From Faecalibacterium sp. HTF-F (GTDB lineage: Bacteria > Bacillota > Clostridia > Oscillospirales > Ruminococcaceae): a stretch of DNA of 64,000 nt. Positions 1 to 64,000 of this stretch are shown here, piece after piece. The position numbers and the translations under genes were made by a program. The notes under the pieces were generated by a model. That model had not been told where the DNA came from, made no database searches, and saw only the letters and a program-made list of their open reading frames with translations. The number at the start of each line of letters is the position of its first letter. Positions within the stretch are counted from its first letter, which is position 1. The stretch lies in contig NZ_CP094473.1 in NCBI RefSeq assembly GCF_023347535.1, positions 496,001 to 560,000 of the forward strand, given 5' to 3'.

Positions 1-353
1 TCTCGGTGGGCTCGGGCTACCTGCCTGTCACCCGGAAGGCCAGCGATATGCAGGAGATCCTTGCCAGCGGCCTGACTCTGGACGATAACATGCAGCAGAC
101 GCTGGCAGTTGCGGTGGATACGGTGAACGGGAATCGTCTGTATACGCCCTACGCCTTTGCAGGCGGCAGCAGCGCCCGCAAGGTGCTGGAATACGGCCTG
201 AGCGACCTTGCCGCAGCGGACCGCGAGACGGTGGTCCAGCGCATTGCCGAGGGCCAGAGTGCCGCCGAGGCAGAGGCCGAGTTTTTGACCGACGAGTATT
301 TTGAGGCATGGTATCAGGACATCTGCGCAAAGCTTGCACAGTACGAGGGCTGA
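1..353 (+). CDS. ABC transporter solute-binding protein, C-terminal fragment (cut by window edge)
   Basis: About the last 117 codons of a gene that begins before the window; the frame is open to the left edge. The fragment starts with VGSGYLPVTRKA. A GYLPV segment of this kind is found near the C-terminal part of extracellular carbohydrate- or glycerol-phosphate-binding proteins of the UgpB/MalE (SBP_bac_1) type, followed here by the usual helical tail rich in Ala and Glu. It would bind a sugar-like ligand outside the membrane and deliver it to an ABC permease. The stop is 35 bases before the next start, with no terminator seen between, so it may be cotranscribed with the GGDEF/EAL gene. The ligand cannot be told from the fragment. 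Confidence 0.7.
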   Translation, partial: SVGSGYLPVTRKASDMQEILASGLTLDDNMQQTLAVAVDTVNGNRLYTPYAFAGGSSARKVLEYGLSDLAAADRETVVQRIAEGQSAAEAEAEFLTDEYFEAWYQDICAKLAQYEG

Positions 354-388
354 GCTGCACGGGACACACGGAGAAAAAAGAGGTGAGG

Positions 389-3300
389 ATGATGCTGCAC
401 AGGCGGGCAGCGCAGGGCACACAGACGTCCCGGCGCGGAGAAAAGACACAACCGATCTTCTGCACCATTTTCGGGGCGATGATGCTGGTGCTGGTGGCAG
501 AGGTCCTACTGCTCGTGATCAGCATCTGCGTCACCGATGTGGGCGGCAGGCTGAACCAGAACGCAAAGGACATGCTTGCCATGCAGGTGCGCAACCGCGT
601 CGGTTACGTGCAGGACCTGATGCAGGATGCACAGGACCTGACCGATCTCTCGGACTACATCGACCGGGCCACCCTTGCCATGGTGAACACGGGCCGTCTG
701 GATCTGGATGCCCTGAACACCGACAGTGAACAGAGCAGCGCGCTGCTTGCCGCCATTGCACCGGAACTGGTCAACACCCTGCGCGCACGGTCCGTCACCG
801 GTATTTTTGTGGTGCTGAACACCGAGGACCTGCGCATTCTGGATGTGGGCAGCGGTGTGCCCGGCATCTATCTGCGGGATCTGGACCCGGACGCCCGCCC
901 TTCGGAGGAGAATGCCGATCTGCTGATCGAGCGCGGCAGCGCGGCGGTGGTCAAGGCGCTGGGCATCACCACCGATAAAAGCTGGCAGCCTGTCCTGCGC
1001 TACTATGGCCTGAAGGGCCGGGGCTTTTTCAAGGATCCGTTCCTGCGGGCCTATGAGGACAATGCCCGCCTGAGCGAGGAATATTACGGCCGCTGGACCA
1101 CCAGCGCATACACGATCTCGGACGATGACCGCTCGGCCATTGCCTACTCTCAGCCGCTGATCCTGCCGGACGGCACGGTGTACGGCGTGGTGGGCGTGGA
1201 GCTGCTCACCAGCTACCTGCAGGAAAAAATGCCCTATGAAGAGCTGCAGAACGAGAAAAGAGGCGCGTATTTTCTGGTGTCCACCACTGCGGACGAGGAC
1301 GCCGAGGAATTCGTGGTCAGCAAGTCGGTCACGTCCAGTCAGGACAGCTATGCACTGGAAGAGCCTGAAAGCATGATGCGCTGCGAGAGGCGGGCAGACG
1401 GCTGCTGGCTGAACCTGCACAAACGGGATTACTACGCGGTGGCAATGCCCATCTTCCTGTACAGCCGCAACGCGCCCTTCTCCGATGAGCACTGGCTGCT
1501 GATCGGCGCGGTGAACAGCCAGACGCTGTTTTCCTTTGCGCAGAATGTCCGGCATGTGCTCACCGCTGTGGTGGTGGGCACGCTGGTGCTGGGCATTCTG
1601 AGCAGCCTGCTGATCGCCCACAAGCTGGCCCGCCCGGTGGAGCTGCTGTATTACGAGGTGGTGGACGGGCAGGAGAAAAAGAAGTTCCCGGAGCTGTCCC
1701 ATACAAAGATCCGGGAGCTGGATCGTCTGGCCGATGCACTGACCAGCCTGAACAGCGAGCTGCTGAACAACTCCACAAAGTTTTTGCGCATCATGGATAT
1801 GGCCAGTGTGGAGCTGGGCGGCTATGAGCTGCGGTTCGACACCGGCAGCGTGTATGTTACCGATAACTTTTTTTCCCTGCTGGGCGAACCCCTGCCCAAG
1901 GACGGTTTCCTGAGCGTGCGCCGCTTTGAGGAAATACTGACCCGGATCCAGCTTTCCCGCCCCTGCACCACCACGGAAAGGGGAGACAAGCTGCTGACCA
2001 TCCGCAAGGGCGGCCAGACCCGCTACGTTCTGCTGCGCGTCACCAAAGACTGGAACGTGCAGGTGGGTCTGGCCGAGGATGTCACCGCCGCCACGCTGGA
2101 GCGCCTGCGCATCGAGCACGAACGCGACTACGATATCCTCACCGGCCTGTACAACCGTCAGGCCTTCCAGCGGGTGTGCGGGGAGCTGTTTGAGGACCCG
2201 CAGCAGCTGGGCACCGCAGCCCTGCTGATGATGGATCTGGACAACCTCAAGCACGTCAACGACACCTACGGCCACGACTGGGGCGACCAGTACATCCACC
2301 GCACCGGCCTTTGTCTGGCAGAGAACACCCCCGCCGGCACGGTGGTGGCCCGCCTGTCCGGCGATGAGTTCATGCTGCTGTTCTACGGTTATCTTAACCG
2401 GGAGCAGATCCGGGAAAAGGTGCGCATCCTGAGCGACGCCATGCAGAAGAGCGTGGCGGTGCTGCCCGGCGGCAGCGAACTGCGCATCAGCATCTCGGGC
2501 GGCATGGCATGGTACCCGGAGGACAGCCGGAACATGGAGACCCTGAAAAAATATGCCGACTTTGCGCTGTATCAGGTCAAGCACTCCCACAAGGGCTGCC
2601 TGCAGGAGTTCAGCATGGAAAGCTACCGCAGGGAAGCCCAGACCGCACAGCTGCGGCGGGACTTCCAGCAGCTGCTTACCGAGGAACGGGTGTACTATAT
2701 GTTCCAGCCCATCTTCTCGGCCTACGATGGCCGGGTGATGGCCTACGAAGCCCTGATGCGCTCCGATATGGAGAGACTGCGTTCGCCTGCCACCATCATG
2801 AAGCTGGCGCGGGAGCAGGGGGCACTGCAGGAGATCGAACGGCTGACCTTCTTCAAGTCGCTGGAGACCTTTGACCACCTGCGCAGCGAGGGTCTTGTGC
2901 GCAGGGACGCGCTGCTGTTCATCAACTCCATTGCAAGCATTGCCCTGCCGCAGGAGGACTGCGAGTATATGGACAGCCGCTGGCATGAGCTGCTCCGCCA
3001 GGTGGTGATCGAGATCACCGAGGAAGAGGCGATGGACCGGGAAGCAATGGAGGCAAAGCGCCGTGCGCCGAGCTCTTCCGGCATGTTCGCGCTGGATGAT
3101 TATGGCAGCGGCTACTCCAACGAGGGCAGCCTGCTGGAGCTTTCGCCCCGGTTCATCAAGGTGGATCTCACCATCATCCGCGGCATCGACACCGACCCCG
3201 ACAAACAGCAGATCGTGCAGAACATCGTGGCCTATGCCCACCCGCGCAGCATGCAGATCATTGCCGAGGGCGTGGAGACGGCCGAGGAGCTGAAAAAGGT

Positions 3301-3424
3301 GCTGGAGCTGGGCGTGGACGGCCTGCAGGGCTATTTCCTTGCAAAGCCCGCCAACATCCCGACACGGATCGCGCCCGCTGCCCGGCAGATCATTGAAAAC
3401 AGCCATAGCTCGGACTGCGGCTGA
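389..3424 (+). CDS. Membrane-anchored GGDEF/EAL cyclic-di-GMP protein
   Basis: A 1011-residue protein. A membrane helix near residues 22-48 and a second near 386-411 enclose an extracytoplasmic sensor region of about 340 residues, probably Cache/PAS-like. After a HAMP-like linker and a PAS-like region comes a GGDEF domain from about residue 580, with DILTGLYNRQAF, DLDNLKHVNDTYGHD and the active-site motif SGDEF. An EAL domain follows with YEALMR, FINS, VIEITEEE, DDYGSGYSN and the AEGVE/GLQGYFLAKP end. Both sets of catalytic motifs look intact, so it could make and/or degrade cyclic-di-GMP in response to an external ligand. The ATG at 389 is chosen because AGAGGTGAGG precedes it; a longer upstream frame lacks a ribosome site. 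It follows a sugar-binding protein gene closely, which may hint at the sensed ligand. Confidence 0.9.
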   Translation: MMLHRRAAQGTQTSRRGEKTQPIFCTIFGAMMLVLVAEVLLLVISICVTDVGGRLNQNAKDMLAMQVRNRVGYVQDLMQDAQDLTDLSDYIDRATLAMVNTGRLDLDALNTDSEQSSALLAAIAPELVNTLRARSVTGIFVVLNTEDLRILDVGSGVPGIYLRDLDPDARPSEENADLLIERGSAAVVKALGITTDKSWQPVLRYYGLKGRGFFKDPFLRAYEDNARLSEEYYGRWTTSAYTISDDDRSAIAYSQPLILPDGTVYGVVGVELLTSYLQEKMPYEELQNEKRGAYFLVSTTADEDAEEFVVSKSVTSSQDSYALEEPESMMRCERRADGCWLNLHKRDYYAVAMPIFLYSRNAPFSDEHWLLIGAVNSQTLFSFAQNVRHVLTAVVVGTLVLGILSSLLIAHKLARPVELLYYEVVDGQEKKKFPELSHTKIRELDRLADALTSLNSELLNNSTKFLRIMDMASVELGGYELRFDTGSVYVTDNFFSLLGEPLPKDGFLSVRRFEEILTRIQLSRPCTTTERGDKLLTIRKGGQTRYVLLRVTKDWNVQVGLAEDVTAATLERLRIEHERDYDILTGLYNRQAFQRVCGELFEDPQQLGTAALLMMDLDNLKHVNDTYGHDWGDQYIHRTGLCLAENTPAGTVVARLSGDEFMLLFYGYLNREQIREKVRILSDAMQKSVAVLPGGSELRISISGGMAWYPEDSRNMETLKKYADFALYQVKHSHKGCLQEFSMESYRREAQTAQLRRDFQQLLTEERVYYMFQPIFSAYDGRVMAYEALMRSDMERLRSPATIMKLAREQGALQEIERLTFFKSLETFDHLRSEGLVRRDALLFINSIASIALPQEDCEYMDSRWHELLRQVVIEITEEEAMDREAMEAKRRAPSSSGMFALDDYGSGYSNEGSLLELSPRFIKVDLTIIRGIDTDPDKQQIVQNIVAYAHPRSMQIIAEGVETAEELKKVLELGVDGLQGYFLAKPANIPTRIAPAARQIIENSHSSDCG

Positions 3425-3472
3425 TGTCCGGCCGGCAACTGAAACAGAACAGCACGGGAGGTGCTTTTTATC

Positions 3473-4417
3473 ATGGTACAGGTAGACCTTATCACCGGCT
3501 TTCTGGGGGCAGGAAAAACCACCTTTCTGCGCCGGTATGTCCGGTATCTGGTGGAACAGGGCCACAACGTCTGCATTCTGGAAAACGACTTTGGGGCCGT
3601 GAATGTGGACGCGATGCTGGTGCAGGACCTTCTGGGCCCCCGCTGCGACCTTGAGACCATCAGCGGCGGGTGCGACTGCGACACCCACCAGCGCCGGATG
3701 CGCACCAAGCTCATTGCCATGGCCATGCGCGGGTTCGACCGGGTGGTGGTGGAGCCCAGCGGCATTTTTGATGTGGACGAGTTCTTTGACGTGCTGCGGG
3801 ACGACCCGCTGGACCGCTGGTATCAGGTGGGCAATGTGATCGCCATTGTGGACGCCATGCTGCCCGAGACCCTGTCCCCGCAGGCAGAGTATCTGCTGGC
3901 ATCCGAGACCGCCAACGCGGGCCGGGTGCTGCTCAGCCGTACCCGGCAGGCCGGGCAGGCCCAGACGGCCGCCGCTGCGGCCCACCTGACCCGGGCGCTG
4001 GAAAGCTGCAAGTGCTCCCGCCGCTTTGCACCGGAGGAGATCCTGACAAAGGACTGGGCGCAGCTCACCGAAGCCGACCTTGCCGCCCTTGCGTCCTGCG
4101 GATACCGGCAGGCCAGCTGCGAAAAGCTGCACTTTGACGAGCACGAAGCCTTTTCGTCCCTCTGCTTTCTGGAACAGCACCTGACGCTGCAGCAGCTGCA
4201 GGCTGCGGCAGACCGCCTGTTTGCGGACAGGGCCTGCGGCCATGTGCTGCGGGTGAAGGGCTTTGCGCCGGACCCGGGCGGGCAGACCGGCTGGCTGGAA
4301 CTGAACGCCACCGCCGCCGGAAAAACGCTGGCCCCCATCCCGCAGGGACAGGATGTGCTCATCGTCATTGGCGAAGGGCTGGACAAGGCGGCCATTGAAG
4401 CACGGCTCAAGGCCTGA
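3473..4417 (+). CDS. CobW/COG0523-family P-loop GTPase
   Basis: A 314-residue protein. Walker A is GFLGAGKTTF at residues 9-18, followed by ENDFGAVNVD and VVVEPSGIFDVDEFF, all typical of the CobW/HypB/UreG metallochaperone GTPases. The family usually has a GCxCC metal-binding motif after the switch region; here the matching place reads SGGCDCDTHQRR, so the Cys arrangement is changed. The usual guanine-specificity NKxD motif is also not obvious; the expected place reads LLSRTRQA. A CobW C-terminal-like domain follows (KLHFDEHEAFSS onward). It may insert or deliver a metal ion, but the target is unknown. GGGAGG sits well before the ATG at 3473; an upstream GTG overlaps that ribosome site and is unlikely. 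The next gene is a small membrane protein 58 bases downstream. Confidence 0.8.
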   Translation: MVQVDLITGFLGAGKTTFLRRYVRYLVEQGHNVCILENDFGAVNVDAMLVQDLLGPRCDLETISGGCDCDTHQRRMRTKLIAMAMRGFDRVVVEPSGIFDVDEFFDVLRDDPLDRWYQVGNVIAIVDAMLPETLSPQAEYLLASETANAGRVLLSRTRQAGQAQTAAAAAHLTRALESCKCSRRFAPEEILTKDWAQLTEADLAALASCGYRQASCEKLHFDEHEAFSSLCFLEQHLTLQQLQAAADRLFADRACGHVLRVKGFAPDPGGQTGWLELNATAAGKTLAPIPQGQDVLIVIGEGLDKAAIEARLKA

Positions 4418-4475
4418 ATTTTCAACACAAAAACAACAGAATGGTGAAAAACAGAAGGAGAAAGAGAAGGAGGTC

Positions 4476-4622
4476 ATGAACAAGACCCGGCAGGCTCCCT
4501 CGGCACGGCGCATCATCGGCATGGTGGTGGGTGTTATCATCATCGCCTTTGGCCCCTTCATCCAGTTCTTCGATGGACATTTCGCCCAGAAGGCGCTGAA
4601 ATATAAACAAGAAAAGGAATAA
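4476..4622 (+). CDS. Small single-pass membrane protein (48 aa)
   Basis: Basic N-terminus (MNKTRQAPSARRI), one hydrophobic helix (IIGMVVGVIIIAFGPF) and a short charged tail rich in Lys and Glu. AAGGAGG stands just upstream of the ATG, a strong ribosome site that supports translation. It lies between the CobW-type GTPase and a terminator, and is probably cotranscribed with the GTPase. No family recognised and no function proposed beyond membrane location. Confidence 0.6.
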   Translation: MNKTRQAPSARRIIGMVVGVIIIAFGPFIQFFDGHFAQKALKYKQEKE

Positions 4623-4623
4623 C

Positions 4624-4663
4624 AAAAAAGGCGTGGGCCTCCGAATGGAAGCTCACGCCTTTT
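4624..4663. terminator. Bidirectional intrinsic terminator
   Basis: GGCGTGGGC pairs with GCTCACGCC around a short loop, with A-run before and T-run after, so it can end transcription from the CobW operon on the plus strand and from the PTS gene on the minus strand. Confidence 0.85.
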
Positions 4664-4673
4664 ACGATTACGA

Positions 4674-5189
4674 TCAGAACTTGAACAGCGGGGTGCCTGC
4701 CAGCACATCGCCCTCAGCCAGCATCTTCAGCTCGCCCATGTCATCGCCGTTGGTCACGATGATGGCAGTAGCGGTGGGATGGCCTGCGGCGCGGATGGCG
4801 TCCAGATCCACCTTCAGCAGCGGGGTGCCGGCCTTGACCTTATCGCCCACCTTGACCAGTGCCTTGAAGCCCTTGCCCTGCATCTCCACGGTGTCCATGC
4901 CAACATGGATCAGGATCTCGATGCCGTCCTCGCTGGTCAGGCCCACGGCGTGCAGGGTGGAAGCCACCTGTTCCACGGTGCCGTCAAACGGAGCATACAC
5001 GGTCTTGCCGGTGGGCTCGATGCCGCAGCCGGGGCCAAGGATGCCCTGTGCAAAGGTCTCGTCGGGGATGTCGGCCTGTGCCAGCACCTTGCCGCGGATG
5101 GGGGTCAAAACGGTCTTGCGCTGACCAAAGAATTTAGCGGTCTCTTCCTGCTCGGCCTTACCGCCGAACAGCTTATCAAAAAATCCCAT
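4674..5189 (-). CDS. crr: Glucose-type PTS IIA phosphocarrier protein
   Basis: A 171-residue stand-alone EIIA-Glc domain. It has the family landmarks TPIRGKV, FAQGILGPGCGIEPTG, VYAPFDGTV and the phospho-acceptor motif EILIHVGMDTVEM, whose His takes phosphate from HPr; the second conserved His lies in TLHAVGLT. It acts in the cytoplasm, passing phosphate to a membrane IICB sugar permease encoded elsewhere. The extra N-terminal leader GFFDKLFGGKAE is amphipathic, as in other free IIA proteins. The ATG at 5189 has GGAAGG upstream. A promoter with an overlapping inverted repeat lies ahead, so expression is likely controlled. Single-gene unit ending at the shared terminator. Confidence 0.92.
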   Translation of the reverse strand: MGFFDKLFGGKAEQEETAKFFGQRKTVLTPIRGKVLAQADIPDETFAQGILGPGCGIEPTGKTVYAPFDGTVEQVASTLHAVGLTSEDGIEILIHVGMDTVEMQGKGFKALVKVGDKVKAGTPLLKVDLDAIRAAGHPTATAIIVTNGDDMGELKMLAEGDVLAGTPLFKF

Positions 5190-5263
5190 GGTAAAATACC
5201 TTCCTTCCAATCACTTTACAGGAAGCGGCGGCGCAGTGCAGCCGACCGTCTCCAAACCCAATG

Positions 5264-5304
5264 TGGTATACCCAAAAGATACCATATCGTGAAGAAAATT
5301 GCAA
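5264..5304 (-). promoter_or_regulatory. crr promoter with overlapping operator-like inverted repeat
   Basis: Read on the minus strand: TTGCAA (5304-5299), 16-base spacer, GTATCT (5282-5277). A perfect inverted repeat TGGTAT/ATACCA (5264-5269 and 5279-5284) covers the -10 box, a good place for a repressor or an antiterminator-type RNA hairpin. The regulator is unknown. Confidence 0.5.
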
Positions 5305-5345
5305 TCGATATCCTGCATAAAATCGGCAGAAAATCTTCGGCAGGG

Positions 5346-6368
5346 TCACATCAGGGCAATCAGCTGTTCGATCTCCTCCATGCGGGTGGCCCAGCTGGTG
5401 GCAATGCGCATCACGGTGTGGGTGTCGTCGTACTTTTCCCAGAAGCCGAACTTTGCCTTGCCTTCCAGCGCTTCCAGCTGGCTGTTTGCCAGAATGGGGA
5501 ACACCTGATTGGTGGGCGATTCCATATAAAAGCGGTAGCCCTTGGCAGCAAGGCCTTCCTTCAGACGGTCTGCGGTCTCGATGGCGTTCCGGCTGATGCG
5601 GGTGTACAGATCATCGGTGAACAGCACGTCGAACTGCAGGCCCAGCAGACGGCCCTTGGCAAGCAGCGCGCCCTGCTGCTTGACCATGGTCATAAAGTGG
5701 GCCGGTGCGCCGTGAGGGAACACCACGGCCTCGCCGCACAGAGCGCCCACCTTGGTGCCGCCGATGTAGAACACATCGGTCAGGCGGGCAATGTCCTGCA
5801 GGGTGACGTCGGTGCCCTTTGCCATCAGGCCGTAGCCCAGCCGTGCGCCGTCCATGAACAGCGGCATCTTGTATTCCTGACACACGGCGTGCAGCTCTTC
5901 CAGCTCCGCCTTAGTGTACAGGGTGCCGTACTCCGACGGGTGAGAGATATACACCATGCCGGGGAACACCATGTGGTCGTGGTTGGCATCGGCGTAGAAG
6001 GTGGCGCACCAGCTGCGCACATCGGCAGCGCTCACCTTGCCCTCGTGGGCCGGCAGCGGGATGACCTTGTGGCTGGTGTACTCGATGGCACCGGCCTCGT
6101 GGGCGGTAACATGGCCGGTGGCTGCGGCCAGCACGCCCTGCCAGCGCTGCAGCATGGACGCAATGACGATGGCGTTGGTCTGGGTGCCGCCGGAGATAAA
6201 GTACACATCTGCATCCGGGCAGCCGCAGGCAGCGCAGATCTTTGCCTTGGCGCTGGCGCAGTAGGGGTCGGTGCCGTAGCCGGACACCTTTTCAAAATTG
6301 GTCTCGGTCAGCTTTTGCAGGATCGCGGGGTGTGCACCCTCGCAGTAGTCGTTCTCAAAATAAAGCAT
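5346..6368 (-). CDS. ltaE: Low-specificity L-threonine aldolase (PLP fold type I)
   Basis: A 340-residue PLP enzyme of the beta-eliminating lyase/threonine aldolase family, cleaving L-threonine or allo-threonine to glycine and acetaldehyde in the cytoplasm. Visible landmarks: N-terminal FENDYCEGAHP, the cofactor-contact segment SGGTQTNA, HEAGAIE (His stacks on the PLP ring), FMDGARLGYGL (Asp contacts the pyridine N) and the Schiff-base Lys in FYIGGTKVGALCG. Length is normal. The ATG at 6368 has AGGAGA upstream. It is a single-gene unit divergent from the sensor kinase, with its own near-consensus promoter. Other members act on related beta-hydroxy amino acids, so substrate preference is inferred. 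Confidence 0.9.
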   Translation of the reverse strand: MLYFENDYCEGAHPAILQKLTETNFEKVSGYGTDPYCASAKAKICAACGCPDADVYFISGGTQTNAIVIASMLQRWQGVLAAATGHVTAHEAGAIEYTSHKVIPLPAHEGKVSAADVRSWCATFYADANHDHMVFPGMVYISHPSEYGTLYTKAELEELHAVCQEYKMPLFMDGARLGYGLMAKGTDVTLQDIARLTDVFYIGGTKVGALCGEAVVFPHGAPAHFMTMVKQQGALLAKGRLLGLQFDVLFTDDLYTRISRNAIETADRLKEGLAAKGYRFYMESPTNQVFPILANSQLEALEGKAKFGFWEKYDDTHTVMRIATSWATRMEEIEQLIALM

Positions 6369-6411
6369 CTGTCATTCTCCTGATCCAGTGAGATAAAGCG
6401 CGGATAAGGCT

Positions 6412-6440
6412 ATTCTACTACGGGGAAGAGGGAGTGTCAA
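6412..6440 (-). promoter_or_regulatory. Promoter for ltaE
   Basis: Minus strand TTGACA (6440-6435), 17-base spacer, TAGAAT (6417-6412), 44 bases before the start codon. Confidence 0.75.
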
Positions 6441-6541
6441 ACCCCGTCCTCCCTTTATGGCAAAGGATTTTTACTGTATCTTTAGTACAGCTATGGTATA
6501 ATTCAGGAGAGAAAACATATTGTTTGGGAAGGGGAATGTGC

Positions 6542-7624
6542 ATGAAAAAACAGACGCTTGTGCGGGATGCCGCCGTAATGCTGCTGACTCTGCTCGCTGC
6601 CTATGCCATGGTGATGCTTACACAGGCTGTTATGGGCCGCATTGAGGGCGTTGCCATGCTGATCTTTATGCTGGCAGTATTTGTCACATCAATGTATACA
6701 GAGGGGTATGTCTGGGGCGTGGCAGCGTCCCTGATCAGCGTGCTGGCGGTGAATTTTGCCTTCCTCTCGCCGTATTTCGCGTTCAACTTTACTCTGTCGG
6801 AAAACCTGTTCTCCGGCCTTGTGATGCTTGTGGTGTCCATCATGACCAGCACCCTGACCACCCGCATCAAAAAGCAGGAGCAGCTGCGCATGGAGAGCGA
6901 AAAGGAAAAAATGCGCGCGAACCTCTTGCGCGCGGTTTCCCACGATCTGCGCACCCCGCTCACTTCCATTTATGGTGCCTGCTCCACCGTGATCGAAAAC
7001 TACGATTCGCTGGATAAGGCAAAGACCATCAAGCTGCTGGGCGAGGCCTGCAGCGATGCCCAGTGGCTGACCCGCATGGTGGAGAACCTGCTCTCGGTCA
7101 CCCGCATCGACAGCGAGAAGGTGACGGTGCAGAAGACCCCCACGGTGCTGGACGAACTGCTGGATGCCGTGCTGGTCAAGTTCCGCAAGCGATACCCGGA
7201 TATTCAGGTGGAGCTGGAAACGCCGGATGCCTTTATCGTGATCCCCATGGATTCCATGCTCATCCAGCAGGTGCTGATGAATCTGCTGGAAAACGCCGCT
7301 CTGCACGCTGAGGGCATGACAAAACTGACCCTGAAGGTGTTCACGGTGGGCAATCGCGCGGTGTTCGAGGTGACGGACAATGGCTGCGGCATCCCCAGAG
7401 AACGGCTGAAAACGCTGTTCTCCGGCACCGGCAGCACCGACCCGGATGTGCCGGCAGACAGCCGCAAGCACGGCATGGGCATCGGCTTGTCGGTGTGCGC
7501 AGCCATCATCAAGGCCCACGGCGGTGAGATCAAGGCCGAGAGCCGGGTGGGCGAGGGAACCACCATCCGCTTCTGGCTGGAGACCGAAGAAATTGAAATG
7601 GAGGATGCAGAAGATGAGCAATAA
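6542..7624 (+). CDS. KdpD-like sensor histidine kinase, short form
   Basis: A 360-residue kinase. Closely spaced N-terminal membrane helices resemble the DUF4118 membrane module of KdpD (SPYFAFNFTLSENLFS between helices). They are followed by HisKA with the phospho-His in LLRAVSHDLRTPLTS and by HATPase_c with NLLENAALHA, TDNGCGIP and GMGIGLSV. The long N-terminal KdpD and USP domains of classical KdpD are absent. It should phosphorylate the response regulator encoded by the next gene, with which it overlaps by 11 bases. GGGAAGGGG precedes the ATG at 6542; a possible TATAAT lies at 6497-6502. Since an ion antiporter gene follows, the signal may be ionic or osmotic (inference). Confidence 0.88.
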   Translation: MKKQTLVRDAAVMLLTLLAAYAMVMLTQAVMGRIEGVAMLIFMLAVFVTSMYTEGYVWGVAASLISVLAVNFAFLSPYFAFNFTLSENLFSGLVMLVVSIMTSTLTTRIKKQEQLRMESEKEKMRANLLRAVSHDLRTPLTSIYGACSTVIENYDSLDKAKTIKLLGEACSDAQWLTRMVENLLSVTRIDSEKVTVQKTPTVLDELLDAVLVKFRKRYPDIQVELETPDAFIVIPMDSMLIQQVLMNLLENAALHAEGMTKLTLKVFTVGNRAVFEVTDNGCGIPRERLKTLFSGTGSTDPDVPADSRKHGMGIGLSVCAAIIKAHGGEIKAESRVGEGTTIRFWLETEEIEMEDAEDEQ

Positions 7625-8354
7625 TAAATTCAAAGTCCTCATTGTGGAGGATGAGGCGAATATCTGCAGCTTTATCGAAACGCTGCTGACCACCAATGAT
7701 TATCAGGCGCTGGTGGCTCACACCTGTACCATGGGCCTGACCCTGTTTGCCTCCCACAACCCGGATCTGGTCATTCTGGATCTGGGCCTGCCGGACCGGG
7801 ACGGTCTGGAGTTCATCCGCACCGTGCGGCAGAAGTACATGACCCCCATCGTGGTGCTCTCGGCCCGCACCGACGAGATGGATAAGATCGAAGCGCTGGA
7901 TCTGGGGGCCAATGACTATATCACCAAGCCCTTCAGCACCGGCGAGCTGCTGGCCCGCGTGCGTGCGGCCCTGCGCCTGAACCGTTATGGTGCCCTGCGC
8001 GGCGGCAATGCCCCGGCAGGGGAGTTCCGCGCACAGGGAATGCGCATCAATTATGACCGCCGCAAGGTGTTTGTGGACGAGCAGGAGATCAAGCTGACCC
8101 AGACCGAGTACAACATCGTGGCGTTCCTCTCCCAGCACGCGGGTCGTGTGATGACCTATGCGGCCATCGTCAAAGCCATCTGGGGCGATACCGACATCGG
8201 CAGCACCAAGAAGCTGCAGGTGAATATGGCCAACATCCGCAAAAAGCTGGGCAGCCGCCCGGGCAGCAACGCCTATATCCTCAATGAGCTGGGCGTGGGC
8301 TACCGCATGATCGACGAGGACAACGACACCCATAACCGGGAGAATCTGGAATGA
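7614..8354 (+). CDS. KdpE-like OmpR-family response regulator
   Basis: A 246-residue protein with receiver domain then winged helix. The acid pair is VEDEANI, the phospho-Asp lies in LVILDLGLPDRDG, and the switch residues are VVLSARTDEMDK and the Lys of DYITKPFS. The DNA-binding part has KLTQTEYNIVAFLSQHAGRV and YILNELGVGYRM, typical of OmpR/KdpE proteins. It starts inside the 3' end of the kinase gene and ends in an ATGA overlap with the transporter, so the three genes are translationally coupled. No Kdp potassium-ATPase gene is present; the regulator probably controls this operon or a distant target. Confidence 0.92.
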   Translation: MSNNKFKVLIVEDEANICSFIETLLTTNDYQALVAHTCTMGLTLFASHNPDLVILDLGLPDRDGLEFIRTVRQKYMTPIVVLSARTDEMDKIEALDLGANDYITKPFSTGELLARVRAALRLNRYGALRGGNAPAGEFRAQGMRINYDRRKVFVDEQEIKLTQTEYNIVAFLSQHAGRVMTYAAIVKAIWGDTDIGSTKKLQVNMANIRKKLGSRPGSNAYILNELGVGYRMIDEDNDTHNRENLE

Positions 8355-9673
8355 CACTTGCGCTGCTTCTGTTTGCAGCCACCTATCTGCTGATGCTGCG
8401 GCTGCAGCAGTACCGCCCGTGGGTGGCACTGTGCAGTGCGGTGCTCTTTATTGTGCTGGGCGAGGCCGGGGGATACGGCTTTTCGCTCCGTGCGGCACTG
8501 CAGGCGGTGGATTACAACGTTCTGCTGATGATGGCGGGCACCATGGGTACGGTGGCGCTGTTCATCGAGAGCAAAATGCCCGCCCGTCTGGCGGAAATGC
8601 TCATCGTCCGGGTGCCGGACGTCAAGCGGGCGGTGTGTATGCTGGCGCTGTTCGCCGGCGTCATCAGTGCTTTTGTGGACAATGTGGCTACCGTGCTCAT
8701 GGTGGCTCCGGTGGGCCTTGCCATTGCCCGCAAGCTGAAGATCTCGCCGGTGCCGGTGATCATTTCCATTGCGGTCTCCTCCAACCTGCAGGGCGCAGCC
8801 ACGCTGGTGGGCGACACCACCAGCATCCTGCTGGGCAGCTTTGCGGACATGAACTTCTTCGAGTTCTTCTGGATGCAGGGCCGTCCGGGCATTTTCTGGG
8901 GTGTAGAGCTGGGCGCACTGGCATCGCTGGCGGTGCTGCTGTGGCTGTTCCGCCGTGAGACCCAGCCGGTCTGTGCAAAGGTGGAAACGGAAGTGGAGGA
9001 CGACGTGCCCGCCGCCCTGATGCTGCTGACAGTAGGCCTGCTGATCGCGGCATCTTTCCTGCCGGAGCCCGCCGCCGGGCCGCTGCATACGGTGTATGAG
9101 CTGCGCAGCGGTCTTATCTGCATGGGCCTGTGCCTGTTTGGCACCGTGCGCGCCTGCCTGCGGGCAAAGTCAGCAAAGCCGCTGGGGCGGGTGCTGGGCG
9201 AGCTGGACTGCGATACCCTGCTGCTGTTGTTTGGTCTGTTCGTCGTGATCGCAGGCATTCAGGCGGCGGGCGTCATTGATGCAGCGGCCCGGCTGTTCCA
9301 CGCCGTGGCGGGAGAAAGCCCCTTCCGACTGTTTACGCTGCTGGTAGTGGTTTCGGTCGTGCTGTCGGCATTCATCGATAACATCCCATACGTAGCCGCC
9401 ATGCTGCCCGTGGTGCAAAGCATTGCTGCACTGATGAATGATGGCCGGGGGATGGAGCCCTACGTGTTTTACTTCGGTCTGCTCACCGGTGCCACTCTGG
9501 GCGGCAACCTGACGCCGATCGGCGCTTCGGCCAATATTGCTGCCATCGGCCTGCTGCGCAAAAACGGTGAAACCGTCACGACCCGGGACTTCCTGCGCAT
9601 CGGCGTGCCCTTTACGCTGGCTGCAGTGCTGGCAGGCTATGTGTATCTGTGGCTGGTGTGGGGCAGAGTCTGA
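8351..9673 (+). CDS. ArsB/NhaD-type ion transporter
   Basis: A 440-residue polytopic membrane protein of the ion-transporter superfamily (ArsB, NhaD, CitMHS, COG1055). Two repeat halves carry matching inner segments: FVDNVATVLMVAPV in the first and FIDNIPYVAAMLPV in the second, the N-P or N-A bearing re-entrant regions of this fold, each followed by a Gly-rich stretch (SSNLQGAATLVGD and GATLGGNLTPIGAS). About 11 helices. It could exchange sodium for protons or extrude arsenite; the sequence alone does not decide. Its start codon overlaps the stop of the KdpE-like regulator (ATGA), so it is probably made together with the sensory pair. A strong terminator follows. Confidence 0.82.
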   Translation: MTLALLLFAATYLLMLRLQQYRPWVALCSAVLFIVLGEAGGYGFSLRAALQAVDYNVLLMMAGTMGTVALFIESKMPARLAEMLIVRVPDVKRAVCMLALFAGVISAFVDNVATVLMVAPVGLAIARKLKISPVPVIISIAVSSNLQGAATLVGDTTSILLGSFADMNFFEFFWMQGRPGIFWGVELGALASLAVLLWLFRRETQPVCAKVETEVEDDVPAALMLLTVGLLIAASFLPEPAAGPLHTVYELRSGLICMGLCLFGTVRACLRAKSAKPLGRVLGELDCDTLLLLFGLFVVIAGIQAAGVIDAAARLFHAVAGESPFRLFTLLVVVSVVLSAFIDNIPYVAAMLPVVQSIAALMNDGRGMEPYVFYFGLLTGATLGGNLTPIGASANIAAIGLLRKNGETVTTRDFLRIGVPFTLAAVLAGYVYLWLVWGRV

Positions 9674-9726
9674 TCTGCTGGCCTCCGGCACGGCTGTCTG
9701 CTGAAGAAAAAACAAAGAAACTCCGA

Positions 9727-9767
9727 CCCTCTGCACTGCCGGAAAATCGGCCTGCAGAGGGCTTTTT
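9727..9767 (+). terminator. Terminator after the kinase-regulator-antiporter operon
   Basis: CCCTCTGCA pairs with TGCAGAGGG, followed by CTTTTT. Confidence 0.88.
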
Positions 9768-9818
9768 CGCGAAAGTATGACGTTTTGTAGTGAAGAAAAA
9801 GTTTTTTTGAAAAAATGC

Positions 9819-9846
9819 TTGACATTCTGCGTATATCTGGTATAAT
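9819..9846 (+). promoter_or_regulatory. Promoter of tRNA-Leu
   Basis: Consensus TTGACA (9819-9824) and TATAAT (9841-9846) with a 16-base spacer, 44 bases before the tRNA. Confidence 0.88.
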
Positions 9847-9890
9847 AACTATCGTTCCGAGCGGCACAGCTCACGAACACAACAGAATAT

Positions 9891-9977
9891 GCGGATATGG
9901 CGGAATTGGCAGACGCGTTAGATTCAGGTTCTAATCGGGGCAACTCGGTGGAGGTTCAAGTCCTCTTATCCGCACCA
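9891..9977 (+). tRNA. tRNA-Leu (anticodon CAG)
   Basis: Acceptor stem GCGGATA/TATCCGC, D-arm with GGCAGACGCG, anticodon stem TTAGA/TCTAA around a 7-base loop with CAG, a long class II variable arm (CGGGGCAACTCG) typical of leucine tRNAs, and T-arm GAGGTTCAAGTCCTC. CCA is encoded at the 3' end. It decodes CUG, the dominant Leu codon in this GC-rich genome. Confidence 0.97.
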
Positions 9978-9984
9978 AACAATG

Positions 9985-10029
9985 AAAATCCGAACCTTTT
10001 CTCGATAGGAGAAGGGTTCGGATTTTTTG
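9985..10029 (+). terminator. Terminator after tRNA-Leu
   Basis: AAAATCCGAACC pairs with GGTTCGGATTTT and is followed by more T; the A-rich 5' side makes it usable in both directions. Confidence 0.85.
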
Positions 10030-10151
10030 TTTTCTTCGGAAAGCAGAACGAGGGTTCTTTTCCAGCCGCTGTGTGTCCAAAACCTTATCAAAAAAGACGT
10101 ATCACAAAAGTCACAACTGTAAAGGTGCCGTAAGGCAGAAAGGACACGAAC

Positions 10152-10403
10152 ATGAAGTACGATGCAAGAGCCTGCCATTTCAACATGGACACCGGCTGCG
10201 TGGAGCTGTTGCTCCGGGATGGGAAAATGATCTCCATTGACTGCACCGGGGTCGAGGATGCACTGGATGTGACCATGGCGCAGAGGTCAGAACTGGATTA
10301 TCTTATCTACAATGACCCGCTTGGCTATGCCGATTTGATTCTGAACGGAGACCCGGAGAAATATTTGAGGAATGTAGCTGAAAGCCATGGATTAGAGGAT
10401 TGA
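10152..10403 (+). CDS. Small DUF6061-type protein (83 aa)
   Basis: An acidic 83-residue soluble protein beginning MKYDARACHFNMDTGC and ending ESHGLED. I recall this sequence type as the DUF6061 family, common as short genes next to mobile DNA in Clostridia; the assignment is from memory, not a search. AAAGGA stands before the ATG. No catalytic motif is visible and the function is unknown. A terminator-like hairpin follows. The last codons recur at 12538-12555 beyond the MATE-MarR pair, which may mark a duplicated or disrupted relative. Confidence 0.65.
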   Translation: MKYDARACHFNMDTGCVELLLRDGKMISIDCTGVEDALDVTMAQRSELDYLIYNDPLGYADLILNGDPEKYLRNVAESHGLED

Positions 10404-10430
10404 TCGTTTAGAGATCAACTCGATATAAGG

Positions 10431-10485
10431 AACAAGCCCACAGGTCTGCCGTATTTTATATGCGGTCTATCCTGTGGGCTTGTTT
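10431..10485 (+). terminator. Terminator-like hairpin downstream of the DUF6061-type gene
   Basis: AACAAGCCCACAGG pairs with CCTGTGGGCTTGTT across a 26-base loop that itself can pair (GCCGTA/TGCGGT). The T-tail is weak. Confidence 0.6.
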
Positions 10486-10583
10486 GCTATTATCGACTCA
10501 TGATTGAATTTGAAATTTCAAGCACGACCGTATCATATTTGTAGGTGGCAACAATCATCGGCAGGCTTTCCAGCCTTCAAAAC

Positions 10584-11930
10584 CTATGCACACGTCTGAT
10601 TTTCGTACCGTTTGAGCCAGAGAAAAAAGCTGATGTTTAATAAGATGCCCACTGCGGTGGAGGTGGGTGCGGACAGACCAATCATCGTCAGGCTGGCGTT
10701 GGGCTGGATACTCATAATATACGCCATGGGGAGACGCACCAGCAGAGTCTGCACCAGCCCCTGTACCATGACCCAGAGCGTTTTGTCGTTGCCATTGAAG
10801 TAGCCTACCATGCTGAACAGGATGGCAGTGGCGATGGTCTCGGGCGCAAAGCCCATGAGGTAGGCGTAGCTGTTGGCAATAACAGCGGCATCTGCCGTAA
10901 ACAGACCGGAGAGAACGTCACCCTTGCACCACACCAGTGCAAATACGGCGCAACCGAACACTAGACCGATGCCAATGCCGGTGAACATGGACTGCTCGGC
11001 GCGTTTTTTATTGCCAGCACCCACGTTCTGGGACACAAAGGATGCCATGGACTGCATCAGAGAACTGGGGATCAGCATGGCAAAATTAACGATCTTGCAC
11101 GCCACACCGTAGCCAGAAGATGCCTCCAGCCCCAACCGGTTGACGAAAGCGCAGAGCGCCAGAAAGGAAAGCTGGGTCAAAAACTCCTGCAAAGCCAGCG
11201 GCAGACCGATGCCCAGAAATTTTTTGCACTGGGGGTTCAGCTTGAAATCAGAGCGATGGATTTTGAAGGGCAGCTCCTTCTTCAGCAGCATTGCGATTGC
11301 ACAGATTACGCTGACGGCTTGTGCTGCTACCGTAGCAATGGCGGCACCGGCAGCATCCAGATGAAAACCAGCCACCAGCACCAGATCGCCAATAACATTC
11401 ACAATGCACGCCACCAGTACAAAGATCAGCGGAGAGCGGCTGTCGCCCAGACCGCGGAAAAGAGCCGAGAGCATATTATAGGCTACAATAAAGAAGATGC
11501 CGCTGCCGCAAATGCGCACATAGCTGGCGGTCAGGTCTAGGGCTTCGGCAGGAGCCTGCATCAGACTGGAAATAAGCCGTGCAAAAAACACCAGCACCAC
11601 GAACAGTGCAGCTGCCAGAAGGGTGAACACAATAGCTGCCCCGCCAATGACTTGCCCGATGTACTGCGGTCGTTTTTCGCCCAGATAGCGGGCAATGAGC
11701 ACTGTGACGCCCATGGCAAGCTGGGTGACAACAAAGGTGACGAGATTGAGTACCTGGCTACCAGTAGAAACCGCAGACAAGCCTGAAGTGGAGCCAAAGC
11801 GCCCCACTACCAGAAGGTCTACTGCGCCGTAAGCGGCCTGCAGCACCAGCGCACCCAGAATGGGCAGCATGAAAAAAGCGAGCTTTGGCAAAATGCGGCC
11901 TTGGGTAAAATCGGTCTTATCGTTTTTCAA
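10584..11930 (-). CDS. MATE-family multidrug efflux transporter
   Basis: A 448-residue membrane protein with 12 predicted helices in two similar halves. It shows MATE/NorM-type segments such as LGALVLQAAYGAVDLLVVGR, FRGLGDSRSPL and the second-half SFVSQNVGAGNKKRA. It would expel drugs or metabolites using a sodium or proton gradient. The TTG at 11930 is chosen because GAAAGGA stands in front and the homologous N-terminus (KNDKTDFTQGRIL) begins there; it overlaps the end of the MarR gene by 14 bases. The pair forms a classic repressor-pump operon transcribed leftward. Base composition is lower in GC than the flanking core genes, suggesting acquisition. The substrate is unknown. Confidence 0.88.
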   Translation of the reverse strand: MKNDKTDFTQGRILPKLAFFMLPILGALVLQAAYGAVDLLVVGRFGSTSGLSAVSTGSQVLNLVTFVVTQLAMGVTVLIARYLGEKRPQYIGQVIGGAAIVFTLLAAALFVVLVFFARLISSLMQAPAEALDLTASYVRICGSGIFFIVAYNMLSALFRGLGDSRSPLIFVLVACIVNVIGDLVLVAGFHLDAAGAAIATVAAQAVSVICAIAMLLKKELPFKIHRSDFKLNPQCKKFLGIGLPLALQEFLTQLSFLALCAFVNRLGLEASSGYGVACKIVNFAMLIPSSLMQSMASFVSQNVGAGNKKRAEQSMFTGIGIGLVFGCAVFALVWCKGDVLSGLFTADAAVIANSYAYLMGFAPETIATAILFSMVGYFNGNDKTLWVMVQGLVQTLLVRLPMAYIMSIQPNASLTMIGLSAPTSTAVGILLNISFFLWLKRYENQTCA

Positions 11931-12372
11931 GAGAATCTTTCCTTTCGCGCATAATAGCATAGAATTTTTCCAGCGTTTGGATGGTGCACGCTGCATCCTC
12001 CTCGGAAATGCTGTCCAAATACGGGAGCAGTTGCGAGAAGTAGTCCGTATTGTACTTCTGGGAAAGCGCTTGCCCGCTCTCGGTGAGAAACAGATAGGTC
12101 ACGCGGCCATCTTCAGCGGATACCTGTTTTCTCAGATACCCTTTGTGCTCCATCTCTTTTGCGGTACGGGTCACACCGGGGCGGGGCAGGTTCAGTGTAT
12201 CGCTGAGATCAGAGATCTTCGGCTGGATGCCACGGGTCTGCAATTTCTGAATAACATCCAGACACTGGATATAAGAGGATGTCACACCCTCCGGCAGGGC
12301 AGGCAGCATCTCCCGTGCCCGCTTTGCCAGATAGCAGGCATCCAGCAGCTGCTTGATCAGTTCGATGGTCAT
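11917..12372 (-). CDS. MarR-family transcriptional regulator
   Basis: A 151-residue protein with a MarR winged helix: the recognition helix region KISDLSDTLNLPRPGVTRTAKE and wing RKQVSAEDGRVTYLFLTESG are visible. Start at ATG 12372 after GGAGAGGAA. It is the first gene of the operon with the MATE pump and most likely represses it by binding the palindrome between promoter and start codon, releasing when a toxic ligand binds. Confidence 0.88.
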   Translation of the reverse strand: MTIELIKQLLDACYLAKRAREMLPALPEGVTSSYIQCLDVIQKLQTRGIQPKISDLSDTLNLPRPGVTRTAKEMEHKGYLRKQVSAEDGRVTYLFLTESGQALSQKYNTDYFSQLLPYLDSISEEDAACTIQTLEKFYAIMRERKDSLEKR

Positions 12373-12393
12373 AATGAAATTCCTCTCCAAACG

Positions 12394-12447
12394 ATTATCA
12401 AAGATAATTAACATTGATAATTATACAGAACTGCCCGGGAATGTCAA
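12394..12447 (-). promoter_or_regulatory. marR-MATE promoter and operator palindrome
   Basis: Minus strand TTGACA (12447-12442), 16-base spacer, TATAAT (12425-12420). A perfect 8-base inverted repeat ATTATCAA/TTGATAAT (12394-12401 and 12414-12421) starts at the -10 box and covers the probable transcription start, the usual place for a MarR operator. Confidence 0.8.
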
Positions 12448-12545
12448 GTCTTTTTGAAAAATCGGAGATGTCGGCAGCTTTGAGGCAGCTGCTTCCGGCA
12501 TACCATTCTTGAGAGTGTTTGAGCGAATACAGTCTGAACCATGGA

Positions 12546-12929
12546 TTAGAAGATTAAATACAAAACAAAAACAGGGTGCGTCCCTGAATAGGACGCACCC
12601 TGCCAGCGTAATTCACGATTTGATTCGTTGGCAACAACCGTGAATTGCATATCGCAAACAGGTCGTTGAGAATTGCTCTGCTTGTAAAACTTGCGATTAA
12701 AGCCACAGATAACAGCGATATGTACAACAGGGCGTTCCCCGTCGGGAACGCTCTGTTTCTCTTTGCTGGTAGTGTGATGAGCTTGTTCCGCCTGCCACGC
12801 GGCAAACTCCCTCTGGCCTTCCTCGCTGTTCCAGCAGGCAAGGATGGCCGGGTAGAATGCCCGTGCCAGACGGTCAATGACTTCATCGGGATAGGGGGAA
12901 GTGTTTGTGGACTTTTTCTTTTTGTTCAA
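12546..12929 (-). CDS. Small hypothetical protein of the mobilizable element
   Basis: The N-terminal part (NKKKKSTNTSPYPDEV then DRLARAFYPAILACW and EGQREFAAWQ) looks like a small conserved protein of clostridial mobile elements. AAAGGAGCGTGCGT precedes a TTG start at 12929, the same spacing and nearly the same bases as at the ParB-like gene. After about residue 60 the sequence loses this character and the frame runs through the strong terminator hairpin at 12572-12602 before stopping. The genuine protein is therefore probably shorter and the stop lost or shifted. Function unknown; it is the last gene of the leftward mobilization operon. Confidence 0.5.
   Translation of the reverse strand: MNKKKKSTNTSPYPDEVIDRLARAFYPAILACWNSEEGQREFAAWQAEQAHHTTSKEKQSVPDGERPVVHIAVICGFNRKFYKQSNSQRPVCDMQFTVVANESNRELRWQGASYSGTHPVFVLYLIF
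12560..12602 (-). terminator. Terminator of the mobilization operon
   Basis: CAGGGTGCGTCC pairs perfectly with GGACGCACCCTG; read on the minus strand it is followed by TTTTTGTTTTG. Confidence 0.85.
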
Positions 12930-13072
12930 ACGCACGCTCCTTTGATCGTCCCACCGTGGCAAAGTCGGGCGAGAAAATCAAAGTTCCAATTTTTATCAGG
13001 CGCAAGGGCGCGGAAGTTTTCCACCCTGCACTTGCGGCTGGTGACTTATTGATGGCTTACAGGTGTCTGCTG

Positions 13073-14038
13073 TTATGCGGTCTTTTCTTCTTCAAGGGCT
13101 TCTGCAAGAGCCTTTTCCAGATAGGTTTCGATTTCAGTCAGGTAGTTAGCAGGTCGCTGCATTGCGAAGCGGAGAACCTTCTGCTTTTCCGGGTCAGTGA
13201 AATAGCTGGGATTGTTTTTGAGCGTTTTCTTCCATGAGTTTTTCATCATTTCGGTCGCACGGCTCAAAGATTTGTAAACCTTCATAAACTCGTCCGGTAC
13301 ATGATAGCACCGAAATTCTTCTGTTTGTGGTGTGGGCATGGGAACGGGTTCCGCTTTTTCAGGTTCAAATTCTGCGCTGGCAGATTCCAACACTTCCAAT
13401 GCCTCTGGATGCAGGATTTGAGCAAGGACATCTGAACGATGCTCGACACTTGCCTGCACAAGCTTGGACATTTCTTCGTTGGTGAACTTCACTTCGCCGG
13501 AAAAGACTTTCTGCTTGATGCCGGGAGAGAGATTATCTGCGATGTCGATGCCTTGTGTATAGTGGCTGGCACGAAGAACGGAGGCACGGCTGACACCGTT
13601 TTCCTCTGCGATCCGGTCGCAGGTTTTCTTTCCGGAGTGGTGGTTATCACCGTGATCACCACCACTTTTCTTTGCTAAAGTGTACTGATTGCCCCGAAAG
13701 ATTTTTGCAGCTTTCTTCTCGGCTTCGTACTGCTTCCCCAGCAGGTAACGCTTTTGTTCGGGGGAAAGATTGCGCCGCCCCAGCTGATTCTTGCAGATCC
13801 AAGCGAGGGCTTCCTCACGGTTCGCAAAGCGGAGCGGCATGGTAGAAAAGCAGATTTCGGGGTGCTTCTGAAGAATTGCATAACGGTTGTGACCATCAAC
13901 AAGGGTGTTGTTCCAAACAATCAAAGGAGAGAGCAGCTTGCCCTCTTTCAGGATATTTTCTTCAAGCTGCTTAAATTCATCATCGGTCAGAGGAGGAATC
14001 TGGGACTGAAACTCCGGGTCGATTTTCAGATTGATCAT
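13073..14038 (-). CDS. ParB/Srx-like nucleotide-binding domain protein
   Basis: A 321-residue protein. N-terminal ParB-like core: DDEFKQLEENILKEGKLLSP, then VDGHNRYAI (the GHxR nucleotide-binding box) and LAWICKNQLGRRNLSP. A helix-turn-helix-like segment follows (TCDRIAEENGVSRASVLRA). The C-terminal third is acidic and unlike ParB. Such proteins occur beside relaxases on mobilizable elements, where they may act in stability, transfer control or DNA binding. The ATG at 14038 follows AAAGGAGTGTGCGT; an upstream GTG overlaps the ribosome site. It lies 12 bases after the relaxase stop, in one operon. No ParA is present, so ordinary partitioning is unlikely. Confidence 0.75.
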   Translation of the reverse strand: MINLKIDPEFQSQIPPLTDDEFKQLEENILKEGKLLSPLIVWNNTLVDGHNRYAILQKHPEICFSTMPLRFANREEALAWICKNQLGRRNLSPEQKRYLLGKQYEAEKKAAKIFRGNQYTLAKKSGGDHGDNHHSGKKTCDRIAEENGVSRASVLRASHYTQGIDIADNLSPGIKQKVFSGEVKFTNEEMSKLVQASVEHRSDVLAQILHPEALEVLESASAEFEPEKAEPVPMPTPQTEEFRCYHVPDEFMKVYKSLSRATEMMKNSWKKTLKNNPSYFTDPEKQKVLRFAMQRPANYLTEIETYLEKALAEALEEEKTA

Positions 14039-14050
14039 ACGCACACTCCT

Positions 14051-15586
14051 TTATCTCTCCTGCTGCGTCTGTTCTTCCTCCCGGAAAAAGGACGCAACAT
14101 TCTGTTTTACGGTTTTCAGTTTGAGCAGTTCTTCCTTGGCTTCCTTGTACTGCTCGTAGAACTTCGCCTTTTCGGATGCCAGCTGCGCATACTCGGCTTC
14201 CAGCTTTTTCGGGCTGGGCAGTTTTGTGATGTTGTTTGCCTTGAAATAGGCTGCTGCCGCCCGGTATGCTGTCAGCTCTGCACGATGCTGTTCCTCAAAG
14301 GCTGCGGGTCGCTTGGCAGTATTGAACTGCTGTACGATACCCTTGGTGCTGGTATAGGCTGCGACATGATAGCGCAGCTCTTTGTTGGCCTTCATGCGAC
14401 CTTCGAGGTCTTTCACCACCGCCAGTGAATCGTGATACTTGGTTTCCAGTTCGGCGATGCGCTGGTTCAAGGCCGCCTCATCGGTCAAGCCCTTTTCTTC
14501 TAAGAGGATCAAGGTCTGTGCCATGGCTTTGAGGTTGTGCTTCTTCGCCCAACGCTCGTAGCCGATACCCTTGCCCTGCTTCAACTTCGCCTGAATATCG
14601 ACCAGTTTCCCAATGCGGTTAGGCTTGGGTTGGACAGCGCGTTTGCGCTCAGCATTTTCTTGTAAGGTGGCAAGCACGAGTTCTTTCTCAAACTTGTCAC
14701 CGAGATGTTTCGCCCGGATAAACTTGGTTCTGCCAGAAGGCAAGTAGCTGAGCTGCCCACGGCTTTCCTTGACGGTGATGCCGTACTGCTGCATGAGCTT
14801 GTCCGAGAAATCTTCAAAGCTCGTTGCATTGTTTAGCACATCCGAAATCTGTTTCCGCAGGGTATCTTTTACGGTTTCAAACTTCTTCTGCTTGGGCGGC
14901 TGTCCGGCTGCGGTGAGGGCTGCGTTCTCGCGGTCAAGTTTCATCTGACCGCGCCTACGCGCCCAATACTCGGCTTCGCTCACGCGCTCTTTCGAGCCGT
15001 TGATCAGGTCGATCTGGTACAGTCCTGCACCCTCGCACAGCTCCATGACCTCGACACGGAGGTATCGCATGGTCTGGGCTGTGCTGGAATGCTTCATACC
15101 CTCGCGCCAGTCACGGGGCTTCTGCATATAAGGCTTGCGTTCCACTTCTCGTGTTCGGATGCTGCCGATCACGATGTGGACATGGATGTTTCCCGAATGG
15201 TTGTGTCCATCCGGGTGAGTGCAGACGATGGCAGGATGACCGGGAAAGTTTTCTTCGCAGAATTTCAGGCCAAGGGCCTGTGCCTTTTCCATGGTCAAGC
15301 CGTTGTCGGCTGCATCGCGTGGGTCAAAGCTGATGATATACTGGTGGCTTTTGATATCACCATGCTGGGTGTTCTTGCCATACTTGCGGTTTGCCAGCAG
15401 ACAGGCCGTTGCAAACGAAAAATCGCCGCACTCAAGGGTGTCGAGCAGGTATGAATCCCGCAGCTTCGGCTTGCTCTGTTCATCCAGGAGTTGCTTTCCA
15501 GTGAACGCGTCGTGCTGGTAAACGAGGTACGCTTCGATGGCGGTGTAGTCCGAGTTTTTAGAGGCGATATGCTTGAGCGTTGCCAT
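14051..15586 (-). CDS. MobA/VirD2-type relaxase
   Basis: A 511-residue protein. The nicking domain is N-terminal: the region around MATLKHIASKNSDYTA carries the candidate tyrosine, and the metal-binding His motif is HPDGHNHSGNIHVHIVIGS near residues 124-142 (H-x-H pair in HVH). The C-terminal half is a long charged helical region (residues about 330-511), probably coiled coil. It would nick oriT, stay bound to the 5' end and lead the strand into a recipient through a helper element's channel. The ATG at 15586 is favoured over a GTG nine bases earlier. It overlaps the end of mobC by 29 bases, so the two are translationally coupled. Confidence 0.9.
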   Translation of the reverse strand: MATLKHIASKNSDYTAIEAYLVYQHDAFTGKQLLDEQSKPKLRDSYLLDTLECGDFSFATACLLANRKYGKNTQHGDIKSHQYIISFDPRDAADNGLTMEKAQALGLKFCEENFPGHPAIVCTHPDGHNHSGNIHVHIVIGSIRTREVERKPYMQKPRDWREGMKHSSTAQTMRYLRVEVMELCEGAGLYQIDLINGSKERVSEAEYWARRRGQMKLDRENAALTAAGQPPKQKKFETVKDTLRKQISDVLNNATSFEDFSDKLMQQYGITVKESRGQLSYLPSGRTKFIRAKHLGDKFEKELVLATLQENAERKRAVQPKPNRIGKLVDIQAKLKQGKGIGYERWAKKHNLKAMAQTLILLEEKGLTDEAALNQRIAELETKYHDSLAVVKDLEGRMKANKELRYHVAAYTSTKGIVQQFNTAKRPAAFEEQHRAELTAYRAAAAYFKANNITKLPSPKKLEAEYAQLASEKAKFYEQYKEAKEELLKLKTVKQNVASFFREEEQTQQER

Positions 15587-15992
15587 ACAGTTCACCCAGA
15601 ACTTTCTCGGCGTTGAGCCGAAATGCGGTCAGGTCTGCAAGTTCGTCAAGGAGTTTCGCCCGGATCTGCTCGATGTCTGCACCGCCGGAATTGAAGTGCC
15701 TTGCAAGCTGATTGAGGTTGCCGCCCACCTTGCTGCACTGGGCAAGCAAGGTGGAAACAGCGGTCAGGGTTTCTTCGCCGCCGCCTGCAACGATGACTGT
15801 TTTCTCGATCTTGACGTTGTGGATGGCACGGCGGATAAAAGTGGAGAGGGAGAGATTCAGGAGTTTGCAAGTGAGTTCCAGTGACGCTTTTTCCTCCGCT
15901 GTCACACGGAACTTGATGACGCGCGTTTTGTTGTTCGGCGTGTCGTGGCGCTGGGAATTGCTAGGGGTCAGTTGAACATTCGTTTTGGTCAT
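15558..15992 (-). CDS. MobC-type mobilization accessory protein
   Basis: A 144-residue protein with a ribbon-helix-helix-like start (KTRVIKFRVTAEEKASLEL, LSLSTFIRRAIHNV) and the MobC signature VSTLLAQCSKVGGNLNQLARHFN. Such proteins bind oriT and help the relaxase open the DNA. AGGAGG lies four bases before the ATG. It is the first gene of the leftward operon and faces the hairpin-rich region at 16056-16146, the expected location of oriT. Confidence 0.88.
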   Translation of the reverse strand: MTKTNVQLTPSNSQRHDTPNNKTRVIKFRVTAEEKASLELTCKLLNLSLSTFIRRAIHNVKIEKTVIVAGGGEETLTAVSTLLAQCSKVGGNLNQLARHFNSGGADIEQIRAKLLDELADLTAFRLNAEKVLGELYGNAQAYRL

Positions 15993-16057
15993 TGTACCTC
16001 CTGTCTGTTCGATAACTCCTCGGTGAAGTTATGTAAGCACGACACGCCGTTCCATTT

Positions 16058-16146
16058 GTGCCGTTAGGCACGAATGATGAGCAGGGTTTGGGGCAGGCAC
16101 GCCCCAACAAGATCACTTCGGAAATGCAGACGCATTGAAGAAGTGA
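16058..16146. other. Candidate oriT of the mobilizable element
   Basis: Three hairpins follow each other just upstream of mobC: GTGCC/GGCAC (16058-16071), TTGGGGC/GCCCCAA with loop AGGCAC (16088-16107), and TCACTTC/GAAGTGA with inner ATGC/GCAT (16113-16146). Clustered inverted repeats beside mobC are the usual form of an origin of transfer. The nick site was not identified. Confidence 0.5.
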
Positions 16147-16163
16147 AGTCCCGATGGAGCACA

Positions 16164-16858
16164 AGATTTTCAAGAATTAAAAATTTGTGGCCACGGGACG
16201 GTTCTTGCCCTCTACCGCTGCGCTCAAAACGCTTCATCAACAAATGTTTCCGAATTGTTAAGGCGCAAAAATAAGTAGAGAGTTCCGCTGCTCGTGTATG
16301 TTGATCACCGTTTGCTCCGAACGAAGTTCCTGCCCCTGTTTGTGCAGCGGCGTTGACGGAAAGTCGGTATCACGTCCGGTCGGCTCATGAAATTTTCAAG
16401 GTGCAGCTCCCGTAAAAGAAAAATACCGCCCACGCAGCGCAGCGATGATTTTGTCGGGTGAATCGGCGGCAAAATGAATCGGGTGTGTTGCGGGGCGGTA
16501 AGTTCTTTCGTGGACTTTTCCTCACGGAAGTGGTGGGTCTCACGGTGATAACCAACCACTTTTGCAGAAGATTTGCAATCAATCTACAAGCTCAGTGGGA
16601 TTTTTGATAGAGAATATCATGGTTCGTAGGGTACGTCAAGATGATTCCGAAGAAATTGAAGAAATTATTTATGAATGGAGACAATAGTAAGACTTCTATT
16701 ATGAATATGATACACTTTACATCATGAAAGAATTTAAGCTGCACAAAGATGATTCAAGCGGATGTGCAATATGCACAATAAGTTTTCTATAGCAAAATAC
16801 AGATGTGGTCATTCGGCTCTTTTACCAGACAACTTTTTTTTGAAAATAAAAAAATTTG
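16164..16858. other. Long intergenic stretch without a supported gene
   Basis: Only short frames occur, including two overlapping minus-strand frames of 65 and 84 codons with low-complexity, Arg/Pro-rich products and no ribosome site, and a 22-codon plus frame from 16619 (MVRRVRQDDSEEIEEIIYEW) that may be a gene remnant. The stretch separates the mobilization block from the cargo operon and becomes AT-rich towards the tct promoter. I see no RNA gene or riboswitch in it. Confidence 0.5.
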
Positions 16859-16897
16859 TTGACTTGAAATTGCTTGAAATGTTATCTTGTTGGTAAC
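16859..16897 (+). promoter_or_regulatory. Promoter and operator candidate of the tct-sulfatase operon
   Basis: TTGACT (16859-16864), 17-base spacer, TTATCT (16882-16887). An imperfect palindrome GTTATC-N5-GGTAAC (16881-16897) covers the -10 box. It is a plausible site for the GntR/LacI-type regulator encoded in the same cluster. Confidence 0.6.
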
Positions 16898-16956
16898 AAA
16901 AGCACGGTGAAGTGCTTGCTACCACACGAAAAGGCAAAACAAAAAAGGAGAGTAAA

Positions 16957-17925
16957 ATGATGAAAAAGCGTATTGCGGCGTTGGTCACCGCCGGTGTCCT
17001 TGCTTTGTCGATGCTTACCGGCTGCGGAAGCAAACAGGAGAGCTGGAAAGTTACCTGCCCGTGGGCACCGTCTGGTGTAGCGGCGATGGTCAGCCAAAAG
17101 GCTGCTGCCAAGTCCCCTGATTATTCTGATAATAAAATCACACTGGTTGCCGAAGCCGTCAAGGGCGATGCTGCTACTGTCAACACTTGGGTGTCCAGTA
17201 CTAAGGCAAATGATAAGGAACTGGTCTTCGCCGGTGAGGGTCTGTTCGCCATTACCGAGACTCTGGATCCGGCCAAGCTGCAGTTCAGCTACGATGATTT
17301 CGAGTTCGTGGAGAACTTGTACTCCTCCGTCTTCGTCCTGTCCGCTGATTCTTCACTGAACCTCAAGAATCTGGACGATCTGGAGGCCTATGTCAAGGCA
17401 GGCAACCCCGTATCCGTGGCCGTTAACGGCGCTACCGGCTCCGAGGCTTTCCTGGCAGCGGCTCTGTTCGGCTCTATGGGTGCCGGCGACCAGCTGAAAC
17501 TGACTCCGTACCAGTCCGCTGCGGAGGCTGCACAGGCTGTAGCTAAGGGTGAAACGAACTTCGCGGTTTCTCACCAGTCTCAGATTCTTGAGACCTACCA
17601 GCAGGGCGGCGTTGATGTGGTTTGCGCATTCGATGACAAGGCTATCGAAAACGGCCCCTTCGCAGGCGTTGAGGGCGTTGGCTCCAAGGGCTACCCCTAC
17701 TTCCGCAACCGCTGCTTCGTGATGGCACGCAAGGGTACCGATGCTGCAAAGGTTGCAGAGCTGAAAGAGCTGTACGATAAGATCCTTGCCGATCAGGAAA
17801 TGGTCGAGTGGCTGAACGATACCATGCTGCTGGAAGTTGATACGATGAGCGAAGATGACGTCAAAGCTCATATTGAGAACGTCAAGAGCATCGTCGAGCA
17901 GTATAAGGACATCGTGGCAGGCTGA
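16957..17925 (+). CDS. tctC: TctC-family solute-binding lipoprotein
   Basis: A 322-residue lipoprotein. Signal peptide MMKKRIAALVTAGVLALS ends in lipobox LTGC, so the mature protein is anchored outside the cytoplasmic membrane. The body resembles extracytoplasmic receptors of tripartite tricarboxylate transporters: VTCPWAPSGVAAMVSQ at the start, ANDKELVFAG, NGATGSEAFLAAALFG and a terminal helix with VEQYKDIVAG. It should capture an organic anion and hand it to TctAB. AAGGAG precedes the first of two ATGs. It is the first gene of a cargo operon tctC-tctB-tctA-sulfatase; a hairpin behind it probably lowers transcription of the downstream genes. Ligand unknown; a sulfated organic anion is inferred from the neighbouring sulfatase. 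Confidence 0.85.
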   Translation: MMKKRIAALVTAGVLALSMLTGCGSKQESWKVTCPWAPSGVAAMVSQKAAAKSPDYSDNKITLVAEAVKGDAATVNTWVSSTKANDKELVFAGEGLFAITETLDPAKLQFSYDDFEFVENLYSSVFVLSADSSLNLKNLDDLEAYVKAGNPVSVAVNGATGSEAFLAAALFGSMGAGDQLKLTPYQSAAEAAQAVAKGETNFAVSHQSQILETYQQGGVDVVCAFDDKAIENGPFAGVEGVGSKGYPYFRNRCFVMARKGTDAAKVAELKELYDKILADQEMVEWLNDTMLLEVDTMSEDDVKAHIENVKSIVEQYKDIVAG

Positions 17926-17955
17926 TAAAAAGCCCTCATAGCGACAAAAAGCTGA

Positions 17956-17993
17956 AGCAGGGGGAACGGGGACATCCCCTTCTCCCTGCTTTT
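17956..17993 (+). terminator. Partial terminator between tctC and tctB
   Basis: AGCAGGG-GGAA-GGGGA pairs with TCCCCTTCTCCCTGCT (one bulged base), followed by TTTA. Placement after the binding-protein gene suggests attenuation that keeps binding protein in excess over the membrane subunits. Confidence 0.7.
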
Positions 17994-18018
17994 ATGTTTC
18001 CAAAAGGAGTTGAAACAA

Positions 18019-18534
18019 GTGAAAAATCTGATAGAACGTGCCGAAGCAAAACTGGATGAATGGGGCGCAAAGCTCGAACAGAAGAACATCGAGTACCCGG
18101 TAGACCTGATTTGCGGCATTCTGTTTCTGGTCATTGGCATCGTGCTGCTGCTCATCATGCCGCAGCAGGTGCAGATCTCGGAAAAAGACGTTGTGAATGG
18201 CCGCGCTTTCCCGACGATGCTGATTTGGCTCATGCTGGCCATGAGCGCCCTTCTGGTGGGCCGCGAGGCATACAACATGGTGATGCACCGCCCGACCAAA
18301 ACTAAAACGCTGAATCTTTTGGTGGAAACAAAAGCACTCGTCATCGTCCTCATTCTGGTGGTCACTTATCTGCTGGCAGAGGTCACGGATCTGTTTGTTG
18401 TGGGCGCTGTATTCTGCGCACTGGCATTTCTGGTCTTTTTCCGCTGCAAGAAACCCCTTTACTATGCCATCACAGTTTCAATGGCTGTGTTGATTTGGGT
18501 CGTATTCCACTTTGTGCTGAATGTTAGTTTCTGA
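18019..18534 (+). CDS. tctB: TctB-family small membrane subunit
   Basis: A 171-residue protein: a charged amphipathic N-terminus (NLIERAEAKLDEWGAKLEQK) followed by four membrane helices, the usual TctB arrangement (VDLICGILFLVIGIVLLLI, GRAFPTMLIWLMLAMSALL, VIVLILVVTYLLAEV and the last two hydrophobic stretches). The GRAFP segment between helices 1 and 2 matches the FP motif common in this family. GTG at 18019 is chosen because AAGGAG lies nine bases upstream; the TTG at 18010 abuts it. It works with TctA in the membrane. Confidence 0.82.
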   Translation: MKNLIERAEAKLDEWGAKLEQKNIEYPVDLICGILFLVIGIVLLLIMPQQVQISEKDVVNGRAFPTMLIWLMLAMSALLVGREAYNMVMHRPTKTKTLNLLVETKALVIVLILVVTYLLAEVTDLFVVGAVFCALAFLVFFRCKKPLYYAITVSMAVLIWVVFHFVLNVSF

Positions 18535-18545
18535 GGAGGCAGAAT

Positions 18546-20054
18546 ATGGGTTTGTTTGACTTTATCGGCCCGGCCTCCGGGCTGCTTTTCACCCTCGAAA
18601 ATATCATCTGGATAAACCTCGGCGTCTTTATTGGCTGCGTGTTCGCGGCCATCCCGGGATTAAGTGTTATCCTCTGCATCATCCTATTCCTGCCTGTCAC
18701 TTATACCATGCGTGCGATTCCCGGCATGATGTTCCTGTTGGGCATTTACTGCGCAGGTGGCTATGGTGGCTCGGTATCGGCTATCCTTATCAACACGCCG
18801 GGTACGCCCCACGCGGCGGCTACTATGCTGGACGGCTATCCGCTGTCCAAAATGGGCCGCACTAAGGCGGCGTTGAAAATTGCACTTTATGCATCTACCT
18901 TTGGCGGTATCTTCTCTGCGTTGGTGCTGCTCTTCCTCGGCCCTCAGGTCGCAAAAATTTCGGCACAGCTCGGCACGGCGGAGTACTTTATGGTCTGCCT
19001 GTTCGGCATGACGATTATTGCAGGCGTTTCTGGTAAGAGCCTTGTCAAGGGCATCATCGCCGCCTGCCTTGGTTTGCTTATTTCCTGTGTGGGCGCAGAC
19101 CCCATGACCAGCTATGACCGCTTTACATTTGGTATTCCCCGTCTGTATCTGGGTCTTGACCTTGCCGTTACCCTCATCGGTTTGTTCGCACTGGTGGAAA
19201 TCATTGGCAAGGCAGAGCTGAAGCGGAATGAGTTGAACCTTCACGCCGGAAAAATCGGCAATGATGACGGCAAAATCACAAAAGATGAATACAAGCGGAT
19301 GTTCCGACCAGTGCTGATGGGTTCTATCATCGGTTCCTGTGTTGGTATCGTACCTGGCACGGGTGCGTCGGAGGCCTCGTGGTTCTCCTACAACACTGCG
19401 AAGAACCTGTCCAAGCATCCCGAGGAATTCGGCCACGGTTCTGTGGAGGGCGTTGCGGCTGCTGAGTCTGCCAACAATGCCGTCTGTGGCGCGACCCTGA
19501 TTCCCTTGCTGACGCTGGGCATCCCCGGCGACGGCTGCGTGGCCATCATGTTGTCGGCCCTGATGATAAATGGCCTGAACCCCGGTCTCTCGCTGTTCAC
19601 CACCGACGGCGCTATCATGTATGCCATCATGCTGGGCCTTATCCTCGTGAACATCTTCATGTTCCTGCAGGGCAAATACCTGACTAGCCTGTTTGCAAAG
19701 GTCGTCTCCATCCCTCAGCAGATCTTGACCCCCATCATCGTGATTTTCTGTTTCGCCGGTGCTTACTCGGTGAACAGCAGCTATTTTGATTTGAGCGTTG
19801 CGCTGGTGTTCGGCGTGATGGCGTGGTTCATGCGCAAGCTGGAGCTGCCCGCTGTCCCTGTGCTGTTGGGTATGGTGCTGGGCAACATGACGGAAACCAA
19901 CTTCCGCCGTGCTTTGCTCATCTCGGATGGAAGCCCCAGAATTTTCGTCAGTAGTGTGTACTGCTGGATCTTCATTGCGCTGATCGTGGTGGTCATTCTC
20001 GGCATTCTGCGCGGCAAGATGAAGGAAGCAAAGAACACCAAAGCAGAACAGTAA
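18546..20054 (+). CDS. tctA: TctA-family large membrane subunit of a tripartite transporter
   Basis: A 502-residue protein with about 12 helices and family landmarks. The first half has FIGCVFAAIPGLS and GGYGGSVSAILINTPGTPHAAATMLDGYP split over two stretches; the second half repeats the pattern with IVPGTGASEASWFSYNTAK and GATLIPLLTLGIPGDG. These Gly/Pro-rich loops are the transport core of the TTT family (DUF112/TctA). It imports an organic anion by proton or sodium symport with TctC and TctB. The sulfatase gene starts 14 bases after its stop, which strongly links the imported solute to the sulfatase substrate. Confidence 0.93.
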   Translation: MGLFDFIGPASGLLFTLENIIWINLGVFIGCVFAAIPGLSVILCIILFLPVTYTMRAIPGMMFLLGIYCAGGYGGSVSAILINTPGTPHAAATMLDGYPLSKMGRTKAALKIALYASTFGGIFSALVLLFLGPQVAKISAQLGTAEYFMVCLFGMTIIAGVSGKSLVKGIIAACLGLLISCVGADPMTSYDRFTFGIPRLYLGLDLAVTLIGLFALVEIIGKAELKRNELNLHAGKIGNDDGKITKDEYKRMFRPVLMGSIIGSCVGIVPGTGASEASWFSYNTAKNLSKHPEEFGHGSVEGVAAAESANNAVCGATLIPLLTLGIPGDGCVAIMLSALMINGLNPGLSLFTTDGAIMYAIMLGLILVNIFMFLQGKYLTSLFAKVVSIPQQILTPIIVIFCFAGAYSVNSSYFDLSVALVFGVMAWFMRKLELPAVPVLLGMVLGNMTETNFRRALLISDGSPRIFVSSVYCWIFIALIVVVILGILRGKMKEAKNTKAEQ

Positions 20055-20068
20055 AGGAAGGTAAAACC

Positions 20069-21424
20069 ATGGCATATAATATCATTTTCTATTTCAGTGA
20101 CCAGCAGCGCTGGGACACCTGCGGCTGCTTCGGCCAGCCACTGAATATCACGCCTAATCTGGACAAGCTGGCGGCAGAGGGTGTGAAGTTTGACAATGCC
20201 TTTTCGCCTCAGCCGGTGTGCGGCCCCTGCCGTGCTCTGTTCCAGACCGGCAAATATCCCACCGAGACCGGTTGCTTCCGCAATAATCTGATGCTGCCCT
20301 CCAACATCAAGACGCTGGGCGAGTACATGGAAAAGGATGCCGGCTACGAGACGGCCTACATTGGCAAGTGGCATCTGGCTTCGGACGGTGAGCTGGAGAA
20401 AAAGCCCACCGTTGACCACACCATCACCGCTGTTCCGCTGGAGCTGCGCGGTGGCTATACCGGTTACTGGCGTGCTGCGGATGTGCTGGAGTTCACCTCC
20501 CACGGCTACGATGGCTATGTGTTTGATGAGAACAACAACCGCATCGATTTCAAGGGCTACCGTGCCGACTGCATTAACCAGTTTGCGCTGGACTATCTTG
20601 ACCAGTATGCCGGCGAAAAGCCCTTCTTCATGACCGTGTCGCAGATCGAGCCGCACCATCAGAACGACCATAATCACTACGAAGGCCCCAACGGTTCCAA
20701 GCAGCGATTCGCAGATTTTGTTCTGCCGGAAGATCTGAAGGCTCTGGGTGGAAACGCAGCGGAAGAGTACCCGGATTATCTGGGCCAGTGTGCCAGCCTT
20801 GATGAAAACCTTGGTAAGCTGGTGTCAAAGCTGAAAGAAAAAGGCCTGTATGATAATACAGTTATCCTCTATGCTTCCGACCATGGCTCTCACTTCAAGA
20901 CCCGCAACCGTGATGCGCACCTGAACGGCTATGATGATTACAAGCGCTCCTGCCATGACGGTTGCCTGCATGTGCCGCTGGTCATCTGTGGCGGCCCGTT
21001 CAAGGGTGGCAAGGAGATCACCGACCTGGTCAGCACCGAAAGCATTCCCAAAACTCTGCTGGCTCTGGCAGGCGTGGATGTCGGTGATAAGATGATCGGT
21101 GAAAATCTGCTTGACGTTGTGGAAAAGAAAAACCATAATAGAGTCAATGAGGTCTATGCACAGATTTCGGAAAGCCGTTGCGGACGCTGCATCCGTACTG
21201 CAGATTATATGTATTCTGTCTATGCACCCGGCGTCAACGGCGGCGAGGCTGCGGCATCCGATGTTTATGCAGACGACTTCCTTTACGATATGCAGAAAGA
21301 CCCGTGGCAGCTGAACAATGTGGTCGCGGATCCTGCATATGCTGCGGTCAAGGCGGAACTTCGTGAACGTCTGCTGAACTGGATTCAGCACGCGGAAGGT
21401 AGCCGCCCCACTATCACCGACTGA
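20069..21424 (+). CDS. Cytoplasmic Cys-type (formylglycine) sulfatase
   Basis: A 451-residue alkaline-phosphatase-superfamily enzyme. The metal-binding start is YFSDQQRWDTCGC; the sulfatase signature C-x-P-x-R reads CGPCR at residues 51-55 within SPQPVCGPCRALFQTGKYP. Cys51 would be oxidised to formylglycine. Further landmarks are GKWHL (residues 99-103), EPHH, and SDHGSH as the second metal site. There is no signal peptide, so it acts in the cytoplasm on an imported sulfate ester. It lies directly behind tctCBA and near an anaerobic maturase of the kind needed for a Cys-type enzyme. Specificity (aryl, alkyl, choline or sugar sulfate, or a phosphonate monoester) cannot be read from sequence. 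Confidence 0.9.
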   Translation: MAYNIIFYFSDQQRWDTCGCFGQPLNITPNLDKLAAEGVKFDNAFSPQPVCGPCRALFQTGKYPTETGCFRNNLMLPSNIKTLGEYMEKDAGYETAYIGKWHLASDGELEKKPTVDHTITAVPLELRGGYTGYWRAADVLEFTSHGYDGYVFDENNNRIDFKGYRADCINQFALDYLDQYAGEKPFFMTVSQIEPHHQNDHNHYEGPNGSKQRFADFVLPEDLKALGGNAAEEYPDYLGQCASLDENLGKLVSKLKEKGLYDNTVILYASDHGSHFKTRNRDAHLNGYDDYKRSCHDGCLHVPLVICGGPFKGGKEITDLVSTESIPKTLLALAGVDVGDKMIGENLLDVVEKKNHNRVNEVYAQISESRCGRCIRTADYMYSVYAPGVNGGEAAASDVYADDFLYDMQKDPWQLNNVVADPAYAAVKAELRERLLNWIQHAEGSRPTITD

Positions 21425-21440
21425 AAAGGAGCGCTTGCCC

Positions 21441-22559
21441 ATGCTCTCGGCTGTTGAGAAAAAATCCGATCAGGTTTATCGCTGGCTTCTGGCTTATATT
21501 GACGAAAACAAATTTTCCGGGAACCAGCGTTTGCCTTCGGAAAATGCGCTCTGCCGGAAGCTGGGTGTCAGCCGAGAAACGATACGAGTGGCCATCGACC
21601 AGTTGGTAGCAGAAGGACTCGTGTACAAGCTCAAGGGAAGTGGGACTTATTTCCACCGAGAAAAAGTAATGACGCGGGATTTGAACACAGATGATGCCCT
21701 TTATAAAATCGGCCTTGTCCTGCAGGGACAGGATACAAGTGCCAATTCGGGATTAATCGAAGGGGTTCGCAGTGTTCTGACGCAGGAGCAGGTTGACCTC
21801 CATGTATTTCTGACCGATAACAAATTCTGCAACGAACGCCGCTGTCTGGAGACTGTGGTACATCAGAATTTTCACGGTTTCATCGTGGATGGTGTCAAAT
21901 CGAGCATCCTCAGCCCAAATCTTGACTGCTACAAGGAGCTTTACCGACGTAAGATCCCGGTGATATTCTACAACAACTTCTATCGGAACTTGCGCTGCCC
22001 CCGCGTAACGATCAATGACATCGAATGTGCCCATCAGCTGATAGGACGCCTGATGGATGCCGGACACAGCCACATTGCAGGCATCTTCGTGTACGACAAC
22101 TACCAGAGCGTAGAAAAGTTTCAAGGCATGGCGGAAGCGATGCGAAATCGTGGTTTGGAACTGAACGATGATTACATCAAGTGGTGTATTTCGGATGAAG
22201 CCCACAACGAAAGCTATGTCCGTTCCATTGAAAGATTTCTGAAGAGCATCCCTAAATGCACCGCTATCGTCTGCTGCAACTACACCATCTATCGGCTGGT
22301 CATGAAAACCCTGCAGAAAATGGGGAAGACTGTACCCGAAGATTATTCGCTGGTCTGTTTTGATTATTCCGAAGAAACTTATCGGCAGGAGGATGTTACC
22401 TGCTCCGTGGAGCAAGGCTTCGAGATGGGACGTCAGCTTGCGCTGCGGCTTATGGAGATGATTTCCACCGGCGAATGCGATGACCGGAACTACACTTATG
22501 TCATGAAGCCCATCCTCTACGATGGCCATTCCATCCGGAAGATCAAAAAGGTAAAATAA
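21441..22559 (+). CDS. GntR-type/LacI-type hybrid transcriptional regulator (AraR-like)
   Basis: A 372-residue protein. The N-terminal GntR winged helix shows RLPSENALCRKLGVSRETIR and LVYKLKGSGTYFHRE. From about residue 90 a LacI/periplasmic-binding-like effector domain follows, with YKIGLVLQG, GFIVDGVKS, IPVIFYNNFY, INDIECAHQLIGRLMDAGH and the late VCFDYSEETYRQEDVT. This layout is that of AraR. Start ATG 21441 has AAAGGAG at good distance. It lies 16 bases after the sulfatase stop and is probably in the same operon. It most likely senses the imported sulfate ester or its desulfated product and controls the palindrome near 16889. Confidence 0.9.
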   Translation: MLSAVEKKSDQVYRWLLAYIDENKFSGNQRLPSENALCRKLGVSRETIRVAIDQLVAEGLVYKLKGSGTYFHREKVMTRDLNTDDALYKIGLVLQGQDTSANSGLIEGVRSVLTQEQVDLHVFLTDNKFCNERRCLETVVHQNFHGFIVDGVKSSILSPNLDCYKELYRRKIPVIFYNNFYRNLRCPRVTINDIECAHQLIGRLMDAGHSHIAGIFVYDNYQSVEKFQGMAEAMRNRGLELNDDYIKWCISDEAHNESYVRSIERFLKSIPKCTAIVCCNYTIYRLVMKTLQKMGKTVPEDYSLVCFDYSEETYRQEDVTCSVEQGFEMGRQLALRLMEMISTGECDDRNYTYVMKPILYDGHSIRKIKKVK

Positions 22560-22560
22560 A

Positions 22561-22600
22561 GATTCTCCCGGAGGCAATACTGCTCTCCGGGAGAATCTCT
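22561..22600. terminator. Bidirectional terminator between regulator and maturase
   Basis: GATTCTCCCGGAG pairs perfectly with CTCCGGGAGAATC; T-rich on both sides, serving two convergent genes. Confidence 0.9.
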
Positions 22601-23710
22601 TTATCGGTTTTGTTGTGCCAGAAAATGTGCAGCAGTATGCAGGCGCGGAAGCACATAGGCAAAGAACTGCTTATACGCTGCGCAAAAGCGGTTGCTTCCA
22701 GAGGCATCCCAATCTCGCTTGCATCCGCCCCGGCAGAGCAGCTGATAAGCACATGCTGCGCATTCCGCCGGGCGTTTTCGGCCCTGTGCCAGAAATGTCT
22801 GGCTTGTGGGAGAATCAAGCGCATCTTCAACGGTACAGTGGCTCAGATTTCCCAGCTTCCACTCATCCAGAACATAAAAGTCACAGGGATAAAGGCTTCC
22901 GTCACCTTCTACGGTAAGATAATGTCCACAGGAACCGGAGGAAGCGCAGGAGGTAGGCGGCATTCCCAGCAGGATACGCAGATAGTCCTCAAAATTGCGA
23001 ACGCTGATATAATTGCCTCGTTGCAGCTGCTGATACCAAGTATCAAAGACGCCGCACAGAAAACGACCATAAAGTTCCGGCGTTAGAGAATATGCCTGCC
23101 CTCCAATCGTATCAAGTGGGTCAAGACATGGGATGAATTGCAGATTGTGCTGTCCCAACTCGCAGAGGCTTTTGAAGGCTCGCTGCGGCTTTCTGGTCAG
23201 CTGTCCGGTCACAACACAGAGCAGATTCGTTTCGACCCTGTAGGCATCCAGCAGCGCAAGCGCATGAGTTACTTTATCCCATGTGCCCTGCCCAGCTGCG
23301 TCCAGCCGATAGAGATCATGGTTCTCCTGTGTGCCGTCCAGAGAGAGGCCTACGAGGAAAGAGTTGGCTTTGAAAAAGGAAGCCCACTCTTCATCCAGAC
23401 AAATGCCATTGGTTTGGATGCTGTGGAACACAGAGATATTGCGCTGCATGGAACGCTCCGTTTCCAGAAAGAACCGGAAGAAATCCAACCCGGCAAGAGT
23501 CGGTTCGCCGCCCTGAAACAGAAAATGGACGCTGCCGCCTTCCTCTGTGGCTGCAAAAGCCTTTTCAACCAGTTCTCCTGCCATTTCATGGGAAAGCAGT
23601 CCCATATTTTTGCAGGCTCGGCTGTTGGAAACATCGTCATAAAAGCAGTACCGGCAACGCAGATTGCACAGGCTGGACGCTGGCTTGACGAGAAATGTAT
23701 TATGTTTCAT
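22601..23710 (-). CDS. Anaerobic sulfatase-maturating radical SAM enzyme
   Basis: A 369-residue radical SAM/SPASM protein. The SAM cluster motif is CNLRCRYC near the N-terminus, followed by FLFQGGEPTLAG and SIQTNGICLDEEW. The C-terminal SPASM Cys set is visible in CASSGSCGHYLTVEGDGS, YPCDFYV, CAACAYQLLCRGGCKRD and FCAAYKQFF, expected to hold two auxiliary iron-sulfur clusters. This is the anSME layout. It oxidises the active-site Cys or Ser of sulfatases to formylglycine without oxygen. It faces the sulfatase-regulator operon and has its own promoter. GGAGGG precedes the ATG at 23710. Its presence in the same cargo as a Cys-type sulfatase makes the pairing near certain. Confidence 0.92.
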   Translation of the reverse strand: MKHNTFLVKPASSLCNLRCRYCFYDDVSNSRACKNMGLLSHEMAGELVEKAFAATEEGGSVHFLFQGGEPTLAGLDFFRFFLETERSMQRNISVFHSIQTNGICLDEEWASFFKANSFLVGLSLDGTQENHDLYRLDAAGQGTWDKVTHALALLDAYRVETNLLCVVTGQLTRKPQRAFKSLCELGQHNLQFIPCLDPLDTIGGQAYSLTPELYGRFLCGVFDTWYQQLQRGNYISVRNFEDYLRILLGMPPTSCASSGSCGHYLTVEGDGSLYPCDFYVLDEWKLGNLSHCTVEDALDSPTSQTFLAQGRKRPAECAACAYQLLCRGGCKRDWDASGSNRFCAAYKQFFAYVLPRLHTAAHFLAQQNR

Positions 23711-23745
23711 AGAGATTCCCTCCGTGCTTCGCAGTTCTTAAAACA

Positions 23746-23774
23746 AGGATACCGGAAAATACGGGCTTTCGCAA
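23746..23774 (-). promoter_or_regulatory. Promoter candidate of the maturase gene
   Basis: Minus strand TTGCGA (23774-23769), 17-base spacer, TATCCT (23751-23746), 36 bases before the start codon. Confidence 0.5.
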
Positions 23775-23857
23775 GCAGTAATAGTTAAAAGCTGTTTGAA
23801 ATAGTAAGAAAACGAATATAGTTGTCCGAAAATCAAAAAAAGGAGAAGAAAACTTGT

Positions 23858-24445
23858 ATGGATGAAAATAAAACATACGGTACACGGTCAGCACGGCTTT
23901 GGAAGCTGTTTTTGAGTACGCTGTACATTAGCAGCTTTACCTTCGGCGGCGGCTTTGTCATCGTGACCTTTATGAAGAAAAAATTTGTAGATGAGCTACA
24001 CTGGATCGATGAACAGGAAATGCTGGATATGACAGCGTTGGCGCAGTCCTCTCCGGGCGCAATCGCGGTCAATGCTGCAATTCTGGTAGGTTGGCAGGTA
24101 GAAGGCTTGATTGGAATGATCGTGGCAGTGTTGGGCACCATCATCCCACCTATGGTCATTCTTTCAATCATTTCTGTGTTCTACAATGCTTTTGCCACCA
24201 ATCGCTATATCGCGTTGTTACTCAAGGGAATGCAGGCTGGTGTGGCGGCGGTCATTCTGGATGTTGTATTTGACCTCGGCGGCAAGGTGCTGAAGATCCG
24301 CTCATGGGTGTATATTGCCCTGATGGTCGCAGCGTTTGTCGCAAATACGGTGTTTGATGTCAATGTGGTGGTGGTCATCCTTGCCGCTGCAGTATTCGGC
24401 GTGGTGCTGGCTCTGGTCCAGTGGAAAAAAGGTGGTGCAAAATGA
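23858..24445 (+). CDS. Short-chain CHR (chromate/sulfate) transporter, subunit 1
   Basis: A 195-residue membrane protein equal to one half of a ChrA protein. Signature segments are SFTFGGGFVIVTFMKKKFVDE, split around FGGG, then WIDEQEMLDMTALAQSSPG and IAVNAAILVGWQVEG, all typical of the Chromate_transp family, then four further helices. Short-chain CHR proteins are encoded as pairs that probably form a heterodimer. The family carries chromate and sulfate, so here it may export the sulfate set free by the cytoplasmic sulfatase (inference). AAAGGAG lies 12 bases before the ATG. Its end overlaps the start of the partner gene (ATGA). Confidence 0.85.
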   Translation: MDENKTYGTRSARLWKLFLSTLYISSFTFGGGFVIVTFMKKKFVDELHWIDEQEMLDMTALAQSSPGAIAVNAAILVGWQVEGLIGMIVAVLGTIIPPMVILSIISVFYNAFATNRYIALLLKGMQAGVAAVILDVVFDLGGKVLKIRSWVYIALMVAAFVANTVFDVNVVVVILAAAVFGVVLALVQWKKGGAK

Positions 24446-25005
24446 TCTACTTACAGCTTTTTCTCAGCTTTTTGCAGGTGGGTATGTTCAGCGTAGGCGG
24501 CGGCTATGCGGCCATGCCGCTGATCCAGAGCCAAGTGGTGGAACAACATGGCTGGCTGACGATGCAGGAGTTTACTGACCTCATCACGATTGCAGAAATG
24601 ACCCCTGGTCCCATTGCGGTCAACTCGGCAACTTTTGTTGGTTTGCGTATCGCGCAGGTACCCGGAGCCATCATTGCAACACTAGGTTGCATTACACCGG
24701 CGCTGTTCTTTGTTTCACTTCTATCCTACATCTATCGTAAATACAAGGATATTTCTCTGCTGCAAAGTGTTCTGGCATGCCTGCGTCCGGTCATTGTAGC
24801 GCTTATCTTTGGTGCAGGTCTTTCTATACTGTCTATGGTGGTGTTCGGAGAGAGTGCAAAGGCGCTCGCCAACGTAGACTGGATCGGCATCGGCAGTTTT
24901 GCATCGGCATTTTTTGTCCTACGGAAGCTCAAGTGGAATCCCATCCTGACCATGTGCCTGTGCGGCGTGGCCGGGCTTGGACTTCACATTTTGCTCGGAA
25001 TATAA
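24442..25005 (+). CDS. Short-chain CHR (chromate/sulfate) transporter, subunit 2
   Basis: A 187-residue membrane protein homologous to the preceding one. It shows FLQVGMFSVGGGYAAMPLIQ, WLTMQEFTDLITIAEMTPGP and IAVNSATFVGLRIAQVPG, the second CHR half with the conserved PGP. Translational overlap with subunit 1 implies equal production and a shared complex. No terminator was seen before the recombinase, but 144 bases and a separate promoter lie between. The direction of transport and the ion remain to be shown. Confidence 0.85.
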   Translation: MIYLQLFLSFLQVGMFSVGGGYAAMPLIQSQVVEQHGWLTMQEFTDLITIAEMTPGPIAVNSATFVGLRIAQVPGAIIATLGCITPALFFVSLLSYIYRKYKDISLLQSVLACLRPVIVALIFGAGLSILSMVVFGESAKALANVDWIGIGSFASAFFVLRKLKWNPILTMCLCGVAGLGLHILLGI

Positions 25006-25052
25006 TCTTAAGACAATTTGTCTGTTGGAATCATGAAAATAAATCATTGGGC

Positions 25053-25081
25053 TTGCAATCAGGGCAAAACTGTGGTATATA
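25053..25081 (+). promoter_or_regulatory. Promoter candidate of the serine recombinase
   Basis: TTGCAA (25053-25058), 17-base spacer, TATATA (25076-25081). The stretch 25006-25149 also contains several short inverted repeats and is a candidate region for recombinase binding. Confidence 0.5.
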
Positions 25082-25149
25082 CATTATACGAAACATTGCT
25101 TTGATGAACGTATTACCGTTCAATGATGTATAAATGGGAGGTGCCTGCC

Positions 25150-26811
25150 ATGACCGCCGTGATCTATGCTCGCTATTCATCGGATAACCAGCGCGAAGAA
25201 TCCATCGAAGGCCAGATTCGTGAATGTACGGCTTATGCTGAAAAGAATGGCATCACAGTGGTCAAGCACTATATCGACCGTGCCATCTCTGCCAAGACGG
25301 ACAACCGCCCGGAGTTTCAGCAGATGATCAAAGACAGCGACAAAAAGCTGTTTGACATCGTGCTGGTCTGGAAGCTGGACCGTTTTGCCCGGAACCGCTA
25401 CGACAGTGCCCGGTATAAGACCCAGCTGAAAAAGAATGGTGTCAAGCTTATGTCTGCCACCGAGATCATTTCGGATGGCCCGGGAGGTATCATTCTGGAA
25501 TCGGTTCTGGAAGGTTATGCCGAGTATTACTCCGCTGATCTGTCCGAAAAGGTCATTCGCGGCATGACGGAAAACGCCCTGAAAGGCAAATTTTCTGGCG
25601 GTGCTATCCCTTTCGGCTACACCATCAACGCAGACCGCCGCTTTGAAATCGACCCACTCACAGCTCCCTTTGTAGCTGAAGCTTTCCAGCGGTACAATGA
25701 CGGACAGACGATGCGGGAGATTCGGGATTGGCTCAATGAAAAGGGCATCAAGAATAAGCGCGGTGGGCCAATGACTTTCAATGTCATCCAGCACATGCTG
25801 AGCAACCGCCGATATATCGGCGAGTTGAAGTACCGGGACGTCCTGATTCCCGATGCGATTCCACCTATCGTGTCCGCAGAGCTTTTCAATGATGTACAGG
25901 AAAAGATGTTGAAAAACAAGAAAGCCCCTGCCCGTAGAAAGGCAGAGGACGACTATCTGCTCACCACCAAGTTGTTCTGCGGCTACTGTGGGGCGTTGAT
26001 GTTTGGCGAGAGTGGTACGAGCCGGACGGGTGAAGTCCACCGCTATTATAAATGTGCTACTGCCAAAAAGCACAAGGGCTGCAAGAAAAAGACTGTCCGT
26101 AAACAGTGGCTGGAAGATCTTGTGGTCAACCAGACCATGCAGCTTGTGAAAGACGATGCCGCTATGGAGTCCATCATCGCCAAGGTGATGGAACTGCAAA
26201 ATAAGGAGAATACCAACATTCCTCTCTATGAGAAACAGCTTCGTGATGCGGAATCCGGTATCCAGAATATGCTGAACGCGATACAGGCTGGTATTCTGAC
26301 CAGCTCCACCAAGGAGCGGCTGGAGCAGCTGGAAGAAACCAAGCGTGAGCTTGAAGCCCGCATTGCGGAAGAGAAGCTGGCAAAGCCCAAGGTCACGGAG
26401 GAGTTCATCCGGTTCTGGCTGCTGCGATTCCGTAAGCTGGATATGAGCCTGAAAGACCAGCGGCAGGCGCTGGTGGATACCTTCATCAATGCGATTTATC
26501 TGTACGATGATAAGGTTTTGATAACCTTCAACTATAAAGAAGGAACACAGACCGTCACCTTTGGAGAAGCGACAGAAGTTGCATCCGAGGGAAATGGTTC
26601 GGATTTGAATTGCTTTACTGCACCAAGAAAAACCAGTACACAATGTGTACTGGTTTTTCTTTTTCGGTGCGGAAGAGGACTTGAACAGCAACGACGACGA
26701 CCGCAGCCAGCGGCTGAAACAGGGAGGAGTTGTTGGGGCCGCGTTCTGATTTTTCAAAGCCCTGCCAAGGGGCTGCAGAAAAATCAGCAAACGCAACCCG
26801 TAAGGCCCTGA
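25150..26811 (+). CDS. Large serine recombinase (integrase of the element)
   Basis: N-terminal resolvase catalytic domain: VIYARYSSDNQREESIEGQ holds the nucleophilic Ser, and VWKLDRFARNRYDSA is the R-x-x-R segment. Then come the Recombinase domain (GGAIPFGYTINADRRF, TMREIRDWLNEKGIKNKRGG), a zinc ribbon (LFCGYCGALMFG and YYKCATAKKHKGC) and a coiled coil near residues 335-415. This is the TnpX/TndX-type enzyme that integrates and excises clostridial elements as a circle. The ATG at 25150 follows GGGAGG. The last ~55 codons read through a perfect terminator-like hairpin (26628-26658) into unlike DNA, so the natural stop may have been lost on integration or by mutation. Confidence 0.92.
   Translation: MTAVIYARYSSDNQREESIEGQIRECTAYAEKNGITVVKHYIDRAISAKTDNRPEFQQMIKDSDKKLFDIVLVWKLDRFARNRYDSARYKTQLKKNGVKLMSATEIISDGPGGIILESVLEGYAEYYSADLSEKVIRGMTENALKGKFSGGAIPFGYTINADRRFEIDPLTAPFVAEAFQRYNDGQTMREIRDWLNEKGIKNKRGGPMTFNVIQHMLSNRRYIGELKYRDVLIPDAIPPIVSAELFNDVQEKMLKNKKAPARRKAEDDYLLTTKLFCGYCGALMFGESGTSRTGEVHRYYKCATAKKHKGCKKKTVRKQWLEDLVVNQTMQLVKDDAAMESIIAKVMELQNKENTNIPLYEKQLRDAESGIQNMLNAIQAGILTSSTKERLEQLEETKRELEARIAEEKLAKPKVTEEFIRFWLLRFRKLDMSLKDQRQALVDTFINAIYLYDDKVLITFNYKEGTQTVTFGEATEVASEGNGSDLNCFTAPRKTSTQCVLVFLFRCGRGLEQQRRRPQPAAETGRSCWGRVLIFQSPAKGLQKNQQTQPVRP
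26628..26658 (+). terminator. Terminator-like hairpin inside the recombinase reading frame
   Basis: AAAAACCAGTACACA pairs with TGTGTACTGGTTTTT. A full terminator in frame with the recombinase suggests the functional gene ended just before it. Confidence 0.65.
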
Positions 26812-26900
26812 CCGCCAGATTCCGCCGCGGTTCCCAACCTGTAGGAATGTCTACCGGGAGGCCTGCCGTTCATTCGGGAGAAATGGATGATTTATAAAGA
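26662..26900. other. Junction region right of the recombinase
   Basis: No complete gene. The frame from 26665 reads GAEEDLNSNDDDRSQRLKQG up to a stop at 26749-26751 and could be the tail of an interrupted host gene. A large hairpin CTGATTTTTC/GAAAAATCAG with inner AGCCC/GGGCT lies at about 26745-26786. The attachment site is expected near here, but no matching sequence was found at the left side by eye. Confidence 0.4.
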
Positions 26901-27047
26901 GGCTGTTGCAAAATAGCTCTTTGAAAAATTATGAACAAAACCCGGAACCTTTTCAGAGCCAAAACGGCTCAAAAAGGGTTCCGGGCTTTTATTTTTTGCA
27001 CTATCTCTTTGTGCAAGCTGCTATCGCATTTTTATTTTGCAACAGCC
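26901..27047. mobile_element. MITE-like element, 147 bp
   Basis: Perfect 14-base terminal inverted repeats GGCTGTTGCAAAAT (26901-26914) and ATTTTGCAACAGCC (27034-27047). The inside is non-coding and holds a long imperfect hairpin with CCCGGAACC/GGTTCCGGG followed by T-rich DNA. The termini resemble those of IS1182/IS6-like elements, so a transposase elsewhere could move it. No clear target duplication. It cuts off the end of the siderophore-ABC pseudogene. Confidence 0.65.
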
Positions 27048-27520
27048 CCGTTTTTGAAACAAGGGGGGCAACAGCATGAAACAGTGCGTTTCTTTCCAGC
27101 GGCTTGATATAATATGTTCCATCCAGTGCCTTACAGAGTTTTACCTGAAACACTTCCTCCCAGATTTTCTGCTCATACAGTTGGGAGGGTTCCGCAAAGG
27201 CGGCATGTTTTCCGTCTGCGAATACACCCACGGCATCGCTGTACTGCATCGCGTGGGCAAGGTCGTGCAAAACCATCACGACCGTCCGGCCCTGCTGCGC
27301 AAGGCTTTGCAGAAGTTCCATCAGCTGGAACTGTGCTGCACCGGGAACTTCGGGCGCCAGCGCCGCGACCAGAAGGGCAAAAAAGCCCGCGCCGGAGTCC
27401 AGAATGATCACGTTCTTATAAAGTTTGCTCATGTTCTGGATGATCTCATCCTCACTCTGGCCCGCCTTCTCGAAAATGTACCCGGTCGGTAAGCCGGAAC
27501 TGGACGATCTGAGAAGAACC
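27048..27520 (-). pseudogene. Remnant of an iron-siderophore ABC transporter (FepC-like ATPase tail fused to another fragment)
   Basis: On the minus strand the segment LMELLQSLAQQGRTVVMVLH then DLAHAMQYSDAVGVFADGKH and VKLCKALDGTYYIKPLE is the C-terminal part of a FecCD-type ATP-binding protein: the switch His lies in VLHDL. Walker A, the signature motif and Walker B are missing. Upstream, in frame, GYIFEKAGQSEDEIIQNMSK looks like a piece of a different protein, so a deletion has fused two genes. The reading frame finally stops inside the MITE-like element. It is non-functional as an ATPase. Confidence 0.7.
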
Positions 27521-27527
27521 GCGTATG

Positions 27528-27566
27528 AGGCTGTTGCATGAGATCCTGTGCGACAGCCTTATTTTT
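27528..27566 (+). terminator. Terminator-like hairpin before the HAD gene
   Basis: AGGCTGTTGCA pairs with TGCGACAGCCT (one G-T pair) and is followed by TATTTTTAT. Its left arm shares GAGGCTGTTGCA with the end of the MITE-like element and may be a relic of a related copy. Confidence 0.6.
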
Positions 27567-27639
27567 ATGCACAAATGCACCACAAAATTTAAAAAGTATG
27601 GTATACTGGTACAAAACTGGTTCCATAGGGGAGAAAAGA

Positions 27640-28530
27640 ATGCAATATAAGATTCTGGCAAGCGATTATGACAATACACTGGTGCCCTTTGGCGAGAGCA
27701 AGCCCCGCCAGAAGGTGGTCAAGGCGGTAAAGAAGCTGCAGGCCGCAGGCGGCAGATTCGTGCTCAGCACCGGCCGTGCCTATCCGTGCGTCAGCCTCAA
27801 GGGGCAGCTGGGCGGCATCCGGTTCGACTACGCCATCACCTGCAACGGTGCCTGCGTGGTGGACCGCGAGGGTCGCATCGTGGCAGAGCACCCGCTCACT
27901 GCCGAGGAAATGTATGCGTTGGTGGATTTCTGCGAGGATTATAACTATCCGCTGCAGTTCAATTTCAGGGATGCCTGCTACGCCTACTGCGAGTATGAAT
28001 ATCTGCACAGGGGCTACCAGCAGATGAACAGCATCGGGCTGGACTGTGTGGACGGCGAAGATCAGGACCGCCACCTGATCGATATGCCCCACGCGGCCTT
28101 TGCGGCAGTGCCGCCGGAGCACGTGGCAGATTTTGCGGCAAAGTACGGCCATCTGGGCCTGCACTGGATGCAGGTGGGCGCGCAGAATGCGGACGGCCTG
28201 TGCTACTACGACATCGTGCGCGGTGGAATGGACAAGGGCGTGGGCCTTGCCGACCTGTGTGAAAAAATGGGTCTGACGCTGGCCGATGCCGTAGCGGCAG
28301 GGGATTCTGCCAACGATGTGGGCATGCTGAAGGCAGCGGGCCTTGGCTGCTGCATGGCAAACGGCACGCCGGACGCGAAGGCTGCCGCCGACCGCATCAT
28401 TGGCGACGTGCGGGAGGACGGCATGGCGGCACTGATCGAGGAGCTGTGGTTCGACGGCCCCACAGCGGTGCCGTCCGGCCGCGACCTTGGCTCGCCTTGG
28501 GATAAAATTGAAAGTGCAGGCGGACAATGA
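27640..28530 (+). CDS. Cof-type HAD-superfamily phosphatase
   Basis: A 296-residue protein of the Cof/YbiV subfamily of HAD hydrolases. Motif I is LASDYDNTLVPFG (nucleophile Asp and acid Asp), motif II is FVLSTGR, and motif III/IV is the Lys region followed by AVAAGDSANDVGMLKAAG. A C2B-type cap lies between. It would dephosphorylate a sugar phosphate, nucleotide or flavin precursor in the cytoplasm. ATG 27640 follows GGGGAGAAAAG; TATACT at 27602-27607 is a probable -10 box. It overlaps the next gene by four bases (ATGA). Substrate unknown. Confidence 0.88.
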   Translation: MQYKILASDYDNTLVPFGESKPRQKVVKAVKKLQAAGGRFVLSTGRAYPCVSLKGQLGGIRFDYAITCNGACVVDREGRIVAEHPLTAEEMYALVDFCEDYNYPLQFNFRDACYAYCEYEYLHRGYQQMNSIGLDCVDGEDQDRHLIDMPHAAFAAVPPEHVADFAAKYGHLGLHWMQVGAQNADGLCYYDIVRGGMDKGVGLADLCEKMGLTLADAVAAGDSANDVGMLKAAGLGCCMANGTPDAKAAADRIIGDVREDGMAALIEELWFDGPTAVPSGRDLGSPWDKIESAGGQ

Positions 28531-29015
28531 GCTTTGACCCGGTGTATAACGAGCACAGCCGGGCGCTGATCCTGGGCACATGGCCCAGCCCCAAAAGCCG
28601 CGAGATGGCCTTTTACTACGGCCACCCGCAGAACCGCTTCTGGCCCATGCTGGCCGCGCTGACCGGGGAGCAGACGCCCGCGCGGGAGGATATCGAAGCC
28701 AAAAAGCAGATCATCCTGCGCCATGGTCTGGCCCTCTGGGACACGCTGGAACGCTGCACCATCACCGGGGCGTCGGACGCTTCCATCCGGGATGCGGTGC
28801 CGAATGATATCGCCGCACTGCTGGCAAAGGCACCCATCGAGGCGGTGTTCTGCAACGGTGCGGCGGCTTACCGCATCTATACAAAGTATCTGCAGCCGGT
28901 GTCCGGCATCGCGGCCGTCAAGCTGCCCAGCACCAGCCCGGCAAACGCCGCCTGCCGCCCGGAAACGCTGCGCGCGGTCTGGGGCGAAGCGCTGGGCCCG
29001 TGGATTTCCAAATGA
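28527..29015 (+). CDS. DNA-deoxyinosine/uracil-type glycosylase
   Basis: A 162-residue protein of the uracil-DNA glycosylase superfamily. The start ALILGTWPSPKSREMAFYYG with HPQNRFWPML matches the short deoxyinosine (hypoxanthine) DNA glycosylases; the late KLPSTSPANAA is the DNA-contact motif near the C-terminus. It removes deaminated bases to begin base-excision repair. It is translationally coupled to the HAD phosphatase gene, an arrangement suggestive of nucleotide damage clean-up, though that is inference. Length is normal for the family. Confidence 0.85.
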   Translation: MSFDPVYNEHSRALILGTWPSPKSREMAFYYGHPQNRFWPMLAALTGEQTPAREDIEAKKQIILRHGLALWDTLERCTITGASDASIRDAVPNDIAALLAKAPIEAVFCNGAAAYRIYTKYLQPVSGIAAVKLPSTSPANAACRPETLRAVWGEALGPWISK

Positions 29016-29045
29016 TTGCAAGGTTGTAAATTATCCGTGAAACCC

Positions 29046-29073
29046 TTGCGTTTTTCGCCGGGTGCGGTATCAT
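29046..29073 (+). promoter_or_regulatory. Promoter of the XpaC-TelA-LemA-TPM operon
   Basis: TTGCGT (29046-29051), 16-base spacer, TATCAT (29068-29073), 43 bases before the first start codon. Confidence 0.6.
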
Positions 29074-29115
29074 GGGTAACATAAGGGGAAGCTTCCCCAA
29101 AGAAGGAGAAGGTTC

Positions 29116-29742
29116 ATGAGTAAGATCATCCGCACCCAGAAGCCCAGCGTTCTGCCATTTTATGCAATGGCGCTGGTCTTTTTGGGATTGTGCACGGTAC
29201 TGCCGGTGTATAAGCTGTGGGCGCTGCTGGCAGCGCTGGGCGGCGCCCTGATCGCCTTTGGCGCGGCGCAGAAGGTCTGCCCGCCCCGGGTGGTGGAGCA
29301 CGAAGTGCCCTTCCACACCGGCGTGGAGGATGTGGACGCGATGCTGACCGACATCCAGCAGAAACTGGATACCCTGCACACCCTCAACGAGCAGCTGCCG
29401 GACCCGCAGCTCTCTGCCGCCATGACCCGCATGGAAAAGGCGGGCCGCTCCATTGTGGAGGCGGTGGAAGCAAACCCGGAAAAGGCAAAGCAGGTGCGCA
29501 GGTTCGCAAACTACTACCTGCCGGATGCGGTGAACGTGCTGCAGCAGTATGCAAAGCTGGCAAAGCAGGGCGTGCGCGGCGAGAATGCCGCAGCCATCCG
29601 TACCGAGGTGGAGCACAATGCTGCTTCCATTGCCACGGCGTTTGAAAACCAGCTGGATGCCCTGTACGCCGCCGAGAGCATGGACCTTTCTGCAGACATC
29701 ACGGTGCTGCAGAGCATGCTCAAGGGACAGGGCCTGAGCTGA
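29116..29742 (+). CDS. XpaC-like membrane protein
   Basis: A 208-residue protein. Two hydrophobic helices at the N-terminus (SVLPFYAMALVFLGLCTVLP and LWALLAALGGALIAFG) are followed by a cytoplasmic helical domain with VDAMLTDIQQKLDTLHTLN and ANYYLPDAVNVLQQYAKLAK. The last segment is typical of XpaC-type proteins (often named after 5-bromo-4-chloroindolyl phosphate hydrolysis). In Firmicutes such genes commonly sit next to telA, as here. A role in membrane or toxic-anion stress is likely but unproven. AAGGAGAAGG precedes the ATG. Confidence 0.8.
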   Translation: MSKIIRTQKPSVLPFYAMALVFLGLCTVLPVYKLWALLAALGGALIAFGAAQKVCPPRVVEHEVPFHTGVEDVDAMLTDIQQKLDTLHTLNEQLPDPQLSAAMTRMEKAGRSIVEAVEANPEKAKQVRRFANYYLPDAVNVLQQYAKLAKQGVRGENAAAIRTEVEHNAASIATAFENQLDALYAAESMDLSADITVLQSMLKGQGLS

Positions 29743-29782
29743 AGAAAAAGGTAACCGGTATTTGGAAAGGAAGGAATCTCTT

Positions 29783-30937
29783 ATGGCAGACAATACATTC
29801 AACTTTGATCTGGATGCACCCGCTGTGCCCACCCTGACGCTGGACCCCGCCCCGGCAGCGGAGGAAAAGGCTGCGCCCGTCCAGCAGGAAGCCCCCGCTC
29901 CGGAGGCACAGGTGAACCTGACCCCGGAGGAGCAGGCCATGGTGGACCAGTTCGCCGAGAAGATCGACATTACCAACAGCCAGCAGGTGCTGCAGTACGG
30001 CTCTGCCTGCCAGAAAAAGATCGGCGATTTCTCCGAGGCTGCGCTCTCCAAGGTATCCACCAAGGATCTGGGCGAGGTGGGCGACATGATCACCAGCCTG
30101 ATCGGTGAGCTGAAAAGCTTTGATGCCGGTGAGGAGGAGAAAAAGGGCATTCTGGGCTTCTTCAAGAAGAAGGGCGACCAGCTGGACGCCATGAAGATGA
30201 AGTACAACAAGGCCGAGACCAACGTGGAAAAGATCCAGTCCATGCTGGAGGGCCATCAGGTGCAGCTGCTCAAGGACATCGCCATGCTGGATAAGATGTA
30301 TGAGCTGAACATGGCCTACTTCAAGGAGCTGAGCATGTATATCCTGGCCGGCAAAAAGAAGCTGGCCGATGTGCGGGCAAATGAGCTGCAGCAGGCCATG
30401 GACAAGGCCAAGGTTTCCGGCCTGCCGGAGGACGCACAGGCTGCCCGCGATCTGGCCGATCAGTGCGAGCGGTTTGAAAAGAAGCTCTACGATCTGGAGC
30501 TCACCCGCAACATCAGCCTGCAGATGGGCCCCCAGATCCGCCTTTTGCAGAACAACAACACCATGATGGCAGAAAAGATCCAGTCCACCATCGTCAACAC
30601 CATCCCGCTGTGGAAGAACCAGATGGTGCTGGCATTGGGTCTGGCCCACAGCCAGCAGGCCATGCAGGCCGAGCGTGCCGTTACCGATATGACCAACGAC
30701 CTGCTCAAGAAGAACGCGGAGGCCCTGAAGATGGGTACCATCGAGACCGCCAAGGAGTCCCAGCGCGGTGTGGTGGACATCGAGACCCTGCAGCAGACCA
30801 ACAAGAGCCTGATCGAGACGCTGGACGAGCTGAACAAGATCCAGAGCGAGGGCCGCGCAAAGCGTGCCGCCGCCGAGCAGGAGCTGAACCGCATCGAGGA
30901 CGAACTGAAAGCAAAAATGATGGAGATCCGGAGCTGA
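29783..30937 (+). CDS. telA: TelA/KlaA-family toxic anion resistance protein
   Basis: A 384-residue, almost wholly helical, soluble protein. After a Pro/Ala-rich acidic start come the TelA segments DITNSQQVLQYGSACQKKIG, LKDIAMLDKMYELNMAYFKE and NMTMMAEKIQS-like NNNTMMAEKIQSTI, ending with a long coiled coil that contains AVTDMTNDLLKKNAEALKMG. TelA proteins were named for tellurite resistance and are linked to membrane stress and antibiotic tolerance. The ATG at 29783 follows GGAAAGGAAGG. It is coupled in an operon with XpaC-like, LemA-like and TPM-domain membrane proteins, which points to a shared membrane-associated task. Confidence 0.92.
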   Translation: MADNTFNFDLDAPAVPTLTLDPAPAAEEKAAPVQQEAPAPEAQVNLTPEEQAMVDQFAEKIDITNSQQVLQYGSACQKKIGDFSEAALSKVSTKDLGEVGDMITSLIGELKSFDAGEEEKKGILGFFKKKGDQLDAMKMKYNKAETNVEKIQSMLEGHQVQLLKDIAMLDKMYELNMAYFKELSMYILAGKKKLADVRANELQQAMDKAKVSGLPEDAQAARDLADQCERFEKKLYDLELTRNISLQMGPQIRLLQNNNTMMAEKIQSTIVNTIPLWKNQMVLALGLAHSQQAMQAERAVTDMTNDLLKKNAEALKMGTIETAKESQRGVVDIETLQQTNKSLIETLDELNKIQSEGRAKRAAAEQELNRIEDELKAKMMEIRS

Positions 30938-30938
30938 A

Positions 30939-31697
30939 ATGGCAAACGCAGATTTTTCGCAAAAACAGAACAGCACTCCCGGCGGCTTTGACGCGGGCAG
31001 CTACCGCGAAAAGGCCCGGCCGGAAGAAACGGTGCGCCTGACCCCTTTGCAGCAGAAGCTGGCGGGCGCGGAAGCAAAGCTGCCAGCCACCCTTTCCACC
31101 CGGGCGGCGGCGCTGGCCCTGAGCGTGGTGGTGATGCTGGCGGCCTTTTTGGGCTTTGGCAGCGCCAAACTGCGCAGCCGGTACAACGAAGCCCGCAAAT
31201 GGTACACGGTGGGTGTGGCGGCAGACAACGGCTATAACCTCAGCGAGGAGCTGACCACCCGCATGAACACGGCGGCGAACATCATCACCACCGCCGGCAA
31301 CACGCTGGGGGCCGACAGTGCCGAGGTGCAGGCTGCACAGACCGCGCTGAACGACTTCTCGGCCTGTTTGGAAGCGGTGCAGAACGGCGGCAAAGCGCAG
31401 GCGCTCACCTCGCTGCCCTATTATCAGGGCAGCACGATGCATGCACTGTATCAGGCCAACGAGGTGCTGGGTTCGCGGATCGACCAGCTCTATGCAAAGC
31501 TGCAGGAGCAGGCTGCAGACCCCATGAAGATGGGCGCAGTGCAGGGGCAGTACGGCCAGTTCAACAGTGCGGCTACCATCATCGGCACCCTGCAGTACAA
31601 CGATGCCGTTTATGACTACCAGAAAGAGACCGGCGGCTTTCCGGCCAGTGTGCTGGGCAGCATTGCCGGGGTAAAGGAGGTTGAACCCTTCGCATGA
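30939..31697 (+). CDS. LemA-family membrane protein
   Basis: A 252-residue protein. An unusually long polar N-terminal tail (about 50 residues, with GGFDAGSYREKARPEE) precedes one membrane helix (AAALALSVVVMLAAFLGFG). Then follows the helical LemA domain with SRYNEARKWYTVGVAADNGY and the late YNDAVYDYQKETGGFPASVL, which matches the YN-N-hydrophobic-FPxNL type end of LemA proteins. One base separates it from telA, and its last four bases overlap the next start (ATGA). LemA proteins often pair with TPM-domain proteins, exactly as here. Confidence 0.85.
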   Translation: MANADFSQKQNSTPGGFDAGSYREKARPEETVRLTPLQQKLAGAEAKLPATLSTRAAALALSVVVMLAAFLGFGSAKLRSRYNEARKWYTVGVAADNGYNLSEELTTRMNTAANIITTAGNTLGADSAEVQAAQTALNDFSACLEAVQNGGKAQALTSLPYYQGSTMHALYQANEVLGSRIDQLYAKLQEQAADPMKMGAVQGQYGQFNSAATIIGTLQYNDAVYDYQKETGGFPASVLGSIAGVKEVEPFA

Positions 31698-32743
31698 AAA
31701 ATTTTGCAAAGCGCGTGAGCGCTCTGGTGCTGGCCCTTGTGGTGGGCGCAGCGGCTCTGTGCCCGGCAGCATTTGCCGCCGCCAGCCTGCCGGATCTGCC
31801 CAGAGATCAGTGTGTGGTGGATGATGCCAACGTTCTGAGCGACAGCACCACCCAGGCCATCATCGACCTGAATGCCCAGCTGGAACAAAGCTGCAGCGGG
31901 GCACAGATCGGTGTACTGACTGTAGATTATACGGGCAATTATTCCACTGAGGATTATGCAACACAGGCCTTCAACGCATGGGGCATCGGCGATGCCGCAA
32001 ACAACAACGGCGTGCTGATTCTGCTGGTGATGGAGTCGCCCATCTACGAGGATGGCGATTACTACGTGACCTATGGCGACGGCTTCCGCAACACCACGCT
32101 GGAAAGTCAGGCCAGCGCCCTCGCTCAGACCATGGAAGGTGATTTTGTTAACCGCGATTACAGCGATGCAGTAATCACCTGTGCCAACAATGTGGCCGAC
32201 ACCATTGCAGACATCTACGGCGTCAGCCTTTCGGGCGGCAGCTACAACGATGGCGGCTACGCGGAGCCGGACGACGGCCCCACCACCTTTGAGAATGTCG
32301 TTCTGGGCATCGTGATCCTGTTCATGTCCCTGCTGGTAATGCTGATCATTGTGCTGTTCGTGTTCCGGGTGTTTATTGCACCCATCGGCCATGCAGTGGG
32401 CTGGAACTGGGGCCCCTTCGCATGGGGCTACATGGCAGGCTCGGCCCGTCGGCGTTATCGTCCCGGCCCTCCTCCTCCTCCGGGCCCCGGCTTCGGCCCC
32501 GGATACGGCCCGGGCTATGGCCCCGGCCCCCGCAATGACCGGCCCCGCCCGCCCCGGAACAACAACCGGCGTCCGCCCCGTCCTCCCATGGGCGGCGGCT
32601 TTGGCGGCGGGTCCTTCGGTGGCTCCCGCGGAGGCGGCTCCTTTGGAGGCGGCTCGTTTGGCGGCGGCAGCTTCGGCGGCGGCTCCTTCGGTGGAATGGG
32701 CGGCGGCTCCAGTCATGGCGGCGGCGGTGGACGCGGACGGTAA
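31694..32743 (+). CDS. TPM-domain secreted/membrane protein with Gly-rich tail
   Basis: A 349-residue protein. A signal peptide (ALVLALVVGAAALCPAAFAA) is followed by a TPM domain (CVVDDANVLSDSTTQAI, LNAQLEQSCSGAQIGVLTVD, WGIGDAANNNGVLILLV, YYVTYGDGFR), a second membrane helix near residues 200-225 (VVLGIVILFMSLLVMLIIVL) and a C-terminal tail rich in Pro and Arg, then repeats of GGGSFGG. TPM domains (YgcG family) are found with LemA proteins and in photosystem repair proteins; the acid-rich fold binds metal. The Gly-Ser-Phe repeats are probably flexible and disordered, placed inside the cell if the topology is as predicted. Confidence 0.88.
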   Translation: MKNFAKRVSALVLALVVGAAALCPAAFAAASLPDLPRDQCVVDDANVLSDSTTQAIIDLNAQLEQSCSGAQIGVLTVDYTGNYSTEDYATQAFNAWGIGDAANNNGVLILLVMESPIYEDGDYYVTYGDGFRNTTLESQASALAQTMEGDFVNRDYSDAVITCANNVADTIADIYGVSLSGGSYNDGGYAEPDDGPTTFENVVLGIVILFMSLLVMLIIVLFVFRVFIAPIGHAVGWNWGPFAWGYMAGSARRRYRPGPPPPPGPGFGPGYGPGYGPGPRNDRPRPPRNNNRRPPRPPMGGGFGGGSFGGSRGGGSFGGGSFGGGSFGGGSFGGMGGGSSHGGGGGRGR

Positions 32744-32813
32744 TGCCGCTGCGCGGCAAAATGCCCTCCGCGCTGCTTTGGGCAGCTTCAGCGGAAGAAT
32801 TATTTGAGATTTT

Positions 32814-32854
32814 GGGGTTCTGAAAAGCCCGCGGGCTTTTCAGAACCCCTTTTT
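32814..32854 (+). terminator. Strong terminator after the TPM gene
   Basis: GGGGTTCTGAAAAGCCC pairs perfectly with GGGCTTTTCAGAACCCC, loop of two bases, followed by TTTTT. Confidence 0.95.
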
Positions 32855-32955
32855 CACGGATGGGGTCGGGGCGGCAAGCGGCAGCTGCCGCGCCGGTCTT
32901 GATGGAAAACATTGCTGCTCTCTTTTCTGCGGCTTTTATCATGAAGGAAATTCAT

Positions 32956-32984
32956 TTGACAAAACAACTTTGCTAATCTATACT
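32956..32984 (+). promoter_or_regulatory. Promoter of ilvA
   Basis: TTGACA (32956-32961), 17-base spacer, TATACT (32979-32984); no T-box or other leader is seen in the 49 bases up to the start codon. Confidence 0.88.
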
Positions 32985-33033
32985 GAAAACCATGCAATTA
33001 CAGTAAAATGTGTCATATAGAGGGAGAATCACC

Positions 33034-34239
33034 ATGCTGACTCTGGATAAGATCTACCACGCCGCCTTTGTGCTCAAGGACGTTGCCCGCAAGACTGACC
33101 TCATTGAGGCATCCAAGCTTTCCAAGGACTGCCATCTGTACCTGAAGACCGAGAACCTGCAGGCCACCGGCAGCTTCAAGGTGCGCGGCGCTTACTATAA
33201 GATCAGCCAGCTCTCCGCAGAGGAGAGCGCCAAGGGCGTGATCGCCTGCTCTGCGGGCAACCATGCGCAGGGCGTGGCACTGGCTGCCACCCGCCGCGGC
33301 ATCAAGAGCATCGTCTGCATGCCGGACGGTGCGCCCATCATGAAGGTGGAGAACACCAAGAATCTGGGTGCAGAAGTGTGTCTGGTGCCCGGCACCTACG
33401 ACGACGCCCACGACAAGGCCGTGGAGCTGCAGGAAGAGACCGGCATGACCTTTATCCACCCCTATGACGATGAGCAGGTCATCGCGGGGCAGGGGACCAT
33501 CGGTCTGGAAATTCTGGATCAGCTGCCGGATGTGGATGCGGTCGTTGTGCCGGTGGGCGGCGGCGGCCTGATCTCCGGCGTGGCCTTTGCCATCAAGAGC
33601 CTGCGCCCGGAGGTAAAGGTGTACGGCGTGCAGGCCGAGGGTGCCCCCAGCATGTACCGCAGTCTGCATGAGCACAAGTATCAGACCCTGAAAGCAGCCT
33701 CCACCTTTGCAGACGGCATTCAGGTCAAGACGCCCGGTGAGCTGACCTACCAGATCTGCGAACAGTATGTGGATGATATCGTCACCGTCACCGAGGATGA
33801 GACCGCTGCCGCCATCCTCTCCCTGATGGAGAACCAGAAGCTGGTGGCCGAGGGTGCCGGAGCCGTGCCGGTGGCTGCAGTGCTGTTCCACAAGCTGCCG
33901 GTCGAGGGCAAAAAGGTGGCCTGCGTCGTCTCCGGCGGCAACATCGATGTGAACATCCTCAACCGCGTCATCACCCGCGGTCTGGTGATGAGCGGCCGCA
34001 AGGCCAACATGACCATCGCACTGGAGGACAAGCCCGGCCAGCTGAAGAAGGTGGCGGAGATCGTTTCCCGCTGCGGCAGCAATGTGGTGTCGGTGCAGCA
34101 CGATGGTTCTGACCCCAACATGCCCATCTCCAGCTGCTTCCTCAAGCTGACCCTTGAGACCCGTGACGCGGCGCAGATCGAGCAGATCCGTGCAGAACTT
34201 GCAAAAGAGGGTTTCCAGCTGGTGAGCGAAAGAGTATAA
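33034..34239 (+). CDS. ilvA: Threonine dehydratase with C-terminal ACT domain
   Basis: A 401-residue PLP enzyme that deaminates L-threonine to 2-oxobutyrate, the first committed step to isoleucine, or feeds threonine catabolism. The Schiff-base Lys lies in NLQATGSFKVRGAYYK (about residue 49). CSAGNHAQGVALAA and VVPVGGGGLISGVAFA bind the cofactor phosphate and substrate. A single ACT-like domain follows (MTIALEDKPGQLKKVAEIVS). This ~400-residue, one-ACT form is usual in Gram-positives and can be either catabolic or anabolic. The ilv genes nearby and RidA downstream favour the anabolic role. GGGAG lies before the ATG at 33034. Confidence 0.93.
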   Translation: MLTLDKIYHAAFVLKDVARKTDLIEASKLSKDCHLYLKTENLQATGSFKVRGAYYKISQLSAEESAKGVIACSAGNHAQGVALAATRRGIKSIVCMPDGAPIMKVENTKNLGAEVCLVPGTYDDAHDKAVELQEETGMTFIHPYDDEQVIAGQGTIGLEILDQLPDVDAVVVPVGGGGLISGVAFAIKSLRPEVKVYGVQAEGAPSMYRSLHEHKYQTLKAASTFADGIQVKTPGELTYQICEQYVDDIVTVTEDETAAAILSLMENQKLVAEGAGAVPVAAVLFHKLPVEGKKVACVVSGGNIDVNILNRVITRGLVMSGRKANMTIALEDKPGQLKKVAEIVSRCGSNVVSVQHDGSDPNMPISSCFLKLTLETRDAAQIEQIRAELAKEGFQLVSERV

Positions 34240-34252
34240 TAAGGAAAAACAG

Positions 34253-34367
34253 ACGATTTAGAATGGCCTCCGCTTCGCTCTGGCCATAAATAGCGGAAAA
34301 TAATTTTTTATTTTGCGTTTGTCGTGCCCTGCGGGGCACTCCAAACGCATTTTCACCAAAGGGGCCG
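34253..34367. repeat. Dispersed intergenic repeat, copy 1
   Basis: Shares ordered blocks with 47500-47706: GAATGGCCTCCG, CTCTGGCCAT, a T/A-rich run, GCGTTTGTCG, then CTCCAAACGCATTTTCAC and AAAGGGGCCG. GCGTTTG and CAAACGC pair, so the element can fold into a long hairpin. Non-coding; lies between ilvA and ridA. Confidence 0.7.
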
Positions 34368-34423
34368 ACACATAAAACACTAGTTTCAATTGCTATTTTG
34401 GGGTACGGCTTGTCTCATGAAAA

Positions 34424-34459
34424 AGTGCTCCGGAAAAGCCCACAGGCTTTTCCGGAGCA
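34424..34459. repeat. Perfect 16-bp inverted repeat of uncertain role
   Basis: GTGCTCCGGAAAAGCC pairs with GGCTTTTCCGGAGCAC, loop of four. The T-run follows on the minus strand although no minus-strand gene lies upstream, so it may be a remnant or stop spurious transcription. Confidence 0.6.
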
Positions 34460-34549
34460 CAAATATAAAAATCAAATTTCCGCTGAATAGAGCCAAAGCG
34501 CACGCGTCGGCCATTTTAAATCGTGATCTTACAACAAAGGAGAACTGCT

Positions 34550-34924
34550 ATGAAAGTCGTTTCTACTTCCAATGCCCCCGCCGCCATCGGCCCCTACAGT
34601 CAGGCCATCGATCTGGGCAATATGGTGTTCGTTTCCGGCCAGATCCCGGTAGACCCTGCCACCGGCAAGATGGCCGATACCGTGGAGGAGCAGGCTGCAC
34701 AGAGTCTGGCAAACCTCAAGGCCATTCTGGCGGAGGCAGGCCTTTCCATGGCAAATGTGGTCAAGACGGTCATCTTCCTTGCCGACATCAACGATTTTGC
34801 CGCCGTGAACGCCGTGTATGCCAAGGCATTTGCAGAGCCGTTCCCCGCACGCAGCTGTGTGCAGGTGGCGGCCATCCCCAAGGGCGCAAAGCTGGAGATC
34901 GAGTGCATCGCCGTGCGTGAGTAA
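34550..34924 (+). CDS. ridA: RidA family enamine/imine deaminase
   Basis: A 124-residue protein of the YjgF/YER057c/UK114 family, forming trimers in the cytoplasm. It has the family marks NAPAAIGPYSQAI, VFVSGQIPVDPATG and the C-terminal PARSCVQVAAIPKGAKLEIE, where the Arg anchors the substrate carboxylate. RidA hydrolyses 2-aminoacrylate and 2-aminocrotonate, reactive products of threonine/serine dehydratase. Its position behind ilvA is therefore functional. AAAGGAG lies before the ATG at 34550. The dispersed repeat and hairpin in front suggest it may have its own transcription. Confidence 0.95.
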   Translation: MKVVSTSNAPAAIGPYSQAIDLGNMVFVSGQIPVDPATGKMADTVEEQAAQSLANLKAILAEAGLSMANVVKTVIFLADINDFAAVNAVYAKAFAEPFPARSCVQVAAIPKGAKLEIECIAVRE

Positions 34925-34956
34925 ACGCGCGCAGGCTGTTTCTGAATACCGGACAA

Positions 34957-35004
34957 AAAGAGCCGCAGGATGCTGCAAAGCAGTGTTCCTGCGGCTCTTT
35001 TGCG
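34957..35004. terminator. Bidirectional terminator between ridA and the DUF815 gene
   Basis: AAAAGAGCCGCAGGA pairs with TCCTGCGGCTCTTTT; T-run on either strand. Confidence 0.88.
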
Positions 35005-35025
35005 GAATGAGTGAGGGCGCGGGGG

Positions 35026-36243
35026 TCACTTCTGCACCCCGGCCTCGCACTGTTCAATAAACTGCTTTGCCACCCGGGGGCTGCGGCCTCCGGCGCGGAT
35101 GGCAAAGGCCTCGGCCTTTACCAGCAGCTGATCCATGGGCATATCGATGCCGTGCTGCTTTGCCAGCTCTGCCAGAATGGTCTCGAACCGGGCCTTCTCC
35201 GGGCGCTGGAAGGTGACGGTCAGGCCGAACCGGGCCGAAAGACTCATCAGCTCCTGCCGGGTGTCGGCTTCGTGGATGTCATCGCCGGTGCGGTCGGTCA
35301 GGGTCTCCTTGATCAGGTGGCGGCGGTTGGAGGTGGCATATACCGCAATGTTCTTGGCCCGGCCGCCTACGCTGCCTTCCAGAATGGCCTTCAGGGCGGC
35401 AAAGTTGTCGTCATTGGCGGTAAAGCTCAAATCGTCGATGAACAGGATGAACTTGAGCGGGTTCGCCGCCAGCCTGTCCATCAGATCCGGGATCTGGTAC
35501 AGCTGGTTCTTTTTCACCTCCACCAGCCGCAGGCCGTCGGGCGCAAATTCGTTGGCAATGGCCTTTACCGCGCTGGACTTGCCGGTGCCGGCATCACCGT
35601 ACAGCAACACATTGTTGGCGGGCATTCCGGCCAGCAGGGCCTTGGTGTTGGCAATGACCTTTTCCCGCTCCTTCTCATAGCCGGGCAGCTCAGAAAGGCG
35701 CTGGGGGTCGGGGTACTTCACCGGCACCAGCTGGCCGTTTTCCACCGTGAACACATGGTGCTTGGCAAACATGCCGTAGCCCTTTCTGCCCACCTCGCTC
35801 ATGCGCTGGGCGTAGGCGGCAGGCAGGTCGAGCTGTGCCGTCTCCCACCGGGGAAGAAAGTCCAGCTCCTGTGCCTGACCGGCAGCAGAACCGGCTGCGG
35901 CCAGCAGCTCGTCCAGCGTCAGGCCGCACAGGGCCTGCAAAAAGGCCAGCTCGCTGTCCAGTGCAGTCTGCAGCACCGGGGCAAGGGTGCCCGCTGCAGC
36001 CTGCCGCACGCAGACGGTTTCGGCTTCCAACACGGCGGCGCTGAGGTAGCTGCCCCAGTTGGTGGTGTGCTCGAACAGCGCCGCTTCAAATTGTGCCACG
36101 GCGTCACACACCGGGCCGCAGCCGGGCGCACCGGCTTCCATGCGGTCGGTCAGATCCGCAAACTTTGCCACCACGGGATCGTCCAGCAGGCTGCGGAAAA
36201 TAACAAGCCCGTGCAGCCGGGCATTCCATTCTCTCAGTTTCAT
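35026..36243 (-). CDS. DUF815-family AAA ATPase
   Basis: A 405-residue protein. The N-terminal ~190 residues are helical and variable. Then come EKEREKVIANTKALL, Walker A YGDAGTGKSSAVKA, Walker B KFILFIDDLSF, sensor segment VYATSNRRHL and, near the end, the family motif RSPRVAKQFIE. This is the DUF815 (COG2607) group of predicted AAA ATPases found across Firmicutes and Proteobacteria. The cellular target is unknown. The ATG at 36243 follows AGGA. It is a single-gene unit, convergent with ridA and divergent from the ilvB T-box leader. Confidence 0.88.
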   Translation of the reverse strand: MKLREWNARLHGLVIFRSLLDDPVVAKFADLTDRMEAGAPGCGPVCDAVAQFEAALFEHTTNWGSYLSAAVLEAETVCVRQAAAGTLAPVLQTALDSELAFLQALCGLTLDELLAAAGSAAGQAQELDFLPRWETAQLDLPAAYAQRMSEVGRKGYGMFAKHHVFTVENGQLVPVKYPDPQRLSELPGYEKEREKVIANTKALLAGMPANNVLLYGDAGTGKSSAVKAIANEFAPDGLRLVEVKKNQLYQIPDLMDRLAANPLKFILFIDDLSFTANDDNFAALKAILEGSVGGRAKNIAVYATSNRRHLIKETLTDRTGDDIHEADTRQELMSLSARFGLTVTFQRPEKARFETILAELAKQHGIDMPMDQLLVKAEAFAIRAGGRSPRVAKQFIEQCEAGVQK

Positions 36244-36382
36244 ATTCCTGTCCCTCTGATTTGAGCGTGTGATAAATAAACGCGCAGGCGCGCATATCAG
36301 AAGTATACAGCAGCTTCTGCCAAGGCGCAAGAGGTGTTCAAATCCCTTCATGTTTGAGATGCTTCAGGAGACAAATCATCGA

Positions 36383-36410
36383 TTGACAAAAGCCCGATTT
36401 ATAGTATAAT
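36383..36410 (+). promoter_or_regulatory. Promoter of the ilvB operon leader
   Basis: TTGACA (36383-36388), 16-base spacer, TATAAT (36405-36410). Confidence 0.88.
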
Positions 36411-36424
36411 TTACATCAACAAAT

Positions 36425-36715
36425 GCGCAGATGGGAAAAAGTACCACACGATCCCCACTGTTCAGAGAGCTGCCGTCTGGTGCAAGGCAGTCAGCGTTTC
36501 GTGCGGAAAATCATCCCGGAGCAGCCTGCCCAACGGGTGCAAAACCCTTGTAAGCAGCGCCGGTTGCAGCCGTTACCGTGCAGGGCTTTGTTGGAAGCCC
36601 GTGAGAGGGTGTGCACAGCACGCCAACGAGAGTGGTACCGCAGAGAGCTTGATGTTACAAGGTCTTTGTCTCTTGAAAGAAGCAGGGGACAAGGGCTTTT
36701 TCTTTTTCTTTTTCA
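36425..36715 (+). promoter_or_regulatory. T-box riboswitch of the ilv operon (probable Ile specifier)
   Basis: The conserved T-box AGAGTGGTACCGC lies at 36629-36641. Stem I elements are visible: AAAAGTACC on the 5' side and CGGAAAATCA on the 3' side of the specifier loop, with upper stem CACGA/TCGTG. The triplet ATC (36510-36512) followed by A sits in the specifier position, fitting tRNA-Ile. The terminator is TCTTTGTCTC pairing with GGGGACAAGGG, followed by T-rich DNA to 36713. Uncharged tRNA-Ile should favour readthrough into ilvB. Confidence 0.88.
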
Positions 36716-36769
36716 AAAGCTCTCCCTGAGGGAATGGATAAGAAGTGGAACAGGAATAGGAGCAACACC

Positions 36770-38434
36770 ATGCAGTTGAATGGTTCTCAGATCTTTGTAG
36801 AGGTCCTGTGCGAGCAGGGCGTGGACACCCTTTTTGGTTATCCCGGCGGCGCAGTGCTGAACCTTTACGATGAGCTGTACAAGAATTCGGACCGCATCAC
36901 CCATGTGCTCACCGCCCACGAGCAGGGCGCGGCTCACGCGGCAGATGGCTATGCCCGCGCCACCGGACGCACCGGTGTGGTGCTGGCTACCAGCGGCCCG
37001 GGTGCCACCAATCTGGTCACCGGCATTGCCACAGCCTATATGGACTCGGTGCCCATGGTGGCCTTCACCGGCAACGTAGCCACGACGGGCCTTGGCAAGG
37101 ACGGCTTTCAGGAAGCCTACATTGAGGGCATCACGATGCCCATTACCAAGCACAACTTCACGGTGCGCCGGGTAGAGGAGCTGGCCGATACCATGCGCTC
37201 TGCCTTCCGCATTGCACAGAGCGGCCGCAAGGGCCCGGTGCTGGTGGATATCCCCAAGGACGTGACGGCGGCGGTGTGCGAGTTCACCCCCAAAAAGCCG
37301 GAGCCCATCCGCACCGTGACCACCTTCAACGCAGAGCGGGTGAAGTGGGCGGCAGACCTGATCAACGCCGCGCAGCGCCCGCTGGTCTACTTTGGCGGCG
37401 GCGTGCGCAGCGCAGCTTCCTGCCAGCCCCTGCGCGACCTGCTGAAGAAGGCCGAGATCCCTGCGACCTATACCCTGATGGCCGCAGGCGTCGTGCCCTA
37501 CGGCGACCCGATGAACATCGGGATGGTGGGCATGCACGGCTGCTACACCTCCAACCGCGCTGTGGCCGACTGCGATGTGCTCATTGCAGTGGGCACCCGC
37601 TTCTCGGACCGTGTGGCCCTGAACCCCAAGACCTTTGCAAAGAACGCCACCATCATCCAGATCGACATCGACCCCAGTGAGCTGGGCAAGAATGTGGAGG
37701 TCGATCTTTCCATCGTGGGCGATGCGGCCTATGTGCTGAACGCCATGCTGCCCCAGATCAAGGAGAAAAAGCATCCGGAGTGGATGGCCATGATCCACGA
37801 GTGGCAGGCACAGGATTACCACCCGGTGTCCGACCCCACCCGCCTGATGCCCCATCAGGTCATCGGAGAGGTGTGCAATCAGTGTGGCCCGGAGGCCGTG
37901 TATGTGACCGATGTGGGCCAGCACCAGATGTGGGCAGCGCAGTATCTGCGCCACGCCAAGAGTCGCGGCTTCATCACCAGCGGCGGTCTGGGCACCATGG
38001 GCTTTGGCTACGGTGCTGCCATCGGCGCACAGATGGCCCTTGGCCGGGATCAGCGGGTGGTCATGTTCACCGGTGACGGCTCCTTCCACATGAACCTGAA
38101 CGAGGCCTGCACCGCTGTGAGCTACGAGCTGCCCATCATCACCGTGATCTTCAACAACTCGGTGCTGGGCATGGTGCGCCAGTGGCAGACCACCTTCTAC
38201 GGCAGGCGCTACAGCCAGACCGACCCCCACCGCAAGACGGATTTCGTCAAGCTGGCAGACGGCTTTGGCCTGAAGGGCTACCGCTGCACCAACCTTCCGG
38301 AGTTTCAGGCTGCTTTTGCGGATGCGCTCAAGCAGAAGGGCCCCACATGGATCGAGTGCATCATCGATAAGGACGAAAAGGTGCTGCCCATGATCCCCGG
38401 CGGCGGCGACATCAACGACATCATCATGGAATAA
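36770..38434 (+). CDS. ilvB: Acetolactate synthase large (catalytic) subunit
   Basis: A 554-residue thiamin-diphosphate enzyme. The N-terminal PYR domain has VDTLFGYPGGAVLNLYDE and HEQGAAHAADGYARATG (catalytic Glu region). The central domain has IQIDIDPSELGKN. The C-terminal PP domain has GDGSFHMNLNEACTAVSYE with the cofactor motif GDG...N and then IFNNSVLGMVRQWQ. It condenses two pyruvates to acetolactate, or pyruvate with 2-oxobutyrate, for Val/Leu and Ile. AGGAG precedes ATG 36770. First structural gene behind the T-box. Biosynthetic rather than catabolic type is indicated by the small-subunit gene next door. Confidence 0.96.
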   Translation: MQLNGSQIFVEVLCEQGVDTLFGYPGGAVLNLYDELYKNSDRITHVLTAHEQGAAHAADGYARATGRTGVVLATSGPGATNLVTGIATAYMDSVPMVAFTGNVATTGLGKDGFQEAYIEGITMPITKHNFTVRRVEELADTMRSAFRIAQSGRKGPVLVDIPKDVTAAVCEFTPKKPEPIRTVTTFNAERVKWAADLINAAQRPLVYFGGGVRSAASCQPLRDLLKKAEIPATYTLMAAGVVPYGDPMNIGMVGMHGCYTSNRAVADCDVLIAVGTRFSDRVALNPKTFAKNATIIQIDIDPSELGKNVEVDLSIVGDAAYVLNAMLPQIKEKKHPEWMAMIHEWQAQDYHPVSDPTRLMPHQVIGEVCNQCGPEAVYVTDVGQHQMWAAQYLRHAKSRGFITSGGLGTMGFGYGAAIGAQMALGRDQRVVMFTGDGSFHMNLNEACTAVSYELPIITVIFNNSVLGMVRQWQTTFYGRRYSQTDPHRKTDFVKLADGFGLKGYRCTNLPEFQAAFADALKQKGPTWIECIIDKDEKVLPMIPGGGDINDIIME

Positions 38435-38449
38435 GGAGGACACAGCAAA

Positions 38450-39022
38450 ATGGAAACCAACAAACGCAGGGTCATCAGCCTGCTGGTGGACAACCAGAGC
38501 GGTGTTCTGGCCCGTGTGTCCAGCCTGTTCTGCCGCCGCGGCTTCAACATTGACAGCCTGACCGTTTCGGCTACCAACGACCCGGCGGTCAGCCGCATCA
38601 CCGTTACCATCACCAGCGACGAAAAGGCACTCAGCCAGCTGATCCTGCAGACCGAGCGTCTGGAGGTCACTCGGCAGGTGTTCGTGCTGGACGGCGAAAA
38701 ATCGCTGGAACGGGAGCTGCTGCTGCTGAAGGTGGCGTCCGACGTGCACAACCGCAGCGAGCTGCGGGAGATTGCCAGCATCTACAAGGCAAAGATCATC
38801 GATCTTTCGCCGGACAGCATGGTGTTTGAACTGATCGGCAAGCCGGATAAGATCGACGCCTTCCTGAAAATGTTCGCGGATTATAAGATCCTGGAGCAGT
38901 GCCGCACCGGCGTCACCGCACTGGAGCGCGGCGGGATGCACCAGCACATGCAGAAGCCGCCGCAGGAGGTGCGCGCAGTGCAGCTGCCTCTGCCGGGGAC
39001 CCACTGCCCGGAACGGACCTGA
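38450..39022 (+). CDS. ilvH: Acetolactate synthase small (regulatory) subunit with extended tail
   Basis: A 190-residue protein. The N-terminal ACT domain shows ISLLVDNQSGVLARVSSLFC and RGFNIDSLTVSATND; the second domain shows LLLKVASDVHNRSELREIA and LIGKPDKIDAFLKM. The subunit activates IlvB and gives valine feedback inhibition. The usual protein ends near residue 160-165; here about 25 further residues follow (rich in Gln, His and Pro, ending with two Cys-containing turns), which is unusual. AAGGAGG precedes the ATG; the gap from ilvB is 15 bases. Confidence 0.94.
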   Translation: METNKRRVISLLVDNQSGVLARVSSLFCRRGFNIDSLTVSATNDPAVSRITVTITSDEKALSQLILQTERLEVTRQVFVLDGEKSLERELLLLKVASDVHNRSELREIASIYKAKIIDLSPDSMVFELIGKPDKIDAFLKMFADYKILEQCRTGVTALERGGMHQHMQKPPQEVRAVQLPLPGTHCPERT

Positions 39023-39075
39023 GCTTTTCCGCTCTCAAGGAGCGAAAAAATAAAATGTTTAGAATCAGCCACTGA

Positions 39076-40128
<1,053 letters not shown>

Positions 40129-40134
40129 GAGGAA

Positions 40135-40280
40135 AACCCTCTCAGGCCGCCTTTCGGCGGCCAGCTCCCCCGAAAGGGGGAGCTTTTGTTGAAAGTGGGA
40201 ACCTTATACTTATAGATCCTCCGCAAAAACCTCTCCCCTTCGGGAGAGGTGGCACGGCGCAGCCGTGACGGAGAGGGTTT
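40135..40280. repeat. AACCCTCTC palindromic repeat, copy A (between ilvC and ilvD)
   Basis: Begins AACCCTCTCAG and ends GAGAGGGTT. Inside are two hairpins: AGCTCCCCC/GGGGGAGCTTTT, like a terminator, and CCTCTCCCC/GGGAGAGG. 146 bp. The right half differs from the other copies. The ilvD ribosome site follows 10 bases later. Confidence 0.85.
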
Positions 40281-40302
40281 TTGACAGAAAAGAGGATTTG
40301 AA

Positions 40303-41961
40303 ATGAGAAGCGACAATGTGACCAAGGGCTCGGAGCGCGCTCCGAACCGAAGCCTGTTCTACGCACTGGGCTATACCAAGGAAGAGCTGGAGCGCCCGCT
40401 GATCGGCGTGGTGAGCGCCTACAGCGAGATCGTGCCCGGCCATATGAATCTGGACAAGATCGCCGATGCCGTAAAGGCCGGTGTTGAGATGGCAGGCGGC
40501 ACCCCTATCCTGATCCCTGCCATCGGCGTGTGCGACGGCATCGCCATGGGCCATGTGGGCATGAAGTACTCGCTGGCTTCCCGCGAGCTGATCTGCGACA
40601 GCGTGGAGACCATGCTCATGGCCCACCAGCTGGACGGTCTGGTGCTGGTGCCCAACTGCGATAAGATCGTGCCCGGCATGGTGATGGCAGCGGTGCGCAT
40701 GGATGTGCCCGCTGTGGTCTGCTCCGGCGGCCCCATGCTGGCCGGTACCTACGGCGGCGAAGAGGTCAGCCTTTCCAAGATGTTCGAGGCTGTGGGTGCC
40801 TACAAGGCCGGTATGATCACCGAGGATCAGCTGGAAGACTGCACCTGCAACTGCTGCCCCAGCTGCGGCAGCTGCTCCGGCATGTACACCGCCAACAGCA
40901 TGAACTGCCTGTGCGAGGCCATCGGCATCGCACTGCCCGGCAACGGCACCATTCCTGCCGTCTACTCCAAGCGTCTGCAGCTGGCAAAGCACGCTGGTAT
41001 GGCCATTATGGATATGGTCAAGAAGGGCATCACCGCACGCCAGATCATCAACGAGCGCTCCATTCGCAACGCTCTGACCTGTGATATGGCGCTGGGCTGC
41101 TCCACCAACACGGTGCTGCACCTGCTGGCCATCGCCTATGAGGCTGGTGTGCCCATCGACCTGAAGCTGTTCAATGAGATCAGCGCCAAGACCCCCAACC
41201 TGTGCCATCTGGCACCGGCCGGCCCCACCCACATGCCGGATTTGTACGCCGCAGGTGGCATTCCTGCCGTGCAGGCAGAGCTGGCCAAGAAGGGCCTGCT
41301 GGATCTGGATGTGCCTACCGTTACCGGCAAGACGCTGGGCGAGAACATCAAGGGCGCACACATCCTGAACGACAAGGCCATCCGTCCCATTGACAACCCC
41401 TATTCCCAGACCGGCGGCCTGCAGATCCTGTGGGGCAACATTGCACCGGACGGCTGTGTGGTCAAGCGCAGCGCCGTGGCCCCCGAGATGCAGCAGCATT
41501 CCGGACCGGCCCGCGTGTTCAACAGCGAGGACGAGGCCATTGCCGCCATCTACGCGGGCAAGATCGTCCCGGGCGATGTGGTGGTCATCCGCTACGAAGG
41601 CCCCAAGGGCGGCCCCGGCATGCGTGAGATGCTGAACCCCACCTCCGCACTGGCCGGCATGAAGCTGGACAAGACAGTGGCCCTCATCACCGATGGCCGC
41701 TTCTCCGGCGCAAGCCGCGGTGCAGCCATTGGCCATGTGAGCCCGGAGGCTGCTTCCGGCGGCCCCATCGGCCTGATCGAGGAGGGCGATACCATCAACA
41801 TTGATATCCCCAATGCCTCCATCACGCTGGAGGTCAGCGACGAAGTCCTGGCCCAGCGCAAGGCAAAGTATGTTGCACCCGAACCCAATATCAAGACCGG
41901 CTGGCTCAGCCGCTATGCACGCATGGTCACCAGTGCAAATCTGGGCGCCGTGCTGAAGTAA
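40303..41961 (+). CDS. ilvD: Dihydroxy-acid dehydratase
   Basis: A 552-residue iron-sulfur dehydratase of the IlvD/Edd family. Cluster and substrate motifs: [14 protein letters not shown], the Cys-rich segment [34 protein letters not shown] and near the C-terminus [20 protein letters not shown]. It converts dihydroxyisovalerate and dihydroxymethylvalerate to the 2-oxo acids for Val/Leu and Ile. The Cys pattern fits the [2Fe-2S] or oxygen-labile [4Fe-4S] forms, either workable in an anaerobe. It is separated from ilvC by palindromic repeat copy A, which may reduce its expression relative to ilvC. Confidence 0.97.
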
Positions 41962-41976
41962 TTTGATGATCTAAGC

Positions 41977-42014
41977 AAAAACAGAGGGACGACCCCGCGT
42001 CGTCCCTCTGTTTT
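41977..42014. terminator. Terminator after ilvD
   Basis: AAAACAGAGGGACGA pairs with TCGTCCCTCTGTTTT; further T residues follow. Confidence 0.92.
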
Positions 42015-42085
42015 TTTCCTGCAGGCCCATAGATAAAAAAGAAAGCGACAAAGCAGACAAGCTTTGTCACTTCTCAGGCAAAAAT

Positions 42086-42820
42086 TTATTCTCCGTGGCC
42101 GAACAGCACCGCACGGAAGGTTGCAAAGATGATCTTCCAGTCCACCAGGAAGCTGCGCTCCTTGACATACTTCACATCCAGCGCCATCCACTCCTCAAAG
42201 CTCAGCTGGTTGCGGTGTGGGGCGATCTGCCAGTAGCAGCTCAGGCCCGGCGTCACGTACAGCCGCTGCCATTCATAAGGGGTGTACTGGGCCACCTCAC
42301 GGGGCAGAGCCGGGCGCGGGCCCACAATGCTCATATCGCCCTTGAGGATGTTCACCAGCTGAGGCAGCTCGTCGATGCTGGTCTTGCGGATGAAATGGCC
42401 CACCCGGGTGATGCGGGGATCGTCCTTCATCTTGAACACAGGGCCGTCCATCTCGTTGTCCTGCAGCAGATCGTTGAGCTTGCTCTCAGCGTTCGGGCAC
42501 ATGGAACGGAACTTGTACAGCCGGAACAGCTTGCCGTTGCGGCCCACCCGCAGCTGGCTGAACACCGGGCTTGCACCCGGGCTGTCGATCCAGACTGCAA
42601 TGCAGGTAAGGAGCATCAGCGGGGAAAGCGCGATCAGCGCCAGCAGAGAAAAGAAGATATCCTGTGCGCGGCGCACACACCAGTAGGCGCGGTGCTCATG
42701 AAGATTCGTCTTACGGTCGACCGTGACCGGCTTGCGGATGCCAAGCTCTGCGCCGGGCTCCTCCATCCGACCGGTCTGCAGCCAGTATTCCGCTTCTGGC
42801 GCAGTGGTTACAGTTGTCAT
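42086..42820 (-). CDS. Undecaprenyl-phosphate sugar-phosphate transferase (WcaJ/Bac_transf type)
   Basis: A 244-residue protein: a variable 35-residue start, one membrane helix (IFFSLLALIALSPLMLLTCI) and the bacterial sugar transferase domain with PVFSQLRVGRNGKLFRLYKF, SMCPNAES, KDDPRITRVGHFIRKTSIDE, LPQLVNILKGDMSIVGPRPA and a final YVTPGLSCYWQ. These are the conserved Arg/Asp-Glu blocks of monotopic phosphoglycosyl transferases, which load the first sugar phosphate on the lipid carrier for capsule or exopolysaccharide. No other polysaccharide genes lie next to it. ATG 42820 is preferred to a GTG at 42832, which overlaps the ribosome site. Confidence 0.9.
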   Translation of the reverse strand: MTTVTTAPEAEYWLQTGRMEEPGAELGIRKPVTVDRKTNLHEHRAYWCVRRAQDIFFSLLALIALSPLMLLTCIAVWIDSPGASPVFSQLRVGRNGKLFRLYKFRSMCPNAESKLNDLLQDNEMDGPVFKMKDDPRITRVGHFIRKTSIDELPQLVNILKGDMSIVGPRPALPREVAQYTPYEWQRLYVTPGLSCYWQIAPHRNQLSFEEWMALDVKYVKERSFLVDWKIIFATFRAVLFGHGE

Positions 42821-43048
42821 ATTCAGATTCACTCCCTCTTAGTCCATAACAGAAAATAAAGAGAGCCCCAAACTCTCCCACACAGTTATTGCACCTATTG
42901 CACAATAAAACTGCAAACTTCTGTACAATTTTACCATGTGCACAGGCAGATTGCAAGAGAGTTGAACCATTTTTTTGTCTGGTATGTCAGAAAAAGCCAG
43001 ATCACAGGGGGGAAAAACGATGAACAGACAGACCGGTGTGCCGGAGCC

Positions 43049-44266
43049 TTACCCGAACAGGCTCTTTGTGTTGTGCATATAGACCGACAGCACAAGCCCC
43101 ACGCAGATATACAGCATCAGCACCGAGCTGCCGCCCGCAGAATAAAAGGGCAGGGTGACGCCGATGACCGGCAGCACCCGCAGGTTCATGCCCACGTTCA
43201 CGGCGATCTGAGCCATCAGGGCACCGCCGATGCCGGCGCAGATATAGCTGCCCAGCAGATCCTCGCTGCGGGCACCGGTGGCAAAGGTCTTGATCACCAG
43301 CGCCAGCAGGGCACCCAGCACGATGCACAGGCCCACAAAGCCCATGGTGTTGCCTATCCAGCTGAGGATAAAGTCGTTGTGGGCGTTGGGTACGCTGTAG
43401 TACCGGCCGCTGAACAGGCCGTTGCCGAAGATGCCGCCGGAGCCGATGGCAATCTCGCCGCGCTGCTGCTGGTAGATGATGTTTTTCCAGATGGTCTCGT
43501 TGGGTGCCCAGCCGGTGGTGTTCTCCGGGTCGATGACGGCCAGAATGCGGTACCACTGGTAGCCCTTGCCGATCTTATCACTGAAAAAGGCAAAGGCTGC
43601 GGCCACTGCGGCAGCGGCGGCTGCAACGGCTCCGATGATATACTTCCAGCTCAGGCCCGCCGCAAACATCATGCTGCAGCCGATGATGCCGTAGATGATG
43701 GCGGTGCCGTCATCGCCCTGAACATGGATGATGGCGATGGGCACCAGCAGGTGCAGCAGCAGCTTTGCCAGCTCCTTGGGCTCGTTGATGCGGCTGCGCA
43801 CATTGTTCAGGTGCATGGCAAAGGTGAGGATGAAGCTGATCTTTGCCAGTTCGGTGGGCTGGAAGGTGAAGCCGCCCAGCTTGTACCAGGAGTAGTTATC
43901 GGTATCACCGGCGTTGAAGCCGATGGTCAGCGGGCCGATGGTCACATTGCGGATGAACAGGGTGGGCAGCACAAGGCCCCATGTCAGGGCCACATGCACC
44001 GGCCACACCTTGACGAGGCTGCGGTAGTCGATGCAGGAGAGCAGCAGCGCAAGGATGATGCCCAACACCGCCGCACCGGCCTGCACCAGCGCACGGCGGT
44101 AATCGCCGATGCCGATAACGGCACCGGTGAGCTCATCGGTAGCAAAGCCGCTGCCCTGCTTTGCGGCCCAGGAGGCCAGTGCCACCACAGCCATGGTGCT
44201 GCTGAAGATGCACAGCAGCAGGTAGAGCTTATCCGTCCGCTTCAGATATTGTCGAATGCTTTCCAA
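43049..44266 (-). CDS. rodA: RodA/FtsW/SpoVE-family glycosyltransferase
   Basis: A 405-residue SEDS protein with about ten helices. Landmarks: TFQPTELAKISFIL (the conserved P-[ST]-E-x-x-K block), LLVPIAIIHVQGDDGTAII (catalytic Asp region), GSGGIFGNGLFSG, PNAHNDFILSWIGN (from the PE-x-H-x-D-F block) and VLPVIGVTLPFYSAGGSSVL. It polymerises lipid II into glycan for elongation (RodA) or division; the single copy here cannot be assigned with certainty, though the PNAHNDFI motif and lone position fit RodA. A TTG at 44266 after AAGGTGG is taken as start; ATG codons further up lack such a site. Confidence 0.88.
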   Translation of the reverse strand: MESIRQYLKRTDKLYLLLCIFSSTMAVVALASWAAKQGSGFATDELTGAVIGIGDYRRALVQAGAAVLGIILALLLSCIDYRSLVKVWPVHVALTWGLVLPTLFIRNVTIGPLTIGFNAGDTDNYSWYKLGGFTFQPTELAKISFILTFAMHLNNVRSRINEPKELAKLLLHLLVPIAIIHVQGDDGTAIIYGIIGCSMMFAAGLSWKYIIGAVAAAAAAVAAAFAFFSDKIGKGYQWYRILAVIDPENTTGWAPNETIWKNIIYQQQRGEIAIGSGGIFGNGLFSGRYYSVPNAHNDFILSWIGNTMGFVGLCIVLGALLALVIKTFATGARSEDLLGSYICAGIGGALMAQIAVNVGMNLRVLPVIGVTLPFYSAGGSSVLMLYICVGLVLSVYMHNTKSLFG

Positions 44267-44343
44267 GAAAGCACCACCTTTCGTTTCCAGATGCACACCG
44301 GGCCCGGCTGCACGCATAGGCAACACAAACCCAGTTTATCCTT

Positions 44344-44372
44344 ATTATACACAGATGGCACAGCGTTTTCAA
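44344..44372 (-). promoter_or_regulatory. Promoter of rodA
   Basis: Minus strand TTGAAA (44372-44367), 17-base spacer, TATAAT (44349-44344). Confidence 0.8.
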
Positions 44373-44412
44373 TCTGCCGTGTGGAACGGCCTTGTAAAAT
44401 CTGCGCGGATGC

Positions 44413-44441
44413 TTGACAAAGCGGACGGCAGCATCTACAAT
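44413..44441 (+). promoter_or_regulatory. Promoter of the secreted caspase-like gene
   Basis: TTGACA (44413-44418), 17-base spacer, TACAAT (44436-44441). The 5' leader of about 130 bases contains CCTGCCGG/CCGGCAGG-type inverted repeats. Confidence 0.75.
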
Positions 44442-44579
44442 GAAGTCACGGCAAACACGGATGAAGTTTTTGCCGCGGGAAGAAGATGGAACGGCCGGTC
44501 ATCGGCCGGGCAGGCGTCCTGCCTGCCGGAAAAGGGCCCCGTGCTGCATGGGCGCACGGCAGGCCCGGAGGGAATGGGA

Positions 44580-45755
44580 ATGAAACAGAATAGACCCTGC
44601 CGCCTTGTGTGTGTGCTGTGTGCGCTGGCTTTTGCACTGACAGCTCTGCCCATGGCGGCTTTTGCACAGCAGCCGGAGGAAACCGCCGCTGTGCAGCAGA
44701 GCCTGACGGCTGCGGATGTGCGCGGGATGCAGCAGGCAGATGCTGCAGTCACGGAGCTGACCGACAGCGAGGATTACACCCGGATGAGCGAGGACGAGCG
44801 CATCGATGCAGCCCTGCAGCAGCTGGAAGAACTGACCCGGCAGGGCCTTGTGAAGCAGGGCTCTGTGTACACCGATGCCGAAAACGGCATGGTGAGCTTT
44901 ACCTACAGCTGCGGTGCGCTGGGCGGCATTCTGGTCGCAGACCCGGAGGAGGAGAACGCTGTCGCTCTGCCGCAGCTGGAAAAAGAACAGCTGCAGCAGC
45001 TGGCCGAGAACAAGCGAGTGGGCACGGCGGCCATCTATTACGCCTTTGACAACACCATCAACAGCGCCCGCTACCCCTACTATGCCTATATGCAGACCTA
45101 TTGGGATTCGGTGGGGCTGCAGACCAGACTGGACACTACCGTTACCGTGTCCGACCTGCGCAGGATGGGCGATTACGACCTGTGCATCCTGAGCACCCAT
45201 GGTGCCTACTATACCTATGAATACGGCTGGCTGTGGAAAAGGACCGCCACCGAGCCGCTGATTCTGCTGAGCGAAAAATCAGAATTCTGGAGCGACCTGC
45301 GCTATGGTTTTGACCTGCTGGCCCACCGTGTGGTCAAGGTGAACGGTATGTATGCCGTCAACGGCGATTTCTTCCGCAGTGCATACCGGGGCAATGGCAT
45401 CGTGCTCAGCGAGACCTGCGAGTTCTATGGCAAGAACGGCCATGTGGATACCGCTATGGCAGACGGCCTGCTGGCAGGCGGTGCCAAAGCCGTGATGGGC
45501 TATGTGAACAATGTGTACTCGGTGTATTCCCGCAGCATGCTGTGGGCCACCGTGAACCGGATGATCGAAGGCGAAACGCTGGAGCAGGCCGTGGACTATG
45601 CCAAGAGCATCTACGGCACCGATGATATCATCTGGTACAACGAGCAGGGCGGCAGACGGCCCCATGCGGCGGCATCCTATGCGATGCTGAGCGGAAGCCG
45701 GAGTGCCGTGCTGCCCAACCCCTACACGGCAGAAGAAGCTGCGGCTGCGGCCTGA
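44580..45755 (+). CDS. Secreted protein with caspase-like (clan CD) fold signature
   Basis: A 391-residue protein with a signal peptide (LVCVLCALAFALTALPMAAF, cut near AFA-QQ at residue 29). After a helical propeptide-like region the core begins near residue 145 with IYYAFDNT. It contains DYDLCILSTHGAYY with His207-Gly208 and GIVLSETCEFYG with Cys280, followed by ADGLLAGGAKAVMGYVNNVY. A hydrophobic strand ending in HG and a later strand ending in Cys is the His/Cys dyad pattern of clan CD peptidases (caspase, gingipain, clostripain, CHAT). No database family is recognised with confidence, so peptidase activity is a hypothesis. GGAGGG precedes ATG 44580. It is a monocistronic unit divergent from rodA. 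Confidence 0.65.
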   Translation: MKQNRPCRLVCVLCALAFALTALPMAAFAQQPEETAAVQQSLTAADVRGMQQADAAVTELTDSEDYTRMSEDERIDAALQQLEELTRQGLVKQGSVYTDAENGMVSFTYSCGALGGILVADPEEENAVALPQLEKEQLQQLAENKRVGTAAIYYAFDNTINSARYPYYAYMQTYWDSVGLQTRLDTTVTVSDLRRMGDYDLCILSTHGAYYTYEYGWLWKRTATEPLILLSEKSEFWSDLRYGFDLLAHRVVKVNGMYAVNGDFFRSAYRGNGIVLSETCEFYGKNGHVDTAMADGLLAGGAKAVMGYVNNVYSVYSRSMLWATVNRMIEGETLEQAVDYAKSIYGTDDIIWYNEQGGRRPHAAASYAMLSGSRSAVLPNPYTAEEAAAAA

Positions 45756-45781
45756 GCAGACCCCGCAGCGGTTTCTTGGCA

Positions 45782-45810
45782 TTGCGCTTTTGTGCAAAGT
45801 ATATTATACT
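45782..45810 (+). promoter_or_regulatory. Promoter of tsaE-tsaB
   Basis: TTGCGC (45782-45787), 17-base spacer, TATACT (45805-45810). Confidence 0.65.
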
Positions 45811-45864
45811 AAGGGATGGCAGAGCTCTGCCGTCCCTTTTGCTTTATAAAATGAGGTAAGCTTC

Positions 45865-46290
45865 ATGTCTGAATATATCACCCACTCCCGTGCCGAGACC
45901 GTGGCGCTGGGCGCACGCATGGCCGGCGCTCTGGCACCGGGCTCTCTGGTGGCCTTTACCGGCGGGCTTGGCGCGGGCAAGACCGCTTTCACCGAGGGCC
46001 TTGCGCAGGGGCTTGGCTGCACCGACCCGGTGTCCAGCCCTACTTTTGCCATCGTGAACTATTACCGCGGCCCGAGACCGCTGGCACATTTTGACCTGTA
46101 CCGCATTTCCACCGAGAATGATCTGTGTGCGGCAGGCTTTTACGATTATCTGGATCAGGGGGCCGTTGTGGCGGCAGAGTGGAGCGAGAATTTCGCCGAC
46201 CTGCTGGCGCTGGAAGACCCCATCCGGGTGGACATCCAGCGCGTGGACGAGAACACCCGCAGGATCACCATTGAGGGGGTAACGCTATGA
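45865..46290 (+). CDS. tsaE: tRNA threonylcarbamoyladenosine biosynthesis ATPase
   Basis: A 141-residue P-loop ATPase. Walker A is FTGGLGAGKTAFTEGLAQGL, then SSPTFAIVNYY, HFDLYRI, and VAAEWSENF as the catalytic Trp-containing region. It works with TsaB, TsaD and TsaC in making t6A37 in ANN-decoding tRNAs. Its stop overlaps the start of tsaB (ATGA), the usual operon order. Length is normal. Confidence 0.95.
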   Translation: MSEYITHSRAETVALGARMAGALAPGSLVAFTGGLGAGKTAFTEGLAQGLGCTDPVSSPTFAIVNYYRGPRPLAHFDLYRISTENDLCAAGFYDYLDQGAVVAAEWSENFADLLALEDPIRVDIQRVDENTRRITIEGVTL

Positions 46291-47003
46291 ACATCTTAGC
46301 CGTGGATACGGCGGGCAAGACGGCCGGTGTGGCTCTTTTGCAGGACGACCGCCTGCTGTACGAGGTCTATCTGGACGCGGGCATGACCCACAGCGAGACC
46401 CTGATGCCCATGATCGACACCTGCCTGAAGATGTGCGGCATGACCTGCGCGGACATCGACCTGTACGGCGTCAACGCCGGCCCTGGCAGCTTTACCGGCC
46501 TGCGCATCGGTCTGGCAGCGGTGAAGGGCCTTGCCTTCCCGCGGGAGACGCTGTGCGCACCGGTGTCTACGCTGGAAGCACTGGCCGCAGCACACACCGG
46601 CGAGGGCACCGTGCTGTGCGCACTGGATGCCCGCCGCGCACAGGTGTACAGCGCCGCATTCGAGCTTTCCACCCACCGGCGCCTGCTGGAGGACGATGCC
46701 CGGGCTGTGGCTGATCTTGCAGAATTTGTAGAAAATTGCAAAAAGCCCCTGTTTTTTGTTGGTGATGGCGCTTCTCTGTGCTATAATAAATACAGCAGTG
46801 TGCCGGGCGTGCTGCAAACACCCCCGGCGCTGCGCGGCGGACGGGCTGCAGCGGTAGCCCTTGTGGCAAAGCAGATGGCCGCAGCCGGACAGGCTGTGCT
46901 GCCGGAGGCGCTGCTGCCGGATTATCACCGCCTGAGTCAGGCGGAGCGGGAGCGCGCAGAGCGCCTTGCGGCCGAAGCTGCGGCAAAGAAAGAAAAAGCT
47001 TGA
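46287..47003 (+). CDS. tsaB: tRNA threonylcarbamoyladenosine biosynthesis protein TsaB
   Basis: A 238-residue ASKHA-fold protein. It starts with NILAVDTAGKTAGVALLQDD and shows THSETLMPMI, YGVNAGPGSFTGLRIGLAAV and VLCALDARRAQVYSAAFE, the TsaB marks. It is the inactive homologue of TsaD that supports the complex. Translationally coupled to tsaE. The C-terminus is longer and more charged than in E. coli and ends in AAAKKEKA. The usual third neighbour rimI is absent; rpiB follows instead. Confidence 0.93.
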   Translation: MNILAVDTAGKTAGVALLQDDRLLYEVYLDAGMTHSETLMPMIDTCLKMCGMTCADIDLYGVNAGPGSFTGLRIGLAAVKGLAFPRETLCAPVSTLEALAAAHTGEGTVLCALDARRAQVYSAAFELSTHRRLLEDDARAVADLAEFVENCKKPLFFVGDGASLCYNKYSSVPGVLQTPPALRGGRAAAVALVAKQMAAAGQAVLPEALLPDYHRLSQAERERAERLAAEAAAKKEKA

Positions 47004-47040
47004 GTTATAGTTTGCGTTACAAGAGAAAGGACGTTTTTCC

Positions 47041-47487
47041 ATGGCAAGACCCATTGCACTGGCCGCTGACCACGGCGGATTTGAACTGAAGGAAGCTGTC
47101 AAGGCACATCTGAAGGAGCTGGGGCTGGAATACATCGATTTTGGCACCCACAGCACCGACAGCGTGGATTACCCCGACATGGCAGTGCCTGCCTGCGACG
47201 CCGTGGTGAACGGCCAGTGTGAAAAGGCACTGCTGTTCTGCGGCACCGGCGTGGGCATCAGCATGGCGGCAAACAAGATCAAGGGCATTCGTGCCTGCTG
47301 CTGCTCCGACAGCTTCAGCTGCGAGTATACCCGCCGCCACAACGACGCCAACGCCCTGTGCATGGGTGGCCGCGTCGTGGGTGCAGGCTTGGCCTGCCAG
47401 CTGGTGGATCTCTTCCTGAACACCGAGTTTGAGGGCGGCCGCCATCAGCGCCGCATCGACAAGCTGACCGCACTGGAGAACCGCTGA
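47041..47487 (+). CDS. rpiB: Ribose-5-phosphate isomerase B
   Basis: A 148-residue RpiB/LacAB sugar isomerase. IALAADHGGFELKEAV opens the active site; the catalytic Cys lies in LFCGTGVGISMAANKIKG and the ring-opening His region in YTRRHNDANALCMGGR. It interconverts ribose-5-phosphate and ribulose-5-phosphate in the pentose phosphate pathway. GAAAGGACG lies before the ATG. It may be cotranscribed with tsaEB (37-base gap). Neighbouring upp places it near pentose/nucleotide salvage. Confidence 0.95.
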   Translation: MARPIALAADHGGFELKEAVKAHLKELGLEYIDFGTHSTDSVDYPDMAVPACDAVVNGQCEKALLFCGTGVGISMAANKIKGIRACCCSDSFSCEYTRRHNDANALCMGGRVVGAGLACQLVDLFLNTEFEGGRHQRRIDKLTALENR

Positions 47488-47499
47488 TTCTCAGGTTTG

Positions 47500-47706
47500 A
47501 CGATTGGAATGGCCTCCGTTTTACTCTGGCCATGAATCAAGGAAAAAATTTTTTTGATTTCGCGTTTGTCGCGGCCCCGACGCTTGTCAGGGCAAAGCCC
47601 TTCCATCTGCTATCGCAGATCGCTCGCCTGCTTGAAAGACCCACTGGGGCTTTCATTGCTGCGCAACCGCAGGGCCGCTCCAAACGCATTTTCACAAAAG
47701 GGGCCG
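47500..47706. repeat. Dispersed intergenic repeat, copy 2 (expanded)
   Basis: Same ordered blocks as 34253-34367 (GAATGGCCTCCG, CTCTGGCCAT, GCGTTTGTCG, CTCCAAACGCATTTTCAC, AAAGGGGCCG), with about 95 extra bases between the GCGTTTG and CAAACGC arms. The insertion contains smaller hairpins. Non-coding and located between rpiB and upp. Confidence 0.7.
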
Positions 47707-47853
47707 TAATGGGCAGCTGCATAGAAATACTGCAGTGCAGATGCCGTTTTTCGTTACGACCCTTCTGATCATGGCGAAGCGCACGCAGAGCCGTTTCAGA
47801 GCGTGATCCCGTACCCGATAGAGTTATCTATTTAAAATAAGGAGCGTGTTTTT

Positions 47854-48480
47854 ATGACCCCGATGATCGTTGAGCATCCGCTGCTGCAGCACAAGCTGAG
47901 CATTCTGCGCAACAAGCAGACCGGTACCAAGGAGTTCCGTGACCTCGTTGGCGAGATCGCGACCCTGCTGTGCTACGAAGCGACCCGTGACCTGCCTCTG
48001 GAAGAGGTGGAGATCGAGACGCCCATCACCATGGCAAAGACCAAGGTGCTGGCTGGCCGCAAGCTGGCTCTGGTGCCCATCCTGCGCGCAGGCATGGGTA
48101 TGCTGGACGGTATGCTGACCCTGCTGCCCGCTGCAAAGGTGGGCTTCATCGGCCTGTACCGCAACGAGGAGACCCTGCAGCCCGTGGAGTACTTCTGCAA
48201 GCTGCCGCAGGACATTGCAGAGCGTGACGTTCTGGTTCTGGACCCGATGCTGGCCACCGGCGGCAGCGCCATCGATGCCATCACCCAGATCAAGAAGCAT
48301 GGCGCAAAGCGCATCAAGTTCATCGGCCTGATCGCTGCTCCGGAAGGCATCAAGGCCCTGCACGAGGCACACCCTGATGTGGATATCTACCTCGGCGCAG
48401 AGGACGACCACCTGAACGAGAACGGCTACATCGTTCCCGGTCTGGGCGACGCCGGCGACCGTATCTACGGCACCAAGTAA
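47854..48480 (+). CDS. upp: Uracil phosphoribosyltransferase
   Basis: A 208-residue type I phosphoribosyltransferase. [19 protein letters not shown] is the uracil-side loop, [17 protein letters not shown] the PRPP-binding motif, and [17 protein letters not shown] the conserved uracil-binding C-terminus. It converts uracil and PRPP to UMP in pyrimidine salvage. AAGGAGCG stands in front of ATG 47854. A single-gene unit ended by a strong terminator. Confidence 0.97.
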
Positions 48481-48507
48481 AAAGCGCGTTTTATCGAAAA
48501 ATGAAAA

Positions 48508-48541
48508 GATGCAGCTCACACGGGTGGGCTGCATCTTTTTT
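48508..48541 (+). terminator. Terminator after upp
   Basis: GATGCAGCTCAC pairs with GTGGGCTGCATC (one G-T), followed by TTTTTT. Confidence 0.9.
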
Positions 48542-48556
48542 GTTGTGATAAAGGAA

Positions 48557-48679
48557 AACCCTCTCAGTCATCGCTGCGCGATGCCAGCTCCCCCGAAGGG
48601 GGAGCTTAGCGCTCTTACAGGAAGGCAACAAAAGCTCCCCCCTTCGGGGGAGCTGGCACCGAAGGTGACTGAGAGGGTT
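48557..48679. repeat. AACCCTCTC palindromic repeat, copy B (between upp and leuB)
   Basis: 123 bp, AACCCTCTCAGTCA to TGACTGAGAGGGTT. Inside are AGCTCCCCCGAAGGGGGAGCT and a second AGCTCCCCCCTTCGGGGGAGCT-type hairpin. The right end is four bases from the leuB stop codon, so it also serves as a terminator for the leu genes. Confidence 0.9.
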
Positions 48680-48683
48680 CTGC

Positions 48684-49757
48684 TCAGATCTCGGCCAGAA
48701 TGGCGTCGCCCATGGCGGTGCAGCCAAGGCAGGTGCAGCCCTCGCTCATGTTGTCGGCGGTGCGCAGGCCCTTGTCCAGCACCTTGTTCACGGCGTTCTC
48801 GATGGCGTCGGCTTCCTCGGTCAGGCCGAAGGAGTAGCGCAGCATCATGGCGGCAGACAGGATGCAGGCGGTGGGGTTCACGATGTCTTTGCCCGCAATG
48901 TCCGGGGCGGAGCCGTGGATGGGCTCGTACAGGCCGCGGGTGCCGTCGCCCAGAGAAGAGGACGGGATCATGCCGATGGAGCCGGTGATCATGGAAGCCT
49001 CGTCCGACAGGATGTCGCCGAACATGTTCTCGGTGACGATGACATCGAACTGGGCAGGGTTCTTGACGATCTGCATGGCGCAGTTGTCCACGAACATCTC
49101 GCTGTATTCCACATCCGGGTACTCGGCCTGCAGGCGGTGCATCACACTGCGCCACAGGCGGCTGGTGTCCAGCACGTTGGCCTTGTCCACGCAGCACAGC
49201 TTTTTGCGGCGCTTGCGTGCGGTCTCGAAGCCGATGCGGCCGATGCGCTCGATCTCGTGCTCCGAGTAGGGCATGGAGTCGATGGCCTGCTTCTCGCCGC
49301 TGGCGAGGGTGTGGGTCTCGTGGTTGCCGAAGTATACGCCGCCGATCAGCTCACGCACGATGATGAAATCGATGCCCTGTGCCACGATCTCGGGCTTCAG
49401 GGGGCTGGCAGGAGCCAGCTGGGGCCAGATCTTGGCCGGGCGGTTGTTGGAGTACAGGCCCATGCCTGCACGCAGGCGCAGCAGGCCCTTCTCCGGGCGC
49501 TGCTCACCGGGCAGACCCTCCCACTTGGGGCCGCCCACGGCACCCAGCAGGACGCTGTCCGCAGCAAGGCACTTGTCCAGCTCGTGCTGGGGCAGCGGGT
49601 CACCGTACTTGTCAATGGCTTCGCCGCCCATGGCAGCGTCGGTGTAGTGGAAGGTGTGGCCGTACTTTTCGGCCACCTTGTCAAGCACGCGGATGGTCTG
49701 CTTGACGATCTCCGGGCTGGAGCAGTCGCCCCAGATGACAGCAATGTTTTTTTCCAT
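48684..49757 (-). CDS. leuB: 3-isopropylmalate dehydrogenase
   Basis: A 357-residue beta-decarboxylating dehydrogenase. LLGAVGGPKWEGLPGEQRPE and LLRLRAGMGLYSNNRPAKIW bind substrate; VDKANVLDTSRLWR holds the catalytic Lys; TENMFGDILSDEASMITGS carries the metal Asp residues; PIHGSAPDIAGKDIVNPTA binds NAD. It oxidises 3-isopropylmalate to 2-oxoisocaproate with loss of CO2. AAGGAG before ATG 49757. It is the last gene of the leu set, separated from leuD by repeat copy C. Confidence 0.96.
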   Translation of the reverse strand: MEKNIAVIWGDCSSPEIVKQTIRVLDKVAEKYGHTFHYTDAAMGGEAIDKYGDPLPQHELDKCLAADSVLLGAVGGPKWEGLPGEQRPEKGLLRLRAGMGLYSNNRPAKIWPQLAPASPLKPEIVAQGIDFIIVRELIGGVYFGNHETHTLASGEKQAIDSMPYSEHEIERIGRIGFETARKRRKKLCCVDKANVLDTSRLWRSVMHRLQAEYPDVEYSEMFVDNCAMQIVKNPAQFDVIVTENMFGDILSDEASMITGSIGMIPSSSLGDGTRGLYEPIHGSAPDIAGKDIVNPTACILSAAMMLRYSFGLTEEADAIENAVNKVLDKGLRTADNMSEGCTCLGCTAMGDAILAEI

Positions 49758-49781
49758 TGGGAAACTCCTTCTATCGGTTTG

Positions 49782-49944
49782 AACCCTCTCAGTCAATGCC
49801 TGCGGCATTGCCAGCTCCCCCGAAGGGGGAGCTTTTCAGGCGGGTAAGATATTGTTCGTTGCTTATCCTGGAAGAAAATACATTCGGGAAGATGGCAAAA
49901 AGCTCGCCCTTTGGGAGAGCTGGCGCGAAGCGCCTGAGAGGGTT
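49782..49944. repeat. AACCCTCTC palindromic repeat, copy C (between leuD and leuB)
   Basis: 163 bp, AACCCTCTCAGTCA to CTGAGAGGGTT, with AGCTCCCCCGAAGGGGGAGCT inside. Its right edge overlaps the leuD stop codon by two bases. Confidence 0.9.
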
Positions 49945-50434
49945 ACTGCTGCTTTGCCTTGATGGACTTCATCAGTCCACCGGCCGAGATGATCTCCTGA
50001 ATGAACGGCGGGAAGGGCTCGGCGTGGAACACCTTGCCGTTGGTCTCGTCGGTGATGACGCCGGTGTCAAAGTCCACGCTCACGGTGTCGCCTGCGTTGA
50101 TGGCGTCCACGGCCTCGGGGCACTCCATGATGGGCAGACCGATGTTGATGCTGTTGCGGTAGAAGATGCGGGCAAAGCTCTTGGCAATGACCACCGAGAT
50201 ACCGGCGGTCTTGATGCACAGCGGTGCGTGCTCACGGGAGGAGCCGCAGCCAAAGTTCCAGCCGCCCACCATGATGTCGCCGTCCTTCACCTTCTTGACG
50301 AAGTCCTTGTCGATGTCTTCCATGCAGTGGCTGGCCAGCTCTTTGGCGTCCTGCGTGTTCAGGTGGCGGGCCGGGATGATGACATCGGTATCCACGTTGT
50401 CCGGGTATTTGAAAACAGAACCTTTAGCGTTCAT
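49943..50434 (-). CDS. leuD: 3-isopropylmalate dehydratase small subunit
   Basis: A 163-residue swivel-domain protein of the bacterial/archaeal HacB-LeuD type. It has [40 protein letters not shown] (the substrate-binding GCGSSREHA loop) and [16 protein letters not shown]. It combines with LeuC to isomerise 2-isopropylmalate to 3-isopropylmalate. GGAAAGGAG lies before the ATG at 50434; the gap from leuC is 18 bases. Confidence 0.95.
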
Positions 50435-50452
50435 TGTTGTGCTCCTTTCCGA

Positions 50453-51712
50453 TCAGACCGTGCGGGGGTCGGTGATGTAGCCGGTCAGTGCGCTGGCGGC
50501 GGCAGTGGCGGGAGAAGCAAGGTAGACCTCGCTCTTCACATGGCCCATGCGGCCCACAAAGTTGCGGTTGGTGGTGGAAACGCAGCGCTCGCCCTCGGCC
50601 AGAATGCCCATGTAGCCGCCGAGACACGGGCCGCAGGTGGGGGTGGACACGATGCAGCCTGCATCGATGAAGGCGGTGGTCCAGCCGCGCAGGATGCATT
50701 CCTTGTAAACGGCCATGGTGGCGGGGATGATGATGCCGCGCACGCCCTTGGCAATGTGCTTGCCCTTGAGCACGTTGTAGGCGGCTTCCATGTCCTCCAG
50801 ACGGCCGTTGGTGCAGCTGCCGATCACTACCTGATCGATCTTGATGTCCTTGCCTTCGCTGGCAAGGTGGGTGTTCTCGGGCAGGTGGGGGTAGCTGACG
50901 GTGGGCTCCAGCTTGTCCAGATCGATCTCGATGGTCTTTTCGTACTCGGCATCGGGATCAGCGGTGTAGAACACCGGCTCACGCTGGCTGCGGCCCTTGA
51001 GGTAGCTGCGGGTCACATCGTCCACCGGGAAGATGCCGTTCTTGGCACCGGCCTCGATGGCCATGTTGCAGATGCACAGGCGGTCGTCCATAGTAAGACC
51101 GGCAACGCCCGGGCCGGTGAACTCCATGGATTTGTACAGCGCACCGTCCACACCGATCATGCCGATGATGTGCAGGATCAGGTCCTTGCCGGACACCCGG
51201 GGGCCGAACTTGCCCTTGAGCACGAACTTGATGGCGGAGGGAACCTTGAACCATGCCATGCCGGTGGCCATACCGGCAGCCATGTCGGTGGAGCCGACGC
51301 CGGTGGAGAAGGCGCCCAGTGCACCATAGGTGCAGGTGTGGCTGTCCGCACCGATGACGCAGTCGCCTGCGGTCACGATGCCTTTTTCAGGCAGCAGGGC
51401 GTGCTCAATGCCCATCTGGCCCACATCGTAGAAGTTGAGGATGTCGTACTTGTTGGCGAACTCGCGGCACTGCTTGGACTGGGTGGCACTCTTGATGTCC
51501 TTGTTGGGCACAAAGTGATCCAGCACGATGGCAATGTGCTGTTTGTCGAACACGGAGTTGAAACCGGCACGCTCGAACTCGTTGATGGCAACGGGGGTGG
51601 TGATATCGTTGCCCAGCACGATGTCCAGCTTTGCATTGATGAGCTGGCCTGCCTTGACCTCGGCAAGACCAGCATGTGCGGCAAGAATTTTCTGCGTCAG
51701 GGTCATTCCCAT
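50453..51712 (-). CDS. leuC: 3-isopropylmalate dehydratase large subunit
   Basis: A 419-residue aconitase-family protein of the short type that pairs with a separate LeuD. Cluster Cys residues lie in [16 protein letters not shown] and [39 protein letters not shown] and GDCVIGADS bind substrate. A [4Fe-4S] cluster is expected. The first Met ([15 protein letters not shown]) follows AGGAG. Operon order leuA-leuC-leuD is standard. Confidence 0.96.
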
Positions 51713-51744
51713 GATGGTACTCTCCTTTTATCGAAAAAATGCTT

Positions 51745-53397
51745 TTATTTATTATTGATCGCGCTCACCAGTGCCTTGATGCCGGCCACGATGATATCGG
51801 TGTCGGTGCCGGCACCCCATGTGACGGTGTTATCGCCCCAGACAAGGCCGACGTAGGAGGCAGCGCGGGAGGTGGAGCCTTCGTCCAGACTGTGCTCGGA
51901 GTAGGTCTCGAGGTGGAACTCCATGCCGGTGGCACTCTGGATGGCGTTTGCCACGGCGTCTAGACGGCCATTGCCCACCGAGGTGACCACCTTGCGCTGA
52001 CCATTCAGCTCCAGCGTGACGGTGGCAGTGATGCCGCCCACCTGTGCAAAGTGGGCTTCCAGAACGTTGAGCGGCTTGCAGCGGTTGAGGAAGGCATCCT
52101 CGAAGATGTGCAGCACCTCGTTTGCGCTCAGCTCCTTGTGGCTGTGGTCGGAAACGCTCTTGACCTTGTAGCCCAGCGCCTCGCGCATCTTGGGCGGCAG
52201 GTTGTAGCCGAAGTTCTGCTCCAGCACAAAGCCGATGCCGCCCTTGCCGCTCTGGCTGTTGATGCGGATGACGTCGGCGTCGTAGGTGCGGCCGATGTCG
52301 TGGGGGTCCACCGGGATGTAGGGGCAGGTCCAGCGGTGCTCGCCATGCTCCTTGCGGTAGGCCATGCCCTTTGCAATGGCGTCCTGATGGCTGCCGGAGA
52401 AGGCGGCGAACACCAGCTGACCGGCGTAGGGGGTGCGCTCGTAAATGTGCATCCGGGTCACTCGCTCGTAGGTGGCGCAGATGTCCGGCATATCAGAGAA
52501 GTCCAGCTTGGGGTCTACGCCGTGGCTGTACATGTTCATGGCCAGCGTCACCGCGTCCACGTTGCCGGTGCGCTCGCCGTTGCCGAACAGGCAGCACTCC
52601 ACCCGCTGTGCACCCGCCAGCACGGCCAGCTCTGCGCAGGCCACGCCGGTGCCGCGGTCATTGTGGGGGTGGGTGGAGATGATCACGCTGTCGCGGTATT
52701 TCAGGTGCTTGTCGCAGTACTCGATCTGGTTTGCGTAGACATGCGGCATGCTCATTTCCACGGTAACGGGCAGGTTGATGATCATGGGGCGGTCCGGGGT
52801 GGGCTGCATGATGTCCAACACGGCATTGCACACATCCACGGCGTAGTCCACTTCGGTGCCGGTGAAGCTCTCGGGGCTGTACTCGAACAGGAAGTTGCCC
52901 TCGTACTCCTGACTGAGCTGTTTGACCAGCTTTGCGCCGTCGGTGGCGATCTTCTTGATCTCCTCCTTGCTCTTGTGGAACACCTGCTCGCGCTGGGCCA
53001 CAGAGGTGGAGTTATAGAAGTGGATCACCGCCCGGGGCGCGCCCTTGACGGCCTCAAAGGTCTTGCGGATGATGTGGTCACGGCACTGGGTCAGCACCTG
53101 CACGGTGACATCCTCGGGGATCATGTTCTTCTCGATCAGGGTGCGCAGGAACTCGTACTCGGTGTCGCTGGCGGCAGGGAAGCCCACCTCGATCTCCTTG
53201 AAGCCGATCTTTACCAGCATCTGGAAGAACTCCAGCTTTTCCTCAAGGCTCATGGGCACGATCAGGGCCTGATTGCCGTCGCGCAGGTCCACACTGCACC
53301 ATGCGGGGGCCTTTTCAATGTGATCCTTCTTTACCCAGCTGTCATAGCCTGCGGGTACCGGGTAGTAACCCGGAGCGTACTTGGTTGCGTCCATCAT
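51745..53397 (-). CDS. leuA: 2-isopropylmalate synthase (LeuA2 type)
   Basis: A 550-residue enzyme. The HMGL-like TIM barrel has CSVDLRDGNQALIVPMS (metal Asp and catalytic Arg), EIEVGFPAASDTE, STHPHNDRGTGVACAEL (metal His residues) and GNGERTGNVD. The C-terminal allosteric domain (from about residue 430) includes GGITATVTLELNGQRKVVTS and SYVGLVWGDNTVTWG and provides leucine feedback. The length and VPMSLEEK start fit the LeuA2 form. It condenses acetyl-CoA with 2-oxoisovalerate. AGGAGG lies nine bases before ATG 53397. A T-box leader lies upstream, but repeat copy D is inserted between leader and gene. Confidence 0.95.
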   Translation of the reverse strand: MMDATKYAPGYYPVPAGYDSWVKKDHIEKAPAWCSVDLRDGNQALIVPMSLEEKLEFFQMLVKIGFKEIEVGFPAASDTEYEFLRTLIEKNMIPEDVTVQVLTQCRDHIIRKTFEAVKGAPRAVIHFYNSTSVAQREQVFHKSKEEIKKIATDGAKLVKQLSQEYEGNFLFEYSPESFTGTEVDYAVDVCNAVLDIMQPTPDRPMIINLPVTVEMSMPHVYANQIEYCDKHLKYRDSVIISTHPHNDRGTGVACAELAVLAGAQRVECCLFGNGERTGNVDAVTLAMNMYSHGVDPKLDFSDMPDICATYERVTRMHIYERTPYAGQLVFAAFSGSHQDAIAKGMAYRKEHGEHRWTCPYIPVDPHDIGRTYDADVIRINSQSGKGGIGFVLEQNFGYNLPPKMREALGYKVKSVSDHSHKELSANEVLHIFEDAFLNRCKPLNVLEAHFAQVGGITATVTLELNGQRKVVTSVGNGRLDAVANAIQSATGMEFHLETYSEHSLDEGSTSRAASYVGLVWGDNTVTWGAGTDTDIIVAGIKALVSAINNK

Positions 53398-53429
53398 AAT
53401 GTGCGTCCTCCTGATGTTGTGGTGAGACG

Positions 53430-53589
53430 AACCCTCTCAGTCAGCCCCTGCGGGGCTGCCAGCTCCCCCAAAGGGGGAGCTTTTCGGCTTCTGACGGGCA
53501 AGTCGGTCCTTCTTCGAAGAAAGATCTCTTCCCTTTTCTTAAAGCTCCCCCCTCGGGGGAGCTGTCGCCGTCAGGCGACTGAGAGGGTT
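53430..53589. repeat. AACCCTCTC palindromic repeat, copy D (between leu T-box and leuA)
   Basis: 160 bp, AACCCTCTCAGTCAG to CTGAGAGGGTT, with terminator-like AGCTCCCCC hairpins inside. It sits downstream of the T-box terminator and upstream of the leuA ribosome site, inside the leu transcript. Confidence 0.9.
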
Positions 53590-53907
53590 TACATACGAAA
53601 AGGCTCTCGTCTTTCAAGGCGAAAACCTTGAGAGACGAGAGCCTGTAAATTCAAACTACAGGGCACCCGTGGTACCACTCTCCTTGCTGCGCCTTTGGGC
53701 ACAGCCGCTTTGCACGATCGGCTTTTTGCGGCGAATCGCTGCCCGGGTAACGGTGGGCGTCCGTCAGAGCCTACTTGCATGTTCAGCTCTGCCGCTCAGG
53801 GGCCAGTAACCGAAGCCCTCTGCACCCGCCTTGCACCACCCGGCGGCTCTCTGTACGCAGAAGAAATTCGTTTTTTCCCCGTCAACGCATTTGTGCTTTT
53901 TTCAAAG
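53590..53907 (-). promoter_or_regulatory. T-box riboswitch of the leu operon
   Basis: On the minus strand the T-box AGAGTGGTACC lies at 53681-53671. Further down AGGCTCTCGTCTCTCAAGG and its complement form a long terminator (53644-53601) followed by TTTTCG. Upstream, GAGAGCCGCCGGGTGGTGCAA is a typical stem I apical region. Given the gene it should read tRNA-Leu; the specifier triplet was not fixed (a CTG-A in the expected region is one candidate). Confidence 0.85.
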
Positions 53908-53914
53908 TGGACTA

Positions 53915-53943
53915 AGTTTAGCATGATTCGCGGGCAGTGTCAA
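53915..53943 (-). promoter_or_regulatory. Promoter of the leu T-box transcript
   Basis: Minus strand TTGACA (53943-53938), 17-base spacer, TAAACT (53920-53915). Confidence 0.85.
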
Positions 53944-54127
53944 GCAGTCTGGCTCATTCTCAAAATGAAACAATTTCACAAAAGAAGGGGCAGAATTTTC
54001 CAAAATTGTGCACGGGGCACTAATGTTAACAATTTGCTAAGTTTTTGGAAAGTTCTGCTCGAACCGCTGTTGCGGGCCCGGCGGCTGTGCTATACTACTT
54101 GCATCAAGAACCAAAGGAGGAAGCGTC

Positions 54128-55966
54128 ATGAAAGAAGTCAAGCCTTCCAAAAAGCCGCTGGCGATCTATTACGCCATCGTGCTGGCGGTCCTGCTGCTGC
54201 TCAACCTTGTGCTGCTGCCGTGGATGAGCGAGCGTCAGGTGGAGGAAGTGGACTACGGTACCTTTATGACCATGACCGAGGAAAAGAACATCGGCCGTGT
54301 GGATATCGAATCCAACCAGATCATTTTTACCGATAAAGAGGAAAAGCAGGTCTACAAGACCGGCCTGATGAACGACCCGGAGCTTACCCAGCGCCTGTAT
54401 GATGCCGGAGCGCAGTTTTCCAGCGAGATCGTGGAGCAGGGGTCGCCGATGCTCAATTTCCTGATCTGGTTCCTGCTGCCCATCCTGCTGTTCAGCTTCA
54501 TCGGCAACCAGATGAACAAAAAGCTGATGGAAAAGGCCGGCGGCGGCCCGGGGGCTATGATGTTCGGCGGCGTGGGCAAATCCAACGCCAAGGTCTATGT
54601 GCAGTCCACCCACGGCATCCGCTTTGCGGATGTTGCCGGTGAGGATGAAGCCAAGGAAAACCTGCAGGAGATCGTGGATTACCTGCACGATCCCGGCAAG
54701 TACGAGAGCATTGGTGCATCCATGCCCAAGGGCATCCTGCTGGTGGGCCCTCCGGGCACCGGCAAGACCATGCTGGCCAAGGCCGTGGCAGGCGAATCCA
54801 ACGTGCCCTTCTTCTCCATTTCCGGCTCGGAGTTCGTGGAGATGTTCGTGGGCATGGGCGCGTCCAAGGTGCGCGACCTGTTCCGGCAGGCAAAGGAAAA
54901 GGCCCCCTGCATCGTGTTCATTGATGAGATCGATGCCATCGGCCAGAAGCGCAACAGCGGCAATCTCGGCGGCAACGATGAGCGTGAGCAGACTTTGAAT
55001 CAGCTGCTCACCGAGATGGACGGCTTTGAGGGCAACACCGGTGTTATCATTCTGGCGGCCACCAACCGCCCGGATTCGCTGGACCCGGCCCTGACCCGTC
55101 CCGGACGTTTTGACCGCCGCGTGCCGGTGGAGCTGCCCGACCTCAAGGGCCGCGAAGAGATTTTGAAAGTGCACGCCAAAAAGGTGGCGCTGGCCCCGGG
55201 CATCGACTTCAACACCGTGGCCCGCATGGCCTCCGGCGCCTCCGGTGCGGAACTTGCCAACATCGTCAACGAAGCAGCCCTGCGCGCCGTGCGTGCAGGC
55301 CGCAAGAGCGTGACGCAGGCCGATCTGGAGGAGAGCATCGAGGTGGTCATTGCAGGCTACCAGAAGAAAAACTCCATCCTGACCGATAAGGAAAAGTGCA
55401 TCGTGGCCTACCACGAGATCGGCCATGCACTGGTGGCGGCCAAGCAATCCAACTCTGCCCCTGTGCAGAAGATCACCATTATCCCCCGCACTTCCGGCGC
55501 ACTGGGCTACACCATGCAGGTGGACGAGGGCAACCACTACCTGATGAGCAAGGAAGAGCTGGAAAACAAGATCGCTACCCTTACCGGCGGACGCGCCGCC
55601 GAGGAAGTGGTGTTCCGATCCATCACCACCGGTGCCTCCAACGATATCGAGCAGGCCACCAAGCTTGCCCGCGCCATGCTTACCCGCTACGGCATGAGCA
55701 AGGATTTTGACATGGTGGCGCTGGAGACCGTGAACAACCAGTATCTGGGCGGCGACACCTCGCTGGCCTGCTCGGCGCAGACCCAGCGCGAGATCGACCA
55801 GAAGGTGGTGGAGCTGGTCAAGGCCCAGCACGAAAAGGCCATCCGCATCCTGACCGACAACCGCGCCAAGCTGGACGAGCTGGCACAGTATCTGTACCAG
55901 AAGGAGACCATCACCGGCGAGGAGTTCATGGAGATCCTGAACCGGGAACCGGCACAGGCCCAGTGA
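54128..55966 (+). CDS. ftsH: ATP-dependent zinc metalloprotease FtsH
   Basis: A 612-residue membrane protease. Two N-terminal helices (about residues 13-32 and 116-134) flank a ~80-residue outside domain. The AAA module has [20 protein letters not shown] (Walker A), the pore [32 protein letters not shown] (Walker B) and [20 protein letters not shown] (second region of homology). The zinc site is HEIGH, where most FtsH proteins have HEAGH, with the third ligand in [19 protein letters not shown]. It degrades membrane and regulatory proteins. AGGAGGAAG precedes the ATG. A lone gene with no ftsH-linked hpt or tilS neighbour. Confidence 0.97.
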
Positions 55967-56018
55967 CCCCGGCGGCAGAGCTTCCAAAAAATTTTTTTAG
56001 CCCGCTGCAATAATTCCG

Positions 56019-56056
56019 CCGCCGCATCCGTTTATAAGACAGATGCGGCGGTTTTG
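56019..56056 (+). terminator. Terminator after ftsH
   Basis: CCGCCGCATC pairs with GATGCGGCGG, followed by TTTTG. Confidence 0.85.
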
Positions 56057-56137
56057 TATTACACCGCATGGCAGACCATGGTTTTCCACAAAACAAAAAT
56101 GTGCGGTGCAAAACCGCCATCAACGGAGGTATTCCAA

Positions 56138-56773
56138 ATGAAACTGAACCATAAATTTGTCCGTACCGTCACCACCACCGCTGCAGTGCTGGGTGCTGCC
56201 GCTATGCTGAGCGTGGGCGCATTTGCCGCAGAGGCAGACATCAACGACCCTGTTGCCGCAGGCTATCTGCCCCCGCAGGAGCAGATGGTGCAGGGGGATA
56301 TCGCCCTGCACAGCGCCGATGTGGCGATCGGCGAAAAGGACCCCACCTACGGCGGCTACGGCGCACCGGAGGGAAACCCCATTCAGGGCAATATCATGCT
56401 GATCTCCGGCGATGAGCTGGCCGCCCCGTCCGCAGATGCAGCGGCGAAAAAGAGCGAGGCCCGCTACACCGTCAAGGGCCTGTTCGGCAGAGAAGTGCTG
56501 TACACTGCCCGCCAGAAGGACAGTGTGCTGACGCTGGATGTGCCCGCCGGTTCTGCCACCTTCCGCACCACCGTGCAGGACATGCAGACCCTGCTGAACG
56601 AGGGTGTGAGCACGCTGGTGGTCCAGACTGAGAAGGGCTCCACCACCCTGAACCTGTCTCTGCTGGTGGAGGGCCAGAAGGGCACCGACCGCGTGGTGCT
56701 GCGCCGACTGGGCGAAAACACCTTCCTCACCGTGGGCCTGCGCTGCCGCCGCGATTTGATCGTGGGGCGCTGA
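56138..56773 (+). CDS. Small secreted protein of unknown function
   Basis: A 211-residue protein with a signal peptide (RTVTTTAAVLGAAAMLSVGA, cut near AFA-AE at residue 31). The mature part starts with an acidic, Pro/Gly-rich segment (DPVAAGYLPPQEQMVQGDIA, DPTYGGYGAPEGNPIQGNIM). This is a loose internal repeat of the form P-x-QGxI. A beta-rich domain follows (YTVKGLFGREVLYTARQKDS, TLDVPAGSATFRTTVQDMQT). No membrane anchor or sorting signal is seen. CGGAGG precedes ATG 56138. Function unknown; conserved-domain identity not recognised. Confidence 0.6.
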   Translation: MKLNHKFVRTVTTTAAVLGAAAMLSVGAFAAEADINDPVAAGYLPPQEQMVQGDIALHSADVAIGEKDPTYGGYGAPEGNPIQGNIMLISGDELAAPSADAAAKKSEARYTVKGLFGREVLYTARQKDSVLTLDVPAGSATFRTTVQDMQTLLNEGVSTLVVQTEKGSTTLNLSLLVEGQKGTDRVVLRRLGENTFLTVGLRCRRDLIVGR

Positions 56774-56795
56774 CCGCTGAGATCAAATGATGAAA

Positions 56796-56832
56796 GGGCT
56801 GCTGCACGCAGGGATGTGCAGCGGCCCTTTTT
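56796..56832 (+). terminator. Terminator after the small secreted protein gene
   Basis: GGGCTGCTGCAC pairs with GTGCAGCGGCCC (with one extra base), followed by TTTTT. Confidence 0.82.
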
Positions 56833-56946
56833 GCGCTTTTCTGTTAAGTTTTTGAAAATTTGCGCAGATGTCTTTGCAAAGTCTGCCGGGAGATGTTATA
56901 GTTAAATTGAAACAGTATGCATTCCCGATAGAAAGGAAAAGACGCC

Positions 56947-57651
56947 ATGGAGCACTTTGTGGAGTTTGAGGACGTTTGCAAATACTACCAGACCGGCAGT
57001 GTGAAGATCGCCGCCGCAGACCACCTGAATTTCTATGTGGATAAGGGCGAGTTCTGTATCATCGTGGGGCCCTCCGGCGCAGGCAAGACCACCCTGCTGA
57101 ACATCCTTGGCGGTATGGACAGCTGCGACGAGGGCAACGTCTGGCTGGACGGCCAGAACGTGAGCCATTTTACCGCCAGAGAGCTGACGACCTACCGCCG
57201 GTACGATGTGGGCTTTGTGTTCCAGTTCTACAACCTTGTGCAGAACCTGACCGCACTGGAGAATGTGGAGCTGGCCAGCGAGATCTGCCGCGACCCGCTG
57301 GACCCCAAAGAGACTCTGCGCAGCGTGGGTCTGGGAGAGCGGCTGAACAACTTTCCGGCCCAGCTTTCCGGCGGCGAGCAGCAGCGGGTGTCCATTGCCC
57401 GCGCACTGGCCAAAAACCCCAAGCTGCTGCTCTGCGACGAGCCCACCGGTGCACTGGACTACAAGACCGGCAAGCAGGTGCTGGCCCTTTTGCAGGATAC
57501 CTGCCGCCGCACCGGCCGCACGGTGATCGTTATTACCCACAACACCGCCCTGACGGCGATGGCAGACCGCATCATTCAGGTGCGCAGCGGTAAGATCGTC
57601 TCCAATCAGGTCAACGAGCACCCTGTGCCGGTGCAGGAGATTGAGTGGTGA
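56947..57651 (+). CDS. ABC transporter ATP-binding protein (MacB/LolD type)
   Basis: A 234-residue ATPase. Walker [22 protein letters not shown]-loop [20 protein letters not shown], signature [19 protein letters not shown], Walker [17 protein letters not shown] and switch His in [10 protein letters not shown]. The [11 protein letters not shown] segment marks the MacB/LolD/BceA branch, which powers FtsX-type permeases by pulling on an extracytoplasmic domain. Its stop overlaps the permease start (GTGA), so the two form one exporter. TATAGT near 56898 is a possible -10 box. Confidence 0.95.
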
Positions 57652-60600
57652 GAGCTGTGCTGAAAAGTTATCGTAAAAACATCCTGCGGGAAATGAAGGA
57701 CAATCTGAGCCGCATGGTCTCGCTGTTCGGCATCGTGGCGCTGGGCGTTATGATGCTGACCGGCCTGATGAGTTTTGCGCCCAGCATGCGCATCGCCGGG
57801 CAGAAATACTACGTGCAGCAGAACGTATTCGACCTGCGGGTGCTGTCCACGCTGGGCCTTTCGGAGGAGGACATTGCCGCCATTGCCGCCGTGGACGGCG
57901 TGGAGGCTGTGCAGCCGGTGAAATATCAGGACGTGGAGGCCCAGTGGCAGGGCCAGAGCGAGACGGCGGTGGTGCGCCTGCAGCAGCTGCCCGCCGACCC
58001 TGGGGCCGACACGGCAGAAAATATGGACCGTCTGGTGCTGCTCTCGGGCCGGATGCCTGAGGCTCCGGACGAGTGCGTGGTGCATGTGATGGGCTACGGC
58101 GACCCGGTGGAGCCGGGCACGGTGCTCACCCTGCCGGAGGACACCGAACATGTGAGCCGGAAGCAGTTCACGGTGGTGGGCACCGTGCAGGACCCGCAGC
58201 ATTTTTCCACGGACAAGGAGAGCAGCACCGCCGGTGACGGCCAGCTGGATGATATCGTATTCCTGCCGGAAGGCAGCCTGACCATGGATTATTATACGGC
58301 GTGCTATCTCAAGGTGAAAAATGCCGGTCTGTATGATAATTACTCGGACGAGTATCAGGTGACAGTGGATGACACAGCCGCAAGGGTAAAGGCCATCAGC
58401 GGCGCACAGTGCACGGCCCGGCGGGCGGAGCTGATCGAGGACGCCAGTGCAGAGCTGGCCGACGCCCGGGCCGAGTACAACGACAAAAAAGCCGAAGCGG
58501 ACCGTCAGTTTGCAGAGGCAGAGCAGCAGCTGGCCGATGCACAGGCGCAGCTGGACAGCGCCAAAGCCCAGCTGGACGCGGGCGAAGCGGAGCTTGCCGC
58601 CAGCAAAAAGGCCCTGCCGGATACCATGCAGGGCGGTGCGGACGAGCTGGTGAGCGGCGAGCAGCAGCTGCTGGAATTTGAGGATCAGCTGCAGCAGATC
58701 GAGATGCTGGTGAACCTGAAAAAGGTGGCCGACCCGCTGCTGGGCTATGCGGAAACGGCTCTGCACAACGCGCAGAAGGCGCTGGACGAGGCCGAGCCCG
58801 CCGACGAGGAATACACCGACCTGCGGGACGCCCTGCAGAAGGCGCAGGATGCTTATGACAACATCAGCGGCCAGCTGAACGGCTATCAGGCCCAGCTGGA
58901 CGCGGGCAAGCGCCAGATGTATGCACAGGGGCTGATCTCTTCGCCCAGCCTTTCCAACGAGCAGCTGGTGACCGAAGCCAAAGCCGCACTGCGCCAGATG
59001 AAGGTAAAGCTTCTGCAGGGGCAGCTGCAGCTGACCACCGGCACGGCCACAGCCTACACCCAGTTCGATGCGGCACGCACCCGGCTGGACGAGGGCTGGC
59101 AGGAATACAGGGACGGCGTGCAGCAGCTGGCCGATTCCCGCGCGGAGTATGAGAGCCGGAAGGCCGAAGCCGAACAGCAGCTGGCCGACGGCCTTGCCCA
59201 GCTGAACGACGCTGAGGAGCAGGTGAGCCAGATCAAGAGCGGCGAGTGGTATGTGCTGGACCGCGGCTCCACCATGAGCTTTGTCACCTTTGAGCAGTAT
59301 GCCGACCGCATGGATGCCATTGCACGGGTGTTCCCGGTGTTCTTCTTTCTGGTGGCGGCACTGGTGGCCACTACTACCATGACCCGCATGGTGGACGAGA
59401 ACCGCCTGCAGCTGGGCACCCTGAAAGCGCTGGGCTACTCCAACGCAAAGATCGCAGGCAAGTACCTGTTCTATGCCCTCAGCGCCAGCGTGCTGGGCAG
59501 CATCGTGGGCATGATCATCGGCTTTGTGGTGTTCCCGCTCATCATCTGGTACGCCTACCAGATGATCTTCAGCATGTCCACCTTCACGCTGCACTTTTAC
59601 CCCGGCATGGCGGCAGCCAGCGTGGCCATCAGTGCGGCCGTCATCGGTTTTGCCACATGGAGCGCCTGCCGCGCCAGCCTGAAGGAAAAGACCGCAGCCC
59701 TGTTGCTGCCCCGGGCACCTGTGGCGGGCAAGCGTATCTTTTTGGAGTACATCACCCCGCTGTGGCAGCACATGAGCTTCTCCCAAAAGACCACTGCCCG
59801 CAACCTGTTCCGCTACAAAAAGCGCTTTTTCATGACCGTGCTGGGCGTGGCGGGCTGCACAGCGCTGCTGCTGATCGGCTTTGGCATTCAGGATTCCATC
59901 CTGCCCATCGTGGACAAGCAGTCTGAGCAGCTGACCCACAACGATATGACCATCGTCCTCAGCGACGAAAAGGCGCTGACCATGGAACAGGGCCTTGCCA
60001 GCACGCTGGACAGCAGCAGTGCGGTCCGCAGCTGGGGCGCGTTCTACACAAAGTCCACCACCCTTTATAATGAAGAGGGCGGGAGCGCCGACGTCAGCAT
60101 CGTGGGCGCGGAGGACGATGCCCGGATGACCGAATACTTCACCTTCCGCACCCGGGTGGGCCACGATCCCATACCCTTTGAAGAGGACAGCGTGATCCTG
60201 ACCGAAAAAACGGCCCTGAATCTGGGGCTGAGCGTGGGTGATACGTTCTACGTGGAGGCTGCAGACGGGAGCCGTGTGCCGCTGACCCTGACCGGCATTG
60301 CCGAGAACTACATGTTCACCCGGCTGTATCTGTCCGGTGCACAGCTGGAGAGCCTGCTGGGCGGCACACCGGAGTGGAATACCGTGTACGGCCTGACCGG
60401 CTGTGCCACCGAGGCAGAGTACAACGCCCTGCGCACAAAGCTGCTGGGCTGCAACTACGTCAGCAGCGTCAGCTTCACCGAGGACACCACCTCCATGTTC
60501 GGCAGCCTGATCGGCAGCCTGAACTACGTGGTGGTGCTGATCATCGTGTGCGCGGCGGCGCTGGCGGCGGTGGTGCTGTACAACCTGATCAGCGTCAACC

Positions 60601-60920
60601 TTGCCGAGCGCAAAAAGGAGCTTGCCACCATCAAGGTGCTGGGCTTCTATGACAAAGAAGTGTACCGCTACATCTTCCGCGAAATCGAGCTTTTGTCCCT
60701 CATCGGCTCCGGTGTGGGCCTGCTGCTGGGCGTGCCGCTGCACCGGTTCATCATCCTGACCGTGGAAATGGATCAGCTGATGTTCATTCGCACCATTGCA
60801 CCCCGCAGCTACCTACTGGCAGTGGCGCTGACCATGCTGTTCACCGTTGTGGTCTGTTTTGCCATGCGGCGGCATGTGCGCCATATCAGCATGGTGGAAA
60901 GCATGAAGGCACCGGAGTAA
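57648..60920 (+). CDS. Large FtsX-type ABC permease with extracytoplasmic coiled coil
   Basis: A 1090-residue membrane protein. The first helix (SLFGIVALGVMMLTGLMSFA) is followed by a large outside region. Residues about 255-545 of it are rich in Ala, Gln, Glu and Leu with heptad spacing (ELADARAEYNDKKAEADRQF, LADAQAQLDSAKAQLDAGEA) and form a long antiparallel coiled coil. FtsX domain 1 (IARVFPVFFFLVAALVATTT, LGTLKALGYSNAKIAGKYLF) and FtsX domain 2 near the C-terminus (VVVLIIVCAAALAAVVLYNL, KKELATIKVLGFYDKEVYRY) each carry the ATPase coupling helix. It probably acts as a mechanotransmitter for peptide, lipid or cell-wall processes, not as a simple channel. GTG 57648 is preferred because AGGAG lies eight bases upstream. 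Confidence 0.9.
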   Translation: MRAVLKSYRKNILREMKDNLSRMVSLFGIVALGVMMLTGLMSFAPSMRIAGQKYYVQQNVFDLRVLSTLGLSEEDIAAIAAVDGVEAVQPVKYQDVEAQWQGQSETAVVRLQQLPADPGADTAENMDRLVLLSGRMPEAPDECVVHVMGYGDPVEPGTVLTLPEDTEHVSRKQFTVVGTVQDPQHFSTDKESSTAGDGQLDDIVFLPEGSLTMDYYTACYLKVKNAGLYDNYSDEYQVTVDDTAARVKAISGAQCTARRAELIEDASAELADARAEYNDKKAEADRQFAEAEQQLADAQAQLDSAKAQLDAGEAELAASKKALPDTMQGGADELVSGEQQLLEFEDQLQQIEMLVNLKKVADPLLGYAETALHNAQKALDEAEPADEEYTDLRDALQKAQDAYDNISGQLNGYQAQLDAGKRQMYAQGLISSPSLSNEQLVTEAKAALRQMKVKLLQGQLQLTTGTATAYTQFDAARTRLDEGWQEYRDGVQQLADSRAEYESRKAEAEQQLADGLAQLNDAEEQVSQIKSGEWYVLDRGSTMSFVTFEQYADRMDAIARVFPVFFFLVAALVATTTMTRMVDENRLQLGTLKALGYSNAKIAGKYLFYALSASVLGSIVGMIIGFVVFPLIIWYAYQMIFSMSTFTLHFYPGMAAASVAISAAVIGFATWSACRASLKEKTAALLLPRAPVAGKRIFLEYITPLWQHMSFSQKTTARNLFRYKKRFFMTVLGVAGCTALLLIGFGIQDSILPIVDKQSEQLTHNDMTIVLSDEKALTMEQGLASTLDSSSAVRSWGAFYTKSTTLYNEEGGSADVSIVGAEDDARMTEYFTFRTRVGHDPIPFEEDSVILTEKTALNLGLSVGDTFYVEAADGSRVPLTLTGIAENYMFTRLYLSGAQLESLLGGTPEWNTVYGLTGCATEAEYNALRTKLLGCNYVSSVSFTEDTTSMFGSLIGSLNYVVVLIIVCAAALAAVVLYNLISVNLAERKKELATIKVLGFYDKEVYRYIFREIELLSLIGSGVGLLLGVPLHRFIILTVEMDQLMFIRTIAPRSYLLAVALTMLFTVVVCFAMRRHVRHISMVESMKAPE

Positions 60921-61092
60921 TTGTTCACTCCTGCAGCGCGGCAAAGAACCGGTAAATTCATAAAAGCTTCATATAAAGAACATGTTTTCGCTGAAATTAT
61001 CTGGTATCCTGATATTACCGGACAGGCAGAGCCGCAACTGCCTGAATGGGTAACATGATTCCTCCTTTACAAACCAAATACCGCAAAAAATA

Positions 61093-61134
61093 CCGCGCCC
61101 CGTCTGTTCCGCAGCAGACAGGGCGCGGCGTTTT
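61093..61134. terminator. Bidirectional terminator between permease and transglycosylase
   Basis: CCGCGCCC and GGGCGCGG with inner GTCTG/CAGAC pair; T-run on the plus strand and A-run in front serve both convergent genes. Confidence 0.85.
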
Positions 61135-61167
61135 GTTATGGACGAAAAGCACAGTGCGAGCTGCCGC

Positions 61168-61899
61168 TCAGACCGTCAGCCCTGCAGCCTCTTCCGCGAT
61201 TGCATCGGCCTGCATCTGAGTGAGCACCCGGCACTTGACCATCCGCTTGAGCACGGTCTGGGTGCGCTTGAGGGCCAGCTCCGGGCTGCTGGCGTAGAGT
61301 GAGGGCGCGTTGGGCAGGCCCGCCAGAAACACGGCTTCGGCATCGGTCAGCTGAGCGGGCTCCTTGCCAAAGTACCCCTCAGCGGCCTGCGTAATGCCGT
61401 AGCAGCCGTTTCCAAAATAGATGGTGTTGGCGTACATCTCAAAGATCTGCTGCTTGGAGTAGGCCTTTTCCAGATCGAACGCGGCCAGCATTTCGGCGGC
61501 CTTGCGGGCCAGATGCTTGTCCTGCGTGAAAAGCTCGTTCTTGGCAAGCTGCTGGGTCAGGGTGCTGCCGCCCTCGGCCAGAGAGTGGGTGCGCAGATCG
61601 GCCAGCAGGGCGCGGGCGATGGCCCCCGGGTCGATGCCCTTGTGGGTCATAAAGTGCTCGTCCTCGGTGCAGATGACCGCATTGATATAGGTCTGCGGCA
61701 GCGCATCGTAGGAGGTATAGCTCCCGCGGGCACGGATGGTGTCGTACATGGAAGCCACCGGGTAACTGCTGGCGGCACTGCGGTACAGCTGCCTGCCCTG
61801 ATAAAAGAACCAGCCGCCTGCCAGCAGTCCGCCGAGCAGCAGAATGCACAGGAAGGTGAGCAGGCTCTGTGTTACAAAACGAAAGAAACGATGAAGCAT
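61168..61899 (-). CDS. mtgA: Monofunctional peptidoglycan glycosyltransferase (GT51)
   Basis: A 243-residue membrane-anchored enzyme. One N-terminal helix (SLLTFLCILLLGGLLAGGWF) is followed by the GT51 domain with ICTEDEHFMTHKGID (catalytic Glu and the DxxFxxHxG frame), GGSTLTQQLAKNELFT, RKAAEMLAAFDLEKAYSKQQ and IFEMYANTIYFGNGCYGITQ. No transpeptidase domain is present. It polymerises lipid II outside the membrane. ATG 61899 follows AAAGGAG. It could also be viewed as a truncated PBP1a, but the end at residue 243 is natural for MtgA. Confidence 0.92.
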   Translation of the reverse strand: MLHRFFRFVTQSLLTFLCILLLGGLLAGGWFFYQGRQLYRSAASSYPVASMYDTIRARGSYTSYDALPQTYINAVICTEDEHFMTHKGIDPGAIARALLADLRTHSLAEGGSTLTQQLAKNELFTQDKHLARKAAEMLAAFDLEKAYSKQQIFEMYANTIYFGNGCYGITQAAEGYFGKEPAQLTDAEAVFLAGLPNAPSLYASSPELALKRTQTVLKRMVKCRVLTQMQADAIAEEAAGLTV

Positions 61900-61935
61900 C
61901 GAAAAACTCCTTTGATGATAAAAAAGAACGCTACC

Positions 61936-61964
61936 ATAATAAACGATTTGCCGGGCTTTTGCAA
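61936..61964 (-). promoter_or_regulatory. Promoter of mtgA
   Basis: Minus strand TTGCAA (61964-61959), 17-base spacer, TATTAT (61941-61936). Confidence 0.7.
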
Positions 61965-62135
61965 GAATGATTCCAGTATAGCAGCAAATTTTTAAGGTTT
62001 TATCAAGGAATGGAAAAAGTTCTCCGAAGAAACAGAAAAAGTATGACTCCTGTTGCAACTGCACAAGGCCCTGCCGCAAATGCGGGCTGCGCATCGTGCA
62101 GAAAACTCAATTTGCAAAAAACTGGAATTAACCCA

Positions 62136-62164
62136 TTGACAAACTAGGTAAGAAGGGATATAAT
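62136..62164 (+). promoter_or_regulatory. Promoter of the metY leader transcript
   Basis: TTGACA (62136-62141), 17-base spacer, TATAAT (62159-62164): a full-consensus promoter 337 bases before the metY start, giving a long leader. Confidence 0.93.
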
Positions 62165-62255
62165 GCAGACAACAAATCCACAAGCCTGATGGGAAATTGA
62201 AAGACCGGCTTGTAGAGGAGTGGGAAAGAGTTTTACGGGAAAGGAGGGCACGGAT

Positions 62256-62387
62256 ATGAAGCTGATTTGGAACGACCTGCTGCATGCAAACTTCCGCTGT
62301 GGGCGAATGTGCGGTGACCGGGCAGAACATCTGGCTGTGAACTGTACGATGCCCTCTTGTTGTGCACGAATGTGTGCCCGAATGTGA
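62256..62387 (+). CDS. Cys/Met-rich leader peptide (43 aa) upstream of metY
   Basis: ATG 62256 follows AAAGGAGGG. The peptide starts MKLIWNDLLHANFRCGRMC and ends NCTMPSCCARMCARM: six Cys (residues 15, 19, 30, 35, 36, 40) and five Met in 43 residues, with a tandem Cys pair. No membrane or catalytic feature is seen. Its frame lies wholly in the leader before an intrinsic terminator, and its codons overlap segments that can pair with the terminator stem. The role is therefore most likely to sense charged tRNA-Cys (and perhaps tRNA-Met) by ribosome stalling, not to act as a protein. Confidence 0.75.
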   Translation: MKLIWNDLLHANFRCGRMCGDRAEHLAVNCTMPSCCARMCARM

Positions 62388-62456
62388 CATGGGACAGTTT
62401 TGCAGCTGAATTGTGATTGCCCGGTGCGCTTTTGTATCACGCATCGGGATTTTTTG
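62318..62456 (+). promoter_or_regulatory. Transcription attenuator before metY
   Basis: Segment 1, CCGGGCA (62318-62324), can pair with segment 2, TGCCCG (62375-62380), or with segment 3, TGCCCGG (62418-62424). Segment 3 is also the left arm of the terminator: CCCGGTGCG (62420-62428) pairs with CGCATCGGG (62440-62448), followed by ATTTTTTG. A ribosome held at the Cys codons 35-40 would cover segment 2, let 1 pair with 3 and prevent termination. Confidence 0.72.
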
Positions 62457-62501
62457 TATCAGGGAATTATACTAAAAGTACAAATAGAGAGGTAAAATAC
62501 A

Positions 62502-63791
62502 ATGTCTAACTATAAATTTGAGACCCTGCAGCTTCACGTTGGCCAGGAGCAGGCCGATCCCGCAACCGATTCCCGCGCAGTGCCTATCTACCAGACCACT
62601 TCCTATGTGTTCCGCAACAGCCAGCACGCAGCAGACCGCTTTGGTCTGGCAGATGCCGGCAACATCTATGGCCGCCTGACCAACTCCACGCAGGACGTGT
62701 TCGAGAAGCGCATCGCTGCTCTGGAGGGCGGCGTGGCTGCTCTGGCAACCGCCTCCGGTGCCGCTGCTATCACCTACACCATCGAGGCACTGGCACAGGC
62801 CGGTGACCACATCGTGGCCCAGAAGACCATCTACGGCGGCAGCTACAACCTGCTGGAGCACACCCTGACCCAGTTCGGCGTCACCACCACCTTTGTGAAC
62901 GCACACGATCTGGCCGAGGTGGAGAACGCCATCCAGCCCAACACCAAGGCAATCTATCTGGAAACTCTGGGCAACCCCAACAGTGATATCCCCGATATCG
63001 ACGCCATTTCTGCCATCGCGCACAAGCACGGCCTGCCGCTGGTCATCGATAACACCTTCGGCACCCCGTACCTGATCCGTCCCATTGAGCACGGCGCAGA
63101 TATCGTTGTTCATTCCGCCACCAAGTTCATCGGCGGCCACGGCACCACGCTGGGCGGCATCATCGTGGACAGCGGCAAGTTCGACTGGAAGGCAAGCGGC
63201 AAGTTCGGCAACATTGCCGATCCCAACCCCAGCTACCACGGCGTCTCCTTTGCCGATGCAGCAGGCCCCGCAGCCTTTGTCACCTACATCCGTGCGATCC
63301 TGCTGCGTGATACCGGTGCCACCATTTCTCCGTTCAACGCCTTCCTGCTGCTGCAGGGCACCGAGACCCTGAGCCTGCGCATCGAGCGCCATGTGGAGAA
63401 CACCAAGAAGGTGGTCGAGTTTCTGGCAAACCACCCGCAGGTGGAGAAGGTCAACCACCCCTCCCTGCCGGATCACCCGGATCACGCCCTGTACGAGAAG
63501 TACTTCCCCAACGGCGGTGCTTCCATCTTTACCTTCAACATCAAGGGCGGCCGCGAGGAAGCATTCAAGTTCATCGATAACCTGAAGATCTTCTCTCTGC
63601 TGGCAAACGTTGCGGATGTGAAGAGCCTTGTCATCCACCCCGCTTCCACCACCCACAGCCAGCTGAACGATCAGGAGCTGGCCGAGCAGCAGATCTACCA
63701 GAACACCATCCGCCTGTCCATCGGCACCGAGCACATCGATGATATCATTGCCGATCTGGAGGCAGGCTTCGCAGCTGTCCGCGGCGAGTAA
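62502..63791 (+). CDS. metY: O-acetylhomoserine sulfhydrylase (Cys/Met-metabolism PLP enzyme)
   Basis: A 429-residue PLP enzyme. Substrate and cofactor segments: VPIYQTTSYVFRNSQHAADR, YGRLTNSTQDVFEKRIAALE, ATASGAAAITYTIEALAQAG, VIDNTFGTPYLIRPIEHGAD, the Schiff-base Lys in VVHSATKFIGGHGTTLGGII, and FLLLQGTETLSLRIERH. The length over 420 and the insert before VKSLVIHPASTTHSQL mark MetY rather than MetB/MetC. It joins O-acetylhomoserine and sulfide to homocysteine, the direct sulfhydrylation route to methionine. GAGAGG precedes the ATG. Regulated by the leader peptide attenuator upstream (inferred). Confidence 0.95.
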   Translation: MSNYKFETLQLHVGQEQADPATDSRAVPIYQTTSYVFRNSQHAADRFGLADAGNIYGRLTNSTQDVFEKRIAALEGGVAALATASGAAAITYTIEALAQAGDHIVAQKTIYGGSYNLLEHTLTQFGVTTTFVNAHDLAEVENAIQPNTKAIYLETLGNPNSDIPDIDAISAIAHKHGLPLVIDNTFGTPYLIRPIEHGADIVVHSATKFIGGHGTTLGGIIVDSGKFDWKASGKFGNIADPNPSYHGVSFADAAGPAAFVTYIRAILLRDTGATISPFNAFLLLQGTETLSLRIERHVENTKKVVEFLANHPQVEKVNHPSLPDHPDHALYEKYFPNGGASIFTFNIKGGREEAFKFIDNLKIFSLLANVADVKSLVIHPASTTHSQLNDQELAEQQIYQNTIRLSIGTEHIDDIIADLEAGFAAVRGE

Positions 63792-63924
63792 ATCACTTTC
63801 CCCTGAGCGTCTCCGACAGAGTGTGTATGTGCCTTGTCTTTTCTTCTTTTCTCTCCTTGTCTGATGGAACCATTCCCTGTATCCTGGGGTGTATCTGACA
63901 CCTTAAACAGTTCCTAAACACAGC

Positions 63925-63958
63925 AAAAGGGCCCCTGCCAACCGGCGGGGGCCCTTTT
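63925..63958. terminator. Bidirectional terminator after metY
   Basis: AAAAGGGCCCC pairs with GGGGCCCTTTT, with inner GCC/GGC; A-run and T-run make it work on both strands. Confidence 0.92.
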
Positions 63959-63975
63959 GCGGTCAGATGTGCTTT

Positions 63976-64000
63976 TTAACCTTTGACACCGCCCAGCGCC
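63976..64000 (-). CDS. 3' end of a gene cut by the window, probably an ABC sugar permease
   Basis: Only the last residues are in the window. Read on the minus strand they are ALGGVKG then TAA. A final GxVKG is common in MalG/AraQ-type sugar ABC permeases. It lies just beyond the bidirectional terminator, as expected for a convergent gene. The identity rests on seven residues. Confidence 0.35.

What the first reader, a model, noticed from the sequence alone, without database searches (positions are those of the whole stretch)
16859..25005. Mobile sulfate-ester utilisation system: TTT importer, cytoplasmic sulfatase, own maturase, own regulator and CHR efflux pair
Seen: tctC-tctB-tctA, then a signal-less Cys-type sulfatase (CGPCR), a GntR/LacI regulator, a convergent radical-SAM sulfatase maturase, then two coupled short CHR transporters, all between a relaxase block and a serine recombinase. 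Known: TctABC imports organic anions, anSME makes formylglycine anaerobically, CHR proteins carry sulfate/chromate. Inference: the cargo imports a sulfated organic anion intact, removes sulfate inside the cell and exports the sulfate. Gut sulfatases usually act outside the cytoplasm on glycans and pair with SusCD or ABC systems; a transferable all-in-one intracellular route looks undescribed.
Basis: partly seen in the sequence, partly recalled or inferred. Interest (0 to 1): 0.9.

Follow-up and report, generated by a model that had tools for sequence, protein, structure and literature searches.

The report
Mobile sulfated-nutrient uptake and desulfation cassette
A common gut bacterium carries a swappable piece of mobile DNA that appears to let it take in a sulfate-tagged nutrient, most likely a sugar, and remove the sulfate inside the cell; the exact nutrient still has to be found in the laboratory.

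Summary
tctC-tctB-tctA, a cytoplasmic sulfatase, an AraR-like regulator, an anaerobic maturase (anSME) and two CHR genes fill one "cargo bay" (about 16,562-25,051) of a Faecalibacterium mobilizable element. The block occurs in 7 of 31 genus genomes. In four of them anSME and CHR are 98.6-99.8% identical in DNA while core gene ilvD is 90-91%: it moves horizontally. In the 80 nearest sulfatase loci in GTDB, tctA abuts the sulfatase in 53 and anSME is present in 52.

I change one step: the substrate is more likely a sulfated sugar than a generic organic anion. The regulator resembles AraR, sister loci swap the importer for a sugar ABC system with lacto-N-biose phosphorylase, and a second element on the same backbone carries a PTS, another sulfatase, anSME, CHR and GH1. 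Sulfate export by CHR stays unproven: CHR pairs are common here without sulfatases. Comparable transporter-sulfatase-maturase loci are published (B. breve, pneumococcus, acesulfame plasmids). New are the TTT importer and the swappable mobile format. No substrate was tested.

The parts
12699..16501 (-). Shared left module of the element: ParB-like ORF 13073-14044, MobA-type relaxase 14051-15595, NikA/MobC-like 15558-15992, then non-coding DNA
   Evidence: PF03432 and PF21983; ParB-like is my own label, no Pfam match; DNA shared with other elements stops at 16,501-16,562
16562..25051 (+). Cargo bay: holds exactly the eight cassette genes
   Evidence: Edges from comparison with 20 other elements and L124/L125
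16825..16835 (+). CCAGACAACTT, candidate regulator site upstream of tctC
   Evidence: Half-site pattern upstream of tctC in 37 of 52 loci; on its own not above chance in the window
16957..17925 (+). tctC, TTT solute-binding lipoprotein
18010..18534 (+). tctB, small TTT membrane subunit
   Evidence: PF07331
18546..20054 (+). tctA, large TTT membrane subunit
   Evidence: PF01970, 491 bits
20069..21424 (+). S1-type sulfatase, Cys-type formylglycine motif CGPCR, no visible signal sequence
   Evidence: PF00884; model pLDDT 83; fold of S1 sulfatases
21435..22559 (+). AraR-like GntR/LacI-type regulator
   Evidence: PF00392 and PF13377; best solved relatives AraR for both domains, 3tb6 and 4egy
22601..23710 (-). 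Anaerobic sulfatase-maturating radical SAM enzyme (anSME)
   Evidence: TIGR03942 over cut-off; 327 bits to the solved anSME 4k36; only match at E <= 1e-20 in this genome
23858..24445 (+). chr1, short CHR protein
   Evidence: PF02417
24442..25005 (+). chr2, short CHR protein, ATGA overlap with chr1
   Evidence: PF02417; overlap
25123..26811 (+). Large serine recombinase, shared right module (shared DNA 25,051 to about 26,630)
   Evidence: PF00239, PF07508, PF13408; family in 25 of 31 genus genomes at E <= 1e-100; edges

Best explanation
A sulfo-nutrient scavenging cassette, cargo of an integrative mobilizable element in Faecalibacterium. Proposed steps: the lipoprotein TctC captures a small sulfated sugar, for example one freed from mucin by other gut bacteria. 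TctAB imports it intact. In the cytoplasm the S1 sulfatase, whose active-site Cys was turned into formylglycine by the cassette's own anSME, removes the sulfate. The bare sugar enters the host's own catabolism, so the cassette needs no further enzyme. The AraR-like regulator senses a sugar and controls the tct-sulfatase operon. The CHR pair (TauE/SafE in many relatives) may dispose of the sulfate. Shown: gene content, conserved order, horizontal spread, cargo-bay position, the anSME being the only one in the genome. Inferred: cytoplasmic location (no visible signal sequence), sulfated sugar as substrate, direction of transport, sulfate export, regulator site.
For: Whole block in 7 of 31 genus genomes, more alike than the core gene in four of them. 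tctA within 200 bp of the sulfatase in 53 of 80 GTDB loci, regulator next in 51, anSME in 52 on either side and strand. Sugar clues: regulator closest to AraR; GH112 lacto-N-biose phosphorylase with sugar ABC genes in 13 of 80 loci, four of them also with TctABC; GH20C in one; second element on the same backbone with PTS and GH1; host has NagA and GH112. Catalytic-type residues D11, C51, P53, R55, K100, H102, D271, H272, K292 invariant in 36 relatives (their roles are recalled). TTT can carry alginate oligosaccharides (PMC13390454, passages) and sulfolactate (PMC5812351, passages).
Against: No activity or binding data. The 6S-GlcNAc recognition triad of subfamily S1_11 is not evident, so no particular sugar is supported by residues. 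27 of 80 loci have no tctA next to the sulfatase (some cut by contig ends), and several of these show no obvious sugar importer. Of 29 well-flanked TTT loci 14 have no CHR or TauE; 8 TTT loci have no anSME nearby. CHR pairs are common without sulfatases. The candidate regulator site was not found before exporter genes and before only 1 of 57 anSME genes.
Confidence: 0.6

Rival explanations
1. One reading: the substrate is a sulfated non-sugar organic anion (phenol, steroid, bile acid, choline sulfate or similar), imported by TTT and desulfated inside.
For: Known TTT substrates are mostly organic acids and aromatics (PMC5812351, passages); TctC's solved relatives bind terephthalate, malate and others; choline sulfatases are among the nearest 50 folds.
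Against: AraR-like regulator; the same sulfatase beside sugar ABC and GH112 genes; PTS in the sister element; no enzyme for an unusual aglycone in the cassette; nearest folds mostly carbohydrate sulfatases.
Confidence: 0.22
2. The CHR pair has nothing to do with sulfate; it is a passenger common in the genus.
For: CHR pairs in 27 of 31 genus genomes; 0 of 21 other CHR stretches examined hold a sulfatase, anSME, tctA or tctC; only 5 of 80 sulfatase loci have the CHR pair, one of them the Faecalibacterium cassette itself.
Against: CHR accompanies two unrelated sulfatase cargos on one backbone and four loci outside the cassette copies at differing positions (L046, L069, L075, L101); among 20 other elements only one CHR fragment was seen (L148).
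Confidence: 0.4
3. The hydrolase is not a sulfatase in practice but a phosphonate or phosphate ester hydrolase of the same superfamily.
For: The superfamily is promiscuous (recalled); a phosphonate monoester hydrolase is among the 50 nearest folds (2vqr) and several are among the sequence matches.
Against: CGPCR motif plus a maturase in 52 of 80 loci; best matches are sulfatases.
Confidence: 0.07
4. The cassette serves sulfur supply, not carbon supply.
For: Released sulfate could in principle be assimilated.
Against: In G000 the PAPS-reductase family PF01507 gives a single partial match (30.6 bits, positions 101-164 of 175); sulfite reductase and APS kinase were not searched. AraR-like control suggests sugar, not sulfur, sensing (inference).
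Confidence: 0.05

Closest known systems
Bifidobacterium breve UCC2003 nag and sulfatase locus Bbr_0846-0853, GlcNAc-6-sulfate (PMC6045583, passages)
   Same: Transport protein, sulfatase and AtsB maturase together; strain grows on GlcNAc-6-sulfate and needs NagA for it
   Different: Transport protein annotated as glucose/fructose transporter, not TTT; nag genes included; no mobile element, CHR or TauE in the passages read. That desulfation is intracellular there is my inference
Streptococcus pneumoniae PTS accessory island (PMC3283741, passages)
   Same: Accessory island with regulator (ROK), sugar PTS, sulfatase, sulfatase-modifying factor and a TauE-family protein; logic as in the second element here
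   Different: PTS importer, no TTT or CHR; substrate not identified and sulfatase activity not detected there in the mutant tested
Acesulfame degradation clusters on plasmids (PMC10413263, PMC11500405, passages)
   Same: Mobile cluster with importer, sulfatase and TauE-like exporter proposed to remove the anion product
   Different: Synthetic substrate; metallo-beta-lactamase-type or oxygen-matured sulfatase; amidase step; ABC importer
TTT systems for alginate oligosaccharides (PMC13390454) and sulfolactate, SlcHFG (PMC5812351); passages
   Same: TctABC architecture; acidic sugars and a sulfonate as substrates; GntR regulator beside the alginate system
   Different: No sulfatase partner in the passages read; a sulfated sugar would be a new TTT substrate
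Bacteroides mucin sulfatases, e.g. S1_11 for 6S-GlcNAc (PMC10154612, passages and one section)
   Same: S1 fold; 5g2v (BT4656, S1_11) is the best solved sequence match
   Different: Surface or periplasmic there, in PULs; S1_11 recognition triad not evident here

Membership tests
S1 formylglycine sulfatase | PF00884 domain and C-x-P-x-R motif | tested here: met
   150.5 bits, cut-off 25; CGPCR; C51, P53 and R55 invariant in 36 relatives
S1 formylglycine sulfatase | Sulfatase activity with formylglycine | not testable with these tools
   Needs expression and assay
SulfAtlas subfamily S1_11 (6S-GlcNAc) | His (O3) and Asp/Arg (O4) recognition triad (PMC10154612) | tested here: inconclusive
   In the alignment to BT4656 Arg aligns with R293, the Asp position with Tyr291, and no conserved His is seen; which BT4656 residues form the triad is recalled
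Anaerobic sulfatase-maturating enzyme | Radical SAM plus SPASM, equivalog score | tested here: met
   TIGR03942 365.6 bits, cut-off 349.45; PF04055 and PF13186. PRK13758 model 375.8 bits, under its cut-off of 441
Tripartite tricarboxylate transporter (TTT) | TctC, TctB and TctA together | tested here: met
   PF03401, PF07331 and PF01970 all over cut-off; TctC fold
Tripartite tricarboxylate transporter (TTT) | Uptake of the proposed sulfated substrate | not testable with these tools
   Needs a binding or uptake assay
CHR (chromate/sulfate) transporter, short pair | Two adjacent PF02417 proteins | tested here: met
   153 and 165 bits; NCBIfam chromate efflux models all under their cut-offs
CHR (chromate/sulfate) transporter, short pair | Sulfate transport and its direction | not testable with these tools
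   Context only, mixed
AraR-like regulator | GntR DNA-binding domain fused to LacI-type effector domain | tested here: met
   PF00392 and PF13377; 3tb6 and 4egy best for the two domains
Integrative mobilizable element | Relaxase, mobilization protein and site-specific recombinase | tested here: met
   PF03432, PF21983; PF00239, PF07508, PF13408
Integrative mobilizable element | Defined att sites, excision and transfer, no own conjugation machinery | not tested
   att sites not resolved; not every ORF of the element was scanned; excision needs an experiment

The most novel reading that the evidence does not exclude
Faecalibacterium shares a family of mobilizable elements with one cargo bay into which complete sulfo-sugar modules are loaded and exchanged: one with a TTT importer (the window), one with a PTS and GH1 (L124, L125), each with its own cytoplasmic sulfatase, maturase, regulator and CHR pair. 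TctABC would be the first TTT importer of a sulfated sugar, and these bacteria would gain or lose access to sulfated sugars by horizontal transfer.
Probability: 0.42. Interest if true: 0.72.

Novelty: new variant of a known kind. Interest (0 to 1): 0.6.

Why it matters
Studied gut sulfatases act mainly at the surface or in the periplasm of Bacteroides (PMC10154612, passages). If Faecalibacterium and its relatives import sulfated sugars whole and desulfate them inside, they are a separate sink for sulfosugars that others release, and the trait can move between species. The sulfatase's 90% cluster holds 5,630 member sequences, so it is not rare. The cassette is small and complete, and it is present in the public genome of F. 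prausnitzii ATCC 27768, so the question can be tested directly.

Tried and rejected
Shared regulon. I looked for the tctC-upstream motif before the other genes. It was found before 37 of 52 tctC, 1 of 57 anSME, 0 of 20 TauE, 0 of 12 CHR loci, 1 of 88 sulfatase, 0 of 14 GH112 and 0 of 13 SBP genes, so a shared regulon is not shown. Palindrome counts upstream of tctC gave nothing consistent.

Dedicated CHR: rejected as a general statement. TauE/SafE is also a common family: it was found in 14 of 14 control genomes and twice elsewhere in G000.

Importer against exporter type. In the well-flanked loci 15 of 29 TTT and 0 of 17 non-TTT loci have CHR or TauE (Fisher p 2e-4), but the test on independent pairs of the tree was not significant. 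The earlier counts (26/14 against 0/19, and 25/15 against 0/18 for anSME) are biased, because 'none' required long flanks and 'present' did not. The distance correlations between the parts (Pearson 0.77-0.88, Mantel p 0.001) are also expected under plain vertical descent.

Limits. Tree: quick method, 84 rows, 28 of 81 inner branches starred; L089 was dropped because my ORF caller did not return its sulfatase. The caller also missed the L031 sulfatase, so the negative controls were repeated on six-frame translations, with positive controls 6 of 6. The 21 CHR stretches were chosen by me from about 33 pairs outside the two sulfo-cassettes (one search lists 85 single matches). Cargo labels of the 20 other elements are from reading sequence starts, not from family searches.

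Literature: the searches are open-access only, 20 titles listed at most for searches for 103. One paper search was left unused.
Full report
WHERE IT IS. The window lies in a one-contig genome of 2,776,287 bases (G000:C1:496001-560000).

WHAT IS THERE. Searches confirm tctC, tctB, tctA, a 451-aa sulfatase with CGPCR, a GntR/LacI-type regulator, a minus-strand anaerobic sulfatase maturase (TIGR03942 over its cut-off) and two CHR genes that overlap by ATGA. The sulfatase starts MAYNIIFYF, as does the consensus of 36 relatives, and shows no signal sequence by eye. The maturase is the only one in the genome at E <= 1e-20. The only other PF00884 protein is 658 aa with the domain at 274-580 and no C-x-P/A-x-R motif, so it looks LtaS-like (label recalled).

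IT MOVES. The block tctC to chr2 plus a recombinase of the same family is in 7 of 31 genus genomes: G000, G010, G012, G023, G026, G027, G030. Against the window copy, anSME is 99.1-99.6%, chr1 98.6-99.5% and chr2 99.1-99.8% identical in DNA in the other six. Core gene ilvD is 97% in G010 and G030 but 90-91% in G012, G023, G026 and G027; an FtsX-type gene is 95-96% in G010 and G030, 76-80% in G023, G026 and G027, and not found in G012. So the cassette has passed between species. The copies are mosaic: tctB-tctA are about 88% in G026 and G010, and the sulfatase is 87-89% in the other four, where its protein is still 97-98% identical. That indicates purifying selection (inference). The recombinase gene is only 83-86%, so cargo and recombinase have partly separate histories.

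CARGO BAY. The recombinase family is in 25 of 31 genus genomes. I fetched 20 other elements that end in a copy of about 80-99% identity, some cut by contig ends. Their cargo differs: glycan ABC and hydrolase-like sets, two-component and ABC sets, LytTR-like regulators, transporters and others, labelled from sequence starts. Where the shared left module was in the stretch it stops at 16,501-16,507 in 9 of the 20 and at 16,562 in L124 and L125. The shared right module begins at 25,051-25,073 in 16 of 20 and at 25,144-25,150 in the four most distant ones. The gap between holds the eight genes and nothing else. None of the 20 holds a sulfatase, anSME, tctA or tctC detectable with the profile and proteins used.

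SECOND SULFO-CARGO. In G006 and G023 the same recombinase family (85-88%) closes an element with GH1, a CHR pair, a different sulfatase (CMPAR motif), a sugar PTS EIIBC, an RpiR regulator and its own anSME (L124, L125). In G023 the relaxase, MobC-like and ParB-like genes of this backbone stand beside it, and G023 also has the window's cassette elsewhere. The two sulfatases share about 22% identity. That two unrelated sulfatases each come with importer, maturase and CHR on one backbone is the strongest sign that these parts work together, and the PTS points to a sugar. G020 has another PTS-sulfatase-RpiR-anSME set (L126).

OUTSIDE THE GENUS. tctA ends within 200 bp of the sulfatase in 53 of 80 and the regulator follows in 51; anSME is in 52, downstream in 45 and upstream in 7, on both strands. 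Many loci are cut by contig ends; in 46 well-flanked ones tctA is in 29, anSME in 30, TauE in 12, CHR in 3. A TauE/SafE protein (PF01925, two members scanned) is in 20 loci, all with TctABC, 19 of them within 600 bp of anSME or tctC. The CHR pair related to the window's is in 5 of 80: L042 (the G027 cassette itself), L046, L069, L075, L101, at differing positions; L053 has a distant pair (about 36%). On a quick tree of 84 sulfatases the importer state changes at least 11 times and the exporter state at least 13 times; only 28 of 81 branches are starred, so these counts are rough.

SUBSTRATE. In 13 of 80 loci a GH112 lacto-N-biose phosphorylase stands near with a sugar-type ABC importer; in 4 of them TctABC is there as well. 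The L114 phosphorylase scores 786 bits to the solved lacto-N-biose phosphorylase, its ABC binding protein is closest to a chitin-oligosaccharide binding protein, and L112 adds a GH20C-type hexosaminidase. The regulator is closest to AraR in both domains. The nearest folds of the sulfatase model are mostly carbohydrate sulfatases, with choline sulfatases and a phosphonate monoester hydrolase also in the 50. The cassette has no further catabolic gene, which fits a common sugar; the host has NagA and GH112. Against a firm assignment: the 6S-GlcNAc triad of S1_11 (PMC10154612) is not evident, other importers or none stand beside some relatives, and no residue-level test for another sugar was found.

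IMPORT AND EXPORT. TctC has the fold of TTT binding proteins. A TTT takes up alginate oligosaccharides, with Kd values down to the nanomolar range (PMC13390454), and another sulfolactate (PMC5812351), so a sulfated sugar is within reach. Export of sulfate is the weakest step. For it: two transporter families recur at this place, and CHR is in both sulfo-cargos. Against it: CHR pairs are in 27 of 31 genus genomes, 0 of 21 other CHR stretches hold a sulfatase, anSME, tctA or tctC, and 14 of 29 well-flanked TTT loci have neither exporter. The host's own use of sulfate is not settled: PF01507 gives one partial match.

VERDICT. The substrate reading moves from 'organic anion' to 'probably a sulfated sugar', sulfate export stays a hypothesis, and the novelty narrows: comparable loci are published for B. 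breve, pneumococcus and, for a synthetic compound, acesulfame plasmids. The new variant is TTT import and a mobile element family with an exchangeable sulfo-sugar bay.

Noticed in passing
L124 (G006:C1:482000-501900) about 5.9-15.4 kb and L125 (G023:C1:113500-133400): Second sulfo-cargo on the same element family: GH1, CHR pair, another sulfatase, sugar PTS, RpiR regulator, own anSME, recombinase 85-88%.
   Followed up: partly
L126 (G020:C18:76000-95900) 5.6-11.2 kb: PTS EIIC, sulfatase, RpiR-like regulator and anSME together in a third arrangement; no recombinase of this family was seen in the stretch.
   Followed up: partly
L135 (G000:C1:2241000-2257000): The same genome has a second element with a 99% identical recombinase and a different cargo, apparently two-component and ABC genes.
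   Followed up: partly
L135-L154: Twenty elements of one recombinase family with very different cargos between the same two modules; looks like a general cargo-exchange platform in the genus.
   Followed up: partly
window 16957-25005 against L031-L036: Cassette copies are mosaic: tctB-tctA and the sulfatase each come in two alleles 12-13% apart in DNA, while the rest is mostly 95-99.8% identical (regulator 90% in L035).
   Followed up: partly
L148 (G012:C1:614000-630000) 14357-14618: A chr2 fragment (88% in protein) lies just behind the recombinase of an element that carries no sulfatase.
   Followed up: no
window 9891-9977: tRNA-Leu (cag) close to the left end of the element; DNA from inside or next to the tRNA onwards recurs at other elements. 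A possible insertion site.
   Followed up: no
L113: A MAG labelled Anaerobiospirillum (a proteobacterium) carries a diverged TctABC-sulfatase-anSME cluster; transfer or a mis-binned contig.
   Followed up: no
L111, L114, L115: A second, distant sulfatase (26-33% identity segments) lies in the same locus as the relative of the window's sulfatase, with GH112 and sugar ABC genes in L111 and L114.
   Followed up: no
window 27001-27432 (-): Short ORF that reads like the end of an ABC ATPase, just right of the element; perhaps a gene remnant.
   Followed up: no
window 36419-36676 (+) and 53628-53894 (-): Two T-box leaders over the gathering score.
   Followed up: no
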